The position numbers and the translations under genes were made by a program. Below, piece by piece: positions 1 to 64,000 of a stretch of 64,000 nucleotides of DNA (positions within the stretch are counted from its first letter, which is position 1; each line of letters begins with the position of its first letter). The notes beneath the pieces are model-generated. The model searched no databases and was not told where the DNA came from. It saw only the letters and a program-made list of their open reading frames with translations. Origin of the DNA: an uncultured Roseicyclus sp. (GTDB lineage Bacteria; Pseudomonadota; Alphaproteobacteria; Rhodobacterales; Rhodobacteraceae); assembly GCA_947489665.1 (NCBI GenBank), contig CANLEH010000001.1, positions 778,501 through 842,500 of the forward strand, in the 5' to 3' direction.

Positions 1-2
1 GT

Positions 3-1019
3 TTCTCAACTCTTTCAAAGACGCTGAGGCTATTTCTACAATCGGCGATCCTAGGTCTTGCCGCTCTCCTCGTGCTTCGAGGTGAGCTGCGCGCCGGCGC
101 GATGATCGCGGGTTCGATCTTGATGGGGCGCGCACTTGCACCAATCGATTTAGCAATCAGCCAATGGTCAACGATTTCCGAGGCCGCGCGGGGCTGGAAT
201 CGTCTGCAGTCATTGCTTACTGATGAGCCGCAGCCCGCAAGCAAAATCGATCTGCCGCGCCCGAGGGCAGCCCTTGGAGTGGCAAGTCTTTCAGTAGTAC
301 CACCGGGGGCGTCGGTGCCCACCCTGCGTGGCGTTTCCTTCCAGGTCGAACCTGGCCAAGCGGTCGGAGTTATTGGTCCATCTGGTTCGGGGAAATCCAG
401 CCTAGCCCGTGCAATCACGGGCCTTTGGCAACCCTCTGGGGGTTCTGTCCGGCTCGACCGCGCCACGTTGGACCAATATGACGTGAACCGCCTCGGCAAA
501 CTCATTGGATATCTGCCACAAAGCGTGACACTGTTCAGCGGTACGATCGCCGAGAACATTGCGAGGCTTGACCCAAACCCCGATCCAGATGCGGTTTCGA
601 AAGCTGCAATGGCAGCCGATGCGGACACGATGATCCGGGCCTTGCCAGATGGTTACGACACCCAGGTCACCGGCATCGGTCCGAAGCTCTCGGGAGGACA
701 AGTGCAACGTATTGGATTGGCACGAGCCCTTTATGGCGATCCGGTACTGTTGGTATTAGACGAACCTAACTCGGCACTTGATCACAACGGCTCGGAGGCG
801 CTCAACCGCGCGGTTCAAGGCATGAAGGCGCGGGGTCTGAGTGTGATCATCATGGCGCATCGCCCTAATGCCATCCAGCACTGTGACAAGATCCTGTTTT
901 TGCGCGATGGAATCGCGCAGGCCTTTGGGCCGCGGGATGAAATTCTAGCGCGCGTGTTGAAGAATGCGGCCGATGTCCGGCTGGTGGCCGATAATCCCGA
1001 AAAGGGGGGGCTGTCTTGA
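3..1019 (+). CDS. Type I secretion permease/ATPase, C-terminal part (cut by window edge)
   Basis: The frame is open from base 3, so the start lies outside the window. The product is the inner-membrane ABC half of a type I secretion system (PrtD/HlyB family), which powers export of RTX proteins directly out of the cell. Visible in order: the end of the transmembrane domain ([12 protein letters not shown], typical of PrtD-type exporters), Walker [10 protein letters not shown], signature [15 protein letters not shown], Walker B LLVLDEP and the H-loop IIMAHRP. The stop overlaps the start of the adaptor gene by 4 bases (TTGA), so the two are translationally coupled. The RTX gene downstream is the obvious cargo. 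Family assignment is firm; the substrate is inferred from position. Confidence 0.92.
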
Positions 1020-2320
1020 GCAAAAGCGAAACAAGCTGGTCTGTCGCCGGGCCAATGTGGCTTGGTTTGATATCTCTGCTCGTGCTTGTCGGCGGCTTTG
1101 GAACCTGGGCAGTGACGACGACCTTGTCGGGCGCGGTCGTCGTCTCGGGACAGATTGAAGTGGACCTCAATCGGCAAGCGATCCAGCATCCCGACGGTGG
1201 CTTGGTCGCTGAATTGCTGGTCGATGAAGGGGATCGTGTGGACGCTGCGCAAGCGCTCGTCCGGCTTGACCCGTCCGAGCAACAGACAGAATTGGCAGTT
1301 GTCCGGACCAGTCTTGCAGAGGTGCAGGCTCGAAGAGCGCGATTGGAAGCCGAGAGGGATGGCAATCCGACCATCACTTTCGCGCCGGACCTCATCGCCA
1401 TGGCCGAAGCAATGCCAGAGCTTGCGGACCTCTTGACGGGTCAACAAAACCTGTTTGCGGCGCGCGCGGAAACCAACGCCAATGCGGTCGAGCAATTGCG
1501 TGGTCGGATCACCCAGATCAACGCGCAGATGCGCGCACTTGAGGCGCAGCAAGAGGCATTGGAGGGGCAAGCCAGCCTCGTCGAAGAGGAATTGGCGCGA
1601 CGGCAGACCTTGCTTGATGGTGGGACTGGCACGCGAGAGCCTGTAGTTCGATTGCAGCAGGAACTTGTGCGGCTGCAAGGCTCAGCGGGAGAAGTTGCCG
1701 CCGGTCAGGCGGAGGCCGCAGAACGGATCATCGAAAGCGAGCTCGCGATATTGCAGCTGCAGACCGAGCGACGCGAGCAAGCAATCACGCAGCTGCGCGA
1801 AATGCGCGTTCTTGAACAAGAGCTCACCGAGCGCGCCAATAATCTGACCACGCGCATCTCTCGCATGGAGCTTAGGGCACCGGTCGCAGGCCGTATCCAT
1901 GGGCTTACGGTTTTCGGTGAGGGTGCGGTTTTGCGCCCGGCCGATCCGTTCGCCTACATTATTCCCGAGGGACGGCCGCTCATAATCTCGGCGCGCGTGC
2001 CGGCCATCGACATCGATCAGGTTTTCTCCGGTCAGGAAGTCACCGTGGTTTTTCCAGCATTCAACCAAAACGAGCTGCCGGAAATCACCGGACTTGTGAG
2101 CCAGGTTTCAGCAGATGCGTTCGTGGACGACGTAAGTGGTGGAAGCTTTTACCGCGCGGAAATCACCCTGCCGGAGGATCAATCTGCCCTCCTCGGTGAT
2201 CGAGCGCTAGTTCCGGGCATGCCCGTTGATGCCTTCATCCGCACCGAAGAGCGGACACCCATGACGTATCTGATCGAGCCCTTCACCGCCTATTTCGGGC
2301 GGGCGTTGCGAGAAAGCTGA
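1016..2320 (+). CDS. HlyD-family type I secretion periplasmic adaptor
   Basis: Membrane-fusion protein of 434 aa that would bridge the ABC exporter to a TolC-like outer-membrane channel. One N-terminal membrane segment lies at about residues 13-35. A biotinyl-lipoyl-like half follows ([20 protein letters not shown]), then a long alpha-helical hairpin (about 95-280) rich in Glu, Gln, Leu and Arg, then the second lipoyl half ([20 protein letters not shown]) and a beta-barrel C-terminus. The start is TTG at 1016, within the stop of the upstream ABC gene. No other in-frame start gives the expected cytoplasmic tail. Length is normal for PrtE/HlyD proteins. No TolC gene is in the window, so the outer-membrane partner must be encoded elsewhere. 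Confidence 0.92.
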
Positions 2321-2523
2321 CGGCGACGAGGGGTGCAACCAGCATGAACGCGTCCGCTCCGCACCGCGATGCACGTCCCGCAAATTGGTCGCGTTCAATC
2401 TGATATCCCGCAGAACAGACTGTTTTTGCTCATATCTTGACCGTTTCTAGGTCTGTTTTGTAGCTTTGCGGGGTCTTGGCCGCTCGTTTTCGGCCAACTG
2501 ACTGCTTTTTTGTGGGGGAAATC

Positions 2524-5299
2524 ATGGCAACGCTTTCTTCGCCAAGTGGCGGCGATACTGGATATAGCAACTTCGACTCCGTCGCGATCCAAACCATTAC
2601 CACCAGCACGTCTTCGATTTTCGCGTGGTCCAACTCAGACATCGACATTCGACTGCTCGGCAGCTTTGCTTATGACGGTATGGGGGGGGTTGGATACGAC
2701 CCTGAGCACTGTCAGCCAGGTCCAGCTGGATCTCGATCAGGACGGTGTGTTCGACTTTGTGATGGCGTTCTCGTCCCCCCAAAGCATTGCCGCTGACCTC
2801 ACAAGTGGCAATGAAGAGGCCTTCTTCGCAGCGGCGCTTGGTGGAAATGACACTGGAACACTGAGTGGTGACTACGGCTCGACGACAGGCGCCAGCCCGG
2901 GAACTTTCCTCGACAACAATGAGTCTGTCGGGGTGGGAGGCAATGACACTGTTACACTAACGGGTGACGGCTATATCATTGCCGACTTCCGCAGTGCGCT
3001 CGACGGAGCTGTCGGCGGCGATGATGTAATCAACATCAATCGCAGCGGCGCGTTTGCCCGGGTGGAAGTGTCCGGCGATTTCAACGACACCAACGTCTTT
3101 AGCGCCGTAACAGTCACTGGCGGTAATGATAGTATAACGGACATTGGACCCGCCGGCTCCACACTGGAAGTTTTTGGGGATTCTGAGGAAATTGACGAGG
3201 ACGGGTCTGTCCTGAACGGGGGCGACGACACAATTACCGGCGGTAGCAGTCGGATTGAAGCATATGGCGACGTCGAAGACGTAGACGGCGACAATGTCAC
3301 AGTCAACGGAGGCGCGGACGTCCTCATTGGTAGCTCCACAGGTGACCTTCTGATCGGCGATGTCGAAGGCATCAGGCTCAATGAAACAGGTGTAGTCGTA
3401 AACGGTGGCGCGGACTCCATCTTGGGCAACATGGGCGACGATTTCATCGTCGGCGACGTGGAAGAAATCGACTCCGTGTTCCTGGTCGGCGGGAATGATA
3501 CCCTGAAGGGCGGGGACGGAAACGATGTCCTTTTGGGGCAAGGTGGCGATGACGAAATTGACGGGGGCGCCGACAACGACACGCTTTCGGGCGGGGAAGG
3601 GAATGATTTTCTTGACGGTGGGACCGGAACCGATCTCGCCTACTTTGGGCGCTCCGTGTTTGCCATCTCGGTATCGATCAACAGTATCGGACCTGCTCTG
3701 GCCACCGGAAACGGGACAGATACCCTCGTTGCTATCGAGGGTGTCATCGGCGGCCTTGGCTCAGATTCGATCCAGGGAGACGGGTTTGCCAATCGAATTG
3801 GCGGCGGTGAAGGCAACGATACGCTGGATGGCGGCGGCGGCATTGATACGCTTGACCTGACGCTTTACGAGCCGAACCGTTTTGGCGTTATCAGTGCTGA
3901 AGAGGACTTTTTTGTTGATCTTCGACTGCAAGGCACGGCTCAGTCTTTTGGCACGCAAGGCACGGATCTGATCACCAATTTCGAGAATGTCGCCACTGGT
4001 CGCGGGGATGACACGCTGATCGGCGATGCTTTTGCCAATGTTCTCGACGGCGGCGATGGCGTAGATGAAACGGACTATACCGCATTCTCTGCTCCGATTT
4101 CGATGGCGCTGGTCGACAATATAGCCTTCGTTCAGGAGTACGAACTGACCATTGGGGTAGTTGTCGACACCTTACTCAACATCGAAGTGATCAACCTGGG
4201 GTCAGGCAATGACACGCTCACCCTGAACCAGAACCTCACAGGCTTCAGCAACGTCATCGATGGTGGTGGCGGAACCGATCTCATAACATTGATCGCTTCG
4301 GGTGAAGTCAGAAACATTGACCTGACCACGACTTTTGTCGGGTTCGAAAATGTGCTCGGATCGTCTAATGACGAGAACGTCACGGGTGGCACAGGTGCCA
4401 ACAATTTGCAGGGTTTTGGAGGCAACGACACGCTGATCGGGGGCGGTGGCGCGGATACCTTGATCGGAGGCAGCGGTGAAGACTCGCTGGAAGCCGGTCC
4501 CGATGCCGCCACTCTGCGCGGGCAGGCCAATGCGGACACGTTGATGGGGGGCGATGGCGCCGACGATATGTCTGGTGGCGAAGGGGTCGACAGCCTGTCT
4601 GGTGGCGATGAGGCCGATACTCTACGCGGCCAAGGCGACGGCGACTCGATCGACGGCGGAGACGGCTCGGACGTGATCACCGGCGGAGCCGGGGCGGATT
4701 CCATCGATGGCGGGGCCGGAGACGATGACATCATCGGGCAGGGCCAGGGCGACACGATCAACGGCGGGGCGGGCAATGACACCGTTCTGGGCGGCTCGGG
4801 CAATGACCTCATAAATGGCGGAGAAGACAACGACGATCTGTCCGGCAGCGGCAACAATGACACGCTCAACGGCGATGATGGCAATGACTTGCTGAGCGGG
4901 GCTGCGGGCCTCGACGAACTCAATGGCGGGTCGGGAGATGACACGCTCAACAGCGGCTCCGGGGCCGATACCCTGGACGGCGGCGCTGGCAATGACAGGA
5001 TGAACGGGGGTGGCGCTGATGGTGTACGCGACGTCTTCATTTTCGGCCTGGGCTACGAGGCGGACCGGATCAACGCCTTCGATCAGCTCGGCACGGACCA
5101 ATTGCGCCTTGACGATGCGTTGTGGCTCGACACGCATCCCGGTGGTTTGACGGAACAACAAGTGATCGACACGTTCGGGACGCTGAACGGCACCGGCACA
5201 ATCCTGACGCTGGACTTTGGCGGCGGCGATGTGCTGGAGGTGCAGAATCGGGCCGGGATAGATCAGGCGACCTTGGGGGCGGATGTGTTCATTTTCTAG
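2524..5299 (+). CDS. RTX calcium-binding repeat protein, probable type I secretion substrate, frame broken at a G8 run
   Basis: Large acidic secreted protein of about 925 aa rich in GGxGxDxLx nonapeptides that form Ca2+-binding beta-rolls. Dense repeats lie in the last third; the C-terminus ends ADVFIF, like uncleaved type I secretion signals. The plausible start is ATG 2524, with a GGGGGAA ribosome site 5-10 bases upstream. That frame reads a sensible N-terminus (MATLSSPSGGDTGYSNFDSV) up to a run of eight G at 2682-2689, after which the RTX reading continues one frame over. Removing one G restores a continuous protein (DGMGGLDTTLSTVSQVQLDL). The RTX frame is also open back to a TTG at 2510, but that start gives a tryptophan- and arginine-rich out-of-frame translation of the same bases. 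No enzymatic domain is recognisable. The secretion genes sit immediately upstream. Confidence 0.88.
4411..5015 (+). repeat. RTX nonapeptide repeat block
   Basis: About 200 residues in which GGxGxDxLxG units follow one another almost without interruption (for example GGAGADSIDGGAGDDDIIGQ). At DNA level this gives an imperfect 27-base periodicity with recurring GGCGGxGCxGGxGAxGAC. Some units are degenerate. A shorter block of the same type lies at about 3487-3620. Confidence 0.9.
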
Positions 5300-5399
5300 C
5301 GAGGGGTCCGAGCAACGTGCGGGTGTACGTAAACGGTGCTTGTGCGGGCCGCAGTAAAGTGTGTGTGGGGGATCGTTTCAGATGATTTCGTGAGGACGT

Positions 5400-5556
5400 C
5401 ATTCTCAACTAGACTCCTGAAGCCCTTGCTACAAATGACCTTGGGCAAAGACAAACTTCTCCCGCTTGATCGAAAGGACCACCTGCTTAGGTGAGCTCCG
5501 CTGTCGACGACTGCCCGTCGAACGTTTCGAATTGGCAGAGACACAAAGACTATCAT
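5400..5556 (-). pseudogene. Possible remnant of a glyoxalase/VOC-family gene
   Basis: Reading minus from 5556 gives MIVFVSLPIRNVRRAVV, which resembles the first beta-strand of small VOC/glyoxalase proteins (consensus like MIFVNLPVKDLARAV). A few residues later the reading becomes disordered, although fragments such as QVVLS in one frame and GFRSLVENDVLTKSSET in another are reminiscent of later VOC segments. This would fit an old gene broken by small indels. The resemblance is short and could be chance. Confidence 0.25.
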
Positions 5557-5829
5557 CGGCGTGTCGCGCGCCAAAAATTGACGCCACATCAGGCATCTGA
5601 TGCTCCTTCCAGGCTTGGAACAGTATGATAAAATGGCTCCTGGATCGGCGCGTAGCCAGGTTGATTGCTTCAAACACAATCTCGAAACGACGCAATATGG
5701 CGCAGACCCATGAATTGCAGATTGAAAATGCGCATTCGGCCGCGAGGTGACATCCAGCGAACCGTCTGGATGTTGAGGCTGCCCCGCGCTTTCCAGGCTC
5801 TCGCTGCAGTGCGAAACCTACTGACTGGC

Positions 5830-6095
5830 TCAACCATTCGGTTTCAAGGACGCCCGCAGAAAGTCGATCGTGACGCGTACTTTTCGTGGCAGGTAACTAC
5901 ACGACGGACAGGGGACCCACGCCGCGATATTGAATTCCGTTGCAGTGCATGCGCAAGGCCACGGTACAAACAATCCCAATTGGAGTTCGCTTTGTTGCTT
6001 TCGCCTGCGAGGATCGATGACGGCCCAATACGGATATTCGAGGATGCCGAAATTGGCTCCGATAATGTCCCTCACTGTCCGATGAGGATTAATTC
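5830..6095 (-). pseudogene. C-terminal fragment of a LysR-type regulator
   Basis: The minus frame from about 6093 to 5830 reads VRDIIGANFGILEYPYWAVID, then EFNIAAWVPCPSCSYLPRKV and RVTIDFLRASLKPNG before a stop. This matches the last 80 residues of LysR effector domains (hydrophobic GLGI.LLP.WAV segment, then YPS.RyLPrKVRvFIDFL). No helix-turn-helix part is present upstream, where the frame is closed by a TGA at 6094-6096. It is therefore a decayed 3' end. The longer plus-strand open frame across the same bases has no recognisable features. Confidence 0.5.
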
Positions 6096-6139
6096 ATTCC
6101 AGAGGAGCAGGTGTTGAAACCGAAATCTGTCAGCCAAGC

Positions 6140-6171
6140 GCGCCCTTCGTCCAGCATGGACCGAAGGGCGC
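6140..6171. terminator. Strong hairpin, possible terminator
   Basis: GCGCCCTTCGTCC pairs with GGACCGAAGGGCGC across a 5-base loop, giving a 13-bp stem with one bulged C. It lies downstream of the minus-strand SRPBCC gene (stop at 6265). There is no clear T-run on either side, so function as an intrinsic terminator is uncertain. Confidence 0.4.
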
Positions 6172-6264
6172 TTAGCCCACCTTGACACAGCATGACCAAC
6201 TTTGGCTTCCAGGAATTGGCTCAGATAGCAGCGCGCCGTTGCAAAGTGCGCCGCTCGGCGGCTG

Positions 6265-6732
6265 TTACCGTGCTATTTCAGTACCGTTGGTCACGAAGTC
6301 TGCATTGCTTTTCAGGACCTTACCGAGCATCGACCTGAACTGCGATGCCATCATCGGCGACATGACCCAACCAAGCAGACCCATGCCCGGAGTGAATTGC
6401 ATGGTCATGGTAACAAGGGTTTTGTTGCTGCCTTTAGCGTCGACCGTAAGGGTCGCCTGCGCTGATCGGATCGGCACGGTTGCCTCGAGAATGTCAATTA
6501 CCATTCGATGCGGTGGATCGTAGGTCACGATCTTTTCGCGCACGAATTTTTTTCCGTTGGCGGAAAGATCGCACTGGCGGCTGGCCCCGACGCCGGACTG
6601 CACGCTTCCGTCCAGAAGGCGCGATGCCTTTATTCCCGGATGAACCCGCGCGACCGCGCTAAAGTCGTCCCGACTTGCCCAAACCTGATCGACCGATGCG
6701 TTGATCGTTTCCTTTACTGTGACTTTTTTCAT
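6265..6732 (-). CDS. SRPBCC (START/Bet v1-like) domain protein
   Basis: Cytoplasmic protein of 155 aa of the polyketide-cyclase/SRPBCC fold, a helix-grip barrel that binds hydrophobic ligands. Typical features: N-terminal VKETINASVDQVWASRDDFS, then GASRQCDLSANG and EKIVTYDPPHRMVID in the strands, and a long C-terminal helix (LGKVLKSNADFVTNG). The ATG at 6732 is chosen because AGGAG lies just upstream; the frame stays open a further 96 bases without homology. A second, broken SRPBCC fragment lies just upstream on the same strand, suggesting a former tandem pair. The ligand is unknown. Confidence 0.8.
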   Translation of the reverse strand: MKKVTVKETINASVDQVWASRDDFSAVARVHPGIKASRLLDGSVQSGVGASRQCDLSANGKKFVREKIVTYDPPHRMVIDILEATVPIRSAQATLTVDAKGSNKTLVTMTMQFTPGMGLLGWVMSPMMASQFRSMLGKVLKSNADFVTNGTEIAR

Positions 6733-6844
6733 TTGAAATCTCCTGTGCAGGCGCCGGCCTGAGTTAGCCGCCGAAGACTGCCGGATCGAACGCTGGCAGA
6801 ATGACGACGTTGTTGATGCTGGCCGCACGCGCGTGGATTGGAAT

Positions 6845-7008
6845 GAACTGCTCCTGATCCTCTCATCCGTTCGACCATATCAGCGAACATCAGGTCCGCC
6901 GCGTCGCTGAAGGTCGGCGCGACGCTGTCGGGCAAGAGGTCGGTTGTCCAGGTCACGCGCGTGGCTCCGGCCTCATCGTTGACCACAATGGAGGCGGCAT
7001 GTTCCGTC
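6845..7008 (-). pseudogene. C-terminal fragment of a second SRPBCC-like gene
   Basis: The minus strand reads VVNDEAGATRVTWTTDLLPD, then SVAPTFSDAADLMFADMVERM. This is the C-terminal strand and terminal helix expected of an SRPBCC protein (ligand-binding strand, then amphipathic helix). The N-terminal two thirds are missing: the sequence runs straight into the 5' end of the LysR gene on the other strand. The fragment therefore looks like the remains of a gene once transcribed divergently from that regulator. Confidence 0.5.
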
Positions 7009-7868
7009 ACGGGACAGTGCGCGCCGCCGCGGCGGAGATTGGCGTGGCACACACCACGATGGCGCATCGGGTCGCTGTCGCCGAAAAGGGGATGGGCGTA
7101 ACGGCGTTCGTCAAATCGGTACGAGGATATAAGCTTACCGACGAAGGGGCCCAGATTGTGGAACATGCCGAACGCATGGCCGCAGAATCTGAGGCATTGT
7201 CTCGATCTTTGGATGGCGCGGGACAGATTGCGAAGGGACCGGTCACGGTCTCGATGAACGCCAGCCTTCTGACCTATGTCGCGGCAGATGCTGTGGCGAT
7301 CTTGCGCGCGCGTCATCCCGACATCTCGCTGACGTTCTTGGTTGGAGACGAGTTTGCCGATCTCGACCGGAGAGATTCCGATATCGTCTTGCGGATGCAG
7401 GACGCGCCGGCGCCTTCCCTTTTCGGACGACGGCTTTGCCAGGTTCGCTCAACGGTCTTTGTGTCCAGGAAGGCGCATTCGATCATTCAACGTGGCGACG
7501 CGCCTTTGCCCGTGGTGGGATGGGCCAGTACCGCGGCTGTGGAACGAACGTTTGCATTGCTCGGTTTCGACAAGGTGCGGGTTGTGGCGACAGTTTCCGA
7601 CCTCCAAGCGCAAGCCGCGATTGCGCTCGCAACGCATGCTGCGGTTGAACTGCCTTGCTACCTCGGAGACGCCCACCCCGAATTTGTAAGGCTGGCTCCG
7701 ACCCCCCTACGGGATCTGGTGACGTTGTGGATCCTCACGCATGACAGCTTGCGCAGATCGCCCCGTATCAGAGCAGCCTTCGAGGCGCTTTCATCAGCTG
7801 TCCTGGATCGGCGAGAGTTGATCGAAGGCGCATCGATGTCGCCAAACGAAGAGCAGGGAAGCATGTGA
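6999..7868 (+). CDS. LysR-family transcriptional regulator, N-terminus probably clipped
   Basis: The 289-aa product has a helix-turn-helix (HGTVRAAAAEIGVAHTTMAHRV) followed by a LysR effector domain (VTVSMNASLLTYVAADAVAI onward). Family members normally carry about 12 residues before this point (W..L..FL.V); here they are absent. In-frame codons upstream of the ATG do not restore them and instead overlap the SRPBCC fragment on the opposite strand. The first recognition helix is complete, so DNA binding may persist, but the protein could also be a pseudogene product. The C-terminal tail (about the last 20 residues) is non-conserved. No obvious target gene remains beside it. Confidence 0.7.
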   Translation: MFRHGTVRAAAAEIGVAHTTMAHRVAVAEKGMGVTAFVKSVRGYKLTDEGAQIVEHAERMAAESEALSRSLDGAGQIAKGPVTVSMNASLLTYVAADAVAILRARHPDISLTFLVGDEFADLDRRDSDIVLRMQDAPAPSLFGRRLCQVRSTVFVSRKAHSIIQRGDAPLPVVGWASTAAVERTFALLGFDKVRVVATVSDLQAQAAIALATHAAVELPCYLGDAHPEFVRLAPTPLRDLVTLWILTHDSLRRSPRIRAAFEALSSAVLDRRELIEGASMSPNEEQGSM

Positions 7869-7887
7869 CCTGAAAAGGCTGCCGGTG

Positions 7888-8541
7888 TCAGTCCTCAATA
7901 CGACGCTGACCTTGAAACGGGTCTGGTCGTTTTTCGGCCACATCCGGCCGGTAGCCGAAATCGGGCATGATCTCGTCCATTCTGAATGGCGGAGAACCAT
8001 CATCTTCGCGCCGGATCTCGCCGTCGATCAGCAGCATTGCGTATCCGTGCACGAGGCTCCAAAGCATCCATTCCGTGCGCCAAGGCCCCCCCGACGCGTT
8101 GGCTTTGTCCCAATCAAGGCCATGAGCAACGTCGCGCAACACACCGTAACTTGCCCAACCCGCCTGCTTGAGTTCGGGGTCTTCCGCCAGATGGAAGGAA
8201 CTTGTGAACATGAGCTTGAATAGCTCGGGGTTTTCCAAGGCGAACCGCAGATATCCGTTGCAGGCCGCATCTAGGCGCGCTTTCCCAGGGGGGTGATCTT
8301 CTACACCCCGTTGCATCTCGGCGGCGTGGCGGTGGTACCCGACAGTCGCCATCGCGGTCAGCAATCCGCGCAGCCCGTCGAAGTGATTCTTGGGTGCGGT
8401 GTGGCTTACCCCAACCCGTGCCGCGATCGAGCGCAGTGAGACGGCCTCAAGCCCTTTTTCCTCAAGCTCTGCCAGGCCAGCCTCAATCAAAGCCACTTTA
8501 AGGTCGCCGTGATGGTACTTTTTTCTGTTTTCTTTCAGCAT
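7888..8541 (-). CDS. TetR/AcrR-family transcriptional repressor
   Basis: DNA-binding repressor of 217 aa. The N-terminal HTH reads YHHGDLKVALIEAGLAELEE, then GLEAVSLRSIAARVGVSHTA, the form typical of TetR proteins with a C-terminal WHG-like ligand domain (FALENPELFKLMFTSSFHLA). The ATG at 8541 has GGAGG upstream. It is transcribed away from the membrane-protein pair starting at 8641. Two similar operator-like palindromes lie in the 99-base gap, so it probably represses both itself and those genes. Confidence 0.9.
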   Translation of the reverse strand: MLKENRKKYHHGDLKVALIEAGLAELEEKGLEAVSLRSIAARVGVSHTAPKNHFDGLRGLLTAMATVGYHRHAAEMQRGVEDHPPGKARLDAACNGYLRFALENPELFKLMFTSSFHLAEDPELKQAGWASYGVLRDVAHGLDWDKANASGGPWRTEWMLWSLVHGYAMLLIDGEIRREDDGSPPFRMDEIMPDFGYRPDVAEKRPDPFQGQRRIED

Positions 8542-8556
8542 GGTAGCGCCTCCATA

Positions 8557-8569
8557 TTTCCAATGTAAA
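8557..8569. promoter_or_regulatory. TetR operator-like site 1
   Basis: TTTCCAATGTAAA, an imperfect palindrome 15 bases upstream of the TetR start codon. It closely matches site 2 at 8609-8621 read on the other strand (14 of 17 bases over the extended site). Confidence 0.5.
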
Positions 8570-8608
8570 TTTTTCTTCTGGACATTACAAGGGATAGCGC
8601 TCAATAAA

Positions 8609-8621
8609 TTACCAATGGAAA
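8609..8621. promoter_or_regulatory. TetR operator-like site 2
   Basis: TTACCAATGGAAA, with the perfect central palindrome CCAATGG. It lies 20-32 bases before the ATG of the divergent membrane-protein gene. Centre-to-centre distance to site 1 is 52 bases. Confidence 0.55.
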
Positions 8622-8640
8622 TTTACAGTGGTGATATGAA

Positions 8641-9108
8641 ATGACTCCAGAACTCCTCTTCTCTCACGTTGGGTCCGCCGCGATGGCTGGGTGGGCTTTG
8701 CTTATTCTTGGTCCACGGCGCTTCAAGTGGTTCAACGCACTCACGCTATGGATCATCCCTGCGGGTCTGTCTGCCGTCTATGCCGCGCTGATCTTCAGCC
8801 GCTTCTCGGGCATGGGTGGGGGCTTTGACAGCCTTTCCAATGTCGCCACGCTTCTGGCCGACGACTGGGCGCTGCTTGCCGCCTGGGTGCACTTTCTCGC
8901 CTTTGATCTGTTCATCGGGGCGGTGATGGCGGCCCGGATGGACCGCGTCGGCGTCGGTCGCCTCGTGCAGACACCGATCCTGCTGTCGATCTTCATGCTC
9001 GGCCCGCTTGGTTTTCTGATCGCCGCCCTGACCGAGCTGGGCCTGCGCGCCCGCCGTATTCCAACACAAACCAAATCCCTGGAAGGAACGCATCATGTCT
9101 TTGCTTGA
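8641..9108 (+). CDS. ABA4-like (DUF4281) membrane protein
   Basis: Integral membrane protein of 155 aa with about four hydrophobic segments. The family hallmark WVHFLAFDLFIGAVMAARMD and the later GPLGFLIAALTELGLR identify DUF4281/ABA4-like proteins. The plant members act in neoxanthin synthesis; bacterial functions are not established. Its 3' end overlaps the next membrane-protein gene by 14 bases, indicating coupled translation. It is divergent from the TetR gene and is probably under its control. Confidence 0.8.
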   Translation: MTPELLFSHVGSAAMAGWALLILGPRRFKWFNALTLWIIPAGLSAVYAALIFSRFSGMGGGFDSLSNVATLLADDWALLAAWVHFLAFDLFIGAVMAARMDRVGVGRLVQTPILLSIFMLGPLGFLIAALTELGLRARRIPTQTKSLEGTHHVFA

Positions 9109-9916
9109 AACCAATCTGCCCGCTGTCCAGGCCCCTTCGCCGACCCAGTTCACCACCCTCACGGTTGTGGCAATCGTCCTTGCCGTGCTGTCCATCCTCT
9201 GGGGCTTAGTGGACTCGCGCCTGATCGAAGGCGTTCCGGTCTGGATGAAACCATTGAAGTTCGCGCTGAGTTTCGCGCTACTCTTCGGAACTCTGGCGTT
9301 GGTCGAAACCCGTCTGTCTGCCCGGGCCCGCGACGGCTGGACATTGCGGATCACCGGCTGGGTCATGGCGGCGGCATTTCTGTCCGAGATGGCCTACATG
9401 ATGTATCAGGCAGGCCGCGGAGAGGCATCGCACTTCAACCTGTCCACGCCCTTTACCGAGTTGATGTACACGACCGTCATGGCGGTAGGCGCGGTGGCCC
9501 TTGTCGTCGGGACGGCCGTCGTCGGCTGGGTCGTCAAGCGCGATCAGGCTGCATCCGTCAGCCCCGCAATGCGCGAAGCGATCTGGCTGGGCTTTCTGCT
9601 GACCTTCGTGCTTACGATGATCGTTGCAGGCTACATGAGCTCTGGAAGCACTCGCTTTGTCGGTGTGCACCCAAACGGCGCACCAACCTTACCGCTGCTG
9701 GGGTGGTCAGGTGTCACTGGTGACCTGCGCCCGGCACATTTTGCATCGTTACACGCAATGCAGGCGCTGCCGCTTCTGGCGCTTTGGCTGGGTCGTGGCG
9801 GAGAGGGGATCGGTGCCGTCCGAACCATTCGCATCGCCGCATTCTGCTATGCCTTACTGACCTTTGCCATCTTTGCACAAGCTCTGATGGGCCTGCCCCT
9901 GATCCCGCTTGGATAA
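9095..9916 (+). CDS. Conserved multi-pass membrane protein of unknown function
   Basis: The 273-aa product has about seven predicted membrane segments (VVAIVLAVLSILWGLV near the N-terminus, LFGTLALVETRL, TVMAVGAVALVVGTAVVGWV, LLTFVLTMIVAGYM and AFCYALLTFAIFAQALMGL). A polar loop with GVHPNGAPTLPLLGWSGVTG then RPAHFASLHAMQALPLLA contains two histidines beside a helix, which could be functional. I do not recognise a named family. It overlaps the ABA4-like gene by 14 bases and is probably co-transcribed with it. Confidence 0.75.
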   Translation: MSLLETNLPAVQAPSPTQFTTLTVVAIVLAVLSILWGLVDSRLIEGVPVWMKPLKFALSFALLFGTLALVETRLSARARDGWTLRITGWVMAAAFLSEMAYMMYQAGRGEASHFNLSTPFTELMYTTVMAVGAVALVVGTAVVGWVVKRDQAASVSPAMREAIWLGFLLTFVLTMIVAGYMSSGSTRFVGVHPNGAPTLPLLGWSGVTGDLRPAHFASLHAMQALPLLALWLGRGGEGIGAVRTIRIAAFCYALLTFAIFAQALMGLPLIPLG

Positions 9917-9980
9917 CGCTCCCTCTGGTCGCGCACTCGTGCGCGACCAGTTCCAACTCCACCTCGGAAAGGACGAAATT

Positions 9981-10227
9981 TTGCCTCTCAAGGCCTCACT
10001 TCTCGCACTCTGCATCGGTGTGCCGGCACCAACATTTGCCTTTGCAACAATGCCTGACGATGTGCTTGGCACATGGCAAACCGGGATAGGCGAACAGCCC
10101 GCTGCTGATGGCGGAACCGCATATCTGCAAGTTACAACGGTCTTCACCTAAATGGTCGTTCGCGGCACCTATGAAGGCGCCGTCATCTATCGTACCGAAG
10201 TCGCGTTTTCCAAAGATCCATCACACC
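9981..10227 (+). pseudogene. Small secreted protein, interrupted and truncated
   Basis: A TTG at 9981 follows an AAAGGACG ribosome site and begins a lipid-like leader (LPLKASLLALCIGVPAPTFA, then FA) and a mature start MPDDVLGTWQTGIG. A TAA at 10149-10151 interrupts the frame. Sensible coding resumes immediately in the same frame (MVVRGTYEGAVIYRTEVAFS) until it collides with the tail of the convergent ABC permease gene. Both the in-frame stop and the missing 3' end suggest decay. Family members are small periplasmic proteins of unknown role. Confidence 0.5.
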
Positions 10228-10998
10228 CTAATTCCCCGGTGTGCGCTCTGCCCATCCTGCAAAGATCCGCTCGAGGAACACGACGATGTAGAACAGGATG
10301 ATGCCGAGCGCCGCCATGGCGAACAAAACGGCGAACATCAGCGGGTAGTCAGCGCTGATACGCCCGCTGTCGAACAGGTCGCCAAGCCCGCGGCCATGGG
10401 GGCTTACGATCTCCATTAGGTTGGTGCCAATGAACGCCAGTGTGACCGCGACTTTGAGTGCGCCAAAAAATTCCGGCAGGGTTTTCGGCAGCGCGATTTT
10501 CCAGAAGATCGTGGTGTTTGTCGCGCCAAGTGACCGCAGAATGTCGCGGTATTCCGGCTCCAGCGTGCTGAGGCCGATTGATACAGACACGGCGATTGGG
10601 AAGAAGCTGATCATGAAGGCGATCAGGATGGTGTTGAAGTTGTGATCGCCCACAAACATGAGCGCAACAATCGGCACCACGGTTGCCTTGGGGATGGCGT
10701 TGAAGCCCACAAGGATCGGGTAAAGGCCTTCGCGGGCGAAGCGGGAGAAGCCCATGATCATGCCAAAGAGTGTGCCAACGATGACCGCGATGCAAAGGCC
10801 CACAACCGTGCGCCACAGGGTTTCCCAGGATTTTATCAGGAAAAGGTCCCAGAACTGGATGTAGCGTGGCACGAGGTCTGAGGGGGAGGCCATGCGGAAG
10901 TCCGGCAATTGGTTCCACCACACCGCGAATTCCCAAAGGGCGAGAAGGACCACTATGAAAATCGTCGGGGCGAAGAATTTGCGGAACGTATCGTTCAT
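10228..10998 (-). CDS. ABC transporter permease (SsuC/TauC-like)
   Basis: Inner-membrane permease of 256 aa with six hydrophobic segments of the BPD_transp_1 type. The EAA-like loop reads EYRDILRSLGATNTTIFWKI ALPKTLP, which contacts the ATPase. Length and layout match permeases of the nitrate/sulfonate/taurine/thiamine-precursor group. The ATG at 10998 overlaps the stop of the ATP-binding gene by 4 bases. It is the last gene of the three-gene importer operon. Substrate cannot be told from this subunit. Confidence 0.9.
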   Translation of the reverse strand: MNDTFRKFFAPTIFIVVLLALWEFAVWWNQLPDFRMASPSDLVPRYIQFWDLFLIKSWETLWRTVVGLCIAVIVGTLFGMIMGFSRFAREGLYPILVGFNAIPKATVVPIVALMFVGDHNFNTILIAFMISFFPIAVSVSIGLSTLEPEYRDILRSLGATNTTIFWKIALPKTLPEFFGALKVAVTLAFIGTNLMEIVSPHGRGLGDLFDSGRISADYPLMFAVLFAMAALGIILFYIVVFLERIFAGWAERTPGN

Positions 10999-11813
10999 AC
11001 CGCGCCCTCCTGCGGCCCATTCTCTTGCTCCTCGGGCACGCGGCCTTGGGCGACCTGAATTTGATGGCGGAGCGTTGCCAGCATCTCGGCCGCTTGCGGG
11101 GTGTAGAGATCTTCAAGCGTGCGCACACCGGGGATATCGACGTCCAGCACGTATTGGCTGCGCGCGGGTCTACCGGACATCACGACAACCTGGTCGGCAA
11201 GGAAAACGCTTTCGCGCAGGTCGTGGGTAATCAGGAGGCAGGTGAACGGCTCTGCCCGTCGCAGATCGTGCATGGTGCACCACAGGTCTTCGCGGGTGAA
11301 TGCATCCAACGCGCCGAAGGGCTCATCAAGAATGAGGACGTCAGGTTTGTGGATGATGGATCGGCAAAGCGAGGCGCGTTGGCGCATTCCGCCCGAAAGC
11401 TCGGAAGGTCGCTTGTTCTCAAACCCGGCCAAACCGACCAGATCAAGCAGCGACATCGCGCGGTCATGGGCCTGCGCTTTGGTCATCGGGGATTTGACGA
11501 TTTCGAGCGGCAGCATGATGTTTTGCAGGATCGTGCGCCACTCCAGCAAAACGGGGTTCTGAAAGGCCATGCCGACGGTGGGGCGCGGTGAGGTCACCTT
11601 CGCGCCATGCAACCATACGTCCCCGACATCGGGCTTCATCAGGCCGGATACCAATCGGGTCAGGGTGGATTTTCCGCAGCCCGATGGGCCCACGACGGCG
11701 CAGAAGGAGTTCTCTGGAACCTGCAAATCGAATGCGTCCAGCACAGGCAATGGCCCGGACTTGGTGCGGTACGCATGTGTCACCGCGTTCAATTCGATCA
11801 TGTTTTCAGACAT
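10995..11813 (-). CDS. ABC transporter ATP-binding protein (SsuB/TauB-like)
   Basis: Cytoplasmic ATPase of 272 aa. Walker A GPSGCGKSTL, Q-loop MAFQNPVLLEW, signature LSGGMRQRASLCRSI, Walker B VLILDEPFGALD and the switch histidine LLITHDLRESV are all intact. The ATG at 11813 is preceded by a purine-rich GGGGTGGG site. A later ATG at 11801 is possible, but the earlier one gives the usual length. It lies between the substrate-binding gene and the permease on the same strand. Confidence 0.9.
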   Translation of the reverse strand: MSENMIELNAVTHAYRTKSGPLPVLDAFDLQVPENSFCAVVGPSGCGKSTLTRLVSGLMKPDVGDVWLHGAKVTSPRPTVGMAFQNPVLLEWRTILQNIMLPLEIVKSPMTKAQAHDRAMSLLDLVGLAGFENKRPSELSGGMRQRASLCRSIIHKPDVLILDEPFGALDAFTREDLWCTMHDLRRAEPFTCLLITHDLRESVFLADQVVVMSGRPARSQYVLDVDIPGVRTLEDLYTPQAAEMLATLRHQIQVAQGRVPEEQENGPQEGAV

Positions 11814-11887
11814 GTCCCACCCCTTCGTCAAAACTTGGGGCCACCAAAACGGCAGCCCCAAGTCAGATCAATCCAATAGCACTTGGC

Positions 11888-12904
11888 CTATTGCGGCGCG
11901 ATCATCAAAACGTCGCCCTCGGGGAGGTATGCGTCCGTGAAATAGAGCGACGCATCTGGTTCAGCGGCGAACTCATAAGTCAGGCGCAACTGCTCAATGG
12001 CGTTGGCAAATCGGTCGGGGTCGATGCCGCCCATCCCGTTTTCCATCACATAGGGCGTCAGAATGTTGGCCTCGATCGCAAGCTCCAGACGGCGCTGTTC
12101 CAATTCTGCGTCACCTGCAGGGTTGCGTTCAATCACGGCGGCGGCCCCTGCGGCGGGGTCAGCGATGGCGGCGGCGGTGCCCTGTGCCACAGCTGTCAGG
12201 AAGGCCGTGACGACCTCCGGGTTCTCAGCGGCGAAGTCCGTGTTCACGATGATTGCATTGCCGTACAACTCCACCCCGTGATCCGCGAACAGGATCGTGG
12301 TGATGTCGTCCTCGGGAATGCCGAGGCGCGCAAGCGACAAGTAGGACGAAAAGTTGAAGCCCGTCACGCTGTCGACAGCGCCTTCTGCCAGCATCGGCTC
12401 ACGCGTTGGGAAGCCAACAGGCTCCACCGTGATGGTCGACACATCGATATCGTTGATCTCGGCCAGAATGGGGAACTGCGCCCATGCGCCATCGGGCGGC
12501 GGTGCGCCCAAGATGGATCCTTCAAGGTCGTCGATGCCGGAAATGCCTTGGGACACGCGCCCGACAATAGAGAATGGAGGGACGTCATAGACCATCATCA
12601 CAGCCGTGACAGGCGCGCCTGGATTGGCATCCAGGAACCGGATAAGTGAGTTGATGTCAGCAAAGCCAATCGGGAAAGCACCGGAGGCGACCTTGGGCAG
12701 AGCGTCGAGCGAGCCCTGGCCCGCAGTCACTTCGACCGCGAGGCCAGCATCTGCAAAATAGCCATTGTCTATCGCCAGGAAATAAGGGGCGGAGGGGCCT
12801 TCAAAGCGCCAGTCGAGCGCGAAGTTGATCTCTGTTTCCTGGGCAGCCAGAGGCGTTGCGACAAGCATTGCGCCAGCCAGCAGAGGCAGCATACGGGTGA
12901 ACAC
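11888..12904 (-). CDS. ABC transporter substrate-binding protein, NMT1/SsuA-like
   Basis: Periplasmic binding protein of 338 aa. A cleavable signal peptide (MLPLLAGAMLVATPLAAQ) precedes INFALDWRFEGPSAPYFLAI and DNGYFADAGLAVEVTAGQGS, the NMT1/THI5-like opening found in binding proteins for sulfonates, nitrate and pyrimidine or thiamine precursors. The start is GTG at 12904, with AAGGAG nine bases upstream; an internal ATG would shorten the leader. It is the first gene of the importer operon. Candidate substrates are aromatic or sulfonated small molecules; no neighbour decides between them. Confidence 0.88.
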   Translation of the reverse strand: MFTRMLPLLAGAMLVATPLAAQETEINFALDWRFEGPSAPYFLAIDNGYFADAGLAVEVTAGQGSLDALPKVASGAFPIGFADINSLIRFLDANPGAPVTAVMMVYDVPPFSIVGRVSQGISGIDDLEGSILGAPPPDGAWAQFPILAEINDIDVSTITVEPVGFPTREPMLAEGAVDSVTGFNFSSYLSLARLGIPEDDITTILFADHGVELYGNAIIVNTDFAAENPEVVTAFLTAVAQGTAAAIADPAAGAAAVIERNPAGDAELEQRRLELAIEANILTPYVMENGMGGIDPDRFANAIEQLRLTYEFAAEPDASLYFTDAYLPEGDVLMIAPQ

Positions 12905-13641
12905 GGGTAACTCTCCTTGTATTTAAGGCCGCACAACGGCCAGTGGAAAACCGTGTGCAGCGGCCATCGCGAGCGTCAATGTGCAACTGACACTGCGATA
13001 TCCCCCCTTCTGGATTTGCTTCAAAAGCGGGCGCGTTGATTAAATACTGTGCAGAACTAAATTCAAGTCATCGTGAGAAGCGCCGCGACAACGATGGCAA
13101 TGAATGTGCAATAACCCACGTTGATGGCATTGGTCGGCAAGGGCTCAGAGCTTCCATGGGATGCAAAGCAGAAAATGGGTCGGCCGCATGGGCAAGCGCG
13201 AAAAGGACCAGCAAACTAGCACCTTAGGTAGCTCGTCTCACGCTGCCTTGCTGCATCGTCAAAGCAGGCGTTGGTAGATCACGCTGCGTTTTGGGGCGCG
13301 TCCGACTTGCCCTGCTGGACTTTGCGCATTTCCTGCCGCCGGGCTGAAAGCCCGATGCTTGGCTAGCCGAGGCAATGGCTCCGTCAATTGTCGCAACTGT
13401 TCGCTTCAAACTCACCGCCGTGGGTTGGCCGTGTTTATCCTAGACGGCCCAGAAACCGAAGCGCGCGAGGTTTCTTGATAGATCGCTTTGGGCCGCATCG
13501 AAAATCGATGCAGGGGCTGCAGAAAACACCGTTCACAGGTCCATTGCATCTACGAAACGATATTTTGCCCATGCGCGCTTTTCTCATGCTAGCCTTTTCA
13601 CGAACCCGCCAAAGCCATTCAGTCGTTTTCGGAGATGTATC
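12905..13641. other. 737-base intergenic stretch without a recognised gene
   Basis: Several short open frames (60-90 codons) exist on both strands, but none has a ribosome site plus a recognisable protein. The minus strand near 13300-13360 reads RRQEMRKVQQGKSDAPQNAA before a stop, which looks like a protein C-terminus and may be a remnant. The last 100 bases carry the promoter region of the lytic transglycosylase gene. Confidence 0.5.
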
Positions 13642-14463
13642 GTGCAAGCAAGCCTAACCTGTGCCTTTCGCCGCGCCACACTGATCTGTTTTCTGCTCGC
13701 TGCACCCGTGGCGTCCATGGGTGCTACGTGCGGCAATGACGCTTCAGGATTCTCACGTTGGCAGCAGGAATTCGCGGCGGAGGCCGCCGCCGCAGGTATC
13801 GGTCCGGCCGGGTTGCAAGCCCTGGCTGGCACAACTTACGCCACACGCACGATCTCGGCAGACCGCAACCAGCGCTCCTTCAGTTATTCCCTTGAAGAGT
13901 TCATGCGCGTTCGTGGTGCCGATACGATTGTGCGGCAAGGCCGACAGCGGATCGCTGCAAACCCTGCATTCTACGATTCGCTCGAGCGGGCCTACGGCGT
14001 GCCCGCTGCCGTGATTGTCGCCATTCACGGAATGGAAACCGGGTTTGGCAACTTCATGGGCGATGCAAACGTCCTGTCGGCCATTGCAACGCTAGCCTAT
14101 GACTGCCGCCGCTCGGCCTTTTTCAGCGAACATGCGTTGGCCGCGCTTACGCTCGTGGATCGCGGTGTCATAAGCCCCAGTGCAGTCGGAGCGATGCATG
14201 GTGAACTGGGACATACGCAATTCTTGCCAGGCAATGTTCTCCGCTACGGCGTAGATGGCAATGGCGATGGGCGCATAGACCTGAACAATCTGACGGATGC
14301 CCTGGCTTCGACCGCGAATTTTCTGCGCCAGAATGGCTGGCGGCCGGGTCAAGGGTATCAGGAAGGCCAGCGCAACTTTGCAGCAATCGAAGCATGGAAT
14401 GCGGCGCCGGTCTATCAGCGCGCCATCGCGATCATGGCAAACCAGATTGAGGTCCAGTCCTAG
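13642..14463 (+). CDS. Lytic murein transglycosylase (SLT_2/MltB-like)
   Basis: Periplasmic peptidoglycan-cleaving enzyme of 273 aa. The signal peptide is ATLICFLLAAPVASMGA. The SLT_2 domain shows the catalytic glutamate in IHGMETGFGNFMGD, then GELGHTQFLPGNVLRYGVDG and NGDGRIDLNNLTDALASTAN, with an EF-hand-like loop as in MltB. The start is GTG at 13642, with GGAG eight bases upstream. No peptidoglycan-binding domain follows, so this is the short single-domain form. It stands alone between the importer operon and the antiporter operon. Confidence 0.92.
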   Translation: MQASLTCAFRRATLICFLLAAPVASMGATCGNDASGFSRWQQEFAAEAAAAGIGPAGLQALAGTTYATRTISADRNQRSFSYSLEEFMRVRGADTIVRQGRQRIAANPAFYDSLERAYGVPAAVIVAIHGMETGFGNFMGDANVLSAIATLAYDCRRSAFFSEHALAALTLVDRGVISPSAVGAMHGELGHTQFLPGNVLRYGVDGNGDGRIDLNNLTDALASTANFLRQNGWRPGQGYQEGQRNFAAIEAWNAAPVYQRAIAIMANQIEVQS

Positions 14464-14635
14464 CCATGGGCCTGACATGAAGGGGGCAGTGCGTCGACCA
14501 CTTTCGGCCCAAAGCCGACGTTGAGGCTCTTCCATGGGTCGCCTATCAGGCTCCACCATGCCGCTGTTCGAGAAGGGTGCAGCAATCATGGTCGTTACGG
14601 GACAGCAATTTGGAGCACACAGTTCGCGACGATCG

Positions 14636-15010
14636 CTACCGATCAGAATCCGAGTTAGGTGGATCATCGTAGACTGACCACCCGAAATCTCCATCGCTCG
14701 AAGGCAGGTCTTCCTCGCGCGTGTTTCTTGCCAAATAGGCTTTAGCGATGAAGTTCGCCGTAATCGGTGCAGTTAGAAAGAGAAACAAAGAGATCAGCAA
14801 CTCATGAACAGAGATGTGTCCGGTCTCCATGTAGAAGAAGATCATGGACGCAATAAGGACCCCGCCAACGCCTAAGGTCGTGGCCTTGGTCGGGGCGTGC
14901 AGGCGTTGCAGCGTGTCTTTGAGTTTCACCAACCCATATGAACCGACTAAGCCAAAAAGCCCGCTGACAATGAGGGCGATTGAGATGAGGAGTTCTGCGG
15001 CAAGGCTCAT
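14636..15010 (-). CDS. phaG: Pha/Mrp cation:proton antiporter subunit G
   Basis: Small membrane subunit of 124 aa with three hydrophobic segments and the MnhG signature GLVKLKDTLQRLHAPTKATT followed by LISLFLFLTAPITANFIAKA. The acidic C-terminal tail (EEDLPSSDGDFGW) is longer than in many homologues. It is the last gene of the operon, 10 bases after subunit F. Subunit G is needed for assembly of the multi-subunit Na+(K+)/H+ antiporter. Confidence 0.93.
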   Translation of the reverse strand: MSLAAELLISIALIVSGLFGLVGSYGLVKLKDTLQRLHAPTKATTLGVGGVLIASMIFFYMETGHISVHELLISLFLFLTAPITANFIAKAYLARNTREEDLPSSDGDFGWSVYDDPPNSDSDR

Positions 15011-15020
15011 GCGTTCATCC

Positions 15021-15290
15021 TCACTCGATAATGTCGCCGCGCAGCAGAAAGCGGCAATAAGCGACGGTTGAAACGAACCCGACCATGGCGATCAGCATTG
15101 CAGCCTCGAAGTAGATCGCCGTGCCCCGCCACACGCCGTAAAGCACCAACAGGGCGATCACGTTGATCACCATGGTGTCCAGCGCCAGGATACGGTCGGC
15201 GTCGTCTGGTCCCACGGCCATGCGCCAAAGGTCCAGGATCAGGGCGATGCCATAGCAGCCTGCCGCGAAGAAAAGCGCGTATTCGATCAT
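15021..15290 (-). CDS. phaF: Pha/Mrp antiporter subunit F
   Basis: Membrane protein of 89 aa with three helices and the MnhF signature RMAVGPDDADRILALDTMVI. Size is exactly as expected. Its ATG at 15290 overlaps the end of subunit E by 4 bases, so translation is coupled. Confidence 0.93.
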   Translation of the reverse strand: MIEYALFFAAGCYGIALILDLWRMAVGPDDADRILALDTMVINVIALLVLYGVWRGTAIYFEAAMLIAMVGFVSTVAYCRFLLRGDIIE

Positions 15291-15778
15291 GGGAAAATCT
15301 CCAAAAGACGGCGCTCGTACCGGGTCTTGATCTCGTCACGGATCGCATTGGGATCATCGGTATGCAGGCAGTGCACAAGGATGGCGCGGCCATCGGCCGC
15401 CAGCGTCGCCGAGACCGTCCCGGGGGTCATCGTGATGGTGCCCGCAAGGACAGTGATCGCCTCAGCCGAGGTGAGTTCAAGCGGGATCGGGATCCATTGC
15501 GAATTGATCGTGGTCTCGCGCTTGAACAAGATGATTGCGGCGACCTGGACGTTGGCCACGATGATATCCCAAAGCACGACCAAAACGTATTCCACCGCCT
15601 TTAGAGGCCGGGCAAGGGTCGGGCGGTCCGGCCAATAGGCTGCCGTCAGCATCGGGATGATAAGCCCGAAGCTGGTGCCCAGGATCAAATTGCCCAGAGT
15701 GAACGTGTTCACGAGGCCGAGCCAAACAAGGATCAGCATCAGGCTGAGCAAGGGATGCGGGACGAGACGTCTTACCAT
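15287..15778 (-). CDS. phaE: Pha/Mrp antiporter subunit E
   Basis: The 163-aa product is of the MnhE family. Two or three N-terminal membrane helices are followed by a cytoplasmic domain with ITVLAGTITMTPGTVSATLA, the family hallmark (TLTPGT), then the conserved VHCLHTDDP. It lies two bases after subunit D. Confidence 0.93.
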   Translation of the reverse strand: MVRRLVPHPLLSLMLILVWLGLVNTFTLGNLILGTSFGLIIPMLTAAYWPDRPTLARPLKAVEYVLVVLWDIIVANVQVAAIILFKRETTINSQWIPIPLELTSAEAITVLAGTITMTPGTVSATLAADGRAILVHCLHTDDPNAIRDEIKTRYERRLLEIFP

Positions 15779-15780
15779 GG

Positions 15781-17394
15781 TTAGTGCTCCTCCTCGGCGT
15801 CGTCCTCATGAAGGTCGTCACTGCCATAACCGGCCGTGTCCGCGACATCTTCAGGTTCAGGTGGGGTCAGGACAGCGTCGACGTAACCCGCACGGTCAAA
15901 CAATTGCTCAGACGTCCCTTCCAGGTAGGCAGTGACGGGCCCCGCGAAAGCCGCGAGTGCCGCCAGCCCGGCCAACGCAACCATGGCTGGGGCAACTTGT
16001 CCCGCCGTTGCGGGCGCCTGGGCGTCAGCTTTGTCTGCCTCTGGGTCCGCCTCAGCGTCCGCCGGACCGGCCATTGCCGTGGATTTCCAGAACAGAATAC
16101 TGCCCGCCCGCGCGAAGCCCACAATGGTCAGTAACGACCCGACCAGGATCGCGGACCAGGCCCATCCGATCACTTCCGGCTCCCTCAGGGCGTCGAGGAC
16201 CAGCAGTTTGCCGAGGAATCCACTGAGCGGCGGCATACCTGCCATGGCGATGGCGGCGGCAAAGAACAGCGCCGCGAAGAGGCCGTTTTGAACCGTGGGC
16301 GGCTCTGGCCGCAGGGCATCTGTCGCGCGGCGAGTGACGACCAGATCAGCCACCAGGAACAGACAAGCCGCCGCGAAGGTCGAATGGACCATGTAGTAAA
16401 GCGCCGCCAGCGTTGCGGTTTGCGAGAAGACCGCAACCGCCACCAGCAGGGTTCCCATGGAGCCCACAACGGAAAACGCGATCAAAGGCATCAGACGGCG
16501 CGCGCCCAAAACGCCAATCGCGCCCACCGCAATCGTCACGATGGCCGCTGGGAACAGCCACGTCGCGGCCAGATCTTCGGTCGCGGAGATGCCCGGCCCG
16601 AAGGCAGTCGTGTGGATTCGCAGGATCGCGTAGGCGCCCACTTTGGTCATGATCGCGAAGAGCGCCGCAACCGGCGCGGGCGCATTGGCGTAGGTGGCAG
16701 GCAGCCAGAATTGTACCGGGAAGAGCGCCGCTTTCACCGCAAAGACGATCAACAGTAAGATGACTGCCACGCGGACGAGGGCGGCCTCCTCCGCCGGGAT
16801 CTCAGCAATGCGCACGGCCAGATCGGCGATATTGAGCGTCCCGGTCGAGGCGTAAAGCGTGCCCAAGGCAAACAGGAACAGGGTCGATCCGGCCAGGTTC
16901 ATGACCACATATTGCAGGCCCGCCCGCATCCGCGCCTTCCCGCCGGAATGGATCATCAGGCCGTAGGAGGCGATCAGCAGGACCTCAAAGAACACAAACA
17001 GGTTGAAGATGTCGCCGGTCAAAAACGCGCCGCAAATGCCCATGAGCTGGAACTGGAACAAGGCATGGAAATGCCGCCCCCGCGCGTCCCAACCGGTCGT
17101 GATCGCGTGGATCAGGACCACCATCGCGAGCGCCGAGGTTAATAGCACCATAAGGGCCGACAGCCGGTCGAGCACGAGGACAATGCCGAACGGCGCAGGC
17201 CAGTCCCCAAGCCTGTAGACATGGGTTGTGCCATCCGACGCCATGGTTGCAAGACCCAGAGCAATCGCCAACAAAATAGCCGTGCCCGCGACCGAGGCCG
17301 TACGCGCCAGGGTGATGTCGTGCCGCAACGCGAAGGCGATCAGCGGCGCCAGCATGGCGGGCAGGACGACGGGAATGATGATCCAATGCATCAT
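15781..17394 (-). CDS. phaD: Pha/Mrp antiporter subunit D (NuoN/NuoL-like)
   Basis: A 537-aa proton-translocating subunit related to complex I NuoL/M/N, with about 14 membrane helices. The family glutamate is in FNLFVFFEVLLIASYGLM and the helix-break lysine region in VKAALFPVQFWLPATYANAP. An acidic C-terminal tail (SDDLHEDDAEEEH) extends beyond the last helix. The ATG at 17394 overlaps the end of subunit C. Confidence 0.93.
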   Translation of the reverse strand: MMHWIIIPVVLPAMLAPLIAFALRHDITLARTASVAGTAILLAIALGLATMASDGTTHVYRLGDWPAPFGIVLVLDRLSALMVLLTSALAMVVLIHAITTGWDARGRHFHALFQFQLMGICGAFLTGDIFNLFVFFEVLLIASYGLMIHSGGKARMRAGLQYVVMNLAGSTLFLFALGTLYASTGTLNIADLAVRIAEIPAEEAALVRVAVILLLIVFAVKAALFPVQFWLPATYANAPAPVAALFAIMTKVGAYAILRIHTTAFGPGISATEDLAATWLFPAAIVTIAVGAIGVLGARRLMPLIAFSVVGSMGTLLVAVAVFSQTATLAALYYMVHSTFAAACLFLVADLVVTRRATDALRPEPPTVQNGLFAALFFAAAIAMAGMPPLSGFLGKLLVLDALREPEVIGWAWSAILVGSLLTIVGFARAGSILFWKSTAMAGPADAEADPEADKADAQAPATAGQVAPAMVALAGLAALAAFAGPVTAYLEGTSEQLFDRAGYVDAVLTPPEPEDVADTAGYGSDDLHEDDAEEEH

Positions 17395-17750
17395 GCGGCC
17401 CCCTCATCCTGGGGGTCGTCATCATCCGGCTCGATGTCGATCTGGTCGCTGTCCGATTCCAGATATGCGCCAAGCCCGATCATCACCAGAACCGCCGTCA
17501 TCCCGAAGGAAATCACGATGGCCGTCAGCACCAGCGCTTGCGGCAGCGGGTCCGTGTAGCTCGCCTCGCCATAGCGCGACAGGATGGGCGATTGGTCAAT
17601 GGCGAGCCGCCCGCTCGCGAAAAGGAACACGTTTACCGCATAGGACAGCAGCGCCAACCCAAGGATCACCGGGAACGTCCTGAGCCGCAGCAGCAAATAG
17701 ATCCCACCTGCCGTCAGAACGCCGATACTGCTTGAAACGATCAACTCCAT
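17391..17750 (-). CDS. phaC: Pha/Mrp antiporter subunit C (NuoK-like)
   Basis: Three-helix membrane subunit of 119 aa, related to NuoK. Landmarks are SSIGVLTAGGIYLLLRLRTF, FPVILGLALLSYAVNVFLFA and QALVLTAIVISFGMTAVLVM. The acidic tail (DPQDEGAA) overlaps the start of subunit D. The gene begins one base after the stop of the fused A/B subunit. The symbol here means the antiporter subunit, not polyhydroxyalkanoate synthase. Confidence 0.93.
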   Translation of the reverse strand: MELIVSSSIGVLTAGGIYLLLRLRTFPVILGLALLSYAVNVFLFASGRLAIDQSPILSRYGEASYTDPLPQALVLTAIVISFGMTAVLVMIGLGAYLESDSDQIDIEPDDDDPQDEGAA

Positions 17751-17751
17751 C

Positions 17752-20610
17752 TCAGCGCTCCGCCTCGTCTTGGGTGTTTTCGCCGGGGTCGTAATCCATT
17801 GGATCGACGTTCACCGTCTCACCGGCGAAGCGGGCAATCCGGCTGAGGCTGTAGAGCATCAACATGACCGCGCCGAGCACTGTCAGGAACACGCCAAGAT
17901 CGAACAGCATGGCTGTGGCCAGCTCAAACTCTTCGATCGGGGGGAGATGCACGTAGGCGTAGGCACTGGTCAGGAACGGACGACCCAGAAGCCACGCGCC
18001 GACGCCCGTTGCCGCGGCGATCACAACGCCAAGTCCGATCATCGTGTGGTACTCGATCCGCTGCCTCTCCTGCGTCCAAGCAAAGCCGGAGGCCATGTAT
18101 TGCATCAGAAGCGCAATCGCGATCACCAGGCCCGCGACGAAGCCGCCGCCGGGCTCGTTATGGCCGCGCAGGAAGATATAGAGACCAACGACGATGGCGA
18201 TGGGCATCAGCACCCGCGTCACCACGACCATCATCAGCGGGTGGCGGTCCCGCGACCGGTCCTGCGAATAATCGGTGTTCTTCAGCCGCCGCGCTGCTGG
18301 CCCGTCCAGCAACGCATGCATCATCGCGTAGATCACCAGACCCGCGATCCCCAACACGATGATCTCGCCGAACGTGTCATAGCCTCGGAAATCCACCAGG
18401 ATGACGTTGACCACATTGGTGCCGCCGCCACCCTCATAACTGTTGGCGAGGTGGTAGTCCGAGATCGTCTCGATATCGCGCATCAGGAACGCATAGGCGA
18501 GCGCGGCCACGCCTCCGCCCGCCCCAAGCGCAATGACGCCATCGCGCATCTTAAGGCCCATGGGGCTCTCCTTCGGGGTCGTCTTCGGCATGAAATGCAG
18601 GGCGAGCAGGAGCAGCATGATCGTGACCGTCTCAACCGAGATCTGGGTCAGCGCCAGATCTGGCGCTGAGAGGTAGGCAAAGCCCGCGGAAATCGAAAGC
18701 CCGATGATCCCGACCAGCACAAGCGCCCGGAACCGGTGGTGGTGCATGGTCACGACCGAGATCGTGGCCACGATCAACATCACCCACCCCACCGCCATGA
18801 CCGGCGGCACCGGCAGCAACCCTCGGGTCGGAGCGGACAGACCGCTGGAGGAATAGGCGATCCAGCCGAGGCCCACAGACGCGACGGTGAAAATGGCGAG
18901 GTAGCGGCTGATCGCGCCATTATGGGTGTCATCCGAGATACGGCGCGCCGCCGCGACGATGGCCTCAACCAAGCGGTCGAAGATCGCCTTCGCCTCTGGC
19001 CGCGGCAAAGCATTCCAGACCCGATCCAACGGCGTGTGCATGGTCAAAAGGATCGCACCGCCGAGCACGGCAATGATCGACATCCAAAGCGCCGGCGTGA
19101 CCCCGTGCCAGATCTTCAAATGCGGGTGCAGATCCGCGCCGGTTACCGCATTCGCAGCCGCCGTCACGATTCCTTCCGCCAGGAACGGCGCGACCCCGAT
19201 GATCACGACCAACGTGACCAAAAGCGCTGGAGCGGCCCACATGCCAAAGGGCGGATCATGAGGCTTGCTCGGGTAGTCATCCCGCACCGGCCCAAAGAAC
19301 ACGTGGAAGATGAAGCGCAGCGAATAAGCCACCGACAGAAGCGCGCCGATCGTGGCCATGACTGGGACGGCGTAGGGGCTGCCCCACCAGTCGGTGTGCG
19401 ACGCCTCTTCCAGCATCATTTCCTTCGACAGGAACCCGTTGAACAATGGAATACCTGCCATCGACAGAGCCGCGACCATGCCGATCAGGAAGGTGATCGG
19501 CATCAGATGCCGCAAGCCCCCCAACCGTTTGATATCGCGCGTATGCGTCTCATGATCCACGATGCCCGCCGTCATGAAGAGCGCGGCCTTGAACGTCAGG
19601 TGATTGATGATGTGGAACACGGCGGCGACGGCGGCGGCCTGCGTGCCGAAGCCCAGAAGCATCGTCAGAAGGCCAAGGTGGCTTACCGTCGAGAAGGCCA
19701 AAAGCGCCTTCAGGTCGTCCTTGAACAGCGCGATGAGTGCGCCCAACACCATCGTAATAAGGCCGATCGTGGTGACGATGTAGAACCATTCGTCGGTCCC
19801 CGCGAGCGCGGGCCACATGCGCGCCATCAGGAACACGCCCGCCTTCACCATCGTCGCCGAATGCAGATAGGCCGAAACTGGCGTGGGGGCCGCCATGGCG
19901 TGCGGCAGCCAAAAGTGGAACGGGAACTGTGCCGACTTGGTGAACGCGCCCAGAAGGATCAGGATCAAGGCAGGCAAATACCACTCGGACGCGCGGATCT
20001 GGTCGCCCGCCTGCAAGATGTCGGTCAGGTTGTAGCTGCCCACGATATTGCCGAGGATCAGCATCCCCCCGATCATCGCAAGGCCACCCGCCCCAGTGAC
20101 CGCCAGCGCCATGCGCGCGCCTTGGCGACCCTCTGGCAAGTGCTTCCAGTAGCCAATGAGCAGGAAGGACGACAGCGACGTCAATTCCCAGAAAATTAGC
20201 AAAAGCAGGATGTTATCCGACAGGACAATGCCCAACATCGCCCCCTGGAACAGCAACAAATAGGTGTAGAACTGCCCCATCGGATCGTCGCCCGACAGAT
20301 AAAACCGGGCATAAAGAATGATCAGTAAGCCCACGCCGAGGATCATCCCCGCAAACAAAAGCCCCAACCCGTCGAGGAAGAACGAGGCCGACAAGCCCAA
20401 CTGCGGCAACCATTCGAGTTCGGCCTGTATCACCTCGCCCCTCAGGACAGCCGGTGCCAGTACGACAAGCATCGTCAGCGCAAGCGCGGTCGGCACAGCC
20501 GTCGCAATCGCACAGGCATTTCGCCCGGCCCGTATCATCAGGCCCGGCAACAGCGCGCCGACAAAGGGCAGTACCGCGATTATGAGAAGGATCGTCCCCG
20601 CGAGGCTCAT
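17752..20610 (-). CDS. phaAB: Pha/Mrp antiporter fused subunit A/B
   Basis: The largest antiporter subunit, 952 aa. Residues 1-500 are NuoL-like (VLSDNILLLLIFWELTSLSS, then SAQFPFHFWLPHAMAAPTPV SAYLHS). The MrpA C-terminal region with MbhE-like helices covers about 590-790 (LALTQISVETVTIMLLLLAL; VVNVILVDFRGYDTFGEI). The last 150 residues are a complete MnhB domain (GHNEPGGGFVAGLVIAIALL). A and B are separate genes in Bacillus but fused in alphaproteobacteria. It heads an operon A/B-C-D-E-F-G with gaps of at most 10 bases. The complex exchanges cytoplasmic Na+ or K+ for protons. Confidence 0.94.
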   Translation of the reverse strand: MSLAGTILLIIAVLPFVGALLPGLMIRAGRNACAIATAVPTALALTMLVVLAPAVLRGEVIQAELEWLPQLGLSASFFLDGLGLLFAGMILGVGLLIILYARFYLSGDDPMGQFYTYLLLFQGAMLGIVLSDNILLLLIFWELTSLSSFLLIGYWKHLPEGRQGARMALAVTGAGGLAMIGGMLILGNIVGSYNLTDILQAGDQIRASEWYLPALILILLGAFTKSAQFPFHFWLPHAMAAPTPVSAYLHSATMVKAGVFLMARMWPALAGTDEWFYIVTTIGLITMVLGALIALFKDDLKALLAFSTVSHLGLLTMLLGFGTQAAAVAAVFHIINHLTFKAALFMTAGIVDHETHTRDIKRLGGLRHLMPITFLIGMVAALSMAGIPLFNGFLSKEMMLEEASHTDWWGSPYAVPVMATIGALLSVAYSLRFIFHVFFGPVRDDYPSKPHDPPFGMWAAPALLVTLVVIIGVAPFLAEGIVTAAANAVTGADLHPHLKIWHGVTPALWMSIIAVLGGAILLTMHTPLDRVWNALPRPEAKAIFDRLVEAIVAAARRISDDTHNGAISRYLAIFTVASVGLGWIAYSSSGLSAPTRGLLPVPPVMAVGWVMLIVATISVVTMHHHRFRALVLVGIIGLSISAGFAYLSAPDLALTQISVETVTIMLLLLALHFMPKTTPKESPMGLKMRDGVIALGAGGGVAALAYAFLMRDIETISDYHLANSYEGGGGTNVVNVILVDFRGYDTFGEIIVLGIAGLVIYAMMHALLDGPAARRLKNTDYSQDRSRDRHPLMMVVVTRVLMPIAIVVGLYIFLRGHNEPGGGFVAGLVIAIALLMQYMASGFAWTQERQRIEYHTMIGLGVVIAAATGVGAWLLGRPFLTSAYAYVHLPPIEEFELATAMLFDLGVFLTVLGAVMLMLYSLSRIARFAGETVNVDPMDYDPGENTQDEAER

Positions 20611-20829
20611 GGTATGGCCTTGTCGTTTTTGGTGGTTATCGGGATTTGTAGCGGGGGCGACGACGCACTACAACCAAACGGTTCTTGCGAGCTCTCCTGC
20701 CTTCTGAACGGTTTCTGCTTTTTGGTGTATCTTGTGGCCAATACAGTGACTTCTAAGGATCGCGAACCTGCAGGTTGGCAAGATTTCGGCAAACTGAAAA
20801 TGTGGTAGTCGGAGTTGAGTGTTTTCGCG

Positions 20830-21270
20830 ATGGCAAGTAGCAGCATGAAAATGCGGCTGATTGTAGGTACGGCCCTGTTTGCGGCGGTTTCAGATAGCGC
20901 TTTAGCGGAGCAGATCACGGGTGCAGCATATGTGCGTGACGCCGACACCACTGTGATCTCAAGGACAGAAATTCGCCTGTACGGTGTCGATGCTCCAGAG
21001 CCCTACACTCGTTTGGGCCGGCAAGCAGCTATCTTCTTGCATGACCTACTCCAGGGCGAAACCGTGCGATGCGACGTCGAGAATGCGTCAATGGGGGAGC
21101 CACTGCTTGGAACTTGCTACATTGAAGTCGATGGAAACTACTTGGACATAGCTGCGATCTTAGTTTCTGTTGGCCACGCATTGGATTGCCAAGCAATATC
21201 GGGAGGGCGTTACAGAAATCTTGAGCAACCGGAAGTCAGGTCGCGTTTCACTCCTGCCGAATACTGTTGA
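20830..21270 (+). CDS. Secreted SNase-like (thermonuclease-fold) protein, catalytic set incomplete
   Basis: The 146-aa product has a signal peptide (MRLIVGTALFAAVSDSALA) and an OB-fold nuclease domain. DADTTV and RLYGVDAPEP keep the first catalytic Arg and Glu of the SNase family, and GRQAAIFLHDLLQGETVRC follows. The third active-site Arg normally lies just before the conserved cysteine segment (gR..g.C); here it is replaced (EPLLGTCYI). Starts at TTG 20815, ATG 20830 and ATG 20845 are all possible; none has an ideal ribosome site. It stands alone, divergent from the antiporter operon. Activity is doubtful. Confidence 0.75.
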   Translation: MASSSMKMRLIVGTALFAAVSDSALAEQITGAAYVRDADTTVISRTEIRLYGVDAPEPYTRLGRQAAIFLHDLLQGETVRCDVENASMGEPLLGTCYIEVDGNYLDIAAILVSVGHALDCQAISGGRYRNLEQPEVRSRFTPAEYC

Positions 21271-21335
21271 ACGCTGAAAACGGCCCAAAGCGGTCACTCG
21301 ACCGGGTGCCAGATTGCTGCGTTTGCAGCCCGCTT

Positions 21336-21402
21336 AGCGGACATTGGCCGCACCGGCGTTGTTCCGCCTTTTTAGATGACCGAAGAGCGGACTTTTCTGC
21401 CG
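21336..21402. repeat. Two copies of a dispersed AGCGGAC..T motif
   Basis: AGCGGACATTGGCCGC (21336-21351) and AGCGGACTTTTCTGCCG (21386-21402) resemble each other. They also resemble AAGCGGATGTCGGAA at 23228-23242 and, on the minus strand, AAGCGGACCTTCGCTGC at 32280-32296. All lie between genes. A weaker copy, AAAGCGGTCACTCG, sits at 21287-21300. Confidence 0.4.
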
Positions 21403-21464
21403 TTCATCCGGATCAAATCAATGTCTGCTTGTGACTATCAGTTCGGCACACAAACCAATTGTAG

Positions 21465-21492
21465 TTTGCAATCGGTTTTAAGTTCAGATACT
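21465..21492 (+). promoter_or_regulatory. Probable promoter of the HxlR-YCII operon
   Basis: TTTGCA (21465-21470) and GATACT (21487-21492) are separated by 16 bases, a fair sigma-70 pair. Predicted transcription would begin near 21499, within the inverted repeat and just before ATG 21513. Confidence 0.4.
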
Positions 21493-21509
21493 ACTTGCAC
21501 AACGCAAGT
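21493..21509. promoter_or_regulatory. Inverted repeat, possible HxlR operator
   Basis: ACTTGC-ACAAC-GCAAGT is a perfect 6-bp inverted repeat four bases before ATG 21513 and overlapping the expected transcription start. HxlR regulators commonly bind dyads at their own promoters. Confidence 0.45.
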
Positions 21510-21570
21510 GGTATGAGGTTTTGACATCGACATTAGATCCGGTTGTCCGATCAACCTTTCTATCGAAGCC

Positions 21571-22041
21571 TTGGGCGACAGATGGAGCATGGTGCTGCTG
21601 CGTGACATCATGTTTGGGGATCGGCGTACTTATCGCGACCTACTGATCAACTCGCTCGAAGGCATTTCTACCAATATCCTAGGAAACCGCCTCAAGGCGC
21701 TTGTTTCTGGTGGCTTTATAACCGCTGACGATGATCCAACCCACAAACAGCGGACCATATACAGCCTGACCGAGCAGGGGATCGCGCTGCTACCTGCGAT
21801 GGTCGCTCTCGGTGCCTGGGGGCGGCAGTTTCTGCCCGTAACGCCTGAGTTGGCCGCCCGAAATAAGGTGCTCGAAGAGGGCGGGCAAGGGATGCTGGAA
21901 GCATTTATGGCTGAACTGCGCGAGCGACATCTCGGCATTCCCGGATGCGGGGCGGGTCGAGATGTATCTGGCCAGCTTCAAGCCGCTTTTGACGACGCTA
22001 TCGCACAGAAAACTGAAGCAATGTCCGGAAGGAGCAAGTAA
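21571..22041 (+). CDS. HxlR-family transcriptional regulator, start region frameshifted
   Basis: The winged-helix protein begins here at TTG 21571 (156 aa): GDRWSMVLLRDIMFGDRRTY RDLL and ISTNILGNRLKALVSGGFIT are HxlR hallmarks. The reading frame also covers the conserved IRSGCPINLSIEALGDRW upstream, which includes the redox-type cysteine, but no start codon precedes it in frame. The natural start appears to be ATG 21513. ATG AGG TTT is followed by TGA because of a T4 run (21519-21522); with three T the frame would read MRFDIDIRSGCP without a break. The gene is therefore either damaged or mis-sequenced by one base. It is followed by a YCII gene overlapping by one base. Confidence 0.75.
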   Translation: MGDRWSMVLLRDIMFGDRRTYRDLLINSLEGISTNILGNRLKALVSGGFITADDDPTHKQRTIYSLTEQGIALLPAMVALGAWGRQFLPVTPELAARNKVLEEGGQGMLEAFMAELRERHLGIPGCGAGRDVSGQLQAAFDDAIAQKTEAMSGRSK

Positions 22042-22364
22042 TGCCGAAATTCCTCACCATTGGTTATGGAGACCGGGATGGCTATGATCGAACGCCAAAG
22101 GCGGTGCGAGCCGCCGCACATGAACAAGACACCAAGCTCATTGCAGGCGGTGCACTCATGGGAGTCGCAGGCGCACCAGTGCAGGTCCGCAATCCTGAAG
22201 CCACTTCGGTCGAGACACAGGCGGGACAGTTTATGAAATCGGACCTTCCGGTTGCAGGCTTCGCCATCATCGAAGCGGACTCTATGGAAGATGCGATTGA
22301 AAAGGTCGCGGGTGTTCCCTGTGCAGTGGCGCATGGAGTGGTCGAAGTTTGGCCGATGGGCTGA
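22041..22364 (+). CDS. YCII-related (YciI-like) protein
   Basis: Small cytoplasmic alpha/beta protein of 107 aa with dimeric ferredoxin-like fold. Landmarks are MPKFLTIGYGDRDGYDRTPK, AGGALMG and FAIIEADSMEDAIEKVAGVP followed by HGVVEVWPMG. Its ATG uses the last base of the HxlR stop (TAATG), so the pair is an operon. YCII proteins next to small regulators are common; the substrate is unknown. Confidence 0.85.
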   Translation: MPKFLTIGYGDRDGYDRTPKAVRAAAHEQDTKLIAGGALMGVAGAPVQVRNPEATSVETQAGQFMKSDLPVAGFAIIEADSMEDAIEKVAGVPCAVAHGVVEVWPMG

Positions 22365-22517
22365 AGTGTCTTCAAAGCAGACTTTCGCCGCGTTGTGTCA
22401 CTTTGATAGGTATGGGCTCAAACCCGACCTCGGAGGCAGCGCAGCAATCCCGTGATATGCTGCCTGGTCAACGTCGGGTTGTCGCTGGGGAGGGCATGGC
22501 GGATCGGAGGATCAGTC

Positions 22518-23150
22518 ATGGAAACACCAAACCTACCTGCCATTCGCGCGCTTCGTCCTGCTTGGAACAAGGGCCGCATCGTCGGACAAAAGCGACCATT
22601 GAAACCAAAGCACGTCTGGGCGATCCGAGTTCGACTTGAATTGGCCGAAAACCATCGCGACCTCGCACTGTTCAACATGGCGATCGACAGCAAGCTGCGC
22701 GGCTGTGATCTGGTGAAAATGAAAGTCGTCGACGTCATGGCGTCTGGTCAGATCAAAGAACGGGCTTCAGTGCTGCAAAGCAAAACCCAGAAACCTGTTC
22801 GCTTCGAGATTTCCGAGGGCACACGCGCTTCAGTCGAGAAATGGATGGAAGATGAGCTTATGGTCGGCTCAGAGTATCTCTGGCCTGGCCGCTTCCACGA
22901 GCGCCTGCATATTTCGACACGCCAGTATGCGCGGATTGTCCGCGATTGGGTCACATCAATCGGTCTAGAGGCGAGTGCGTATGGCACGCATTCGATGAGG
23001 CGAACAAAGGTGACCCAGATCTACAAGAAGACAGGCAACTTGCGGGCGGTTCAGTTGCTGCTTGGACACACGAAGATGGACAGTACGGTCAGGTACCTGG
23101 GCGTCGAGCTGGAGGATGCGCTTGCGATAGCCGAGGCCATTGAAATCTAG
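22518..23150 (+). CDS. Short tyrosine recombinase (phage-type integrase)
   Basis: Site-specific recombinase of 210 aa. The catalytic series is visible: Arg in DSKLRGCDLVKMKVVD, Lys in QSKTQKPVRF, HSMRR (H-x-x-R), LLLGHTKMDSTVRYLGV with the second His and the nucleophile Tyr. Only a short N-terminal segment precedes the catalytic domain, with no core-binding domain, so it is smaller than typical phage integrases. The ATG at 22518 has GGAGG upstream; the frame is open another 66 bases. No excisionase, tRNA or att-like direct repeat is visible nearby. Such solitary short integrases are widespread in alphaproteobacteria. Confidence 0.88.
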   Translation: METPNLPAIRALRPAWNKGRIVGQKRPLKPKHVWAIRVRLELAENHRDLALFNMAIDSKLRGCDLVKMKVVDVMASGQIKERASVLQSKTQKPVRFEISEGTRASVEKWMEDELMVGSEYLWPGRFHERLHISTRQYARIVRDWVTSIGLEASAYGTHSMRRTKVTQIYKKTGNLRAVQLLLGHTKMDSTVRYLGVELEDALAIAEAIEI

Positions 23151-23461
23151 CAACTTCGGGTCGCCCTCAAGGGCGGCCCAGAGCTGCCGTTCGCCTCTTG
23201 ATCGGGCGCTACTATACAGCTTCCCCAAAGCGGATGTCGGAATTTCACGCGGCATTCGGGGCGGTCAATGCGCCAAAACTGACTTTAATATCCTGAGCTA
23301 AAAGGGCTGCCTCCCGCTCAAAACAGGATTTCGATGCTCTTTGTGGCCGAGGTGGCCTAAGGCCGTTTCAAGCACTCAACATGCGTCCGCCAGTTCCAGA
23401 GACCATATTAGAGAAAGCTCAACCTCGCATCGAAGTGTGTGATGCATTTCCGGACTGTTTT
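23151..23461. other. 311-base intergenic stretch
   Basis: Between the convergent integrase and glycosyltransferase genes. Apart from one copy of the AAGCGGA motif (23228-23242) nothing recognisable is seen, and no clear terminator hairpin. Confidence 0.5.
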
Positions 23462-25297
23462 TCATGCCACACGAACCGGGCCTGTTGGTACGACGTTCTT
23501 CTTGGTCGCTAATTCGAGATCTTCTCCGTCATGGCCGACCAGGATGCTCATCATAGACTCAAGTGTGAAATAGGCGCGCAGGACGCGGAAGATCAGGTAT
23601 TCCGGCAAGGCGAGGATGCCTTTAGGGACGCCGTTCAGAAGCGATGCAATCACGGCCATGATCGCAGGTGCGCCGGTTGTGACAGCCACTACGGCTTGCC
23701 ACACGATGGGGCTGTTGGGGTTGAAAGCGAAGATGCATTCCAACGCACCGTAAATGATTAACGGGACGAGCATCGCGCGTCGGGCGGAATTGACCAGCAT
23801 GTAGGGCAGGATGATCTTGCCTCTGAGCGAGCCGTTGCCGGAGTAGATCAAGTCCCGGCAGCGCGATGAGATGTGGTAGATCGACCTGAACCAACGCATC
23901 CTCTGTTCGCGCATGTGCTCATAGGCCGAAGGTACTTCAGAGATGTAGCGGATCTTGGGATCGACCACGGAATGGTAGCCAAGCTCTCCGATCCGCAGGG
24001 ACACATCGGTGTCTTCGCCGTTCATCCCCTCCACGAAGCCGCCGAGGTAGCGCGGGTGTTCGGTGCGGTAGACCACGAACATGCCGGGAATGCCGACCAC
24101 CCCATTCACCGCGCCCATGGCGACGGAATAAAAGCCGTGTTTGACTAGAACCTCCAGAAGCCGGGCGCGGTCGAAGAGCGCGCCACCGGGCGGCACCGGG
24201 ACGCCGCCGACAACGCCGACGGCGGGGTTCGTAAAGTAGGGCATGGCGCGGGTGAGGTTGTCTTGCCCAACCAACGTGTCGGCATCAACGCGCACCAGGA
24301 ATTCGGTCTCTGCCGCATCGAGGCCCGCGTTCAAGGCATTGGATTTGCCGGGTTTTGGAACGTTGATCACGCGACCCAAGGCTGCCTCGCAGGAGGCGAG
24401 CGTAGCATTTGCGATCTTTTCGGTAGCGTCGGTGGAGTTGTTGTTCATGATTAGGATGTGCACCTCACCGCCGTAATGGGCGGCGGCGCGATCCATGGCC
24501 CGGATCGTGTTTTCGATGATGTATTCCTCGTTATGGGCGGGCACTATGATCGATACGGGTGGATTGAACTTGGGAGTCTTTGCCGTTTTCACGTCCCAGA
24601 TGGCGAGGGCGTAGAGCTGCGCGAAAAGGACCGGGAGAACGAGGAACACGCCCGGCCCGATGCCGCCCAGAAGGGTCCAGCTGCGCAGGCGTTCGACCAT
24701 TTCAAGCTGCAACGATGTGACCCAGATCGACGTTGCGATGGCGATGGCGATGGTGACAAGCAGCCGGATGATCGCACGTCGGTTGCTGACGGGGCGGTGT
24801 TCAACCGGGATGCGCACGGGCATCAGACCACGTTCCAGCAATTTCCACGAGTAGATGCAAAAGCCCAGAAGACCGGATGCGATAGCGCTGAAATGCAAGG
24901 AGAAGGCCAGATCGAAGGCCATATAGCCCGCCAGGTTCGCCAGATCGAAGATGGCGCAGATCAAGGCGAAGGTCAGCACCATGTCGAGGCCGAAGAGGAG
25001 TTTGCCTTTCCAGTCGGCCGAGGAAAAGGCCGCGACGCTGATATAGAAGGCGATTAGAAAGATGCGGATCGCGATGGAGTGCCGCCCCTCGTAAGGGGAG
25101 AATACGAGGTCGCGGTTGGGGAAGATCGCCGCCCCGGTGGGGGAGTTGACGGCCAGCAGAAGAGCGACGGCGATTAAGGTAAACAGGGCCAGCATGGCAG
25201 GGCCACGCCATTGCGGGATGAAGCCTGCGAACCGTTTGGGGGCGCTGTCGACGGAGATGAAGGCGATCTTGTCGCGGTTGTCTTCTGCCTCGCTCAT
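23462..25297 (-). CDS. Processive family 2 glycosyltransferase (BcsA/hyaluronan-synthase-like)
   Basis: Inner-membrane polysaccharide synthase of 611 aa. Several helices lie at about residues 33-230. The GT2 domain follows with VSIIVPAHNEEYIIENTIRA (about 248), the metal-binding VDADT (338), GEDTD (427) and QRMRW (465), the hallmark of processive beta-glycosyltransferases. C-terminal helices complete the channel. There is no PilZ domain after the helices, unlike cellulose synthase BcsA, so c-di-GMP control is not expected by that route. The stop of the BcsB-like gene overlaps its ATG at 25297. The product polymer is unknown; the SQD1-like neighbour suggests an unusual sugar nucleotide. Confidence 0.88.
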   Translation of the reverse strand: MSEAEDNRDKIAFISVDSAPKRFAGFIPQWRGPAMLALFTLIAVALLLAVNSPTGAAIFPNRDLVFSPYEGRHSIAIRIFLIAFYISVAAFSSADWKGKLLFGLDMVLTFALICAIFDLANLAGYMAFDLAFSLHFSAIASGLLGFCIYSWKLLERGLMPVRIPVEHRPVSNRRAIIRLLVTIAIAIATSIWVTSLQLEMVERLRSWTLLGGIGPGVFLVLPVLFAQLYALAIWDVKTAKTPKFNPPVSIIVPAHNEEYIIENTIRAMDRAAAHYGGEVHILIMNNNSTDATEKIANATLASCEAALGRVINVPKPGKSNALNAGLDAAETEFLVRVDADTLVGQDNLTRAMPYFTNPAVGVVGGVPVPPGGALFDRARLLEVLVKHGFYSVAMGAVNGVVGIPGMFVVYRTEHPRYLGGFVEGMNGEDTDVSLRIGELGYHSVVDPKIRYISEVPSAYEHMREQRMRWFRSIYHISSRCRDLIYSGNGSLRGKIILPYMLVNSARRAMLVPLIIYGALECIFAFNPNSPIVWQAVVAVTTGAPAIMAVIASLLNGVPKGILALPEYLIFRVLRAYFTLESMMSILVGHDGEDLELATKKNVVPTGPVRVA

Positions 25298-26784
25298 GCC
25301 GCGTCCTCCGGCATGTGCACGAGGAGGGAAACGGCTTGTATCTCTTGCCCCGCGAACGCTGCGGCGGGTTGTGCCGAGAGCGCCCCAAGTTCATCGCGGA
25401 AGACGAGCCAATGGCTTTCGCTCACCGCGATCCGCGCCCCGCGGGGAAGAATTGTTACCGTTGCGTTATCCTGTGCTGCGCTGATGGGCGTATGGGGCAG
25501 GAGGGCCGCGAGAAGATCTGCGGCGACGTTTGCCTCAGCAGTATTAAGCGTTCGTGGCGTCGACACAGTGACATCGGCGGTCAAGGCGAGGCTGAGTGCG
25601 CGGACGGGATCATCGAAAAGCATGTTGGAGGGCACGATCTGCGTCTCTGGCAGGATTTCGGCGAGGAGTTCAGGACCATCGTTGCATTCGCCTTCCCGCA
25701 GGAAAGCGGAGGTCAGGTTGATCTCAATCGTATGGGCGGGGCCAGGGGCGGCGGGGATCGCGATGCGCGCGCCGATCCGCGTCTGGTCGGCGGTGCCGGT
25801 GAAATGGCTGAGAAGGCGACCATTTTGCGTGACCGTGACCTGCCAATCCGCGCCCTGGGGGTGGGCAGGCACAAGCATGGCGAGGTCCAAAACGCTGGGC
25901 CGGTTCGCGTTTTCCGCCCGCGTGAAATCATAGCGCAGACGCCACGTGTGGCTGTGCTGGAAGCGGCGGAGGCCTAACAGACCGCCCTCGGGCGCCATCG
26001 CGTCGGACCATGCGTATTGCGGGCGGGACACGCCTGCGGCGGTGGGATCAATGGCAGCCTGCGCCTCTTGAGCATTTAGGCCCATCTCCGGGACGATTAT
26101 GGCGTTCGTTCCAAGGCGGATTGCGCTGACCGCGTGGATCAGCGTGTCGGTTGTGCCTGTCCATTCCAGTCGCACCTGATCGCCCCACCCCGCGACGCGG
26201 TCGCGCGGGGTTTCAAGCGGTGCGTCGAGGGATAGGAAAACAGCGCTGGTCGTCTCGATCTCGACCACAGCCTCAACGGAGTGATCGTTGGTGCAGACGA
26301 GGTTGGCACCCGTCCCCTGCAGCGAGAAAGAGACGACCAGCTGCGCCCGTGCGATATCGGCTGGGGTCAGCTCGATCCGTACGGCGCGCACCGCCTCACC
26401 TGGATGCAGCAACACCTCAGCCCGGCGGGTATTGTCGATGGAGATGCGCAGCACCCCCTCGACCCCGTCCAACACTTGCGATGTCGCATCGATTTGGAGG
26501 TATCCAGATGTCGGGCGTGCGTCGATTGGCATATGAAACACAGCGCCCTGATAGGCGGGTAATCCAGAAAGAACGAGCGGCGCGGAGGCGTCCGCCCGCA
26601 AGATGATGGCCTGATCCGCACCCCGTTGGGCTTCGGCGGCCATGGGCGTTTCAAAGCGCAGCTGCGGCCCGTCCATTAGGGTCCGCGCGGCGCGAAAGCT
26701 TTGGCCGACCATCTCGGATCGCGCCAGCAGGAGGGCCAAACCTGCAAGTAGAAATGCCAATAGCCCGATGCCAATCAGTCTCAT
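25294..26784 (-). CDS. BcsB-like periplasmic, membrane-anchored polysaccharide synthase partner
   Basis: The 496-aa protein has an N-terminal membrane segment (MRLIGIGLLAFLLAGLALLL) and a periplasmic beta-rich body. GYLQIDATSQVLDGVEGVLR ISIDNTRR, then PADIARAQLVVSFSLQ and the cysteine-containing LVCTND, correspond to the carbohydrate-binding and flavodoxin-like modules of BcsB. It is shorter than BcsB (usually 700 or more aa) and lacks an obvious C-terminal anchor helix. It overlaps the glycosyltransferase gene by 4 bases and probably guides the nascent chain through the periplasm. Confidence 0.72.
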   Translation of the reverse strand: MRLIGIGLLAFLLAGLALLLARSEMVGQSFRAARTLMDGPQLRFETPMAAEAQRGADQAIILRADASAPLVLSGLPAYQGAVFHMPIDARPTSGYLQIDATSQVLDGVEGVLRISIDNTRRAEVLLHPGEAVRAVRIELTPADIARAQLVVSFSLQGTGANLVCTNDHSVEAVVEIETTSAVFLSLDAPLETPRDRVAGWGDQVRLEWTGTTDTLIHAVSAIRLGTNAIIVPEMGLNAQEAQAAIDPTAAGVSRPQYAWSDAMAPEGGLLGLRRFQHSHTWRLRYDFTRAENANRPSVLDLAMLVPAHPQGADWQVTVTQNGRLLSHFTGTADQTRIGARIAIPAAPGPAHTIEINLTSAFLREGECNDGPELLAEILPETQIVPSNMLFDDPVRALSLALTADVTVSTPRTLNTAEANVAADLLAALLPHTPISAAQDNATVTILPRGARIAVSESHWLVFRDELGALSAQPAAAFAGQEIQAVSLLVHMPEDAA

Positions 26785-26873
26785 CGTCCTTGCCTTTCTG
26801 CAAAAGGCCCGAGCGCGGTTGAGCGTTGGCCAGCCTCACCTCCACGCGGGGCTGACCGGTGCTCAATTCCGGG

Positions 26874-28085
26874 TCAGGCAGCGACCTTTTCGGGGGTGAC
26901 GACGCCGGGGCGCTGGTTTTCCGTCCAGGTGGAGACACATGGGATCATGTGCATGATGCAGCGATCCGCGTATTTGGAGGCGATCTCCTGCGTCTCTTCC
27001 ATCAGGCCATAGGCCAGGGTGACCGGTTCAAGCCCGAGATCGATGAACGACGCGTTCGACACGCGCAGGCCATTCTCGGCAGCCTCGTTGCGAGGATTGT
27101 CGACCATCGCGATCTGGGCGCCGGTGTTGGCCGCGACCAGTTGGGCGAGCGAGCACACCGTGTGCGTCTCGGTCATCTGGTTCATGATCTTGACCTTGCC
27201 GTCCTTGGCCGGCGGATTGTCGACCGCTAGGGCGATGCATTTCACCGTGTCCTTGACGTGAATGAACGCGCGGGTTTGGCCGCCTGTCCCATGGACGGTC
27301 AGCGGGTGGCCAACGGCGGCCTGCATCAGGAAGCGGTTGAGCACGGTGCCGTAGTCACCATCGTAGTCGAACCGGTTGATCAGGCGCTCATCCAGACGGG
27401 TCTCATCGGTTTGCGTGCCCCAGACGATGCCCTGGTGCAGGTCGGTGATCCGCAGGCGGTCGTTCTTGGCGTAGAATTGGAACAGCAGCTGATCCATCGA
27501 TTTGGTCATGTGATACACGCTGCCCGGGTTGGTCGGGTAAAGGATGTCACGCTGGAAGATCTGCTTGTCGTCGCCGGGGATGAAGACGCGCAGATACCCT
27601 TCGGGGATTTCCATCCCGTCATCGTCGTAGCCGTAGACACCCATGGTTCCGAGGTGGATCATGTGCGGGTCGAGGCCCAGTTCGATCACGGCGGCCAGCA
27701 GGTTGTGGGTGGCCGAGATATTGTTGTCGACGGTGTAGCGCTTTTCCTCGATGCCCTTCATGGAATAGGGCGCGGCGCGCTGTTCGCCGAAGTGGATGAT
27801 TGTGTCGGGCTTGAGCGCGGCCAGAAGGCCCGTCAGGCGATCAAATTCACGGGCCACGTCGATGCATTCGAAGTTGATCATCAGGCCGGTGACGTCGTGC
27901 CAGGCCTCAAGCCGTTCTTCCACGGTTGCAATCGGTGTCAGGCTGTCGGCGCCCATTTTCTTGTCGATCCAGCGGCGCGAGAGGTTATCTACGATGGTCA
28001 CGTTGTGACCCAGTTTCGACAGGTGCAGGGCCGTGGGCCAGCCACAGAAACCATCGCCACCGATTACCAGAATTTCCTTTGTCAT
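26874..28085 (-). CDS. SQD1/SqdB-like NAD-dependent sugar epimerase/dehydratase (UDP-sulfoquinovose synthase family)
   Basis: Extended short-chain dehydrogenase of 403 aa. The glycine motif VIGGDGFCGWPTALHLSKLG then DNLSRRWIDKKMGADSLTPI is the diagnostic SQD1 opening; HFGEQRAAPYSM, LGTMGVYGYDD and the catalytic GSVYHMTKSMDQLLFQFYAK (Tyr and Lys) also match. SQD1 makes UDP-sulfoquinovose from UDP-glucose and sulfite for sulfolipid headgroups. The ATG at 28085 has AAAGGA upstream; the frame runs further but without homology. Here it precedes a polysaccharide synthase pair by about 90 bases rather than sqdC/sqdD. It could feed sulfolipid synthesis or a sulfonated polymer. Confidence 0.82.
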   Translation of the reverse strand: MTKEILVIGGDGFCGWPTALHLSKLGHNVTIVDNLSRRWIDKKMGADSLTPIATVEERLEAWHDVTGLMINFECIDVAREFDRLTGLLAALKPDTIIHFGEQRAAPYSMKGIEEKRYTVDNNISATHNLLAAVIELGLDPHMIHLGTMGVYGYDDDGMEIPEGYLRVFIPGDDKQIFQRDILYPTNPGSVYHMTKSMDQLLFQFYAKNDRLRITDLHQGIVWGTQTDETRLDERLINRFDYDGDYGTVLNRFLMQAAVGHPLTVHGTGGQTRAFIHVKDTVKCIALAVDNPPAKDGKVKIMNQMTETHTVCSLAQLVAANTGAQIAMVDNPRNEAAENGLRVSNASFIDLGLEPVTLAYGLMEETQEIASKYADRCIMHMIPCVSTWTENQRPGVVTPEKVAA

Positions 28086-28237
28086 AGTCTTTGTCCTTTG
28101 GTCAGGTGGGCCGCCTCCGTGGACGTGCCCTCGTTTCGATGACCAAGGATTTACGGACATTTTTTTCGATTTGTGCGCTCCGAGGGATAGGAAACCGGGG
28201 AGATAGAAGGGGGCATCTATCCATTGGGATATGTGCG

Positions 28238-30733
28238 CTAGCCGGTCGGATCGGTCTGCCGAAGTCGATCGGTCAGATCCTTGCGGCCGGCAGAGATCGC
28301 CCCGCACAGGGCCGCCACCGCCTGTCGGTTCATGGTGGCGCCGTCCAGCGCATCAATCTGCGCGACGAGGGATTTCAACCCCAAGAGTGCGGCCCCGCCC
28401 CGCATCTTGTGCAAGATCGCGGCAACATCGCCTTCGGGCGAAGACAGCAAGTCCAGTTGCGATTCACTTTCCGCAAAGAACGCATCGGCCGTCGCTTTGA
28501 CCCTTTGCGGCCCGAGTACGTCGATCAAATCAACGACCACCTCGGCGTCCAGTCCGGCAGGTAAGGCCGTTTGTGCATCTGCCGAGACGACGTCATGCAA
28601 AGCAGAGAACCGGATGGGCTTAGTGAAGAAGCCGTCCATGCCCGCCCGGATGGCGCGGTCGCGGTATTCTTCGCGTCCATGGGCCGTGAGCCCGACGATG
28701 CGGGTTCTTTGGTTCGGCCCGACCTCCGCCCTGATCCGCCGCGCGGTTTCGATGCCATCCATGACAGGCATCGAGACATCCATGATGATCAGGTCGAAAG
28801 CGGTTTTTTGTGCTTGTTGCAAACCATCCAGCCCATCGGAGGCCTCTGTCACGCTGTGTCCAAGCCGGTCCAGCATGTCACTCAGGACCGAGCGGTTGAT
28901 GGCGTTGTCCTCGACAACCAGAATGCGTTTTGCTTGGGCTGTTTCCGCCGGCCTTTCATCGGCAACCTCGGTCGATGCTGCCTCGGCCACGGCTTCTGCG
29001 CGGGTCAAGGGGATACGCAGTGTGAAGACGCTGCCTTGGCCAATGGTCGATTGCACCGACAGCTCACCGCCCATCAACCGCGCCACTTTGCGCGAGATCG
29101 ACAATCCCAGCCCATCGCCGCGCGCCTGGCGGCCTTCGGAATGCGCCAGTGCGACGAAATCTTCGAACACGTCTTCCATCCGGTCTTCGGGGATCCCGCG
29201 ACCGGTATCTGAGACGGTGATTGTCGCATTGGTGAGGTCAGCGCCGTGGATGCCGGAAACGGACACCACGATCTGGCCATCCTCCGTGAATTTGATGGCG
29301 TTGCCGATGAGGTTCGTCAGGATCTGGCCGATGCGCGCGCCGTCCCCGTCAAAGATCCGGTCCATGCCGGGGTCGAAGTCCAGCGACAGTGACAGGCCCT
29401 TCTCCTGCGCCAGCGGGGTGAGCACGTCGCAAACACTTTCAATCGCAGGCCGCATCTCGAACGGTTGTGGCGACAGCTGCATCGACCCCATTTCGATCCG
29501 CGTGATGTCGAGCGCCTCGTTCACATGTTCCAGCAGGATTTCGCCCGAGGCAGAGGCGACGCGCATGTACCGGTCCTGCTGCTTTGTCAGGCGGGTTTGC
29601 CGCATCAGGTCGAGCACGCCGAGGATACCGTTCAGGGGCGTGCGCATTTCATGGCTCATCACGGCCAGGAACTGCGACTTCGCACGGTCCATGGCTTCGG
29701 CCTTGTCGCGCGCGTCGATCAGCTTCTGCTCGTTGATCTTCCGCTGCGAAATGTCGCGCAGATAGGCAATAAAGAGCTCTCCATTGGCGCTTTCAACGGA
29801 GGTGATGTTGAGTTCCACCGGGAATTCCTCACCCGATTTGCGCAGGGCCGAAAGCTCCACCCGCCCGGCATCGACGACATGGGGTTCATGGGTTGCCAGA
29901 TAACGCTCCATCCCGGCGGCGTGCGCTTTGCGGTGCTGGTGGGGGATGATGGTTGCATCCATTTTCTGCCCGATGATCTTTTCCCGCGACCACCCGAAAA
30001 TCCGCTCTGCCGAGGCGTTGAATTCGATAATTTCGCCAGCCTCATTCGCTGTGACGATTGCGTCGAGCGATGCCGTAACGGTCGAGGCAAGCCGTGAGCT
30101 GGAGTTCAGCAGTTCCGTATCTCGCTGATCCGCGCGCCTCAGCATGCGATCCAGCACAACCAGCACGGCTGAGAGGCCGAGGATAACGGCAATCGCGATG
30201 GCACCTGTGACGGCGAGTTGGCGTGCAAAGCCGGCACGGCGCGCCGATGCGCGGTCCGTTCCAGCCTCGAGCCCCAAAAGAACAAGGTCGCGGATATCCG
30301 GGCGGATGTCGCGGGTCAGATCGCGCAGGGCGATTATGTCGTTCTCTGACAGGCCTGAGTCGGCATCCAGCACCGCGATCATATCGTCCTGATATGCGTT
30401 CACCCGAGCCAGAAGATCTGCGGCGTCACTGGGAAACAGATCGCGTGCCTCGCCCCGCCCGACGATCAACAGGCGGCTGAGCGCGATGTCAGCCCGCAGG
30501 CGCACCGCATCGACATCGGGGGAGGGGTCGTTGATGGCCTCGCTCAAGGTCGCGCTGAGGTTGGCGATTTCGGTTTCGACCTGAAGGATGGTCCATTGCA
30601 GATTGTCAGCATCCGCCGTGGAGAGGCCCCGCAACTCCCGCAACAGATTGCCGCCCAACACGCCCAACAGGACGATCAGCAGCGGCACGACGATCAGCAC
30701 GCCAATGCGTCTGCGGCCCTTTTTGTCGGTCAC
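28238..30733 (-). CDS. Hybrid sensor histidine kinase with PAS, receiver and HPt domains
   Basis: Membrane sensor of 831 aa. Two helices (about 10-30 and 173-197) enclose a periplasmic helical domain. Next come a PAS domain (about 215-330, GEIIEFNASAERIFGWSREK), HisKA with phospho-His 361 in SHEMRTPLNG, HATPase_c (NLIGNAIKFTEDG; GDGLGLSIS), a receiver (about 603-715, phospho-Asp 652 in IMDVSMPVMDG) and a C-terminal HPt with His 775 in LHKMRGGAALLG. All phosphorelay residues are intact. The start is GTG 30733 with GAAAGG upstream. The divergent NarL-type regulator at 31421 is the natural final acceptor. The signal is unknown. Confidence 0.93.
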   Translation of the reverse strand: MTDKKGRRRIGVLIVVPLLIVLLGVLGGNLLRELRGLSTADADNLQWTILQVETEIANLSATLSEAINDPSPDVDAVRLRADIALSRLLIVGRGEARDLFPSDAADLLARVNAYQDDMIAVLDADSGLSENDIIALRDLTRDIRPDIRDLVLLGLEAGTDRASARRAGFARQLAVTGAIAIAVILGLSAVLVVLDRMLRRADQRDTELLNSSSRLASTVTASLDAIVTANEAGEIIEFNASAERIFGWSREKIIGQKMDATIIPHQHRKAHAAGMERYLATHEPHVVDAGRVELSALRKSGEEFPVELNITSVESANGELFIAYLRDISQRKINEQKLIDARDKAEAMDRAKSQFLAVMSHEMRTPLNGILGVLDLMRQTRLTKQQDRYMRVASASGEILLEHVNEALDITRIEMGSMQLSPQPFEMRPAIESVCDVLTPLAQEKGLSLSLDFDPGMDRIFDGDGARIGQILTNLIGNAIKFTEDGQIVVSVSGIHGADLTNATITVSDTGRGIPEDRMEDVFEDFVALAHSEGRQARGDGLGLSISRKVARLMGGELSVQSTIGQGSVFTLRIPLTRAEAVAEAASTEVADERPAETAQAKRILVVEDNAINRSVLSDMLDRLGHSVTEASDGLDGLQQAQKTAFDLIIMDVSMPVMDGIETARRIRAEVGPNQRTRIVGLTAHGREEYRDRAIRAGMDGFFTKPIRFSALHDVVSADAQTALPAGLDAEVVVDLIDVLGPQRVKATADAFFAESESQLDLLSSPEGDVAAILHKMRGGAALLGLKSLVAQIDALDGATMNRQAVAALCGAISAGRKDLTDRLRQTDPTG

Positions 30734-30781
30734 GGCGCGCCTTTCATTTGCTCCGGCCCGACCAATACCGCTGACAAGGTG

Positions 30782-31255
30782 TCATTCCAACACTTCGATC
30801 CGGTCCAGTTGCCAGATGCTTTGCGCATAGACCTCTTCCGTCTGGTAAGCCGCATCGCTGTCATACGGAAAAACTATCCAGAACGGGCCCTTGTCGCGCA
30901 CAGACATTGGCGCGCCGTCCATTCGCGTGGCGATGATCGGATAGGTCGCGCCGCTTTCGGGTGCGGGCATTTCAATGGCGTAGTCATTCAATGCTGTCAG
31001 CGTCAGGTCCGCACCCTCGGCACCGGCGGCATCCAGAACGCTTGTCAGGGATGGCCCGGTGAACGTCACTTCGCCTTCCGTCCAGATGGTCGTGGTGGTG
31101 ATCGTGACCTGATCCAGCGCATCCAGATCCGCGAGAGAGAGCGACAACTGCTCGCCACCTTCCGGCGTGATCTGAAGGGCGGTCGGATCCTGCGCAATCG
31201 CGGGGCATGTCATCGAAACCGCCAGAAGGGCTGCACAGACGAAGGAGCGAAGCAT
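30782..31255 (-). CDS. Small secreted protein, sulfite-oxidase-like (molybdopterin oxidoreductase-type fold)
   Basis: The 157-aa product has a signal peptide (LRSFVCAALLAVSMTCPAIA). The body LQITPEGGEQLSLSLADLDA LDQVT, then FTGPSLTSVLDAAGAEGADL and IIATRMDGAPMSVRDKGPFW IVFPYD, follows the pattern of small proteins cut down from the sulfite oxidase molybdopterin domain. The usual cysteine ligand is absent. The ATG at 31255 has AAGG upstream; an ATG 18 bases earlier is possible. It sits 48 bases before the histidine kinase on the same strand. A role as periplasmic partner or signal-binding protein of that kinase is plausible but unproven. Confidence 0.7.
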   Translation of the reverse strand: MLRSFVCAALLAVSMTCPAIAQDPTALQITPEGGEQLSLSLADLDALDQVTITTTTIWTEGEVTFTGPSLTSVLDAAGAEGADLTLTALNDYAIEMPAPESGATYPIIATRMDGAPMSVRDKGPFWIVFPYDSDAAYQTEEVYAQSIWQLDRIEVLE

Positions 31256-31420
31256 GTCAGATACCTTTTGCATCACGTGGTTGCCGCGACCTTTAACACT
31301 GTGCTCAGGCCCGCATCGTACGGGGATTGGGATAGGTGTATATACTTTGGTATAGGTCTGCCTCGCCCGGGCCACATTTTCCCCCTAGGCACTTGCGACA
31401 ACTTCGGAAAAGACTGCGCT

Positions 31421-32032
31421 ATGCCAAATATTCTTGTTGCTGACGATCATGACCTAGTGCGTGACACCATTGCGGCCTACCTGGGCCAGCAGGACGATTT
31501 TCACGTGGAAACTGCGGACAGATTGGCCGAGGCGCGCGCGCTTTTGGAAGGCGTCATACCGTTCGATCTGGCCATCCTCGATTACAATATGCCGGGGATG
31601 GATGGCCTTGAGGGGATGGAAAGCGTCATCAAGGGCTATCCCCATATCAAGGTGGTCTTGATGTCTGGCGTGGCCAAGCCCGATGTCGCGCGCGAGGCGA
31701 TGGCACGCGGGGCTAACGGCTTCCTCCCGAAATCCGCGACCGCGAAATCAATGGTGAATGCGATCCGGTTTGTTCTGGCGGGAGAGCAATATTTCCCCTT
31801 TGATCTCGCCGAGGCGAAACCCGAAACGCCAGAGAGTTTCAAGGGGCTGTCCGCCCGAGAAATGGAGACGTTGGAGTTTCTGAGCCGCGGCGTGTCCAAT
31901 AAGGAAATCGCGCGGGCCCTCAATCTGGCGGAAGTAACGATCAAGCTTCATGTAAAGAACATTCTCGCGAAACTGGGCGTGAGCAACCGGACGCAAGCGG
32001 CTTTGCTGGCCAAGGAACATGACTTGTTCTGA
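31421..32032 (+). CDS. NarL/LuxR-type response regulator
   Basis: The 203-aa product has a receiver domain with Asp8/Asp9, phospho-Asp54 in LAILDYNMPGMDGLEG and Lys104 in GFLPKSA, followed by a LuxR-type HTH (LSAREMETLEFLSRGVSNKE IARAL, VTIKLHVKNILAKLGVSNRT). Start ATG 31421 gives a receiver beginning at MPNILVADDHD; the longer frame upstream is non-coding. It is divergent from the secreted protein and hybrid kinase, and probably completes their phosphorelay. Confidence 0.92.
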   Translation: MPNILVADDHDLVRDTIAAYLGQQDDFHVETADRLAEARALLEGVIPFDLAILDYNMPGMDGLEGMESVIKGYPHIKVVLMSGVAKPDVAREAMARGANGFLPKSATAKSMVNAIRFVLAGEQYFPFDLAEAKPETPESFKGLSAREMETLEFLSRGVSNKEIARALNLAEVTIKLHVKNILAKLGVSNRTQAALLAKEHDLF

Positions 32033-32525
32033 GCGGCCGCAGTTGCCGTTAGTGCTACGCGTATCTTTTGTCGATGTTTGTGCTTTCAGTTGCCGCAAAA
32101 GGTCAAACCTTTCACGAGGGCATGATTCAACAATGAAAAGGCCTCTTTGCGATGTGTGGATGGCCGCGCATCGGTCGGTTTTATGCAATTTCGTCAACTG
32201 CATGGATTCATCGGCGATCGATTGTCAAAATTGGGCGAATGTCTGCTTTCAGTTGGTAAGCCGACGACACTATTCAGGTGCAGCGAAGGTCCGCTTCCCG
32301 CCCGTAGCGAAGCCGGTTTTCGCAGATGCTTCCATACTGAAGTACGTGACGAGCACTAAGTGCAATGGAATGCATCGTAGCACAAGGTTTTCTGAATTTT
32401 GGATAAATACTATTTGATAATGATCAATGAGCTTGGTGCGGGAGACTCCGGTTCCGCCACCGTTCTTGATCATCAAATGAAACGGTCCCGATCCTGCGTT
32501 CGTGGGGGCAGACCGGTTGGCGCGG
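32033..32525. other. 493-base intergenic stretch between convergent genes
   Basis: AT-richer than its surroundings. It contains one copy of the dispersed motif on the minus strand (GCAGCGAAGGTCCGCTT at 32280-32296). A plus-strand open frame of about 130 codons overlaps the regulator's end but has no ribosome site or recognisable sequence. No gene is called. Confidence 0.5.
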
Positions 32526-33254
32526 TCAAAGTGCTCGGGGCAGCGCAGGGCCCTTGGGTCGCAGACTGAAGGCGGATTGGACGGCGTCGCGTGTGGTTTT
32601 GGATTTGCGGGCCTCGAAACTGATTTGTCCGCGTTGCATCACGTAGAACTGGTCTGCGAGGTTGAAGGCAAAGTCGAAATATTGCTCGACCAGCACAATC
32701 GCCATTTCCCCCTCGTCACGGAGTTGCGCGATCACGCGACCGATCAGTTGGATGATGTTGGGCTGAATCCCCTCGGTCGGTTCGTCCATCAGCAACACCT
32801 TGGGGCGGGTCACAAGGGCGCGGCCAATGGCGAGCTGCTGTTGCTGGCCGCCAGAAAGGTCGCCGCCGCGTCGTTTCTCCATATCCTTTAGGACCGGGAA
32901 CAGCTCAAAGATCCGGTCGGGGACGACGCGTTCGGCTTTGGGGAGGCAGGCAAGGCCGGTCTCCAGATTCTCGCGCACGGTCAGGAGCGGGAAGATCATG
33001 CGGCCTTGTGGGACGTAGCCGATGCCGAGGCTGGCGAGCTGATGGGCCGGGCGCTTTGCGATGGAGATGCCGTTGAGCGCGACATCGCCGCCGGATATCG
33101 GGTGGGTGCCGGAGATCGCGTTCAGCAGGGAGGTCTTGCCAACCCCATTGGTGCCCATGACGCACGTCACTTCGCCAACCCTGGCCTCGACCGACAGGCC
33201 GTTGAGGATCTGGCTGCCGCCGTAGTGGAGGGTCAGGTCTTTTGTCTGCAACAT
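32526..33254 (-). CDS. urtE: Urea ABC transporter ATP-binding protein UrtE
   Basis: Cytoplasmic ATPase of 242 aa, LivF-like. Walker A GTNGVGKTSL, LVPQGRMIFPLLTVRENL-type segment (YVPQGRMIFPLLTVRENLET), signature LSGGQQQQLAIGRALV and Walker B VLLMDEPTEGIQPNI are intact. EPTEGIQPNII is characteristic of UrtE. It is the last gene of urtABCDE, three bases after urtD. The complex imports urea at low concentration; no urease genes are in the window. Confidence 0.92.
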   Translation of the reverse strand: MLQTKDLTLHYGGSQILNGLSVEARVGEVTCVMGTNGVGKTSLLNAISGTHPISGGDVALNGISIAKRPAHQLASLGIGYVPQGRMIFPLLTVRENLETGLACLPKAERVVPDRIFELFPVLKDMEKRRGGDLSGGQQQQLAIGRALVTRPKVLLMDEPTEGIQPNIIQLIGRVIAQLRDEGEMAIVLVEQYFDFAFNLADQFYVMQRGQISFEARKSKTTRDAVQSAFSLRPKGPALPRAL

Positions 33255-33257
33255 CGC

Positions 33258-33998
33258 CTAGCGCCCCAGATATACGTCAATGACACGTTCATCTTTCATC
33301 ACGTGGTCCAGTGAGCCTTCGGCGAGAACCGAGCCTTCGTGCAGAACCGTGACACGGCAGTCGAGCCGCCGAACGAATTCCATATCGTGTTCGACAACCA
33401 CGACGGCATGGGTTTCTGCCAATCGTTTGAGAAGCGTGGTTGTGTGTTCACGCTCTTCGCTTGTCATGCCCGCGGCGGGTTCGTCGACCAGCAAAAGCTT
33501 GGGGTCTTGGGCCAGAAGCATCCCGATTTCCAACCACTGCTTTTGCCCGTGGCTGAGGATGCTGGCCATATCAGACAGTCGGTCTGTCAGGCCGATTTCG
33601 GCGGCAATGTCTGCTATGCGGGTGCGGTCGGTTTCGGTGACGCGGTCAAAGATGGCAGAGACCGGCCCGCGGGGCTTTTTCAGGGCGACCCGCAGGTTGT
33701 CCCAGACGGTTTGATCCTCGAACACGGTTGGGCGTTGGAATTTGCGGCCAATGCCTTCCTGTGCGATCTGCGCCTCGGACTTGGTCAGAAGGGAGCGGCC
33801 GAGATCCCCCCAGCGCACGGTGCCTTCATCGGGTCTAGTTTTGCCCGTGACAATGTCCATGAAAGTGGTTTTGCCCGCGCCGTTGGGGCCGATGATGGCG
33901 CGCAGTTCGGGCAGGCTGATCTCGAAGCTGAGATCGTTGATGGCCTTGAACCCGTCAAACGTGACGGAGATGCCCTGGACTTCCAAGAGGCTGCTCAT
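33258..33998 (-). CDS. urtD: Urea ABC transporter ATP-binding protein UrtD
   Basis: LivG-like ATPase of 246 aa. Landmarks are SVTFDGFKAINDLSFEI, Walker A GPNGAGKTTFMDIVTGKTRP, IGRKFQRPTVFEDQTVWDNL, signature LSHGQKQWLEIGMLLAQDPK and Walker B LLLVDEPAAGMT. LSHGQKQW in place of LSGGQ is usual for UrtD. The ATG at 33998 overlaps the end of urtC by 4 bases; the upstream in-frame extension only mirrors urtC. Confidence 0.93.
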   Translation of the reverse strand: MSSLLEVQGISVTFDGFKAINDLSFEISLPELRAIIGPNGAGKTTFMDIVTGKTRPDEGTVRWGDLGRSLLTKSEAQIAQEGIGRKFQRPTVFEDQTVWDNLRVALKKPRGPVSAIFDRVTETDRTRIADIAAEIGLTDRLSDMASILSHGQKQWLEIGMLLAQDPKLLLVDEPAAGMTSEEREHTTTLLKRLAETHAVVVVEHDMEFVRRLDCRVTVLHEGSVLAEGSLDHVMKDERVIDVYLGR

Positions 33999-35149
33999 GT
34001 CCTGTCCTTCCGCACGAAGTAATCGACCAGACCGCCCAGACCCTTGGGGGCAAAGAGTGTGACCAGCACAAAGCCCAGACCCAGCAGGACTGGCCACCAA
34101 TCGACCCACTCGATTGCGAAGAGACCGAGGTTGATGTCAGGGGCGCGCCCGCCGGTGAAGTAGGTCGACAGAAGTGAGACGACCGCCGCCCCGATTACGG
34201 CACCATATAGCCGCCCGCGCCCGCCGATGGCCACCCAGACGGCCAAGTAGATTGAAGCGATGGGTGCGATCTCGTCTGGGTTGATGATGCCGGCTTGCGG
34301 GTAATAGAGCGCGCCAGCGATGCCGCAGATCATGCCGGTCAGGGTGAAGACGAAGAGTTTGTAGGCTTCGACCTTGTAGCCGAGGAAGCGGACGCGCTGT
34401 TCATCATCGCGGATGCCTCGGACGATGTTGCCGAACTTGCCAGAGACCAGCCAGGCCGCGCCGATATAGGTGAGCCCTAAGGCTGCGGCAGAGGCCCAGA
34501 AGAACCAGATGGAGATACGATCCTGGCCAATCGCCTCGGCACCGGGGATGTTCTGCAGGCCCGACAGGCCGTTATTACCGCGCAGGCCGGTGTCGTTCTG
34601 GAACAAGTACAGCGACAGGGCCAACGTCATGGCCTGGGTCAGGATCGAGAGGTACACGCCAGTGACGCGGCTGCGGAAGGCAAGCCAGCCGAAGACCAGC
34701 GCCAGAAGGCCGGGGACAAGAACGATCAGCACCAGCGACAGGAACAGGCTGTCGGAGGCGGCCCACATCCATGGCCAATCCTCGCCACCGACGACTGAGA
34801 AGATTTGCAGGGCGGTGGCGTCGCTGACCTCAGCCTCGGTCGGTGGGATGACCTGGTTGGCAAGGTTGGCGCGGACCACGGCTTCGGTCCGCGCTGTCAT
34901 CAGCCACATGCCGATGCCGTAGCCGCCAAGCCCGAAAAACGCGAAATGGCCAAGCGAGAGGATACCGCAATAGCCCCAGACCAGATCCATCGCCAGTGCT
35001 GCGAGGCAAAGGCAAAGGGTCATCCCCAGCACCTTGGTAAAGCTGACCGAGATGGCGCCGGTTCCATAGGCCTCGGACATGACGGTCACGCCAAGGGCGA
35101 AGGCGGCAAGTATAGCGATGAAGATGGGGACGGAGCGATTGCGTGTCAT
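33995..35149 (-). CDS. urtC: Urea ABC transporter permease UrtC
   Basis: LivM-like permease of 384 aa with about ten helices. LVWGYCGILSLGHFAFFGLG GYGIGMWLM is the UrtC signature, followed by the long periplasmic insertion typical of UrtC and the EAA-like GIRDDEQRVRFLGYKVEAYK. The ATG at 35149 lies four bases after the urtB stop; a GTG at 35170 would overlap urtB. Confidence 0.93.
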   Translation of the reverse strand: MTRNRSVPIFIAILAAFALGVTVMSEAYGTGAISVSFTKVLGMTLCLCLAALAMDLVWGYCGILSLGHFAFFGLGGYGIGMWLMTARTEAVVRANLANQVIPPTEAEVSDATALQIFSVVGGEDWPWMWAASDSLFLSLVLIVLVPGLLALVFGWLAFRSRVTGVYLSILTQAMTLALSLYLFQNDTGLRGNNGLSGLQNIPGAEAIGQDRISIWFFWASAAALGLTYIGAAWLVSGKFGNIVRGIRDDEQRVRFLGYKVEAYKLFVFTLTGMICGIAGALYYPQAGIINPDEIAPIASIYLAVWVAIGGRGRLYGAVIGAAVVSLLSTYFTGGRAPDINLGLFAIEWVDWWPVLLGLGFVLVTLFAPKGLGGLVDYFVRKDRT

Positions 35150-35153
35150 GCCA

Positions 35154-37115
35154 TCAATCCCCCGCAGCACGACCGCGAAGCGCGATGATCCCGCGCGGCC
35201 GGAACTGGATGAAGAGGATCACGAACAGGATCATGTAGGTTTGCGCGGCCAGCGTGTTGGTTGGGTTCAACCACTCGATGGCCTTTTGCAGTGATCCGAT
35301 CATGCCCGCCCCGATCAGTGTGCCGAAGATGTTGCCGACGCCGCCCACCACAACGGTCATGAAGCTTTGCACGATGTAGTTGGCGCCCATGTCGGGTGTG
35401 ACCTGCGCGAAAAGGCCGATGGCGACGCCCGCCACGCCCGCGATGCCTGAGCCCAGGCCGAAGGTCATCATGTTGATGCGGTCAGGATTGATGCCCATGG
35501 AGGCCGCCATGGCGGGGTTTTGCGTGACGGCGCGGACCTCCAGACCCAACCGGGTGCGGTTGAGGATGAGCCAGAGCAGGACGAAGAAGATCACGCCGAG
35601 GATGAAGATTGCGATGCGGATCGAGGATATCGAGATGACGTCGTTCACCGTCACCGCACCGGCCAGCCAATCGGGCGGGGTGAAGGGGCGGGCCTGCGTG
35701 CCGAAGATCTGGCGGATGATCTGTTGCAGTGCGATTGAAATGCCGAAGGTCGCGAGCAGTGTTTCCAGCGGGCGGTGGTAGAGCCAGCGGATGACCGAGC
35801 GTTCCATCAGAACGCCAAGCGCGAAGGTCACAAGGAACGCAAGCGGCAGGGCGACGGCAATCGAAAGCGTGTAATCCGCGATCAAGGTTTGCACGACATA
35901 GCCGGTATAGGCGCCGATCATGATGAACTCACCATGGGCCATGTTGATCACGCCCATGACGCCAAATGTGATGGCGAGACCGATGGCAGCCAGAAAGTAG
36001 ATCGACGCCAGCGAAATGCCGTCGAGCGACAGGTCCAAGAAGCGATAGACGCCGACGCGGGACTCAATACTGTCGAGTGTGGTGCGCGCAGCCCGTGTCA
36101 CGGCGGCGGAGGGTTCGGAATAGGCATCAAAGAATGTGTGGGCGGCGAGGGCCGCGTCGACCTCGGCCGAGGTGGGGATGGGTTCGGCGAGGTCTGCATC
36201 GACCAGGGCGGCGTAGGCCGTGTCGCGGGCCTCTTCGGAGTTGAGCGTTGCGACCGGCACGCCGCCGACGCGCCCATCTACGATATTGGCGGCAAGCACA
36301 TCGCGCTGTTCAGCGCGGGAGATCAGCGGCGGAGCGAGGTCGGACTGGACCAGCATGTCATAGGCGTCATCGCGGCTGAGGGCAGGGCTGCCCGGTTCCA
36401 GGATTGCGGCGATATTGGCCTCTTCGGGCAGCGCTTCGGCCACGCCCCGGCGGGTGGACAGAATGCGGTTCAACGTGGCGCGTGCATCGAGGCTGACATT
36501 GCCGTCGAGCGTGCGGATCGCGTCGACGCGGGTTTGATCGTCTTCGGCAAAGGCAATGATCAGGCCGGGCAAGACAACCTCCAGCCGGGCGCGGATCGCG
36601 GGGTCTTCCTCTGCCTCCAGCCGCGCCTCGACCAAAGGCAGGTAGCTTTCCTCAGGATCGTCGGCGATGGCGTCCAGCGCTTCAAGGCGAATGGCTGGAT
36701 CGTCCGCCCCCAGTTGGAATTGCACCAGCGCGCCGCCGATCACCCGGCGCACACCGCCATTCGGGCGCAACTGCGTGATTTCGCGCGACCCTGCCGTGCC
36801 GATGGCCTCGCCTGTTGAAATGTCGAGAAGGACAAGCGGATCGGCATCTTCATCCTCGACATAGACAAAAAAACCATCTGCATCGCGCTGATAGGCTTCA
36901 CGGCTCTGCCAGCGTGTCAGAAACCCGGGCAGATCGGGGTGGCCCGTGGCCACCAGCGCATCGAGCGTTTCGCCGACGGTGCGCCGCGACGGGTCTGCGA
37001 TCTGTTCGGCATGGTCTTGGAGGATGTCTTGCAGCGACAGGTCTTGTGCCTGTGCGGCTGGCGTCAGGAACAGCGAAATCGCCACGATAATGGCGATGCG
37101 GAGAAGGTGTTGCAT
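35154..37115 (-). CDS. urtB: Urea ABC transporter permease UrtB
   Basis: The 653-aa protein has a signal peptide (LLRIAIIVAISLFLTPAAQA) and a large periplasmic N-terminal region (about residues 25-340) with HEAT-like helical repeats, typical of UrtB. A LivH-like permease follows (INMAHGEFIMIGAYTGYVVQ; GLEVRAVTQNPAMAASMGIN, the EAA loop). The ATG at 37115 is chosen because it gives a normal leader. It lies about 70 bases after urtA, close enough for one transcript. Confidence 0.93.
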   Translation of the reverse strand: MQHLLRIAIIVAISLFLTPAAQAQDLSLQDILQDHAEQIADPSRRTVGETLDALVATGHPDLPGFLTRWQSREAYQRDADGFFVYVEDEDADPLVLLDISTGEAIGTAGSREITQLRPNGGVRRVIGGALVQFQLGADDPAIRLEALDAIADDPEESYLPLVEARLEAEEDPAIRARLEVVLPGLIIAFAEDDQTRVDAIRTLDGNVSLDARATLNRILSTRRGVAEALPEEANIAAILEPGSPALSRDDAYDMLVQSDLAPPLISRAEQRDVLAANIVDGRVGGVPVATLNSEEARDTAYAALVDADLAEPIPTSAEVDAALAAHTFFDAYSEPSAAVTRAARTTLDSIESRVGVYRFLDLSLDGISLASIYFLAAIGLAITFGVMGVINMAHGEFIMIGAYTGYVVQTLIADYTLSIAVALPLAFLVTFALGVLMERSVIRWLYHRPLETLLATFGISIALQQIIRQIFGTQARPFTPPDWLAGAVTVNDVISISSIRIAIFILGVIFFVLLWLILNRTRLGLEVRAVTQNPAMAASMGINPDRINMMTFGLGSGIAGVAGVAIGLFAQVTPDMGANYIVQSFMTVVVGGVGNIFGTLIGAGMIGSLQKAIEWLNPTNTLAAQTYMILFVILFIQFRPRGIIALRGRAAGD

Positions 37116-37186
37116 ATGGTGCGGCCTGCTCAGGGGGGTAGTGATGGCGGGCCGCGCCAAAGCGCAGCCCGCCGCAAGAAAGGCGA

Positions 37187-38452
37187 TCAGTAGTTCGACT
37201 GAATCTGAACGCAGGTCTCGGTTTCGGTGTTGTACATGCCGCATTCCAGACCCGGCCAATCGCTGACCAGAACCGCCGATTCCGGGAGGAAATCGGTCCA
37301 GGCGTCACCCGGAACAGGGTCGGTCTGGGAAATGATCGAGAACTGGCCATCCGCCTCGATCTCACCGATCAGGACCGGCTTTGCGAGGTGGTGGTTGGGC
37401 AGCATGACTGCGGTGCCGCCGGTCAGGTTCGGAACCTCAAGGCCGTACATCGCCTCACGCACCGCGTCGACGTCCGTGGTGCCCGCAGCCTCCACAGCCT
37501 GAACCCACATGTTGAAGCCGATATAGTGGGCTTCCATCGGGTCATTGGTGGGGCGGTTTTCATCGCCGATGAACTCATGCCAGGCGCTGATGAACGCCTC
37601 ATTCTCTGGCGTGTCGGCGGACTGGAAGTAGTTCCATGCGGCCAGGTGGCCGACCAAGGGGCCAGTATCTAGACCAGCAAGCTCTTCTTCGCCCACGGAG
37701 AAGGCCACAACGGGGATGTCATCGGCTTCGATGCCCGCCGCGGCGAGCTCGTTATAGAAGCCGATATTGGCGTCACCGTTGATGGTGGAGATCACGCCAA
37801 CCTGCTGCCCGCCTTCGCCAAGAGCCTGAACGTCGGCGACGATCGAGGACCAGTCGGAATGACCGAAAGGGGTGTAGTTGACGAAGATGTTTTCCTGCGG
37901 GATGCCTGCGTCGAGCAGATATTGCTCAAGAATTCGGTTGGTTGTGCGCGGGTAGACATAGTCGGTGCCCAGAAGCGCGAAGGTTTCAACGCCTAGCTCT
38001 TCCAGGAAGTAGTCGACGGCCGGGATCGCCTGCTGGTTGGGCGCAGCACCGGTGTAGAACACGTTGCGGGAGCTTTCTTCACCCTCGTACTGGACGGGGT
38101 AGAACATCAGCCCGTTCAATTCTTCGATGACCGGCAGGACCGACTTGCGCGACACGGAGGTCCAGGCGCCGAAGATCACGTCGACTTCATGCACGGTCAG
38201 AAGTTCCCGTGCGCGTTCGGCGAACAGCGGCCAATCGGAGGCTGGATCGACGACAACCGGCACGATTTCTTCGCCCAGAAGGCCGCCGGCAGCGTTCTGT
38301 TGTTCGATCAGCATCAGCATAACGTCGCGCAACGTGGTTTCGGAAATGGCCATCGTCCCGGTCAGGGAGTGCAAGATTCCAACACGGATTTCTGCGGATG
38401 CAGCATGGGCAGACACCAACGACAATGCGCTGGCGAGAAGTAGTTTTTTCAT
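37187..38452 (-). CDS. urtA: Urea ABC transporter substrate-binding protein UrtA
   Basis: Periplasmic binding protein of 421 aa. A signal peptide (KKLLLASALSLVSAHAASA) precedes EIRVGILHSLTGTMAISETT, and VIFGAWTSVSRKSVLPVIEE followed by NGLMFYPVQYEG is diagnostic of UrtA/FmdD-type binders for urea and short amides. The ATG at 38452 is preceded by GAGGGGGC. It heads urtABCDE and is divergent from a LysR gene 129 bases away, a likely regulator. Confidence 0.93.
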   Translation of the reverse strand: MKKLLLASALSLVSAHAASAEIRVGILHSLTGTMAISETTLRDVMLMLIEQQNAAGGLLGEEIVPVVVDPASDWPLFAERARELLTVHEVDVIFGAWTSVSRKSVLPVIEELNGLMFYPVQYEGEESSRNVFYTGAAPNQQAIPAVDYFLEELGVETFALLGTDYVYPRTTNRILEQYLLDAGIPQENIFVNYTPFGHSDWSSIVADVQALGEGGQQVGVISTINGDANIGFYNELAAAGIEADDIPVVAFSVGEEELAGLDTGPLVGHLAAWNYFQSADTPENEAFISAWHEFIGDENRPTNDPMEAHYIGFNMWVQAVEAAGTTDVDAVREAMYGLEVPNLTGGTAVMLPNHHLAKPVLIGEIEADGQFSIISQTDPVPGDAWTDFLPESAVLVSDWPGLECGMYNTETETCVQIQSNY

Positions 38453-38581
38453 GTGAGCCCCCTCAGGCGTATACAAGTATTTCGCGCGTGCAGCGACATG
38501 GATACGGATTGGGGTGTTGTTGTCTGCCATTTGTTTTGCAGCTCGGTTGTGCGTTTTTTGCACCACCCTTATAAGTGCCTT

Positions 38582-39457
38582 ATGCGGCACCTAAAAATGT
38601 ATCGGGCGATTCAGATGATCCATCGCTGTGGCTCGATCCGTCGGGCGGCGCAGGATTTGGCTGTCTCCCCTTCGGCGCTGAATCGATCTGTGCAAGCTTT
38701 TGAGGAAGAACTGTCGTTCACGGTGTTCCAGCGCACGGCCTCCGGCGTTGAATTGTCCGAAGCGGGTGAGTTGCTTTTGGACGTGATCGACCGCCATTTG
38801 ATCGAATTCGGCGAGTTGCAGCGGCAATTGGGCCGCTTGCGCGATGGCGAGACAGGAGAGTTGCGGATCAGCGTGGGCAGTGATCTTCTGGCAGGCCACC
38901 TCTCCGCCGCGATCACCGATATGGAAACGGCCCATCCGGGCTTCACGCTCGAAGTCCGGTGTGAGGATGGCATCGAAAGCTTGCGCCAGCGGCAGGTGGA
39001 CCTCGCCTTGCTGACAAACCCCGCCACCGACGACGCCACCGAAGTTGTGCACGCCCAATTGCTGCGCCTGCGCGCGTGGAAAAGTGAGGGGCAAATTGCA
39101 GTGCCTTCGGGCTTGTGGGATCTTGCGAAGGCGCGCGTTCTTCTGCCGCCGGAAGGAACCGGATCCCGAATTGCGCTGAGCCATCTGCTGCGCCGAAATC
39201 GGCTTGAACTCAATGCGGTCTCATCCCTGCCTGCGTCGCAGGCCGTGGACTATCTTCAGCACACCGATCGTATCGCCATCTTTCCAGACGTCCTTCAGCC
39301 TAATGCGTACGGCCCAATAAAGATTGCCCCACTGCCCCTTGATCTGGGTGCCGTCCAATTTTGCGTCCTCAGATCCGCGCGCGTGCCGATGACCCGGGCG
39401 GCGCAGCTTTTTCTGACGGGGCTACAGTTGAAATTGTTGGATGTCGCTGCGGAGTGA
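38582..39457 (+). CDS. LysR-family transcriptional regulator, divergent from urtA
   Basis: The 291-aa product has a winged HTH (YRAIQMIHRCGSIRRAAQDL AVSPSALNRSVQAFEEEL) and a LysR substrate-binding domain (GELRISVGSDLLAGHLSAAI; TNPATDD). ATG 38582 is preferred over the long upstream extension, which reads through the promoter region; ATG 38597 (MYRAIQ) is also possible. A GTGCC-N6-GGCAC dyad at 38575-38590 overlaps the first candidate start and could be autoregulatory. Position suggests control of urea uptake. Confidence 0.88.
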   Translation: MRHLKMYRAIQMIHRCGSIRRAAQDLAVSPSALNRSVQAFEEELSFTVFQRTASGVELSEAGELLLDVIDRHLIEFGELQRQLGRLRDGETGELRISVGSDLLAGHLSAAITDMETAHPGFTLEVRCEDGIESLRQRQVDLALLTNPATDDATEVVHAQLLRLRAWKSEGQIAVPSGLWDLAKARVLLPPEGTGSRIALSHLLRRNRLELNAVSSLPASQAVDYLQHTDRIAIFPDVLQPNAYGPIKIAPLPLDLGAVQFCVLRSARVPMTRAAQLFLTGLQLKLLDVAAE

Positions 39458-39505
39458 TCGAGGCTGGTTTGGCGAAGCCTCTATCTGAAACGGGCCGTGT
39501 CTGGC

Positions 39506-40174
39506 CTACAAAAAGCGCAGGCGGTGTTTTTGTAGAAGATCGACGATAATTTTCTTCGCTTCGCGGCGATGGTCGCGGTGGGTTTCCCGCGCGGTCTTGG
39601 CATCGCCGTCCTTAATTGCCTGATAGACGCGGCGATGATCTTCATTTGATTTCGTGGGCAGAGGGCGCATGAACAAGGTGGTCATCCGGGCGCGGCGGAC
39701 CTGATCGCTCATCATGTGGACGATGCTCATGATCCGTTCGTTGCGGCCCAGGCGGACCAATTCTGCGTGAAACCGATCATCGGCATTGGCCCACGCATCC
39801 AGATCGGATTGAGCGATTGCGATGTCCATATCATCGATGGCTTTTGCGAGATCCTTCAGCTCATCCTCATCCAGATCGGCTTGCGCAGCGCGTTCGGCGG
39901 CAAGGCTCTCCAACTCGGTCAGAATGTCGTAGATCTCGGCCATATCTTCCGGTGCCAAGGGGCGGATGCGCACGCCTTTGCGCGGCCGCATCTCCAGCAA
40001 ACCCTGGCTTTCCAGCATAAGCACAGCCTCGCGCACGGGGGTGCGGGACATGTTCAGCTGTTCGGCAAGCTCGGATTCGAGATGGTCTGACCCAGCGGCC
40101 AGTTCGCCTGCGAAGATCTTTTCGCGCAATTCGTGCAAGGCACGCTGAGAACTGGACGCAGGTTTGTCGGACAT
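39506..40174 (-). CDS. GntR-family regulator (FCD domain)
   Basis: The 222-aa product has an N-terminal winged HTH (LHELREKIFAGELAAGSDHL ESELAEQLNMSRTPVREAVL) and an all-helical FCD ligand domain (EIYDILTELESLAAERA; ADDRFHAELVRLGRN; HRRVYQAIKDGDAKTARETH RDHRREA), with Asp and His residues that bind a metal in this family. It lies six bases after the oxidoreductase gene in a three-gene operon, and probably controls the divergent promoters at 42292-42416. FCD regulators usually sense carboxylic acids or sugar acids. Confidence 0.92.
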   Translation of the reverse strand: MSDKPASSSQRALHELREKIFAGELAAGSDHLESELAEQLNMSRTPVREAVLMLESQGLLEMRPRKGVRIRPLAPEDMAEIYDILTELESLAAERAAQADLDEDELKDLAKAIDDMDIAIAQSDLDAWANADDRFHAELVRLGRNERIMSIVHMMSDQVRRARMTTLFMRPLPTKSNEDHRRVYQAIKDGDAKTARETHRDHRREAKKIIVDLLQKHRLRFL

Positions 40175-40180
40175 GGATGA

Positions 40181-41212
40181 TTACGCTCGCTTCACGGCCT
40201 GTTTTTGCCCGGTCGCAGCAGACGCATAGATCGCCTCTTCGATGCGCCGGACTGTCAGATAGCTTTCGGCCCTGCTCTCAATCGGTTCGCCGTCCAAGAC
40301 GCCAGAAACCACATGGCTTTGCAAGGCGTGAACGCAATCGCCGCCAAAGCCCTCATGCGTATCGGGCGGGCAGATGATCGTCTCCGATTGATCGCCAAAG
40401 CGTCGCAGGGCAACAGAGCCATCCCCGCGGAGCAGCAGTGAGCCTTCCAATCCCTCGACCAACGCGTCGCCCATCGTGCGGCGCAAATTGTCGGCCCGGT
40501 GATCGAGAGTGCGGTTCCCGTCAAACAATGCGCGGACGCTGTTGGGATGTTCGAACAGGACGTAGCCCGCATCTTCGCCCGCAATGCACGGGTTGATGCG
40601 ACGCAGATCAGCGTAGACCGCGACCGGATCACCAAGCAGGTATCGGAACGTATCGATGAAATGCACAGCCGTCTCGTGGATCAGGAAACGCTGCATATCG
40701 CGGAAATAAGGCTGACGGTCGAGATAGGCGTCCGGGCCCTGGCCATCGCCGGGCCGGAAGCGAAAGCTGATCTGTTGAACCTGGCCGATCTGGCCTGCAT
40801 CAAGGCTTTTCTTGATGGCGCGATACCACGGCTGGAAGCGAAAGTTTTCGTGGATGATGAGAGTGGCGCCGGCTTGGTGTGCCGCATCTGTGAGCGCTTC
40901 GGCCTCGGCCAGATCAAGGCCGAATGGCTTTTGGCAGATGATCCATTTGACCCCATTCGCAAGGGCTGACCGGATCACGTCAGCCTGCGCCATGGGAGGT
41001 AGGATGATATCCAGCAGGTCCGGGGCCGTTTCATCCAGCATCGCGCCGACGTCTGCGTAAGCCGGGCACCCCGTTGCGCGGGCCAAGGCAAGGTCATGGT
41101 CGCAGGACCCGACCAGATCGACACGCGCAAGCCGTGACCAGCTGTTGTAGTGGAACTGGCTGAAATAGCCCGCGCCAACACAGGCCACACGGAGGGACGC
41201 GCTTGCCGTCAT
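40181..41212 (-). CDS. Gfo/Idh/MocA-family NAD(P)-dependent oxidoreductase
   Basis: The 343-aa product has an N-terminal Rossmann domain (LRVACVGAGYFSQFHYNSWS), the family signature (KWIICQKPFGLDLAEAEALT, in which EKP becomes QKP) and an alpha/beta C-terminal domain with FLIHETAVHFIDTFRYLLGD, containing the catalytic-site His. These enzymes oxidise sugars, sugar lactones or inositols. It overlaps the upstream dehydrogenase gene by 4 bases. In this setting it may oxidise a sugar to a lactone or acid that the rest of the island handles. Confidence 0.87.
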   Translation of the reverse strand: MTASASLRVACVGAGYFSQFHYNSWSRLARVDLVGSCDHDLALARATGCPAYADVGAMLDETAPDLLDIILPPMAQADVIRSALANGVKWIICQKPFGLDLAEAEALTDAAHQAGATLIIHENFRFQPWYRAIKKSLDAGQIGQVQQISFRFRPGDGQGPDAYLDRQPYFRDMQRFLIHETAVHFIDTFRYLLGDPVAVYADLRRINPCIAGEDAGYVLFEHPNSVRALFDGNRTLDHRADNLRRTMGDALVEGLEGSLLLRGDGSVALRRFGDQSETIICPPDTHEGFGGDCVHALQSHVVSGVLDGEPIESRAESYLTVRRIEEAIYASAATGQKQAVKRA

Positions 41213-42291
41213 AGGGCGTGAAGCACGGCGTTTGCCGCCTCAGACGTGCTGGCGGTGCCGCCAAGGTCGCGTGTCAGTACGTCGCCGCGCACGACAACCT
41301 GGTCAACGGCCTGCCGCAAGCGGTCGCCGTCAGCGCGCATCTCAGGGATGTCATGGCGCAGACCAAGCCAGTCCAGCATCATGGCCGCGGACAGGATCAT
41401 CGCAAACGGGTTGGCCGTGCCCTGGCCGGCAATATCAGGGGCGGACCCGTGGCAGGGCTGAAAGACAGCATGGTCAAGGCCGATATCCGCTGAGGGCGCA
41501 AGGCCAAGCCCGCCCATAAGACCTGCACCAAGATCAGACAGGATGTCACCGAACATGTTCTCAGTCACCAACACGTCAAAGTCCCAGGGTTTTTGCACCA
41601 TCCAAAGGGCCGTGGCGTCAACATAGGCATGATCTGCGGTGATCTCGGGGTGATGCGCCCCTTCGGCATCGAAAATCTCGCGAAAGAAGGCAAAGGCGCG
41701 GAAGACATTTGCCTTGTCGACGCAAGTTACCTTGCCGGGGCTTCGGCCAGTGGACTTGCGTGTCTTCGCCAGATCGAAAGCAAAACGGAACAGCTTTTCC
41801 GAGACGCTGCGTGTGATCAGGAGCGTTTCCTTTGCTGCATCTTTTGTAACTTCGCCGCGGCCTTGGGAATAGAACAGGCCTTCGGTGCTTTCCCGGATCA
41901 GCACAAAATCGATCTCGCGATCTGCCGGCAGATTGAGAGGGCTGCGCTGGCCGGCCTTGACGGTCACGGGACGGACGCCTGCGAACAGGGACAGCTCTTT
42001 GCGCAAATCAATCTGCGGCGAGATTTCCGTGCCGTCATCGTAGCGCACATCCGGCAACCCCATCGCCGAGAGAAGAATCGCATCGCAGCTGCGCGCCAGA
42101 TCCATGGACGCTTGCGGCAGTGATTCTCCGGTCTGCGCATAGTGCGATGCGCCCGCGGGTGCGTCTTGGAATGTCAGCCCATAGGACTGCGCCGCCCAAG
42201 CCAAACGCTCCAGTATTTGAAGCGTTGGTTTCATGATCTCTGGCCCGATCCCGTCCCCGTGGAACACTGCGATATCAAGGGTCTTGGTCAT
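41209..42291 (-). CDS. Isocitrate/isopropylmalate dehydrogenase-family enzyme (tartrate dehydrogenase-like)
   Basis: Beta-decarboxylating dehydrogenase of 360 aa. Landmarks: [20 protein letters not shown]; the substrate-loop [40 protein letters not shown] (catalytic Lys in VDKANV); [40 protein letters not shown]; and a [17 protein letters not shown] site. No leu operon genes are near, so leucine synthesis is unlikely. Oxidation of a tartrate- or malate-like C4 acid fits better. The ATG at 42289-42291 has AGAGG upstream. It leads the operon with the oxidoreductase and GntR, divergent from tctC. Confidence 0.88.
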
Positions 42292-42324
42292 TTGGGCCTC
42301 TTAGCGGATCAAAACGGAAAAGCG

Positions 42325-42369
42325 AACGTATCCGTTGATGAAGTTGACAACGTATCATTTAATGCATAC
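42325..42369. promoter_or_regulatory. Paired operator-like repeats in the GntR divergon
   Basis: AACGTATCCGTTGATG (42325-42340) and AACGTATCATTTAATG (42349-42364) match at 13 of 16 bases, with starts 24 bases apart. The second is part of a gapped palindrome, GTAT-N3-TTAA-N3-ATAC (42352-42369). Both lie in the shared promoter region and are candidate GntR binding sites. Confidence 0.5.
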
Positions 42370-42372
42370 GCA
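42344..42372 (+). promoter_or_regulatory. Probable sigma-70 promoter of tctC
   Basis: A consensus -35 TTGACA (42344-42349) is followed 17 bases later by TACGCA (42367-42372), a weak -10. The palindrome at 42352-42369 fills the spacer, so a bound repressor would block polymerase. Confidence 0.45.
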
Positions 42373-42416
42373 AATGAATGCAACACATATCAGCTTGCGT
42401 CTGGGAGGACGACCAA

Positions 42417-43424
42417 ATGAACTTCAAACTCGGAAAACTGGCGGCTCTGGCCATTGCAGCGGCGGGGCTCGGCACTGTCGCCACTGCGCAAGAATACCCG
42501 TTCCGCGATATTACCACCGCCGTGGTTTGGGGCGCTGGCGGCGGCACCGACAGTATCAACCGGATGATCATGGCCGAGATGGAGGCGCATCTGCCCGTAT
42601 CGATCAATGTCATCAACCAAACCGGTGGCGTCGCCGGATCCAACGGCATGGTCTATGTGATGAACCAGCCCGATGACGGCTACACGCTGGTGGGTCTGTC
42701 GGAATCAAATGTGACGGCGGCAGTTCAGGGCGGCTGGGATCAGCGCTTTGATTTCTGGTATCCGTTCATTGTTGGCGGATCGCCTGACCTGATCTCGGTG
42801 CCCGCGGACAGCCCTTACACAACGCTGGAAGAGCTGGTCGCAGCCGCGCAAGAAGCGCCGGGAACCATTCCGGCGGCGGCATCGGGTGCAGGCTCGATCC
42901 ACCATTTGAACCTGTTGGCGATCCAGAATGGCGCGGATGTCGAATTCCTGTTCGTGCCCTACGATGGCTCCGCGTCCGGTCAGGAAGCGGCGATTGCGGG
43001 TGAGGTCGCGCTGGTCGTCACCTCCCTTGCGGAACAGGCCGCATTGATCGAAGGCGGCATGCTGCGCCCACTTGCCATGCTGACCGAAGACAGTGCCGAG
43101 ATTGCAGGCATCACCGTGCCGTCGGCGTTTGATATCTACGATGGCCTGGATGCGTATCTGCCACTGATGCAGGCCATCGGGTTCGCCGTGCATGACAGCG
43201 CATCGGACGAAGTGAAGGCGGCCCTTGGTGCAGCCTTTGAGGCAGCCATCGCGTCGGACGTCGTGGCCGAATGGGCGGCTGCGAACAACTACACTGTCGG
43301 CGGCCAATATGGCGAAGAAGCACAAGCCATCTTCTCAACGCTGGAGGCCAACTTTGCCTACACCCTGCAAGAGCTTGGCGCGACAACCGTTGATCCCGCC
43401 AGCCTGGGGATCGAACGTCCCTGA
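42417..43424 (+). CDS. Tripartite tricarboxylate transporter substrate-binding protein (TctC)
   Basis: Periplasmic binding protein of 335 aa. The signal peptide is LAALAIAAAGLGTVATAQ. The Bug/TctC fold shows ITTAVVWGAGGGTDSINRMI MAEM, NVINQTGGVAGSNGMVYVMN and PGTIPAAASGAGSIHHLNLL AIQ. The ATG at 42417 has GGGAGG upstream. It leads the tctC-B-A-ABM-MBL-kinase operon. TctC proteins bind di- and tricarboxylates and other organic acids; the ligand here is unknown, with a C3-C4 hydroxy acid or sulfonated acid favoured by context. Confidence 0.9.
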   Translation: MNFKLGKLAALAIAAAGLGTVATAQEYPFRDITTAVVWGAGGGTDSINRMIMAEMEAHLPVSINVINQTGGVAGSNGMVYVMNQPDDGYTLVGLSESNVTAAVQGGWDQRFDFWYPFIVGGSPDLISVPADSPYTTLEELVAAAQEAPGTIPAAASGAGSIHHLNLLAIQNGADVEFLFVPYDGSASGQEAAIAGEVALVVTSLAEQAALIEGGMLRPLAMLTEDSAEIAGITVPSAFDIYDGLDAYLPLMQAIGFAVHDSASDEVKAALGAAFEAAIASDVVAEWAAANNYTVGGQYGEEAQAIFSTLEANFAYTLQELGATTVDPASLGIERP

Positions 43425-43508
43425 TTTCTCAATCTGGAACGTGACATTCTGCGGCGCCGGGTCCTCCTGGCGCTGCATTTCTGAGCAAGGTGATGGGACG
43501 CTGATCCG

Positions 43509-44297
43509 ATGAATGACCCGGCCATTGAGGAAAGCCCCCTCAAGACCACGCCCACCGACGAAGACATCGCGATCTTGCGGGCGCGGGATTTCTGGGCGTC
43601 TTTGCTGCTGATAGGCCTGTCGGTCTTCTTCCTGTGGCGGACCCTGGATATTCCCCTTTTCGGCGGCAACCGGGCCGGGGTCTCGGGCGCGTCCTGGTAC
43701 AATTCCGCCGCGATCGTGCCACTGGGAATTTTCACTGCCCTGCAGCTCCTATCGCTGGTTCTGCTTCGGATTGCGATCAAGGCGGGTGGCGCAAAAACGG
43801 CGTTGTCCGCCATGGGGATCGGGTGGGATCGGACCGAGGCTGTGCGCTTCACCACGATCGGGATCATTTTGTTTTTCTACATCGCCGGGCTGGTCCCGCG
43901 CGTTGATTTCATCGCCAGCAGTGGCTTGTTGATCACGGCGTTGATCTTCGGGTTCCACGGCGGGCGTGTTGCGCGCATGGCGCTGTGCGCTGCTGTTGTG
44001 GCGGTCTGCGGTGTATACGCCTTCGTCGCCCACCTGTCGCAAGCGGAATGGGGCGCGCATGACGATGACGTCGTGACTTTGATTGCCTGGGCCGGGCTGA
44101 TCCTATGGGTGCTGATTTGCGCGCGCGGTGACCGGGTCTTGCGAGTCGTACCAGTGATCGCGGTCCTGACGCCGGTCATCCTGGTCTGCGCGATGGCCTT
44201 CGGGTTCCGGCAGAACGTGCCAAACCGGGGCGGAGTGGTCTTCAGCCAGATCGAATACCATTACTACGTCACCCTCCGACCGATCTGGAGGGAGTGA
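43509..44297 (+). CDS. Tripartite tricarboxylate transporter small membrane subunit (TctB)
   Basis: The 262-aa product has a cytoplasmic N-terminal stretch of about 28 residues and then roughly six hydrophobic segments, more than the usual four of TctB (about 150 aa). LLIGLSVFFLWRTLDIPLFG and FGFRQNVPNRGGVVFSQIEY are visible. Position between TctC and TctA and the 3-base gap to TctA make the assignment secure despite weak sequence conservation. Confidence 0.8.
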   Translation: MNDPAIEESPLKTTPTDEDIAILRARDFWASLLLIGLSVFFLWRTLDIPLFGGNRAGVSGASWYNSAAIVPLGIFTALQLLSLVLLRIAIKAGGAKTALSAMGIGWDRTEAVRFTTIGIILFFYIAGLVPRVDFIASSGLLITALIFGFHGGRVARMALCAAVVAVCGVYAFVAHLSQAEWGAHDDDVVTLIAWAGLILWVLICARGDRVLRVVPVIAVLTPVILVCAMAFGFRQNVPNRGGVVFSQIEYHYYVTLRPIWRE

Positions 44298-44300
44298 GAG

Positions 44301-45812
44301 ATGGACTTCATCCTTACCCAGCTTTCGGGTTTTGGCGGGGCGCTTTGGGCGCTGATCATTGATCCGCTGACGTATATCTACCTGATCGTATCTGTCTTTC
44401 TGGGCATCACCTTTGGCGCCTTGCCCGGGCTGACGGCGACGCTGGCGGTGACCATCCTGACCGGTTTTTTCGGGAACAAAGTGCCGCTGGATTATTCGCT
44501 GATCGCTTTGCTTGGGGCCTATGTGGGCGCCATTTACGGCGGCAGTTATCCGTCCATCTTGCTCAATATTCCCGGTACGGCGGCCAGTGCGGCCACCGCG
44601 ATGGACGGCTACCCCTTGGCCAAGGCGGGTCGGGGCGGGGAGGCGCTTGGCCTGACCACAACAGGCAGCTTCATCGGCACGCTGATCGGCACGCTCGCTC
44701 TATTGGTGTTTGTTTGGGTCCTGCTGCTGCTGTCCGAGAATATCGCAAGTCCCGAAAAGGCGCTTCTCGCGCTGTTTGGCATCCTGCTGTCCGGCACGCT
44801 GATGTCCGAGGATTTGGTGGTGAAGGGATGGATTGCGGGGCTGATTGGCCTTGCCATGGCCATGGTCGGGCTGGACCCGCTTTTGTCCGAGCCGCGCTAT
44901 ACTTTCGGCTGGTCCTACATGCTGAGCGGCTTTCAGGTCGTGCCGGTTCTGATGGGGGCCTTTGCGGTGCCGCAGATCATCGAAGGTCTGCGCCACATGG
45001 ATGCAGGCAAGATCACGGAGCTGAAGGGCCGCATCCTGCCCAACTTGCGCGCGGTGCGCCGGTACCTGCCGACCATCACCCGGTCGGGCGTGATTGGCAC
45101 CGGTGTGGGCGCCTTGCCCGGCGTGGGTGAGGATGTTGCAGGCTGGGTCAGCTACGGCGTGGGCAAATCCGTCAGCAAGGAAGGCCACAAATTCGGGAAA
45201 GGGTCGCTTGAGGGGCTGTTGTCGTCCGAGACCGCCAACAATGCCTGTATCGGCGGTGCGCTTATTCCGCTTTTGGTTCTTGGCATTCCCGGCTCCCCCC
45301 CGGCTGCGGCGCTGTTGGGGGCGTTCAAGATCAACAATATCATCCCCGGTCCGACCATCGACCCTGACATCATTTTGCGCGTTGTCGCGATCATGGTCCT
45401 GGCGTCGTTCACGATGTTCTTCATGGGGCTGTTTACGGCAAAGGTCTTTATCAAGATCCTGGCTATCCCGCGTACCGTTTTCCTGCCGGTTGTCATGGTG
45501 CTGACGACCATCGGGTCGTTCAGTGTCGGCGGTGGCATCAATGACCTCTACCTGATGCTGGGCGTTGGATTTGTCGCCTATTTCATGAACCTGCTGAAGT
45601 TTCCCATCGCGCCGTTGGTCATTGGTGTGATCCTGGGCGGTTTGTTTGACGAGACCTTCCGCAGATCCTTGTTGATCTCGGGCGGGGATGTGATGGTCTT
45701 CTTCTCGCGCCCTGTGGCGGGGGTCCTGCTGGTCTTGAACATCAGCCTGGTCTTGAGCCAACTTCCTTTTGCCAAACGCGCCTTTGCGCGTCTTCGTGGA
45801 AAGACTGCTTGA
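44301..45812 (+). CDS. Tripartite tricarboxylate transporter large permease (TctA)
   Basis: Main permease of 503 aa with about 12 helices. TctA hallmarks: FLGITFGALPGLTATLAVTI, LLGAYVGAIYGGSYPSILLN IPGTAASAATAMDGYPLAKA, IGTGVGALPGVGEDVAGWVS and ETANNACIGGALIPLLVLGI PGSPPAAALLGAF. The stop shares its last base with the next start (TGATG). The transporter is driven by an ion gradient. Confidence 0.93.
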   Translation: MDFILTQLSGFGGALWALIIDPLTYIYLIVSVFLGITFGALPGLTATLAVTILTGFFGNKVPLDYSLIALLGAYVGAIYGGSYPSILLNIPGTAASAATAMDGYPLAKAGRGGEALGLTTTGSFIGTLIGTLALLVFVWVLLLLSENIASPEKALLALFGILLSGTLMSEDLVVKGWIAGLIGLAMAMVGLDPLLSEPRYTFGWSYMLSGFQVVPVLMGAFAVPQIIEGLRHMDAGKITELKGRILPNLRAVRRYLPTITRSGVIGTGVGALPGVGEDVAGWVSYGVGKSVSKEGHKFGKGSLEGLLSSETANNACIGGALIPLLVLGIPGSPPAAALLGAFKINNIIPGPTIDPDIILRVVAIMVLASFTMFFMGLFTAKVFIKILAIPRTVFLPVVMVLTTIGSFSVGGGINDLYLMLGVGFVAYFMNLLKFPIAPLVIGVILGGLFDETFRRSLLISGGDVMVFFSRPVAGVLLVLNISLVLSQLPFAKRAFARLRGKTA

Positions 45813-46102
45813 TGTATGTTGTCGCCGTAGACCTTGAGATTGATCTAGCTGAGGCGGAGGCCTTCATGGACCTGATGCTGGCCAATGCCGAAACCTCGCG
45901 CACCGCGGAAGAAGGGTGCATTCGGTTTGACGTATGCACCGATCCTGCGCGGCCAGGCAAAGTCTTTCTGTATGAGCTTTACACCGACCGGGCCGCCTTC
46001 GACGCCCATCTGGCGTCCGAGCATTTCCTTGCGTTCGATCAGGCGGTTGCCCCGCTGTTGCGTGCCAAGTCCATCCGGACTTTCGCGGAGGTCCGTCCAT
46101 GA
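45812..46102 (+). CDS. ABM-domain (antibiotic biosynthesis monooxygenase/YgiN-like) protein
   Basis: Small dimeric ferredoxin-like protein of 96 aa: VDLEIDLAEAEAFMDLMLAN AETSRTAEEGCIRFDV, then FLYELYTDRAAFDAHLASEH FLAFD. It resembles YgiN/LsrG-type proteins, some of which isomerise or oxidise small metabolites. ATG 45812 overlaps the tctA stop and its own stop overlaps the next gene by 4 bases, so it belongs to the operon. The precise reaction is unknown. Confidence 0.85.
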   Translation: MYVVAVDLEIDLAEAEAFMDLMLANAETSRTAEEGCIRFDVCTDPARPGKVFLYELYTDRAAFDAHLASEHFLAFDQAVAPLLRAKSIRTFAEVRP

Positions 46103-46896
46103 ACGATTGGGAGGTCTACAGCCTCAAATACGCGGACCGGAACGCGCGCACGCGGGCGGACAGCTTCATTTTCGATGACAATCACGATGCACCCCATGCG
46201 ATGGACTACTTCATCTGGGTGCTGCGCCGCGGGGTTGAGGTGATCCTTGTCGACACTGGCTATGATGCCGAAGAGGGCCATGCGCGGGGGCGCCCGATCC
46301 GCATGGACCCTGTGGCCGCGCTGGAGCCCTTGGGTCTTGCACCGGACGACATAACTCAGGTCATCGTCACCCATCTGCACTATGACCATGCGGGCGGGTT
46401 GCACCTGTTCCCGAACGCCACACTGCACCTTCAAGCCGCTGAAATGGCGTTCGCGACCGGCCCTTGCATGTGCCACGACACCCTGCGCATGCCATTCACC
46501 GCCGAGCATATATGCGAAGCGGTGCGGCGCCTCTATTCAGGCCAAGTTACCTTCCACGATGGAGACGCGGAGATCGCGGATGGCGTGACCGTCCATTGCA
46601 TCGGCGGCCATAGTCGCGGCTTGCAATGCGTGCGGGTGCGCACGCAAGCGGGCTGGCTGGTGCTGGCCTCGGACGCGGCGCATTTCTATGAAAATGTCTT
46701 TGCGCGGAAGCCTTTTCCAATCGTCGTGGATCTGCAAAACATGCTCGACGGGTTCGACACATTGCACAAGCTTACCTCCGCCCCCGGCTTGATCGTTCCG
46801 GGTCATGATCCACTGGTCCGGGCGCACTTTCCGCAGGCGATGGCGCCGCATATCCACCGGCTCGATCATGGGCCAAACACGGTGATCACCACATGA
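46099..46896 (+). CDS. Metallo-beta-lactamase-fold lactonase-like hydrolase
   Basis: The 265-aa product keeps the di-zinc motif THLHYDHAGG (HxHxDH) and the later metal ligands GGHSRGLQ, SDAAHFYENV and VPGHDPLV. This pattern is that of N-acyl-homoserine-lactonase-type enzymes. The operon position between a transporter and a sugar-acid kinase makes hydrolysis of a sugar-acid lactone more likely than quorum quenching. It overlaps both neighbours by 4 bases. Confidence 0.85.
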   Translation: MNDWEVYSLKYADRNARTRADSFIFDDNHDAPHAMDYFIWVLRRGVEVILVDTGYDAEEGHARGRPIRMDPVAALEPLGLAPDDITQVIVTHLHYDHAGGLHLFPNATLHLQAAEMAFATGPCMCHDTLRMPFTAEHICEAVRRLYSGQVTFHDGDAEIADGVTVHCIGGHSRGLQCVRVRTQAGWLVLASDAAHFYENVFARKPFPIVVDLQNMLDGFDTLHKLTSAPGLIVPGHDPLVRAHFPQAMAPHIHRLDHGPNTVITT

Positions 46897-48113
46897 AGAT
46901 CGGCGTTATTGCGGATGATTTTACTGGGGCGTCCGACATTGCGCTGACGCTGGCCGAGGCTGGAATGCGCGTGGCCCAGTTTATCGGCGTACCCGAAGGG
47001 CCCAGCGACCCAACGCTGGAGGCTGGGGTCGTTGCGTTGAAATCGCGAACCGCACCGGTGCAGGACGCCGTCGCGCAATCGTTGGCGGCCTGTTCCTGGC
47101 TCAAGGCCCAGGGCGCTACGCAATTCATCTTCAAGATATGCTCGACCTTCGACAGCACGCCGCAGGGAAATATTGGCCCGGTCCTCGATGCATTGGCCGA
47201 CCATCTTGGCGCCGGGGCCGTTATGGTGTGCCCGGCTTTCCCGGAGAACGGACGCAGCGTTTACCAAGGCCATCTGTTTGTCGCGGACCGTTTGCTGAGC
47301 GAAAGTGGCATGCAGGATCACCCGCTGACCCCGATGACAGACCCGGACTTGCGCCGGGTTCTTGCCGCCCAATCGGGCCGCGCGGTGGGGCATATACCTG
47401 CCAAAACCGTGCTTGACGGGCCAGATGCCATCAGGCGCGCGCTGGATGTGCAGGCCCATTTGATTACCGATGCGATTGCCGACGAAGATCTGATCCAGAT
47501 CGGCAGAGCGGCCAAGGGCGAAGCGTTGCTTTGCGGAGGATCCGGCATTGCCTTGGGATTGCCGGCCAACTTTGGAATTGCGCCGCGGACCCCGGACTGG
47601 CCGGGCATTGCGGGGCCGGGGGCTGTGTTCTCAGGCTCGTGCAGTGTGGCTACGCGCGGCCAAGTCGCTGCCTATTCGGCCTTGGCCCCCAGCTTTCAGA
47701 TCGACGCGGCAAAGGCGGTGAACAGCGAATACAATGTCGCGGACCTGGTTGATTGGGTCATGGCACAGGATCGGGCGCCGCTGATCTACTCGTCCGCTGA
47801 TCCGGACGTGGTGCGGGCGGCGCAAGCCGCCTTTGGGGCAGGTGTGGCTGCTGACGCGATCGAAGGCTTGTTCGCAGCACTCGCGCCTGCCCTTGTCAAC
47901 GTCGGCATCCGCCGCTTGGTCGTGGCGGGGGGCGAAACCTCGGGCGCGGTCGTCTCGGGCCTTGGGGCCAAGGTTCTCAACATCGGGCCCCGCGCGGCGG
48001 CGGGTGTGCCGTTGGTTGAAAGCGATGGCACAGCGCTCGCGCTGAAATCAGGAAATTTCGGCGGCCCGGATTTCTTCGCCGAAGCACTTGCGATGATGGA
48101 AGTCGCAAACTGA
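46893..48113 (+). CDS. Four-carbon acid sugar kinase family protein (DUF1537, OtnK/DtnK-like)
   Basis: The 406-aa product opens with IGVIADDFTGASDIALTLAE, the DDFTGA motif of the N-terminal substrate domain. It continues with KICSTFDSTPQGNIGPVLDA and VCPAFPENGRSVYQGHLFV, and has the nucleotide-binding C-terminal segment VVAGGETSGAVVSGLGAKVL NIGP. Family members phosphorylate D-threonate, D-erythronate or 3-oxo-tetronates. No aldolase (OtnC), isomerase (OtnI) or PdxA2 partner is adjacent; the isopropylmalate-dehydrogenase-family enzyme of the divergent operon may fill the oxidative step. It converges with the FMN oxidase gene, leaving one base between them. Confidence 0.9.
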   Translation: MKIGVIADDFTGASDIALTLAEAGMRVAQFIGVPEGPSDPTLEAGVVALKSRTAPVQDAVAQSLAACSWLKAQGATQFIFKICSTFDSTPQGNIGPVLDALADHLGAGAVMVCPAFPENGRSVYQGHLFVADRLLSESGMQDHPLTPMTDPDLRRVLAAQSGRAVGHIPAKTVLDGPDAIRRALDVQAHLITDAIADEDLIQIGRAAKGEALLCGGSGIALGLPANFGIAPRTPDWPGIAGPGAVFSGSCSVATRGQVAAYSALAPSFQIDAAKAVNSEYNVADLVDWVMAQDRAPLIYSSADPDVVRAAQAAFGAGVAADAIEGLFAALAPALVNVGIRRLVVAGGETSGAVVSGLGAKVLNIGPRAAAGVPLVESDGTALALKSGNFGGPDFFAEALAMMEVAN

Positions 48114-48114
48114 T

Positions 48115-49209
48115 CTAGTGGGGGCGCGGCATCTCGGTCGCGCCGATCTGGGCCAGGGTGATGCTGGTCTCAGCGGTCAGCACCGACCAAAGCTGCGCCA
48201 AACCCTCTTGCCCTCCAGCCGCAATTGCGAATTGCAGGATGCGCCCCAGAAAGGCGAAATTCGCGCCCTGCATATACGCCTTCACGACATCCTCTCCGCT
48301 GCGTAGGCCGGTGTCGAAAAACAGGGGGTAATCGGGGCCAACCACCTCGCGGATAGCGGGCAGAACAGAGATGGGAGCAGGGGCGCTTTCCAGTTGCCGC
48401 GCGCCGTGGCTTGAAACCTGAATGGCGTCAATGCCCTCGGCCTTCAGTTGTCCCGCATCCTCGGGGTCCAACACGCCTTTGACGACCAGATTGCCCGGCC
48501 ATGCATCCCGCAATTGCTTGAGCGTATCCCAATCCGCCTTGGCTCGGCTGGCCTTGCGGTCAAAGCTGAAGCCCTCCATCCGGAAATTCGCCATATCGGG
48601 CTTGCCCGCCAGCAGCGAGGTGATGGACCACCGCGGATGCAGCGCAAAGTCGAGGAACTGCCAAGGGCCGATACGGAAGGGCATGGTGAAGCCGTGGCGC
48701 AACTCGCGGGGGCGACGGCCAACCTCTGGCACATCGACGGTCAGAATCAGCGTCTCGTAGCCTGCCGACTTTGCACGCTCGACTAGTTTGAACGTCTCTG
48801 TTCCGTCGCCCGAGAAGTAGAGCTGGAACCAGGCATGGCCTCGCGCTTCTTCTATAATATCTTCCAGCGGTGTGGAGGATACGGTGGACACACCCAGCGG
48901 CACCTCTTCGCGCGCCGCCAGGCGTGCCAGCATCATATCCGCGCCGGGACCTGACAGATTGCACATCCCCATGGGCGAGATGCCGAACGGGGCCTTTGTT
49001 GTCTTGCCAAACAAGGTGGATGACAAATCCCGCTGACTGACATCGCGCAGAATGCGGGGCCGCAGGTTGAGCGCGTCAAAGGCGGCTCGGTTGCGATCCG
49101 CCCCCGTTTCCGTCCCCGCTGCGCCGTCGATATAGTCGAACACCATCCAGGGCAGACGCCGCTTCGCAATGCGCCGCGCGTCCGCGCTGGAATGGATTGC
49201 CGAGTCCAT
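48115..49209 (-). CDS. FMN-dependent alpha-hydroxyacid oxidase/dehydrogenase
   Basis: TIM-barrel flavoprotein of 364 aa of the lactate/glycolate oxidase family. PWMVFDYIDGAAGTETGADR NRAAFD, GISPMGMCNLSGPGADMMLA, VKGVLDPEDAGQLKAEGIDA IQVSSHGARQLESAPAPI (catalytic His in SSHGARQL) and FFDTGLRSGEDVVKAYMQGA are the standard landmarks. It lacks a membrane segment. It is the last gene of the hpsN-like/comDE operon, one base after comE. Because the next enzyme needs sulfopyruvate, oxidation of 3-sulfolactate is the attractive substrate; lactate or another 2-hydroxyacid cannot be excluded. Confidence 0.85.
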   Translation of the reverse strand: MDSAIHSSADARRIAKRRLPWMVFDYIDGAAGTETGADRNRAAFDALNLRPRILRDVSQRDLSSTLFGKTTKAPFGISPMGMCNLSGPGADMMLARLAAREEVPLGVSTVSSTPLEDIIEEARGHAWFQLYFSGDGTETFKLVERAKSAGYETLILTVDVPEVGRRPRELRHGFTMPFRIGPWQFLDFALHPRWSITSLLAGKPDMANFRMEGFSFDRKASRAKADWDTLKQLRDAWPGNLVVKGVLDPEDAGQLKAEGIDAIQVSSHGARQLESAPAPISVLPAIREVVGPDYPLFFDTGLRSGEDVVKAYMQGANFAFLGRILQFAIAAGGQEGLAQLWSVLTAETSITLAQIGATEMPRPH

Positions 49210-49210
49210 G

Positions 49211-49765
49211 TTAGCTGGCCACGGCTTTCATGAAACGGTCGCGGATGATGACCGGGTCCATCGTGATGACTGGCATCTTGGCATTGCCGCTGTCGCATTT
49301 CACGATCATCACTGTGCCTTTGCCGCTATCGAGGGCGGCTTGCAGGGCCTCGCCGGTGTCCACATCCTGCACCTCGACCACGTTGTCACAGCCCGCCGCG
49401 CGGGCCATGCCCGCAAGATCGGTTTTGCGACCCGTATAGGTGGGCTGATCGCCTGTGGACCCGTAGGAGCCATTGTCGATGATCATCAGAATGTAGTTGT
49501 CCGGGCAATTGTTGCCGATGGTGGGCAGGGTGCCGAGGTTCGTCAGGACCGAGCCGTCGCCGTCGATCACGATAACCGGCTTGGGCTGTGCGATGGCCAG
49601 GCCAAGCCCGATCGACGAGGCCAGCCCCATCGTGCCGAGCATGTAGAAATTGGTCGGCTGATCGTCGATGGCGTGCAGTTCCTGCGACGGGATGCCGATA
49701 TTGCAGACGACAAGCTGGTCACGCAGTATCGGGGCGATTTCTTTCAGGATTTCAGAACGGATCAT
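49211..49765 (-). CDS. comE: Sulfopyruvate decarboxylase beta subunit
   Basis: TPP-binding subunit of 184 aa. VCNIGIPSQELHAIDDQPTN FYMLGTMGLASSIGLGLAIA closely resembles archaeal ComE, and VIDGDGSVLTNLGTL is the TPP/Mg motif (GDGS...N). With ComD it decarboxylates sulfopyruvate to sulfoacetaldehyde, both in coenzyme M synthesis and in bacterial sulfonate degradation. Phosphonopyruvate decarboxylase is the closest alternative, but that is usually one fused chain beside phosphonate genes, none of which are here. It overlaps comD by 4 bases. Confidence 0.88.
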   Translation of the reverse strand: MIRSEILKEIAPILRDQLVVCNIGIPSQELHAIDDQPTNFYMLGTMGLASSIGLGLAIAQPKPVIVIDGDGSVLTNLGTLPTIGNNCPDNYILMIIDNGSYGSTGDQPTYTGRKTDLAGMARAAGCDNVVEVQDVDTGEALQAALDSGKGTVMIVKCDSGNAKMPVITMDPVIIRDRFMKAVAS

Positions 49766-50268
49766 TGGTCGCCATAGCCTCCCCAGAAAGAGGCATCCGT
49801 CAGGATCGCCACGGGTTTGTTTGCCATAAAGGTGTATTTCAGGATCTCGTCGAACTCATCCGCGTCCGATTCCTTGTGGAAATGGTAGGTCGGGATCAGC
49901 ATCTGGTTCAGCAGGGCCTTTGTGTGCACGGCCATTTCCACCTGACAGGCAACCGGTTCGCGCAGCTCACCCCGGTACGAAATCAGGATCGGCAGCGGCA
50001 TCCGGTAGTACTGCGTCAGCGTCGCAAGCGTGTTGATCGTCACACCAATGGCGGTGTTCTGCATAATGATGGCCGGGCGCTTGCCGCCCATCCACGCCCC
50101 AGCGCACAGGCCCATCCCCTCGTCTTCCTTGTTCGACGGGATGTGGAAGATCTCGGGCCGGGCTTCGACTTCGTCGATCACCCCGGCCAGCTGTTTGCAC
50201 GGCACGGTGGTGATGAAGGACACGTCGTTGGCGACGAAATCGTCAACGAGCTTCTTGGAAATGTTCAC
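49762..50268 (-). CDS. comD: Sulfopyruvate decarboxylase alpha subunit
   Basis: The 168-aa product has the N-terminal pyrimidine-binding half of the TPP enzyme: SFITTVPCKQLAGVIDEVEA, HIPSNKEDEGMGLCAGAWMG (conserved catalytic Glu in the EDEG segment), PAIIMQNTAIGVTINTLATL, PLPILISYRG. The start is taken as GTG 50268 (VNISKKLVDDF), with AGGAG about 11 bases upstream; no ATG is available nearby and the frame runs upstream without homology. Paired with ComE in one transcript. Confidence 0.88.
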   Translation of the reverse strand: MNISKKLVDDFVANDVSFITTVPCKQLAGVIDEVEARPEIFHIPSNKEDEGMGLCAGAWMGGKRPAIIMQNTAIGVTINTLATLTQYYRMPLPILISYRGELREPVACQVEMAVHTKALLNQMLIPTYHFHKESDADEFDEILKYTFMANKPVAILTDASFWGGYGDQ

Positions 50269-50320
50269 TTGTTTCGATGCTCCTGATGGCCCAAGCGGCG
50301 GGCTGTTGCGGTAAGACGGC

Positions 50321-50734
50321 TTAGACGGTGTCGCGCAGGACGTGGACCGCGCAATGGGCGTGGCGCACGACCCGCGATGCTGTGGATCCCAGAAGGAAAT
50401 CGACAAGCTCAGGGCGGTGGGAACCCATGATGATCAGATCGGCCCCTTCGGCCTTGGCTGCATCAATGATCGTGCGCCCCCCATGGCCCTTCACGGCGAC
50501 ACCCTTGGCATTGGGCACATCGGCCATGCGGTCAGCCATTTTTGCCTGTGCGGCCTCAAACGCGGCGTTTGAGATATCGGCGTCGATCCAGGCGTTCACA
50601 GTTCCCTGCGGTTCCTCAAAGACGTGGAGAGCCGTGATCTGGCCCCCGTCTGCCAAAAGACATTGCGCCAGTTTCAGCGCCTGCGGGCCATAGCCGTGGT
50701 CGAGGGCCATTGCGATCATGATATGCTTATACAT
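50321..50734 (-). CDS. Universal stress protein (UspA family)
   Basis: The 137-aa product is a single Usp domain: KHIMIAMALDHGYGPQALKL at the start and the ATP-binding loop IMGSHRPELVDFLLGSTASR VVRHAHCAVHVLRD (G-x2-G-x9-G-S/T type) at the end. It lies in the middle of the sulfonate operon, between the alcohol dehydrogenase and comD, same strand. Usp genes embedded in catabolic operons are common in roseobacters; the role here is unknown. Confidence 0.92.
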   Translation of the reverse strand: MYKHIMIAMALDHGYGPQALKLAQCLLADGGQITALHVFEEPQGTVNAWIDADISNAAFEAAQAKMADRMADVPNAKGVAVKGHGGRTIIDAAKAEGADLIIMGSHRPELVDFLLGSTASRVVRHAHCAVHVLRDTV

Positions 50735-50764
50735 GGTGGCGGTGTCTCCGTTCGGCGGTTGGGT

Positions 50765-51751
50765 TTACGCGTTGGGACGCAGGATGATTTTTGGGGCGGC
50801 CACGCGGCCTGCGCGAATGTCGGCAAAGGCGGCGGCTCCGTCAGACAGGGGGCGGTCTTCCGTCCAGTCCAGCGGACCGAGACGACCCTCAAAAAGGGCG
50901 GCCGCCGTGTCGCGGAAATCCTGCTTGGTATAAGTATAGGTGCCGATAAACGTGATCTCCTGCAACGTCATGCGCCGGATATCCAGGCCGCCTGCATCTG
51001 AGCCAAGCCCGACATGGGCGATCACACCCCCCGGTGATGCATGGGCAGAGGCAGCGGCGCGCGTCGCTTCGAACCCAACCGCATCAATAACGACGGGGTA
51101 GAGCGCATCCGCAGGGATCGCGTCGGCCACGGCCTCCGCGCATTGGTCTTGCAGGAAGTGTCGGCGGGTCTCGTTTGGCTCAACGATCAGCGTCTCACGG
51201 CACCCCATGGCGCGAAGGGCCAGGGCAGCGGCCAGACCTATGGCGCCGCCCCCGATCACAAGGGCGCGTTTCTCCATTGTTGGGTGCAGCGCCTCGAGCG
51301 CCAGGCGCGCCGCGTGCCAGCTGACAGCAAGCGGTTCGGCCAATGCGGCCTTTGCCAGCGACACGGTGTCCGGCACAGTCACCAGATTGTCTTCCGGCAT
51401 AGCCACGAATTGCGCAAACGCCCCTTCGCGCGGAGGCATGGAGATGATCTGACGATCCGGACACAGGTTTTCGCGCCCGGCTCGGCTGGCGGCACTGTCG
51501 GGGTTGGTCACAAGCGGATTGATCGTCACACGCCGCCCGTCTTGCGGGCCGCCCACGATAACGCCAGCCGCTTCATGGCCAAGGATCAGGGGCGCGGGCC
51601 GTCGGGCGTCATGGCCAAGATAGGCATGCATGTCAGAGCCGCAGATGCCAACAGCCTCCACCCGGATCAGATGCTCCCCCGCGCCCGGGACGGCCATCTC
51701 GGTATCCCGGAACCCCAGGGTTTCAACACCATCGTAAATCAGGGCCTTCAT
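50765..51751 (-). CDS. Zinc-type alcohol dehydrogenase family protein, possible sulfopropanediol 2-dehydrogenase (HpsP/HpsO-like)
   Basis: Medium-chain dehydrogenase of 328 aa. The catalytic-zinc segment CGSDMHAYLGHDARRPAPLI LGHEAAGVI (Cys, GHE) and the nucleotide-binding ALVIGGGAIGLAAALALRAM are present. The lobe that normally binds structural zinc through four cysteines (C-x2-C-x2-C-x7-C) is degraded: NPDSAASRAGRENLC keeps only the last cysteine. It overlaps the SDR gene by 4 bases. In known dihydroxypropanesulfonate pathways two 2-dehydrogenases interconvert the R and S isomers; this gene and the SDR are candidates. Confidence 0.85.
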   Translation of the reverse strand: MKALIYDGVETLGFRDTEMAVPGAGEHLIRVEAVGICGSDMHAYLGHDARRPAPLILGHEAAGVIVGGPQDGRRVTINPLVTNPDSAASRAGRENLCPDRQIISMPPREGAFAQFVAMPEDNLVTVPDTVSLAKAALAEPLAVSWHAARLALEALHPTMEKRALVIGGGAIGLAAALALRAMGCRETLIVEPNETRRHFLQDQCAEAVADAIPADALYPVVIDAVGFEATRAAASAHASPGGVIAHVGLGSDAGGLDIRRMTLQEITFIGTYTYTKQDFRDTAAALFEGRLGPLDWTEDRPLSDGAAAFADIRAGRVAAPKIILRPNA

Positions 51752-52509
51752 TTCGCTGTGAACCCCCCGTCGACCATCAGAACCTGCCCTGTGACATAGG
51801 CGCTAGCCTCGGAGCACAGGAACAGAAGCGGGCCGTCTATGTCATCCAACGTGCCATTGCGCCCCATGCAGGTCTGCGCCGCATTCCGCGCTGCGCGTTC
51901 AGGGTCGGCAAAGACCGGGCCTGTCAATTCCGTGGGGAAAAAGCCCGGCCCGATGGCGTTGATGTTGATCCCAAATGCCGACCAGGCTTCGGCCATGGCA
52001 CGGGTCAATTGGCCGATGCCTGCCTTTGACGCGCCATAGGCAAGCCCACCCGGGAACGCGCGCGTCGTCTGGAGCGACGCAAAATTCACCACGCGTCCCC
52101 AGCCCTTGTCTTTCATTGCCGGCACGAAGGCCTGCGTCAAAAAGAAAGGGGCTGCGAGGTTCAGGTTCAGGGTCAGATCCCATCCGTCCGGCGTGACCTC
52201 ATCGGCAGCTTGGCGGGTGTTGACGCCCGCGGCGTGCACAATGATGTCCGGTGGTCCGAACGGGGCCGTCACGCTGGCCGCGATGTCGTTCAGCGCACTG
52301 CGATCCGAAAGATCGGCAGCCACCACGGCCGCTGGCGGGCCCGTCCGATCGGCCCAGTCTTGCAGGGCCTCTTCCCGTCGCGCCACCGCAACAACCCGCG
52401 CCCCTGCGTCGGCCAACGCGCTGGCGGCCTGCTGCCCCAGCCCGGCGCTGGCGCCGGTCACACAAGCCACCCGGCCTGTCAGATCGAAGAGGCGCGAGGT
52501 GTCCGACAT
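51748..52509 (-). CDS. Short-chain dehydrogenase/reductase, possible sulfopropanediol 2-dehydrogenase (HpsO/HpsP-like)
   Basis: Classical SDR of 253 aa: cofactor motif ACVTGASAGLGQQAASALAD, VHAAGVNTRQAADEVT (NAG variant), catalytic Ser in VNFASLQTTRAFPGGLAYGA SKAG with Y-x3-K, and ININAIGPGFFPTEL. It overlaps hpsN-like by 3 bases (CATCA) and the alcohol dehydrogenase by 4, so it is fixed in this operon. Gluconate 5-dehydrogenase-type SDRs are similar, so the sulfonate role rests on context. Confidence 0.88.
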   Translation of the reverse strand: MSDTSRLFDLTGRVACVTGASAGLGQQAASALADAGARVVAVARREEALQDWADRTGPPAAVVAADLSDRSALNDIAASVTAPFGPPDIIVHAAGVNTRQAADEVTPDGWDLTLNLNLAAPFFLTQAFVPAMKDKGWGRVVNFASLQTTRAFPGGLAYGASKAGIGQLTRAMAEAWSAFGININAIGPGFFPTELTGPVFADPERAARNAAQTCMGRNGTLDDIDGPLLFLCSEASAYVTGQVLMVDGGFTAK

Positions 52510-53816
52510 CAGCCGTCGGCGCTCAGATCAAAATTCTCGCCGGGGAAGTATTTCGCAAGGCGCACATCGGCCGCACGGGCATGGCCCTCCATCCCTTCCA
52601 GGCGCGAGATGCGCGCGGTCGCCTCGGCCACACCGCGCGAGCCTTCGCGCGTGGCTTGCTGCCAAGTGACAATCTTCATGTATTTGTGCACCGAAAGGCC
52701 GCCCGTGTAGGAGGCAGCGCCTGAGGTCGGCAAAACGTGGTTCGTCCCGGTTGCCTTGTCACCATAGGAGACCGTCGTTTCCTCGCCCACAAAGAGCGAG
52801 CCGTAACAGGTCAGGCGATTTTTCCACCAATCCAGTTCGTCGGCCTGCACTGTCAGATGCTCGGGCGCATATTCGTCGGAACAGGCGGCCATATCTTCAC
52901 GGTCCTCGCAAATGATCACCTCGGCATAGTCACGCCATGCGGCTGTAGCATTTTCACGGTTCGTCTCGGGCAGATCGTCGATCAGGCCGGGGACCAGCGA
53001 CATCACGTTCTCGGCCAGGTCGCGATCATTCGTGACCAGCCAAACCGGCGAGTTATAGCCATGCTCGGCCTGGCTCACCAAATCCGTGGCAACGATATGT
53101 GCGTCCGCCGTCTTGTCAGCGAGGATCAGGCTGTCGGTTGGTCCGGCGATCATGTCGATGCCAACACGCCCAAACAGGATGCGTTTGGCTTCGGCGACGA
53201 ACTGGTTGCCCGGCCCGACAAGGATGTTGGCCTTGGGCAGTCCAAACAGGCCAAAGCTCATTGCGGCCACGCCCTGCACGCCGCCAAGGGCCATGATGGT
53301 GTCCGCGCCGCAGATATGGGCGGCATAGATGATGGCAGGGGCGACGCCCACACCAGGGCGAGGCGGTGAGGTGGCGACGATATGTTTGCATCCCGCGACC
53401 TTGGCGGTCGTCACCGTCATGATGGCGCTTGCGATATGACTGTAGCGGCCGCCGGGGACGTAACAGCCTGCCGTATCGACCGGGATCGCCTTTTGGCCAG
53501 CAATGAAGCCCGGTACGATCTCGACCTCCACATCGCTGAGCGTGCTTTTCTGCGCCTCGGCAAAGCGGCGCACATTGTCGTGTGCAAAGCGGATATCGGC
53601 CTTGAGCTTTTCAGGAACTTGCGCTGCCGCGGCCTCGATCTCTTCCGCAGTCAGAATGATGTTGCCATCATATTTGTCGAACTTGGCGGCATATTCCTTC
53701 GCCTTTGCGTCACCACCGGCCTCGATATCGGCGAGGATGGCCTGCACCGTCTCATGGACGTCCGAGGCATCCGACTTTGAGGTGAGTTGCGCTTTCTTCA
53801 AATATTCGCGGGTCAT
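52509..53816 (-). CDS. Histidinol-dehydrogenase-family protein, probable sulfopropanediol 3-dehydrogenase (HpsN-like)
   Basis: The 435-aa enzyme has the HisD active site intact: VSQAEHGYNSPVW (zinc ligands Gln and His), DEYAPEHLTV (catalytic Glu-His), YGDKATGTNHVLPTSG (zinc Asp) and GGLSVHKYMKIVTWQ (His). HpsN, the NAD+-dependent enzyme oxidising (R)-2,3-dihydroxypropane-1-sulfonate to sulfolactate, is a known member. No other histidine-biosynthesis gene is present, and sulfopyruvate decarboxylase lies in the same operon. The ATG at 53816 has AGGA 11 bases upstream; the frame upstream runs into the palindromic operator. It heads the seven-gene operon. Confidence 0.85.
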   Translation of the reverse strand: MTREYLKKAQLTSKSDASDVHETVQAILADIEAGGDAKAKEYAAKFDKYDGNIILTAEEIEAAAAQVPEKLKADIRFAHDNVRRFAEAQKSTLSDVEVEIVPGFIAGQKAIPVDTAGCYVPGGRYSHIASAIMTVTTAKVAGCKHIVATSPPRPGVGVAPAIIYAAHICGADTIMALGGVQGVAAMSFGLFGLPKANILVGPGNQFVAEAKRILFGRVGIDMIAGPTDSLILADKTADAHIVATDLVSQAEHGYNSPVWLVTNDRDLAENVMSLVPGLIDDLPETNRENATAAWRDYAEVIICEDREDMAACSDEYAPEHLTVQADELDWWKNRLTCYGSLFVGEETTVSYGDKATGTNHVLPTSGAASYTGGLSVHKYMKIVTWQQATREGSRGVAEATARISRLEGMEGHARAADVRLAKYFPGENFDLSADG

Positions 53817-53894
53817 CGGCGGCGTTGTCCTATCGATCGAAAATCTGGGGCGGTGGCGCCGCGCGGGCTGCGAAACGGCGAATCTCTCAGGCTC

Positions 53895-53933
53895 ATGTAA
53901 GCGCTTGCACACCCTTTATGCAAGCGCTTACAT
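53895..53933. promoter_or_regulatory. Perfect 15-bp inverted repeat of two LacI-type operators
   Basis: ATGTAAGCGCTTGCA (53895-53909) and its exact reverse complement TGCAAGCGCTTACAT (53919-53933) flank a 9-base spacer. Each arm on its own contains the LacI/GalR-family core TGnAAnCGnTTnCA. Arm centres are 24 bases apart, about two helical turns. The site lies 79 bases upstream of the HpsN-like start. The structure could also form a hairpin, but there is no adjacent T-run. Confidence 0.75.
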
Positions 53934-54075
53934 TTTCGACCTGCGTCGACCAATACAAGCCCTGTTTCATGGCGGTCAATTAAGTGGAGCGGCTTTCAAA
54001 GTTTGACCCGATTGGTGCTCGGAATGCCATGCAGCTGCTTTGCAGATACCCTGAAAATGCAACTTCTTCTTCTTG

Positions 54076-55779
54076 CTAAATCACGTCCCCGCGCCGAACG
54101 GCGGCCTCGACCTCGGCGATATCCTCAGACGACAGGCCATAGTCCCGGGCTGCCGCGTCTGCGCTGATATAGCCGCGCGCAAGATCCCGCATGATCGCGT
54201 CCCGCGACCGCTCCGCAGGGTCGCCGTAACCCGCGCCACCGGGGAAAGCCATTTGCACCCGCCGTCCATGTGGCACGAATTGCTTGCCCTTGCCCCGCAT
54301 CGGCGTGCCGTCATCCTGCGCAATCGTGGTGCGCGCGCCGTCCGCGCCGCCCCGCCGCCCCCGGGCCGGGTGCTGGCCTCGGTCGAACATGGCCTGAATG
54401 TCAAACTCATGCCCTCCTCGTGCGCCGACTTCCATATATTGGCCCAAACCGCCGCGTGTCTTGCCGGCGCCGCCGCTGTCGGGTCGCAATTCCTTGCGCC
54501 AGATGATCACTGGCCCCGCATGTTCCGTGGCCTCAATCGGCATGGTCATGACGCCCGAAGGGAAGGCCGTCGCATTCATCCCGTCCAGATCGGGCCGCGC
54601 CCCGGATCCGCCGGAGTTGAACGTCAACACTTCCGAGCGTCGGGCATCCGCCGGGGCAGGGGCGTCGGTGCGGGGCCGCAGCGACACCTGGAAGTTGCAC
54701 AGACATCCCGCCCCCTCCGCGGGCACCAAACCCGGCACGATCTTGTCGAATGCGTCAAAAACCGCATCCGGTACGAAATGGCCCACGATATGGCGCAGGG
54801 CCACGGGCGCGGGGTGCAACGCATTCACGATGGTGCCTTCGGGCGCAGTCACTTCAAACGGCGCCAACGACGCCGCATTGTTGGGGATCTCCGGCGCAAT
54901 GGCGACCTTCAGCGCGTAGCAGGCATAGGCTTTGGTGTAGACCATCGGGCAATTGATGCCCTTCTTGTCGACGCCACTGGTGCCTGTGAAATCCGTAACG
55001 ATCCGGTCCTCTTCGACACGGACCGTTACCTTCAAGGTAATGGGAGTGTCGAACCCGTCCATGGTCATCGACCCGTCGGCCGTGACACGCGGCAGGGCAT
55101 TGATCGCCTCTAGCGTTGCGCGGCGCGAATTCTCGAGGATGAAGGCGGCAATCCCGTCTAGGTCCGCCAACCCAAACTCATCCATCATGTCCATCAATCT
55201 GCGGTGGCCAATCTCATTGCAGGTCGCCAACGCATAGATGTCGCCAATCAGCTGATCCGGCTCGCGCACATTGCCCCGGATGATGCGCGTGAGGGTTTCG
55301 TCCACCACGCCCTTTTCAGCGAATTTCATGATCGGGATATACAGTCCCTCTTCATAAACGCTTTGGGCATCCGCCCCAAAACCGCGCCCGCCTATGTCGA
55401 CGATATGGGCCGTGCAGGCGAAAAAGCCGACAAGCATGCCCTTGTGGAACGATGGCGTGACCATCGTGATGTCATGCAAATGGCCAGTGCCTTCCCACGG
55501 ATCGTTGGTGATGTAGACGTCGCCCTCAAACATGCTCTCGCGTCCAATCCGGCGGATGAAATGCGCCACGGCATCGGCCATGGCATTCACATGGCCCGGC
55601 GTGCCTGTCACCGCCTGGGCGAGCATCTGACCCTCGCGATCATAAACCCCGGCGGACAGGTCGCCTGCCTCGCGGACGGAGGTCGAAAAGGCCGTGCGCA
55701 CAAGCGCTTGCGCCTGTTCTTCAACAACTGAGATCAGACGATTCCACATGATCTGATAGGCGACATTGGACTGGGTCAT
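54076..55779 (-). CDS. hyuB: Hydantoinase B/oxoprolinase-family protein
   Basis: The 567-aa protein has the HyuB opening MWNRLISVVEEQAQALVRTA FSTSVREAGDLSAGVYDREG and FIRRIGRESMFEGDVYITND PWEGTGHLHD, plus HIVDIGGRGFGADAQSVYEE GLYIP and RGGLGQYMEVGARGG later. It acts with a HyuA partner in ATP-dependent opening of hydantoin-like rings or in related carboxylases. The gene overlaps hyuA by 4 bases. No third small subunit (as in acetone carboxylase) is present, so a hydantoin or 5-oxoproline-like substrate is more likely. Confidence 0.9.
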   Translation of the reverse strand: MTQSNVAYQIMWNRLISVVEEQAQALVRTAFSTSVREAGDLSAGVYDREGQMLAQAVTGTPGHVNAMADAVAHFIRRIGRESMFEGDVYITNDPWEGTGHLHDITMVTPSFHKGMLVGFFACTAHIVDIGGRGFGADAQSVYEEGLYIPIMKFAEKGVVDETLTRIIRGNVREPDQLIGDIYALATCNEIGHRRLMDMMDEFGLADLDGIAAFILENSRRATLEAINALPRVTADGSMTMDGFDTPITLKVTVRVEEDRIVTDFTGTSGVDKKGINCPMVYTKAYACYALKVAIAPEIPNNAASLAPFEVTAPEGTIVNALHPAPVALRHIVGHFVPDAVFDAFDKIVPGLVPAEGAGCLCNFQVSLRPRTDAPAPADARRSEVLTFNSGGSGARPDLDGMNATAFPSGVMTMPIEATEHAGPVIIWRKELRPDSGGAGKTRGGLGQYMEVGARGGHEFDIQAMFDRGQHPARGRRGGADGARTTIAQDDGTPMRGKGKQFVPHGRRVQMAFPGGAGYGDPAERSRDAIMRDLARGYISADAAARDYGLSSEDIAEVEAAVRRGDVI

Positions 55780-57875
55780 GCGGCACCTCCGGCATGGGCG
55801 GGTTTCGTCATCACGTCGATACAGCCATCACTGTTGCACATTGCATCGCGGCTGCTGGGGACGATGATGGTGGTCTCATCCTCGACGATGACAGCCGGCC
55901 CCTGTGCGATCTGGCCCGTGTGAAAGCCCTCGCGCCCTACAACCTGGGCATCGGTGAAGGCCGCCTTGGCCGGATCAAACAGACGGCGCGTACCGCTATT
56001 CTCAGCAGCGCCAGTCACATTTGTCTGCTGTAGCGGATCCGGCGCAATCGGTGGCGTTGTGGCATTCACGGCCCAAACCGTGATCTCGATGTCCATACCT
56101 TTCACGGTCCGCGCGAAAAGCTTGGTATATTCTTCTTCAAACCGCTGTTTGAACGTCTCGGCATCCGGGTCCATCGCCTGCGCCTCGGTCAACGGGATGG
56201 GGATCTCCCAACCCTGCCCGGAATAGCGCATGTACACCTTGAACTCCGACAAGATGGGGCTTTCGGCATCGCAGCTTCGTACAAAGCCCGTCGCTTCCTG
56301 CTGCAACTCAGCCAGCAACAGCCGGATCACTTCCGCATCGAAATCCGCCAGCCGCATGTAGACGGAGCGGTTGGCCTCAAAACTGAAGGGCGCCCGCAGG
56401 AAGCCGATGGCGCTGCCGACACCGGCGCCGGGCGGTACAAGGCATCGGGCGATCCCTAGCTTTTCACACAGCCGCCCCGCGTGCAGCGGGGCCGCACCGC
56501 CAAACGCGATCATCGTGTATTCGCTTAGGTCTTCCCCATTTTCGACAGCGTGGACCCGTGCCGCATTGGCCATATTCTCATCCACAACCTCGGCCACGCC
56601 GAAGGCCGCTTCCTCCGCATCCATGCCTAAAACGTCTGCGAGGACGCCCGTCAGGGCAGAGGAGGAGGCATCCGGCGAGAGCCGAATCGACCCGCCTGCG
56701 AAGTTCTCGGGGTCCAGCTTGCCCAGAACCAGATCGGCGTCCGTGACCGCAGGCCGGTCGCCCCCGCGCCCGTAGCAAGCTGGCCCCGGCTCGGAGCCTG
56801 CGCTTTCAGGGCCCACCCGGATCTGACGCATCGCATCCACATGGGCCAGCGACCCACCGCCCGCACCAATCTCCACCATATCGATCACGGGGATCGAAAT
56901 GGGCATCCCCGACCCCTTCTTGAAGCGATAGGTCCGCGCCACTTCAAAGACGCGCGAAGTCTTCGGCGTTTGATCTTTGATCAGGCAGATCTTCGCCGTC
57001 GTCCCGCCCATGTCGAAGCTTAAGACCTTATCCAAACCATGCCGTGCCGCGATATGCGCCGCGAATACGGCCCCGCCGGCAGGCCCGGACTCCACCAATC
57101 GAACAGGAAACTCCGCCGCATCCGCGATCGAGATGATCCCGCCGCCCGAATGCATCAGGAACACCTGACACTCGGCCCCCTCGGCGTGCAAACGATCCTC
57201 CAAACGGCCCAGATAGGACGCCATCAGCGGCTTGATATAGGCGTTGGCCACCACAGTGTTGAACCGCTCATACTCGCGCATCTGCGGCGAGACTTCGGAT
57301 GAAATTGAGACGGAAACATCCGGCAAACGCTCTGCCAGAACCTCCCGCACCAATTGCTCATGGGTTGGGTTGAGGTACGAATGGATTAGCCCCACTGCGA
57401 CGCTTTCAAAGCCGCCCTCCGCAATCCGGTCGACCACTGCCTCGACGGCCTCACGCTGCAGGTCAATCAAGACGGCGCCGGTCGCATCCACACGGCCAGG
57501 CACCGTAAAGCGGCGTTCGCGCGGCAATAGCGGCTCAGGCAGGGTTAGGTTCAGATCATATTGCTCAAACCGCGACTCGGTGCGCATTTCGATCACATCG
57601 CGGAAGCCTTCGGTCGTTATGAGTGCCGTCTTGGCCCCGCGCCGCTCGATCAGCGCGTTTGTGGCCAGGGTCGTTCCATGGATGATCTGTCCAATCTCGC
57701 CCGGCGTAACCCCGGCCTTCCCGCAGACCTGCTTCATCCCGTTGATGATCGCGTCCTCGGGCGCGGCATAGGTTGTCAGAACCTTGGTCGAATGCAGCCC
57801 CGTGGCCGTTTCCAGAACCACGTCCGTGAACGTCCCGCCGATATCAACGCCAAGCCGGTTTGCGATCTTTGCCAT
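55776..57875 (-). CDS. hyuA: Hydantoinase A/oxoprolinase-family protein
   Basis: The 699-aa ATP-dependent subunit has an actin-like fold: NRLGVDIGGTFTDVVLE (phosphate 1), GEIGQIIHGTTLATNALIER RGAKTALITTEGFRDVIEM, LSFDMGGTTAKICLIKD (phosphate 2), IPVIDMVEIGAGGGSLAHVD and PGPACYGRGGDRPAVTDADL VLG. The ATG at 57875 gives the standard N-terminus; the frame extends 22 codons upstream without homology. A LysR gene lies about 90 bases upstream on the same strand. Confidence 0.92.
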   Translation of the reverse strand: MAKIANRLGVDIGGTFTDVVLETATGLHSTKVLTTYAAPEDAIINGMKQVCGKAGVTPGEIGQIIHGTTLATNALIERRGAKTALITTEGFRDVIEMRTESRFEQYDLNLTLPEPLLPRERRFTVPGRVDATGAVLIDLQREAVEAVVDRIAEGGFESVAVGLIHSYLNPTHEQLVREVLAERLPDVSVSISSEVSPQMREYERFNTVVANAYIKPLMASYLGRLEDRLHAEGAECQVFLMHSGGGIISIADAAEFPVRLVESGPAGGAVFAAHIAARHGLDKVLSFDMGGTTAKICLIKDQTPKTSRVFEVARTYRFKKGSGMPISIPVIDMVEIGAGGGSLAHVDAMRQIRVGPESAGSEPGPACYGRGGDRPAVTDADLVLGKLDPENFAGGSIRLSPDASSSALTGVLADVLGMDAEEAAFGVAEVVDENMANAARVHAVENGEDLSEYTMIAFGGAAPLHAGRLCEKLGIARCLVPPGAGVGSAIGFLRAPFSFEANRSVYMRLADFDAEVIRLLLAELQQEATGFVRSCDAESPILSEFKVYMRYSGQGWEIPIPLTEAQAMDPDAETFKQRFEEEYTKLFARTVKGMDIEITVWAVNATTPPIAPDPLQQTNVTGAAENSGTRRLFDPAKAAFTDAQVVGREGFHTGQIAQGPAVIVEDETTIIVPSSRDAMCNSDGCIDVMTKPAHAGGAA

Positions 57876-57968
57876 GAAGGGCCCCAGTGCTTTCTCGAAT
57901 ATTTCGGTTAAAGCGCAAAACGGCATGAGCGCAAAATTCATTTTTTGCGCCGAGATGATAAAGAAAAT

Positions 57969-58865
57969 CTATTCTAAGTCGGCCGCGGCCTGATCTGCCG
58001 CCATTCGCGCCGCCTTTTCGACAAACCCGGCCGAGGTCCCTGCATCAAATAGCGCTGCGAACTGCAGGCTATCGGGAACCCATACACCCTCCAGTGCGAC
58101 CATGCCCGCCAGCCCGGCTGATAGCCGCTTTGGCAGCAACGCGATCCCCATCCCGTCTGCCGCCATTTGCAGGGTCGAGGTCAGACTACTCGAATGCGTG
58201 ACGCGGGCGGGGTCAAACCCGCCGGCTGTCAGGTGCGCGCGCAACGCCTGGCTTGCACCCGTCGACTTGCCATGGGTCAGTATGCCAACATCGAAGATGT
58301 CCCGCAGATCGGGGTTCGGTCCCAAACCTCTCACAAGGTCGGCGGCCCCGACCCAGCCATAGGCGTAATCTGCCAGGGCAACTCTGTCCGTCGACCCTCC
58401 TCGAAAAGGGCCATTGGCAAGGATCAGATCCAATTGCCCCTCATTCAGCATCCGCTCCAGTTCAGAGGAAAGATCGACCGTCAGCTCAACACGCACAGCA
58501 GGATAGGCGGCTTTGAGCACCCGCAGGAAGTCGTGCAGCCAAGTCGCCGCGATCAACTCCCCCACACCCAGACGTAGCCTATCTTCTACAAGATCATGGC
58601 GACCCGCCGTCTCCAACAGCCGCTCACCCGCGCGCAATACATCACGGGCCACTGCTAGAACCTCTCGCCCCGGCTCTGTGAACCGAACCGAGCCCGCATC
58701 ACGGTGCATCAGCTTCAAGCCAAGCGCGTCTTCGAGCGCCGAGATGCGCACCGATACATTGGGTTGGGTTGTGCCAAGCATGTCGGCAGCCTTGCGAAAG
58801 GTGCCGGTGTCCGCCACCTGCACAAGGGCTTCAAGCTGCTTGAACGTTATACGATTTTTTATCAT
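57969..58865 (-). CDS. LysR-family transcriptional regulator
   Basis: The 298-aa product has an HTH (ITFKQLEALVQVADTGTFRK AADMLGTTQPNVSVRISALE) and an effector domain (LRLGVGELIAATWLHDFLRV LKAAYPAVRVELTVDLSSEL). Length and layout are standard. It is oriented head-to-tail with hyuAB rather than divergent. It may regulate hyuAB or the malyl-CoA lyase gene 51 bases upstream. Confidence 0.9.
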   Translation of the reverse strand: MIKNRITFKQLEALVQVADTGTFRKAADMLGTTQPNVSVRISALEDALGLKLMHRDAGSVRFTEPGREVLAVARDVLRAGERLLETAGRHDLVEDRLRLGVGELIAATWLHDFLRVLKAAYPAVRVELTVDLSSELERMLNEGQLDLILANGPFRGGSTDRVALADYAYGWVGAADLVRGLGPNPDLRDIFDVGILTHGKSTGASQALRAHLTAGGFDPARVTHSSSLTSTLQMAADGMGIALLPKRLSAGLAGMVALEGVWVPDSLQFAALFDAGTSAGFVEKAARMAADQAAADLE

Positions 58866-58916
58866 CGAACAGGCTTAGGATCACTCAATCGAATGATCAA
58901 GCCTGCCCGACAGACC

Positions 58917-59891
58917 CTATGCCCCTGCGATCTGCTTGGCTTTCTCCACCAAAACCTCTGCCTGCCGGATGGAGGCATAGTCAATCAACCGACCGTCAAG
59001 GCTGACGGCCCCTTTGCCAGCCGCCTCAGCCTCGGCCATGGCTTCCAGAATGCGGTGGGCCTTGGTGATTTCCGCTTCAGACGGGCTCATCACTTCATTT
59101 GCCAGTGCGATCTGGCTGGGGTGGATTGCCCACTTCCCTTCACAGCCCAAAACGGCGGCGCGATGGGCCGCGGCCTTGTAACCATCCGGGTCCTGAAAAT
59201 CGCCGAACGGGCCATCAATCGGCCGCAGGCCATTGGCCCGTGCCGCAACAACCATACGCGCAAGGGCGTAGTGCCACATATCGCCCCAATGGGTTTCGCG
59301 CACGCCGTCCATGTCGTCTGTCAGGACCGAATAGGACGGGTTCACGCCGCCGATATTCGTCGTCCGCGCACGCGTGTATGCGGCGTAGTCCGCGACGCCG
59401 AAATGCAGGCTCTCATTCCGTTTTGACGCGCCTGCAATCTCGGTGATGTTCTGCATCCCCAACGCCGTCTCAATGATATGTTCAAACCCGATGCGATCCT
59501 TCAGGCCGACCGCGTCTTCAATCTGTGTCACCATCATGTCCACGGCATAGACGTCCGCCGCGGTGCCGACCTTCGGGATCATGATCAGGTCCAGCCGCTC
59601 TCCTGCCTGTTCCACCACGTCCACCACGTCGCGATACATGTAATGCGTGTCGAGCCCGTTGATTCGAACCGACATGGTCTTGGTGTTCCAATCGATCTCG
59701 TTCAGCGCCTTGATGATGTTCTTCCGGGCCTGTGCCTTCTCGTCTGGGGCAACCGCGTCTTCGAGATCGAGGAAGATCACATCTACATCTGATTGTGCCG
59801 CTTTTTCAAACATTTGCGGCTGGCTGCCGGGTACGGCAAGCTCAGAGCGGTTCAGGCGGGCAGGGGCCTGTTCAATGGGGTGGAAGGACAT
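58917..59891 (-). CDS. mcl: Malyl-CoA/beta-methylmalyl-CoA lyase (HpcH/HpaI-citrate lyase beta family)
   Basis: The 324-aa CitE-like TIM-barrel enzyme: RSELAVPGSQPQMFEKAAQS DVDVIFLDLEDAVAPDEK (Mg-binding acidic residues), MIPKVGTAADVYAVDMMVTQ IEDAVGL, FEHIIETALGMQN (Mg-binding Glu), FGVADYAAYTRART and CEGKWAIHPSQI. It cleaves L-malyl-CoA to acetyl-CoA and glyoxylate in the serine cycle and takes part in the ethylmalonyl-CoA pathway. The mtkA/mtkB genes across the LuxR and aminotransferase genes supply its substrate. The ATG at 59891 is preceded by AAGG. Confidence 0.9.
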   Translation of the reverse strand: MSFHPIEQAPARLNRSELAVPGSQPQMFEKAAQSDVDVIFLDLEDAVAPDEKAQARKNIIKALNEIDWNTKTMSVRINGLDTHYMYRDVVDVVEQAGERLDLIMIPKVGTAADVYAVDMMVTQIEDAVGLKDRIGFEHIIETALGMQNITEIAGASKRNESLHFGVADYAAYTRARTTNIGGVNPSYSVLTDDMDGVRETHWGDMWHYALARMVVAARANGLRPIDGPFGDFQDPDGYKAAAHRAAVLGCEGKWAIHPSQIALANEVMSPSEAEITKAHRILEAMAEAEAAGKGAVSLDGRLIDYASIRQAEVLVEKAKQIAGA

Positions 59892-59971
59892 GGGATGCCG
59901 CCTTTCGTGTGCGTAACAAAGTTGCGGCAGAAGGGGTGATGGCGAACAAAAAGGTCAAGACCTATCTGGGT

Positions 59972-60616
59972 CTACTTTTGTATACCGTCTTGCCCGCGCT
60001 CCAATGCAAGGCGCGAAGAATAGTAGAACGCAATCGCCTGCGCGCGGTTCTTGACCGCCAGTTTGTCATACAGGTTCGACAGGTGAAATTTCACCGTGTT
60101 GGTCGAGATCCCCAGTTTCACCGACAGCTCCCGATTGGTTAGCCCCTCCGACAGCGCCTCCAGCATCGCGCGTTCCTTCCGCGACAGGCTCTGGATCGGG
60201 TCCGCCTGCAGTTGACGGATATCTACAAACGGAAACACCATCTTTCCCTCCGCCACGTCGACGCAGATATCCAGCAGCTTCTCGGCGGAGGAGGAGCGTG
60301 GCGCATAGCCCGCGGCCCCCGCGGCCATCGCTAGCCGTGGCAGGTCACCAGTATCCTCGGCATACACAACAATCCTCGGCGCGTTCGCCTGGTCCCGCAA
60401 AACTTCTATAAGTTTGGCGCCGCCCAATGCGGGAAGCGACCAGTCGATCACTCCGATCTGCACCGGGACCCGCATCACGGTGCCCAAAAATCCTTCCGCC
60501 GTGGCCGCCGTCGCCACTAGTGAGAATCGCGGATCGCGGTCGACCAATTCGGATAGGGCCGACAGGACCAGCGGATTGCTATCGGCCAGCATGATGTCGA
60601 TCGGAGGCTTAACCAT
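59972..60616 (-). CDS. LuxR-type regulator with degenerate receiver domain
   Basis: The 214-aa protein has a receiver-like domain followed by a LuxR HTH (LSRKERAMLEALSEGLTNRE LSVKL, STNTVKFHLSNLYDKLAVKN RAQAIAFYYS). In the receiver the phospho-Asp 58 (GVIDWSLP) remains. The first acidic pair is reduced to Asp12-Ser13 (LADSNPLV), and the conserved Lys is Arg107 (GYAPRSSS). Phosphorylation may therefore be weak or replaced by another signal. It sits between the mcl gene and the aminotransferase gene, transcribed away from the latter, which makes it the prime candidate for control of the serine-cycle block. Confidence 0.9.
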   Translation of the reverse strand: MVKPPIDIMLADSNPLVLSALSELVDRDPRFSLVATAATAEGFLGTVMRVPVQIGVIDWSLPALGGAKLIEVLRDQANAPRIVVYAEDTGDLPRLAMAAGAAGYAPRSSSAEKLLDICVDVAEGKMVFPFVDIRQLQADPIQSLSRKERAMLEALSEGLTNRELSVKLGISTNTVKFHLSNLYDKLAVKNRAQAIAFYYSSRLALERGQDGIQK

Positions 60617-60833
60617 CTGTTACTGTTCCTAAAATCAGAAAAAACCACCCGTTTAGGTAGGAGGATTTTCGGTATACATCGGCATATTTACCAATCTGGG
60701 TAGTTAATTGCCCACCCATATTTCTACCCAAAAGCAGGTATTCCGTCCGTTGTCCAGTTTTCCCTGCGCCATATGTTCGCTCTCAACGACCAACATGACT
60801 GCAAGGCCAAGCGCCGCACTGGATGGAGAGACC

Positions 60834-62081
60834 ATGACCGACGCTACCATTTTCCCGCAGCTGGAAATCCCTGAAACCATCGCCGCAGGTCCCGGACCGG
60901 GCAACACCGATGGCCGCGTGCTGGCGCGGTTCGCCGGTGCGGGCCTTGCGGATCACATGCACGGCGACGTCCTGCGCGGCATGGTCGAGTGTAAGCAGAT
61001 GCTGCGCGCCGTCATGGGCACTGAAAACGTGCACACGTATGGCGTTGCGGGCACCGGATGGTCCGGCCTCGATGTGATGTTCAGCGCGGTGCAGCCCGGC
61101 GACAAGGTGGTGATGTTCGTCAATGGCACGTTCTCGGGTATCGACGGCCTGACCGTCCGCATGCGCGCGGCCACGGCTGAGGAACTCGCCGCCAACCCGA
61201 TGGATCCGCGGCCTGCCTCCGTCACCATCATCAACGTGCCCCACGGCCAATCCGTCACCGGTGAGATTGTCGAAGCCGCCCTCGCCGAGCACAAACCGAA
61301 ATGGGCTGCCATGGCGCATTGGGAAACGGGCTCAGGCCGCGTGAACGACATCCAAGGTTTTTCCGAAGCTTGCGAACGCCACGGGGCGATGGGCCTGGTT
61401 GATGCCGTCTCCTCCCTCGGCGTCGAAGACTTCCGTATCGACGATTTCCCCGGCGTCCACGGTTGGGCCTCCTGCCCGCAAAAGGGCATCTGCTGTCTGC
61501 CGCTGACCTACGCGCCCGTCAGCTTCACCGATCGCTACATTGCCGAGCTGCTCAAGACCGGCACCCGCACCTTCGCTCATCACCCCATCCTCGAAGCCCG
61601 CCATTGGGGCATCATCGACGGTAAAGATGTGGAGGAGGGCACCTATCATCGCACCCATTCTGCCTATGCAGTCTCTGCCTTCCACGAGGCGCTTCGCATC
61701 CTGCTGCAAGAGGGCGTCGCACGTCGGGCACGGGATTACACATTCCACGAAGCGGCATTGAAAGCCGCCGTGACCGCGATGGGCTGTGAAGTGACCTCGA
61801 ACATGACCTCGCTCGTCGTGCTTAACCTGCCGCCCGCCATGGCAGGCCGCGAAATGGAGCTTGTCCAGCACTGCCGTGCGCAGAACTTCGGCATCTGGCC
61901 AACGCTCAGCGAGCCTGTTCAAGTTCGCATCGGCATCCTCAATCTTCTGCAAGAACACGTCATCCGCGACATCGTCACCCGCTTCGGCCAGGCGATCCGC
62001 GATCTGGGCGGCAGCTACGACGATCAAGCCGTCGCGTATGCTCTCGACAGCCATTACGGCCAAGCCATCGCAGCGGAGTAA
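60834..62081 (+). CDS. Class V aminotransferase, probable serine-glyoxylate aminotransferase
   Basis: PLP enzyme of 415 aa. [19 protein letters not shown] is the opening of the alanine/serine-glyoxylate group; [39 protein letters not shown] (PLP Asp) and [13 protein letters not shown] (probable Schiff-base Lys in QKG) follow. It would pass the amino group from serine to glyoxylate, giving hydroxypyruvate and glycine. The ATG at 60834 has GGAGAG upstream; the frame extends 42 codons upstream through the promoter. It is followed after five bases by mtkA. Sequence alone leaves alanine or aspartate as other donors. Confidence 0.8.
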
Positions 62082-62086
62082 GCCCC

Positions 62087-63316
62087 ATGGATATCCACGA
62101 ATATCAAGCCAAAGAACTGCTCGCGAATTTTGGAGTGGCGGTGCCAGATGGTGCGCTCGCTTACAGCCCCGAACAGGCCGCTTACCGTGCCCGCGAACTC
62201 GGGGGTGAGCGTTGGGTCGTTAAAAGCCAGATCCACGCCGGTGGGCGTGGCAAGGCCGGCGGTGTTAAGGTCTGTGACAGCGACGTGGAAATCCATGATG
62301 CGGCTGACGCGATGTTCGGCCAAAAGCTCGTCACGCACCAAACCGGCCCCGAGGGCAAGGGCGTCTACCGGGTTTACGTTGAAGCCGCCGTGCCGATTGA
62401 TCGCGAGATCTACCTCGGCTTTGTCCTCGACCGCACCAGCCAGCGTGTCATGATCGTGGCCTCGGGTGAGGGCGGGATGGAGATCGAAGATATCTCCGCT
62501 GAAAAGCCCGACTCTATCGTGCGCGCCACGGTGGAGCCCGCCGTAGGCCTGCGCGAATTCCAGTGCCGTCAGATGGCCTTCAAACTGGGTATCGAAGCCG
62601 GTCAGGTGCAGCAATTCACCCGCACGCTGCAAGGTTGCTACCGCGCCTTCACAGAACTCGACGCGACGATGGTTGAGATAAACCCGCTCGTCATCACCTC
62701 CGACAACCGCGTCATCGCACTCGACGCGAAGATGACTTTCGATGACAACGCGCTCTTCCGCCACCCACACGTGGCCGAGCTCCGTGACAAAAGCCAGGAA
62801 GACCCTCGCGAAAGCCGCGCGGCTGATCGGGGCCTCAGCTATGTGGGCCTCGACGGCAATATCGGATGCATCGTGAATGGCGCAGGCCTTGCGATGGCGA
62901 CGATGGACACGATCAAACTGGCGGGCGGCGAGCCCGCGAACTTCCTCGACATCGGAGGCGGCGCCACGCCCGAACGCGTGGCCAAGGCCTTCCGCCTCGT
63001 CCTGTCGGACAAGAACGTGCAGGCGATCCTTGTGAACATCTTCGCGGGCATCAACCGCTGCGATTGGGTCGCCGAAGGTGTGGTGCAAGCCATGCAGGAG
63101 GTCGGCGTTGAGGTGCCGGTCATCGTGCGCCTGGCCGGAACCAATGTGGAGGAGGGGCAAAAGATCCTCGCCCGATCTGGTCTGCCGATCATCCGTGCCG
63201 CCACCCTCAATGAGGCCGCCGAACGGGCCGTGGGGGCTTGGAGAAACGACCTCTCTCAAGGGGTTGTCGTCCGCGAACCGGGCGCAAATGCAAAAATCTT
63301 GAGGGCCGTATCATGA
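62087..63316 (+). CDS. mtkA: Malate-CoA ligase (malate thiokinase) beta subunit
   Basis: The 409-aa ATP-grasp subunit resembles succinyl-CoA synthetase Suc[75 protein letters not shown] and [20 protein letters not shown]. Placement beside mcl and the aminotransferase, rather than beside 2-oxoglutarate dehydrogenase genes, points to malate as substrate. FVNIFAGI-type loop ([20 protein letters not shown]) is intact. It overlaps mtkB by 4 bases (ATGA). Confidence 0.88.
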
Positions 63317-64000
63317 GCATTCTTCTCGATGAGACCACCAAAGTCATCGTGCAGGGCATCACCGGCAAAATGGCGCGCTTCCACACCAAGGAAATGATCG
63401 ACTACGGCACCAATGTCGTGGGCGGTGTCGTGCCCGGCAAAGGCGGCGAGACCTGTGAAGGCGTGCCCGTTTTCGACACGGTCGAAGATGCCGTTGCGGC
63501 CACCGGTGCGGAAGCCAGCCTCGTCTTCGTCCCGCCCCCCTTTGCCGCCGACAGCATCATGGAAGCGGCCGATGCGGGCATCCGCTATTGCGTCTGCATC
63601 ACCGACGGCATTCCCGCGCAGGACATGATCCGCGTGAAGCGCTACATGTATCGCTACCCCAAGGATCGTCGCATGGTCCTGACCGGCCCGAATTGCGCCG
63701 GCACGATCAGCCCGGGCAAGGCCATGTTGGGCATCATGCCCGGCCACATCTACCTGAAAGGGAATGTGGGCATCGTGGGCCGCTCCGGCACGCTGGGATA
63801 TGAAGCCGCGGCACAGCTTAAGGAACTCGGGCTTGGTGTTTCCACCTCAGTCGGAATTGGTGGTGATCCAATCAACGGCTCATCCTTCCGAGACATCCTT
63901 GAACGGTTCGAGGCCGACCCGGACACTCACGTTGTCGCCATGATCGGTGAGATCGGCGGCCCGCAAGAGGCTGAGGCAGCGGAGTACATCCAGAACCACA
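63313..64000 (+). CDS. mtkB: Malate-CoA ligase alpha subunit, 5' part (cut by window edge)
   Basis: Open from ATG 63313 to the end of the window (229 codons, no stop). [27 protein letters not shown] is the CoA-binding Rossmann start of SucD-like subunits; [43 protein letters not shown] and [35 protein letters not shown] follow. The phospho-histidine region is beyond the edge. With MtkA it forms malyl-CoA from malate, CoA and ATP. Confidence 0.88.

Follow-up and report, generated by a model that had tools for sequence, protein, structure and literature searches.

A Roseicyclus operon that very probably belongs to the described HpsNOP-SlcD-ComDE-Xsc kind, with a putative SlcD at its sulfolactate step

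Does an operon that appears to degrade 2,3-dihydroxypropane-1-sulfonate (DHPS) oxidize sulfolactate with a novel FMN enzyme, or with one that has already been given a name? This question is raised by seven genes in a 64,000-nt stretch of DNA (the window) from an uncultured Roseicyclus species. Read along the minus strand from position 53816 to 48115, they encode HpsN, HpsO, HpsP, a UspA protein, ComD, ComE, and an FMN-dependent 2-hydroxyacid dehydrogenase. A sequence-only reading had listed these seven genes in this transcription order, all of which were found, and it had viewed the last product as a new type of FMN oxidase at the sulfolactate step. We conclude with high confidence that the operon serves DHPS catabolism of the described HpsNOP-SlcD-ComDE-Xsc kind.

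The coordinates of these genes reveal a compact arrangement. The hpsN gene (52509..53816, with its ATG at 53816; 435 aa) overlaps hpsO (51748..52509; 253 aa) by 1 base, and hpsO in turn overlaps hpsP (50765..51751; 328 aa) by 4 bases. A gap of 30 bases precedes an hpsQ-like usp gene for a universal stress protein (50321..50734; 137 aa; Pfam Usp, E = 1.3e-24), and about 52 bases separate usp from comD (about 49762..50268, with a GTG start behind AGGAG). The comD and comE (49211..49765) genes share 4 bases, and a single base lies between comE and the FMN gene (48115..49209; 364 aa). Thus, the earlier statement that neighbors overlap or lie 1-30 bases apart is accurate for most pairs, but not for usp and comD. 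The predicted beta subunit of sulfopyruvate decarboxylase, ComE, passes the curated cut-off of NCBIfam TIGR03846 (237.7 bits versus 221.5), and the alpha subunit, ComD, falls slightly below that of TIGR03845 (144.6 bits versus 147.95).

The proposal that the operon leads from DHPS to sulfoacetaldehyde is well supported by its first three products, each of which has a solved DHPS dehydrogenase as its best match. For HpsN, a DHPS 3-dehydrogenase, this match is 8wwe, annotated as "(R)-DHPS dehydrogenase" (E = 2.4e-231), followed by CpHpsN 8v35 (E = 3.4e-159). A role as histidinol dehydrogenase was rejected because matches to such proteins reach E = 3e-74 at best. Residues 123-127 of HpsN form the motif GRYSH, and published passages report that G-R-Y-A/S-H in HpsN replaces the G-S-A-P-L of histidinol dehydrogenases (PMC11382572). 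The catalytic Glu-His pair (E319, H320) and the zinc- and substrate-binding Asp (D353) are likewise present; the equivalent residues are given as E318, H319, and D352 in CpHpsN, and the Asp as D353 in RpHpsN (PMC11382572, PMC11131964). Additionally, hpsO and hpsP adjoin hpsN in the window, and homologs of these two genes near hpsN constitute the selection rule for HpsN in PMC11382572. Separation of the HpsN-like protein from characterized HpsN proteins had been named as grounds for abandoning the pathway, and the opposite is observed.

HpsO, of the SDR family, most closely matches 8wwf, "(R)-DHPS dehydrogenase HpsO" (E = 2.6e-118), and conserves Q147, which is reported as a substrate-binding residue (PMC11131964). 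The zinc-type (S)-DHPS dehydrogenase HpsP matches 8wwd, "zinc-containing alcohol dehydrogenase" (E = 8.5e-136, with the runner-up at 5.1e-26), and conserves H59. Three of four presumed structural-zinc cysteines are missing from HpsP.

The enzymes expected to act after ComDE are encoded outside the window. A genome search located xsc at position 1456720 of contig C1 (TIGR03457, 910.9 bits versus a cut-off of 676.4), and pta lies directly behind it. Absence of xsc, which had also been named as evidence that would count against the pathway, is therefore ruled out. We also searched for the SuyAB and CuyA branches. PF04295, which we take to be carried by SuyB, has no match in this genome, and 5 of 14 control genomes do have matches. 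CuyA would presumably match TIGR01275, and the sole match to that model in the genome scores 29.7 bits versus a cut-off of 289.4.

The central question concerns the FMN protein itself, which is an unmistakable member of Pfam FMN_dh (E = 6.4e-117). In Ruegeria pomeroyi DSS-3, the genes SPO0590-SPO0598 are presented as hpsRKLMNOPQ-slcD, with SPO0594-SPO0598 annotated as hpsN, hpsO, hpsP, hpsQ (UspA), and slcD, and SPO0598 is called a "membrane-bound sulfolactate dehydrogenase" in the passages available from PMC4334477. Our comparison used a different strain, SZCCDBG043 (locus L009). There, the product of the gene at the slcD place behind hpsNOPQ is an FMN dehydrogenase that shares 68% identity with that of the window, and the protein at the hpsQ place is 46% identical to the window Usp. 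This R. pomeroyi locus agrees with the window in the order of hpsN, hpsO, hpsP, uspA/hpsQ, and the FMN gene, and it has the same predicted LacI-type operator pair. Unlike the window, it lacks comDE between hpsQ and slcD, and its transporter and regulator genes are linked to the operon. R. pomeroyi has been assigned to the CuyA branch (PMC11382572).

In a phylogenetic tree, the window protein falls within a set of 42 FMN proteins from hps operons and apart from the two other full-length FMN_dh proteins of its genome (39% and 32% identical to it), whose own exact positions are unsure because of long branches. By its place and its sequence, then, the enzyme appears to be the already described sulfolactate dehydrogenase SlcD rather than a protein distinct from ComC, SlcC, and SlcD. 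That SlcD is an FMN protein rests on synteny; our literature search found no passage describing SlcD as an FMN or alpha-hydroxy acid enzyme.

The term "oxidase" is also doubtful because the closest solved relatives of the protein by full-length sequence are membrane-bound (S)-mandelate dehydrogenases. It aligns without gaps to one of these, 6bfg, over residues 170-210, a region near which the predicted model is weak (pLDDT <50 at 160-175). A fold search placed 6bfg second, with soluble oxidases scoring nearly as high. The top scores of this search, for mandelate dehydrogenase, glycolate oxidase, and mandelate oxidase, differ by no more than two orders of magnitude, and the search does not separate dehydrogenases from oxidases. 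Kinship with (S)-mandelate dehydrogenases does fit the description of SPO0598 as membrane-bound.

By analogy with its relatives, the organism would process DHPS as follows. HpsO and HpsP would oxidize the (R) and (S) forms of DHPS, respectively, to sulfolactaldehyde, and HpsN would convert (R)-DHPS to (R)-sulfolactate. SlcD, probably located at the membrane, would then oxidize sulfolactate to sulfopyruvate and pass electrons into the respiratory chain. Under stereochemical rules, (R)-sulfolactate is arranged in space like L-lactate, a feature that would make it a natural substrate for FMN dehydrogenases of the L-hydroxyacid type. ComDE would decarboxylate sulfopyruvate to sulfoacetaldehyde, from which Xsc and Pta are predicted to yield sulfite and acetyl-CoA.

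Comparison with 80 related hps loci indicates that this gene order is not due to chance because 28 of them share it (24 with room on the contig and 4 on contigs that end early). Ruegeria sp. ANG-S4, which is named as an organism with the HpsNOP-SlcD-ComDE-Xsc pathway (PMC11382572, 2024, section 2.8), is among the closest counterparts (locus L051). It carries the seven genes in identical order, with identities to the window proteins of 85% for HpsN, 71% for HpsO, 74% for HpsP, 49% for Usp, 83% for ComD, 80% for ComE, and 72% for the FMN protein. The window differs from it in having hyuAB-type genes upstream instead of hpsKLM. Jannaschia faecimaris DSM 100420 (locus L057) likewise shares the seven-gene order, has an FMN protein 76% identical to that of the window, and carries relatives of HyuA (78%) and HyuB (83%) upstream, but it differs in having relatives of HpsR, HpsK, and HpsM between hyuB and hpsN. 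The hpsKLM transporter genes are not beside the window operon, and no relative of HpsK above 26% identity was found in the genome.

An improbable alternative is that lactate, glycolate, or some other non-sulfonated hydroxyacid is the substrate of the FMN enzyme, and that a ComC- or SlcC-type enzyme encoded elsewhere oxidizes sulfolactate. Lactate and glycolate are common substrates of FMN_dh proteins, and PF02615 occurs at two places in the genome (C2:313053 and C1:585074). The best NCBIfam match of the protein at C2:313053 is NF040650, "L-sulfolactate dehydrogenase," but its score is 140.2 bits versus a cut-off of 500, as measured on the matched part of the gene. Furthermore, only 1 base separates the FMN gene from comE in the window, and the association recurs in 41 of the 80 related loci. 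A different enzyme can fill the sulfolactate step because 15 of the 80 loci have comD and/or comE without an FMN gene in the scanned stretch.

We consider it highly improbable that an undescribed FMN oxidase substitutes for the described sulfolactate dehydrogenases. The protein is truly of the FMN_dh family, and no NCBIfam model for SlcD exceeds its cut-off for the window protein or for its counterparts in R. pomeroyi and ANG-S4. Nevertheless, its gene is the syntenic counterpart of slcD, in a pathway already described in 2024 (PMC11382572). If the enzyme is SlcD, there is no new biochemical solution here, and the claim of novelty fails.

That the operon instead serves a non-sulfonated acid sugar is scarcely credible: a convergent cluster for a TTT transporter and a 3-oxo-tetronate kinase (42378-48113; kinase versus OxoTetrKin, 520.5 bits with a cut-off of 350) does end 1 base before the FMN gene, but hps genes occur without it, with relatives of TctA, TctB, or TctC (E up to 1e-5) in 0 of 80 related hps loci and of the kinase in 1 (L049, 46%). 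The same TctA/TctB/TctC count led us to reject the cluster as part of the system.

The operon is an ordinary marine-bacterial member of an already known pathway, and the remaining value of this family of operons lies in making the membrane attachment, stereochemistry, and electron acceptor of SlcD accessible to experiment. Tentatively, SlcD has been named in print but perhaps never studied as a purified FMN enzyme, and it might be an L-type (that is, (R)-sulfolactate) quinone-linked dehydrogenase that replaces the NAD-linked ComC and SlcC across marine alphaproteobacteria. If this doubtful proposal were true, it could be demonstrated cleanly with this operon.

A pair of predicted LacI-type operator sites (53895..53933, no strand assigned) precedes hpsN, with fully complementary 15-base arms 9 bases apart. 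Exact matches to the predicted 14-base site occur only here in the genome, in two copies, and one further site on contig C5 carries a single mismatch. A gene for an hpsR-like regulator is located on another contig (C6), where inspection by eye recognized no sulfonate genes in its surroundings. In R. pomeroyi L009, the pair is found immediately beyond hpsR, a LacI gene of divergent orientation. Similar pairs are present in 45 of the 80 related loci, with a single site in 21 and none in 14. The predicted operator pair marks hps operons even when the regulator gene has been relocated.

The seven-gene operon proposed in the sequence-only reading is present on the minus strand, running from 53816 to 48115, with its genes in the order given there: hpsN, hpsO, hpsP, usp, comD, comE, and a gene for an FMN-dependent 2-hydroxyacid dehydrogenase. 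Adjacent genes either overlap by 1-4 bases or are separated by gaps of 1-52 bases. Related loci were retrieved from other genomes by using R. pomeroyi HpsN as the query. At least 578 places were confirmed, and because the 80 loci considered here are the best among them, they represent close relatives; by record title nearly all are from marine alphaproteobacteria. The complete seven-gene order recurs in 28 of these best 80 loci of at least 578, and thus it is not due to chance. The initial observation is sound and the pathway assignment is good, but the claim of novelty is not.

The first protein of the operon, originally described as HpsN-like, is indeed HpsN. It matches the solved structure of (R)-2,3-dihydroxypropane-1-sulfonate (DHPS) dehydrogenase (8wwe) with an E-value of 2.4e-231 and C. 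pinatubonensis HpsN with 3.4e-159, whereas solved histidinol dehydrogenases yield values of 3e-74 or weaker. The protein also carries the GRYSH motif, as well as the E, H, and D residues, reported for HpsN in PMC11382572 and PMC11131964. Likewise, the SDR corresponds to HpsO (8wwf, E 2.6e-118), and the zinc enzyme corresponds to HpsP (8wwd, E 8.5e-136, with the next match at 5.1e-26). These two enzymes had been called 2-dehydrogenases, which implies oxidation at C2, but PMC11131964 reports that they oxidize (R)- and (S)-DHPS at C3 to sulfolactaldehyde. One lobe of HpsP carries four or five cysteines in 72 of 73 aligned relatives, and none in the fetched locus L053. Four cysteines of this lobe presumably serve as structural zinc ligands, and the HpsP of the window (50765-51751) has kept one of the four.

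The FMN enzyme had been viewed as an oxidase acting at the sulfolactate step, distinct from ComC, SlcC, and SlcD, and hence as a new solution for sulfolactate oxidation. In PMC4334477, genes SPO0594-SPO0598 of R. pomeroyi DSS-3 are hpsN, hpsO, hpsP, hpsQ (UspA), and slcD, whose product is listed as a “membrane-bound sulfolactate dehydrogenase.” In R. pomeroyi SZCCDBG043 (locus L009), the first four corresponding places are occupied by HpsN, HpsO, HpsP, and Usp, and the fifth encodes an FMN_dh protein that is 68% identical to the FMN protein of the window. These two FMN proteins share the same best NCBIfam matches, all of which fall below cut-off. Moreover, the combination of HpsNOP, SlcD, ComDE, and Xsc has already been described for Jannaschia sp. 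CCS1, Ruegeria sp. ANG-S4, and Granulosicoccus (PMC11382572). The Ruegeria sp. ANG-S4 locus (L051) has the same gene order as the window, and its FMN protein is 72% identical.

A tree of FMN proteins comprised 44 rows, 42 of them hps-operon proteins. The window protein lies inside these 42, where it forms a supported set (98/89) with the proteins of two other fetched loci, L050 and L080. The two other full-length FMN_dh proteins of the genome, which are 39% and 32% identical to that of the window, stand apart from it, and because they are on long branches their own place in the tree is unsure. Together, the place and sequence counterpart of SlcD, the pathway in PMC11382572, and the tree grouping identify the FMN enzyme of the operon, on sequence grounds, as SlcD. 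Synteny and identity with slcD, along with the tree grouping, rule out a new solution for sulfolactate oxidation.

Among the top sequence matches to the FMN protein is the membrane-bound (S)-mandelate dehydrogenase 6bfg, which aligns end to end and without gaps across residues 170-210. In mandelate dehydrogenase, this segment is the membrane-binding part. The lactate oxidases among these top matches align in two separate blocks only, spanning residues 10-180 and 241-340. The predicted model of the protein has a mean pLDDT of 83.3, with values below 50 at residues 160-175. Mandelate dehydrogenases hold the first three ranks among the folds most similar to this model. Soluble glycolate and mandelate oxidases follow close behind, and therefore the fold does not decide between a dehydrogenase and an oxidase.

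Genes for the subsequent steps had been expected outside the window if the pathway is complete. The genome (4.13 Mb in 11 contigs, 99.95% complete) carries a single xsc over cut-off, with pta directly behind it. SuyB-type proteins (PF04295) have no match in the genome, and CuyA-like proteins have none over cut-off. There are two PF02615 places in the genome, one of which, scanned in part, is far under the cut-off of the sulfolactate dehydrogenase model. Separately, comD and/or comE occur without an FMN gene in the scanned stretch in 15 of the best 80 of at least 578 loci (e.g., L061, L063, and L067), and two of these 15 are on contigs that end early (L058 and L078).

No close relative of the transporter protein HpsK was found in the genome (best 26%), and HpsK is absent from the fetched DNA in 25 of the best 80 of at least 578 loci, in some cases because the contig ends. 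Two putative LacI-type operator sites, which form a perfectly complementary pair, are located ahead of hpsN at 53895-53933, and no exact further copies occur elsewhere in the genome. Among the best 80 of at least 578 loci, similar pairs are present in 45, single sites in 21, and neither in 14, with this last group including the near relatives L048, L057 (Jannaschia faecimaris DSM 100420), and L080. The best relative of the LacI-type regulator HpsR in the genome is encoded on contig C6. Its identity of 59% falls inside the range for the 72 HpsR relatives in the best 80 of at least 578 loci (55-100%, median 62%). Because no sulfonate genes were recognized by eye around the C6 gene, its role as the hps regulator is a guess. 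This candidate regulator gene resides on a different contig than the operator pair.

A separate cluster at 39506-48113 lies beside the operon. It includes genes for a GntR-type regulator, an oxidoreductase, and a TctCBA-type transporter (names assigned by eye), as well as an isocitrate/isopropylmalate-type dehydrogenase, a lactonase-like metallo-hydrolase, and an ABM-domain protein. It also encodes a 3-oxo-tetronate kinase, which scores 520.5 bits against a cut-off of 350. This cluster probably serves a four-carbon acid sugar. Directly upstream of the operon, at 54076-57941, are HyuA and HyuB genes (hydantoinase/oxoprolinase-type, by eye). Relatives of both are also near the hps genes in J. 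faecimaris (78% and 83%), and in two other fetched loci (L071 and L088) HyuA/HyuB relatives of 46-47% lie near the hps genes on the opposite strand.
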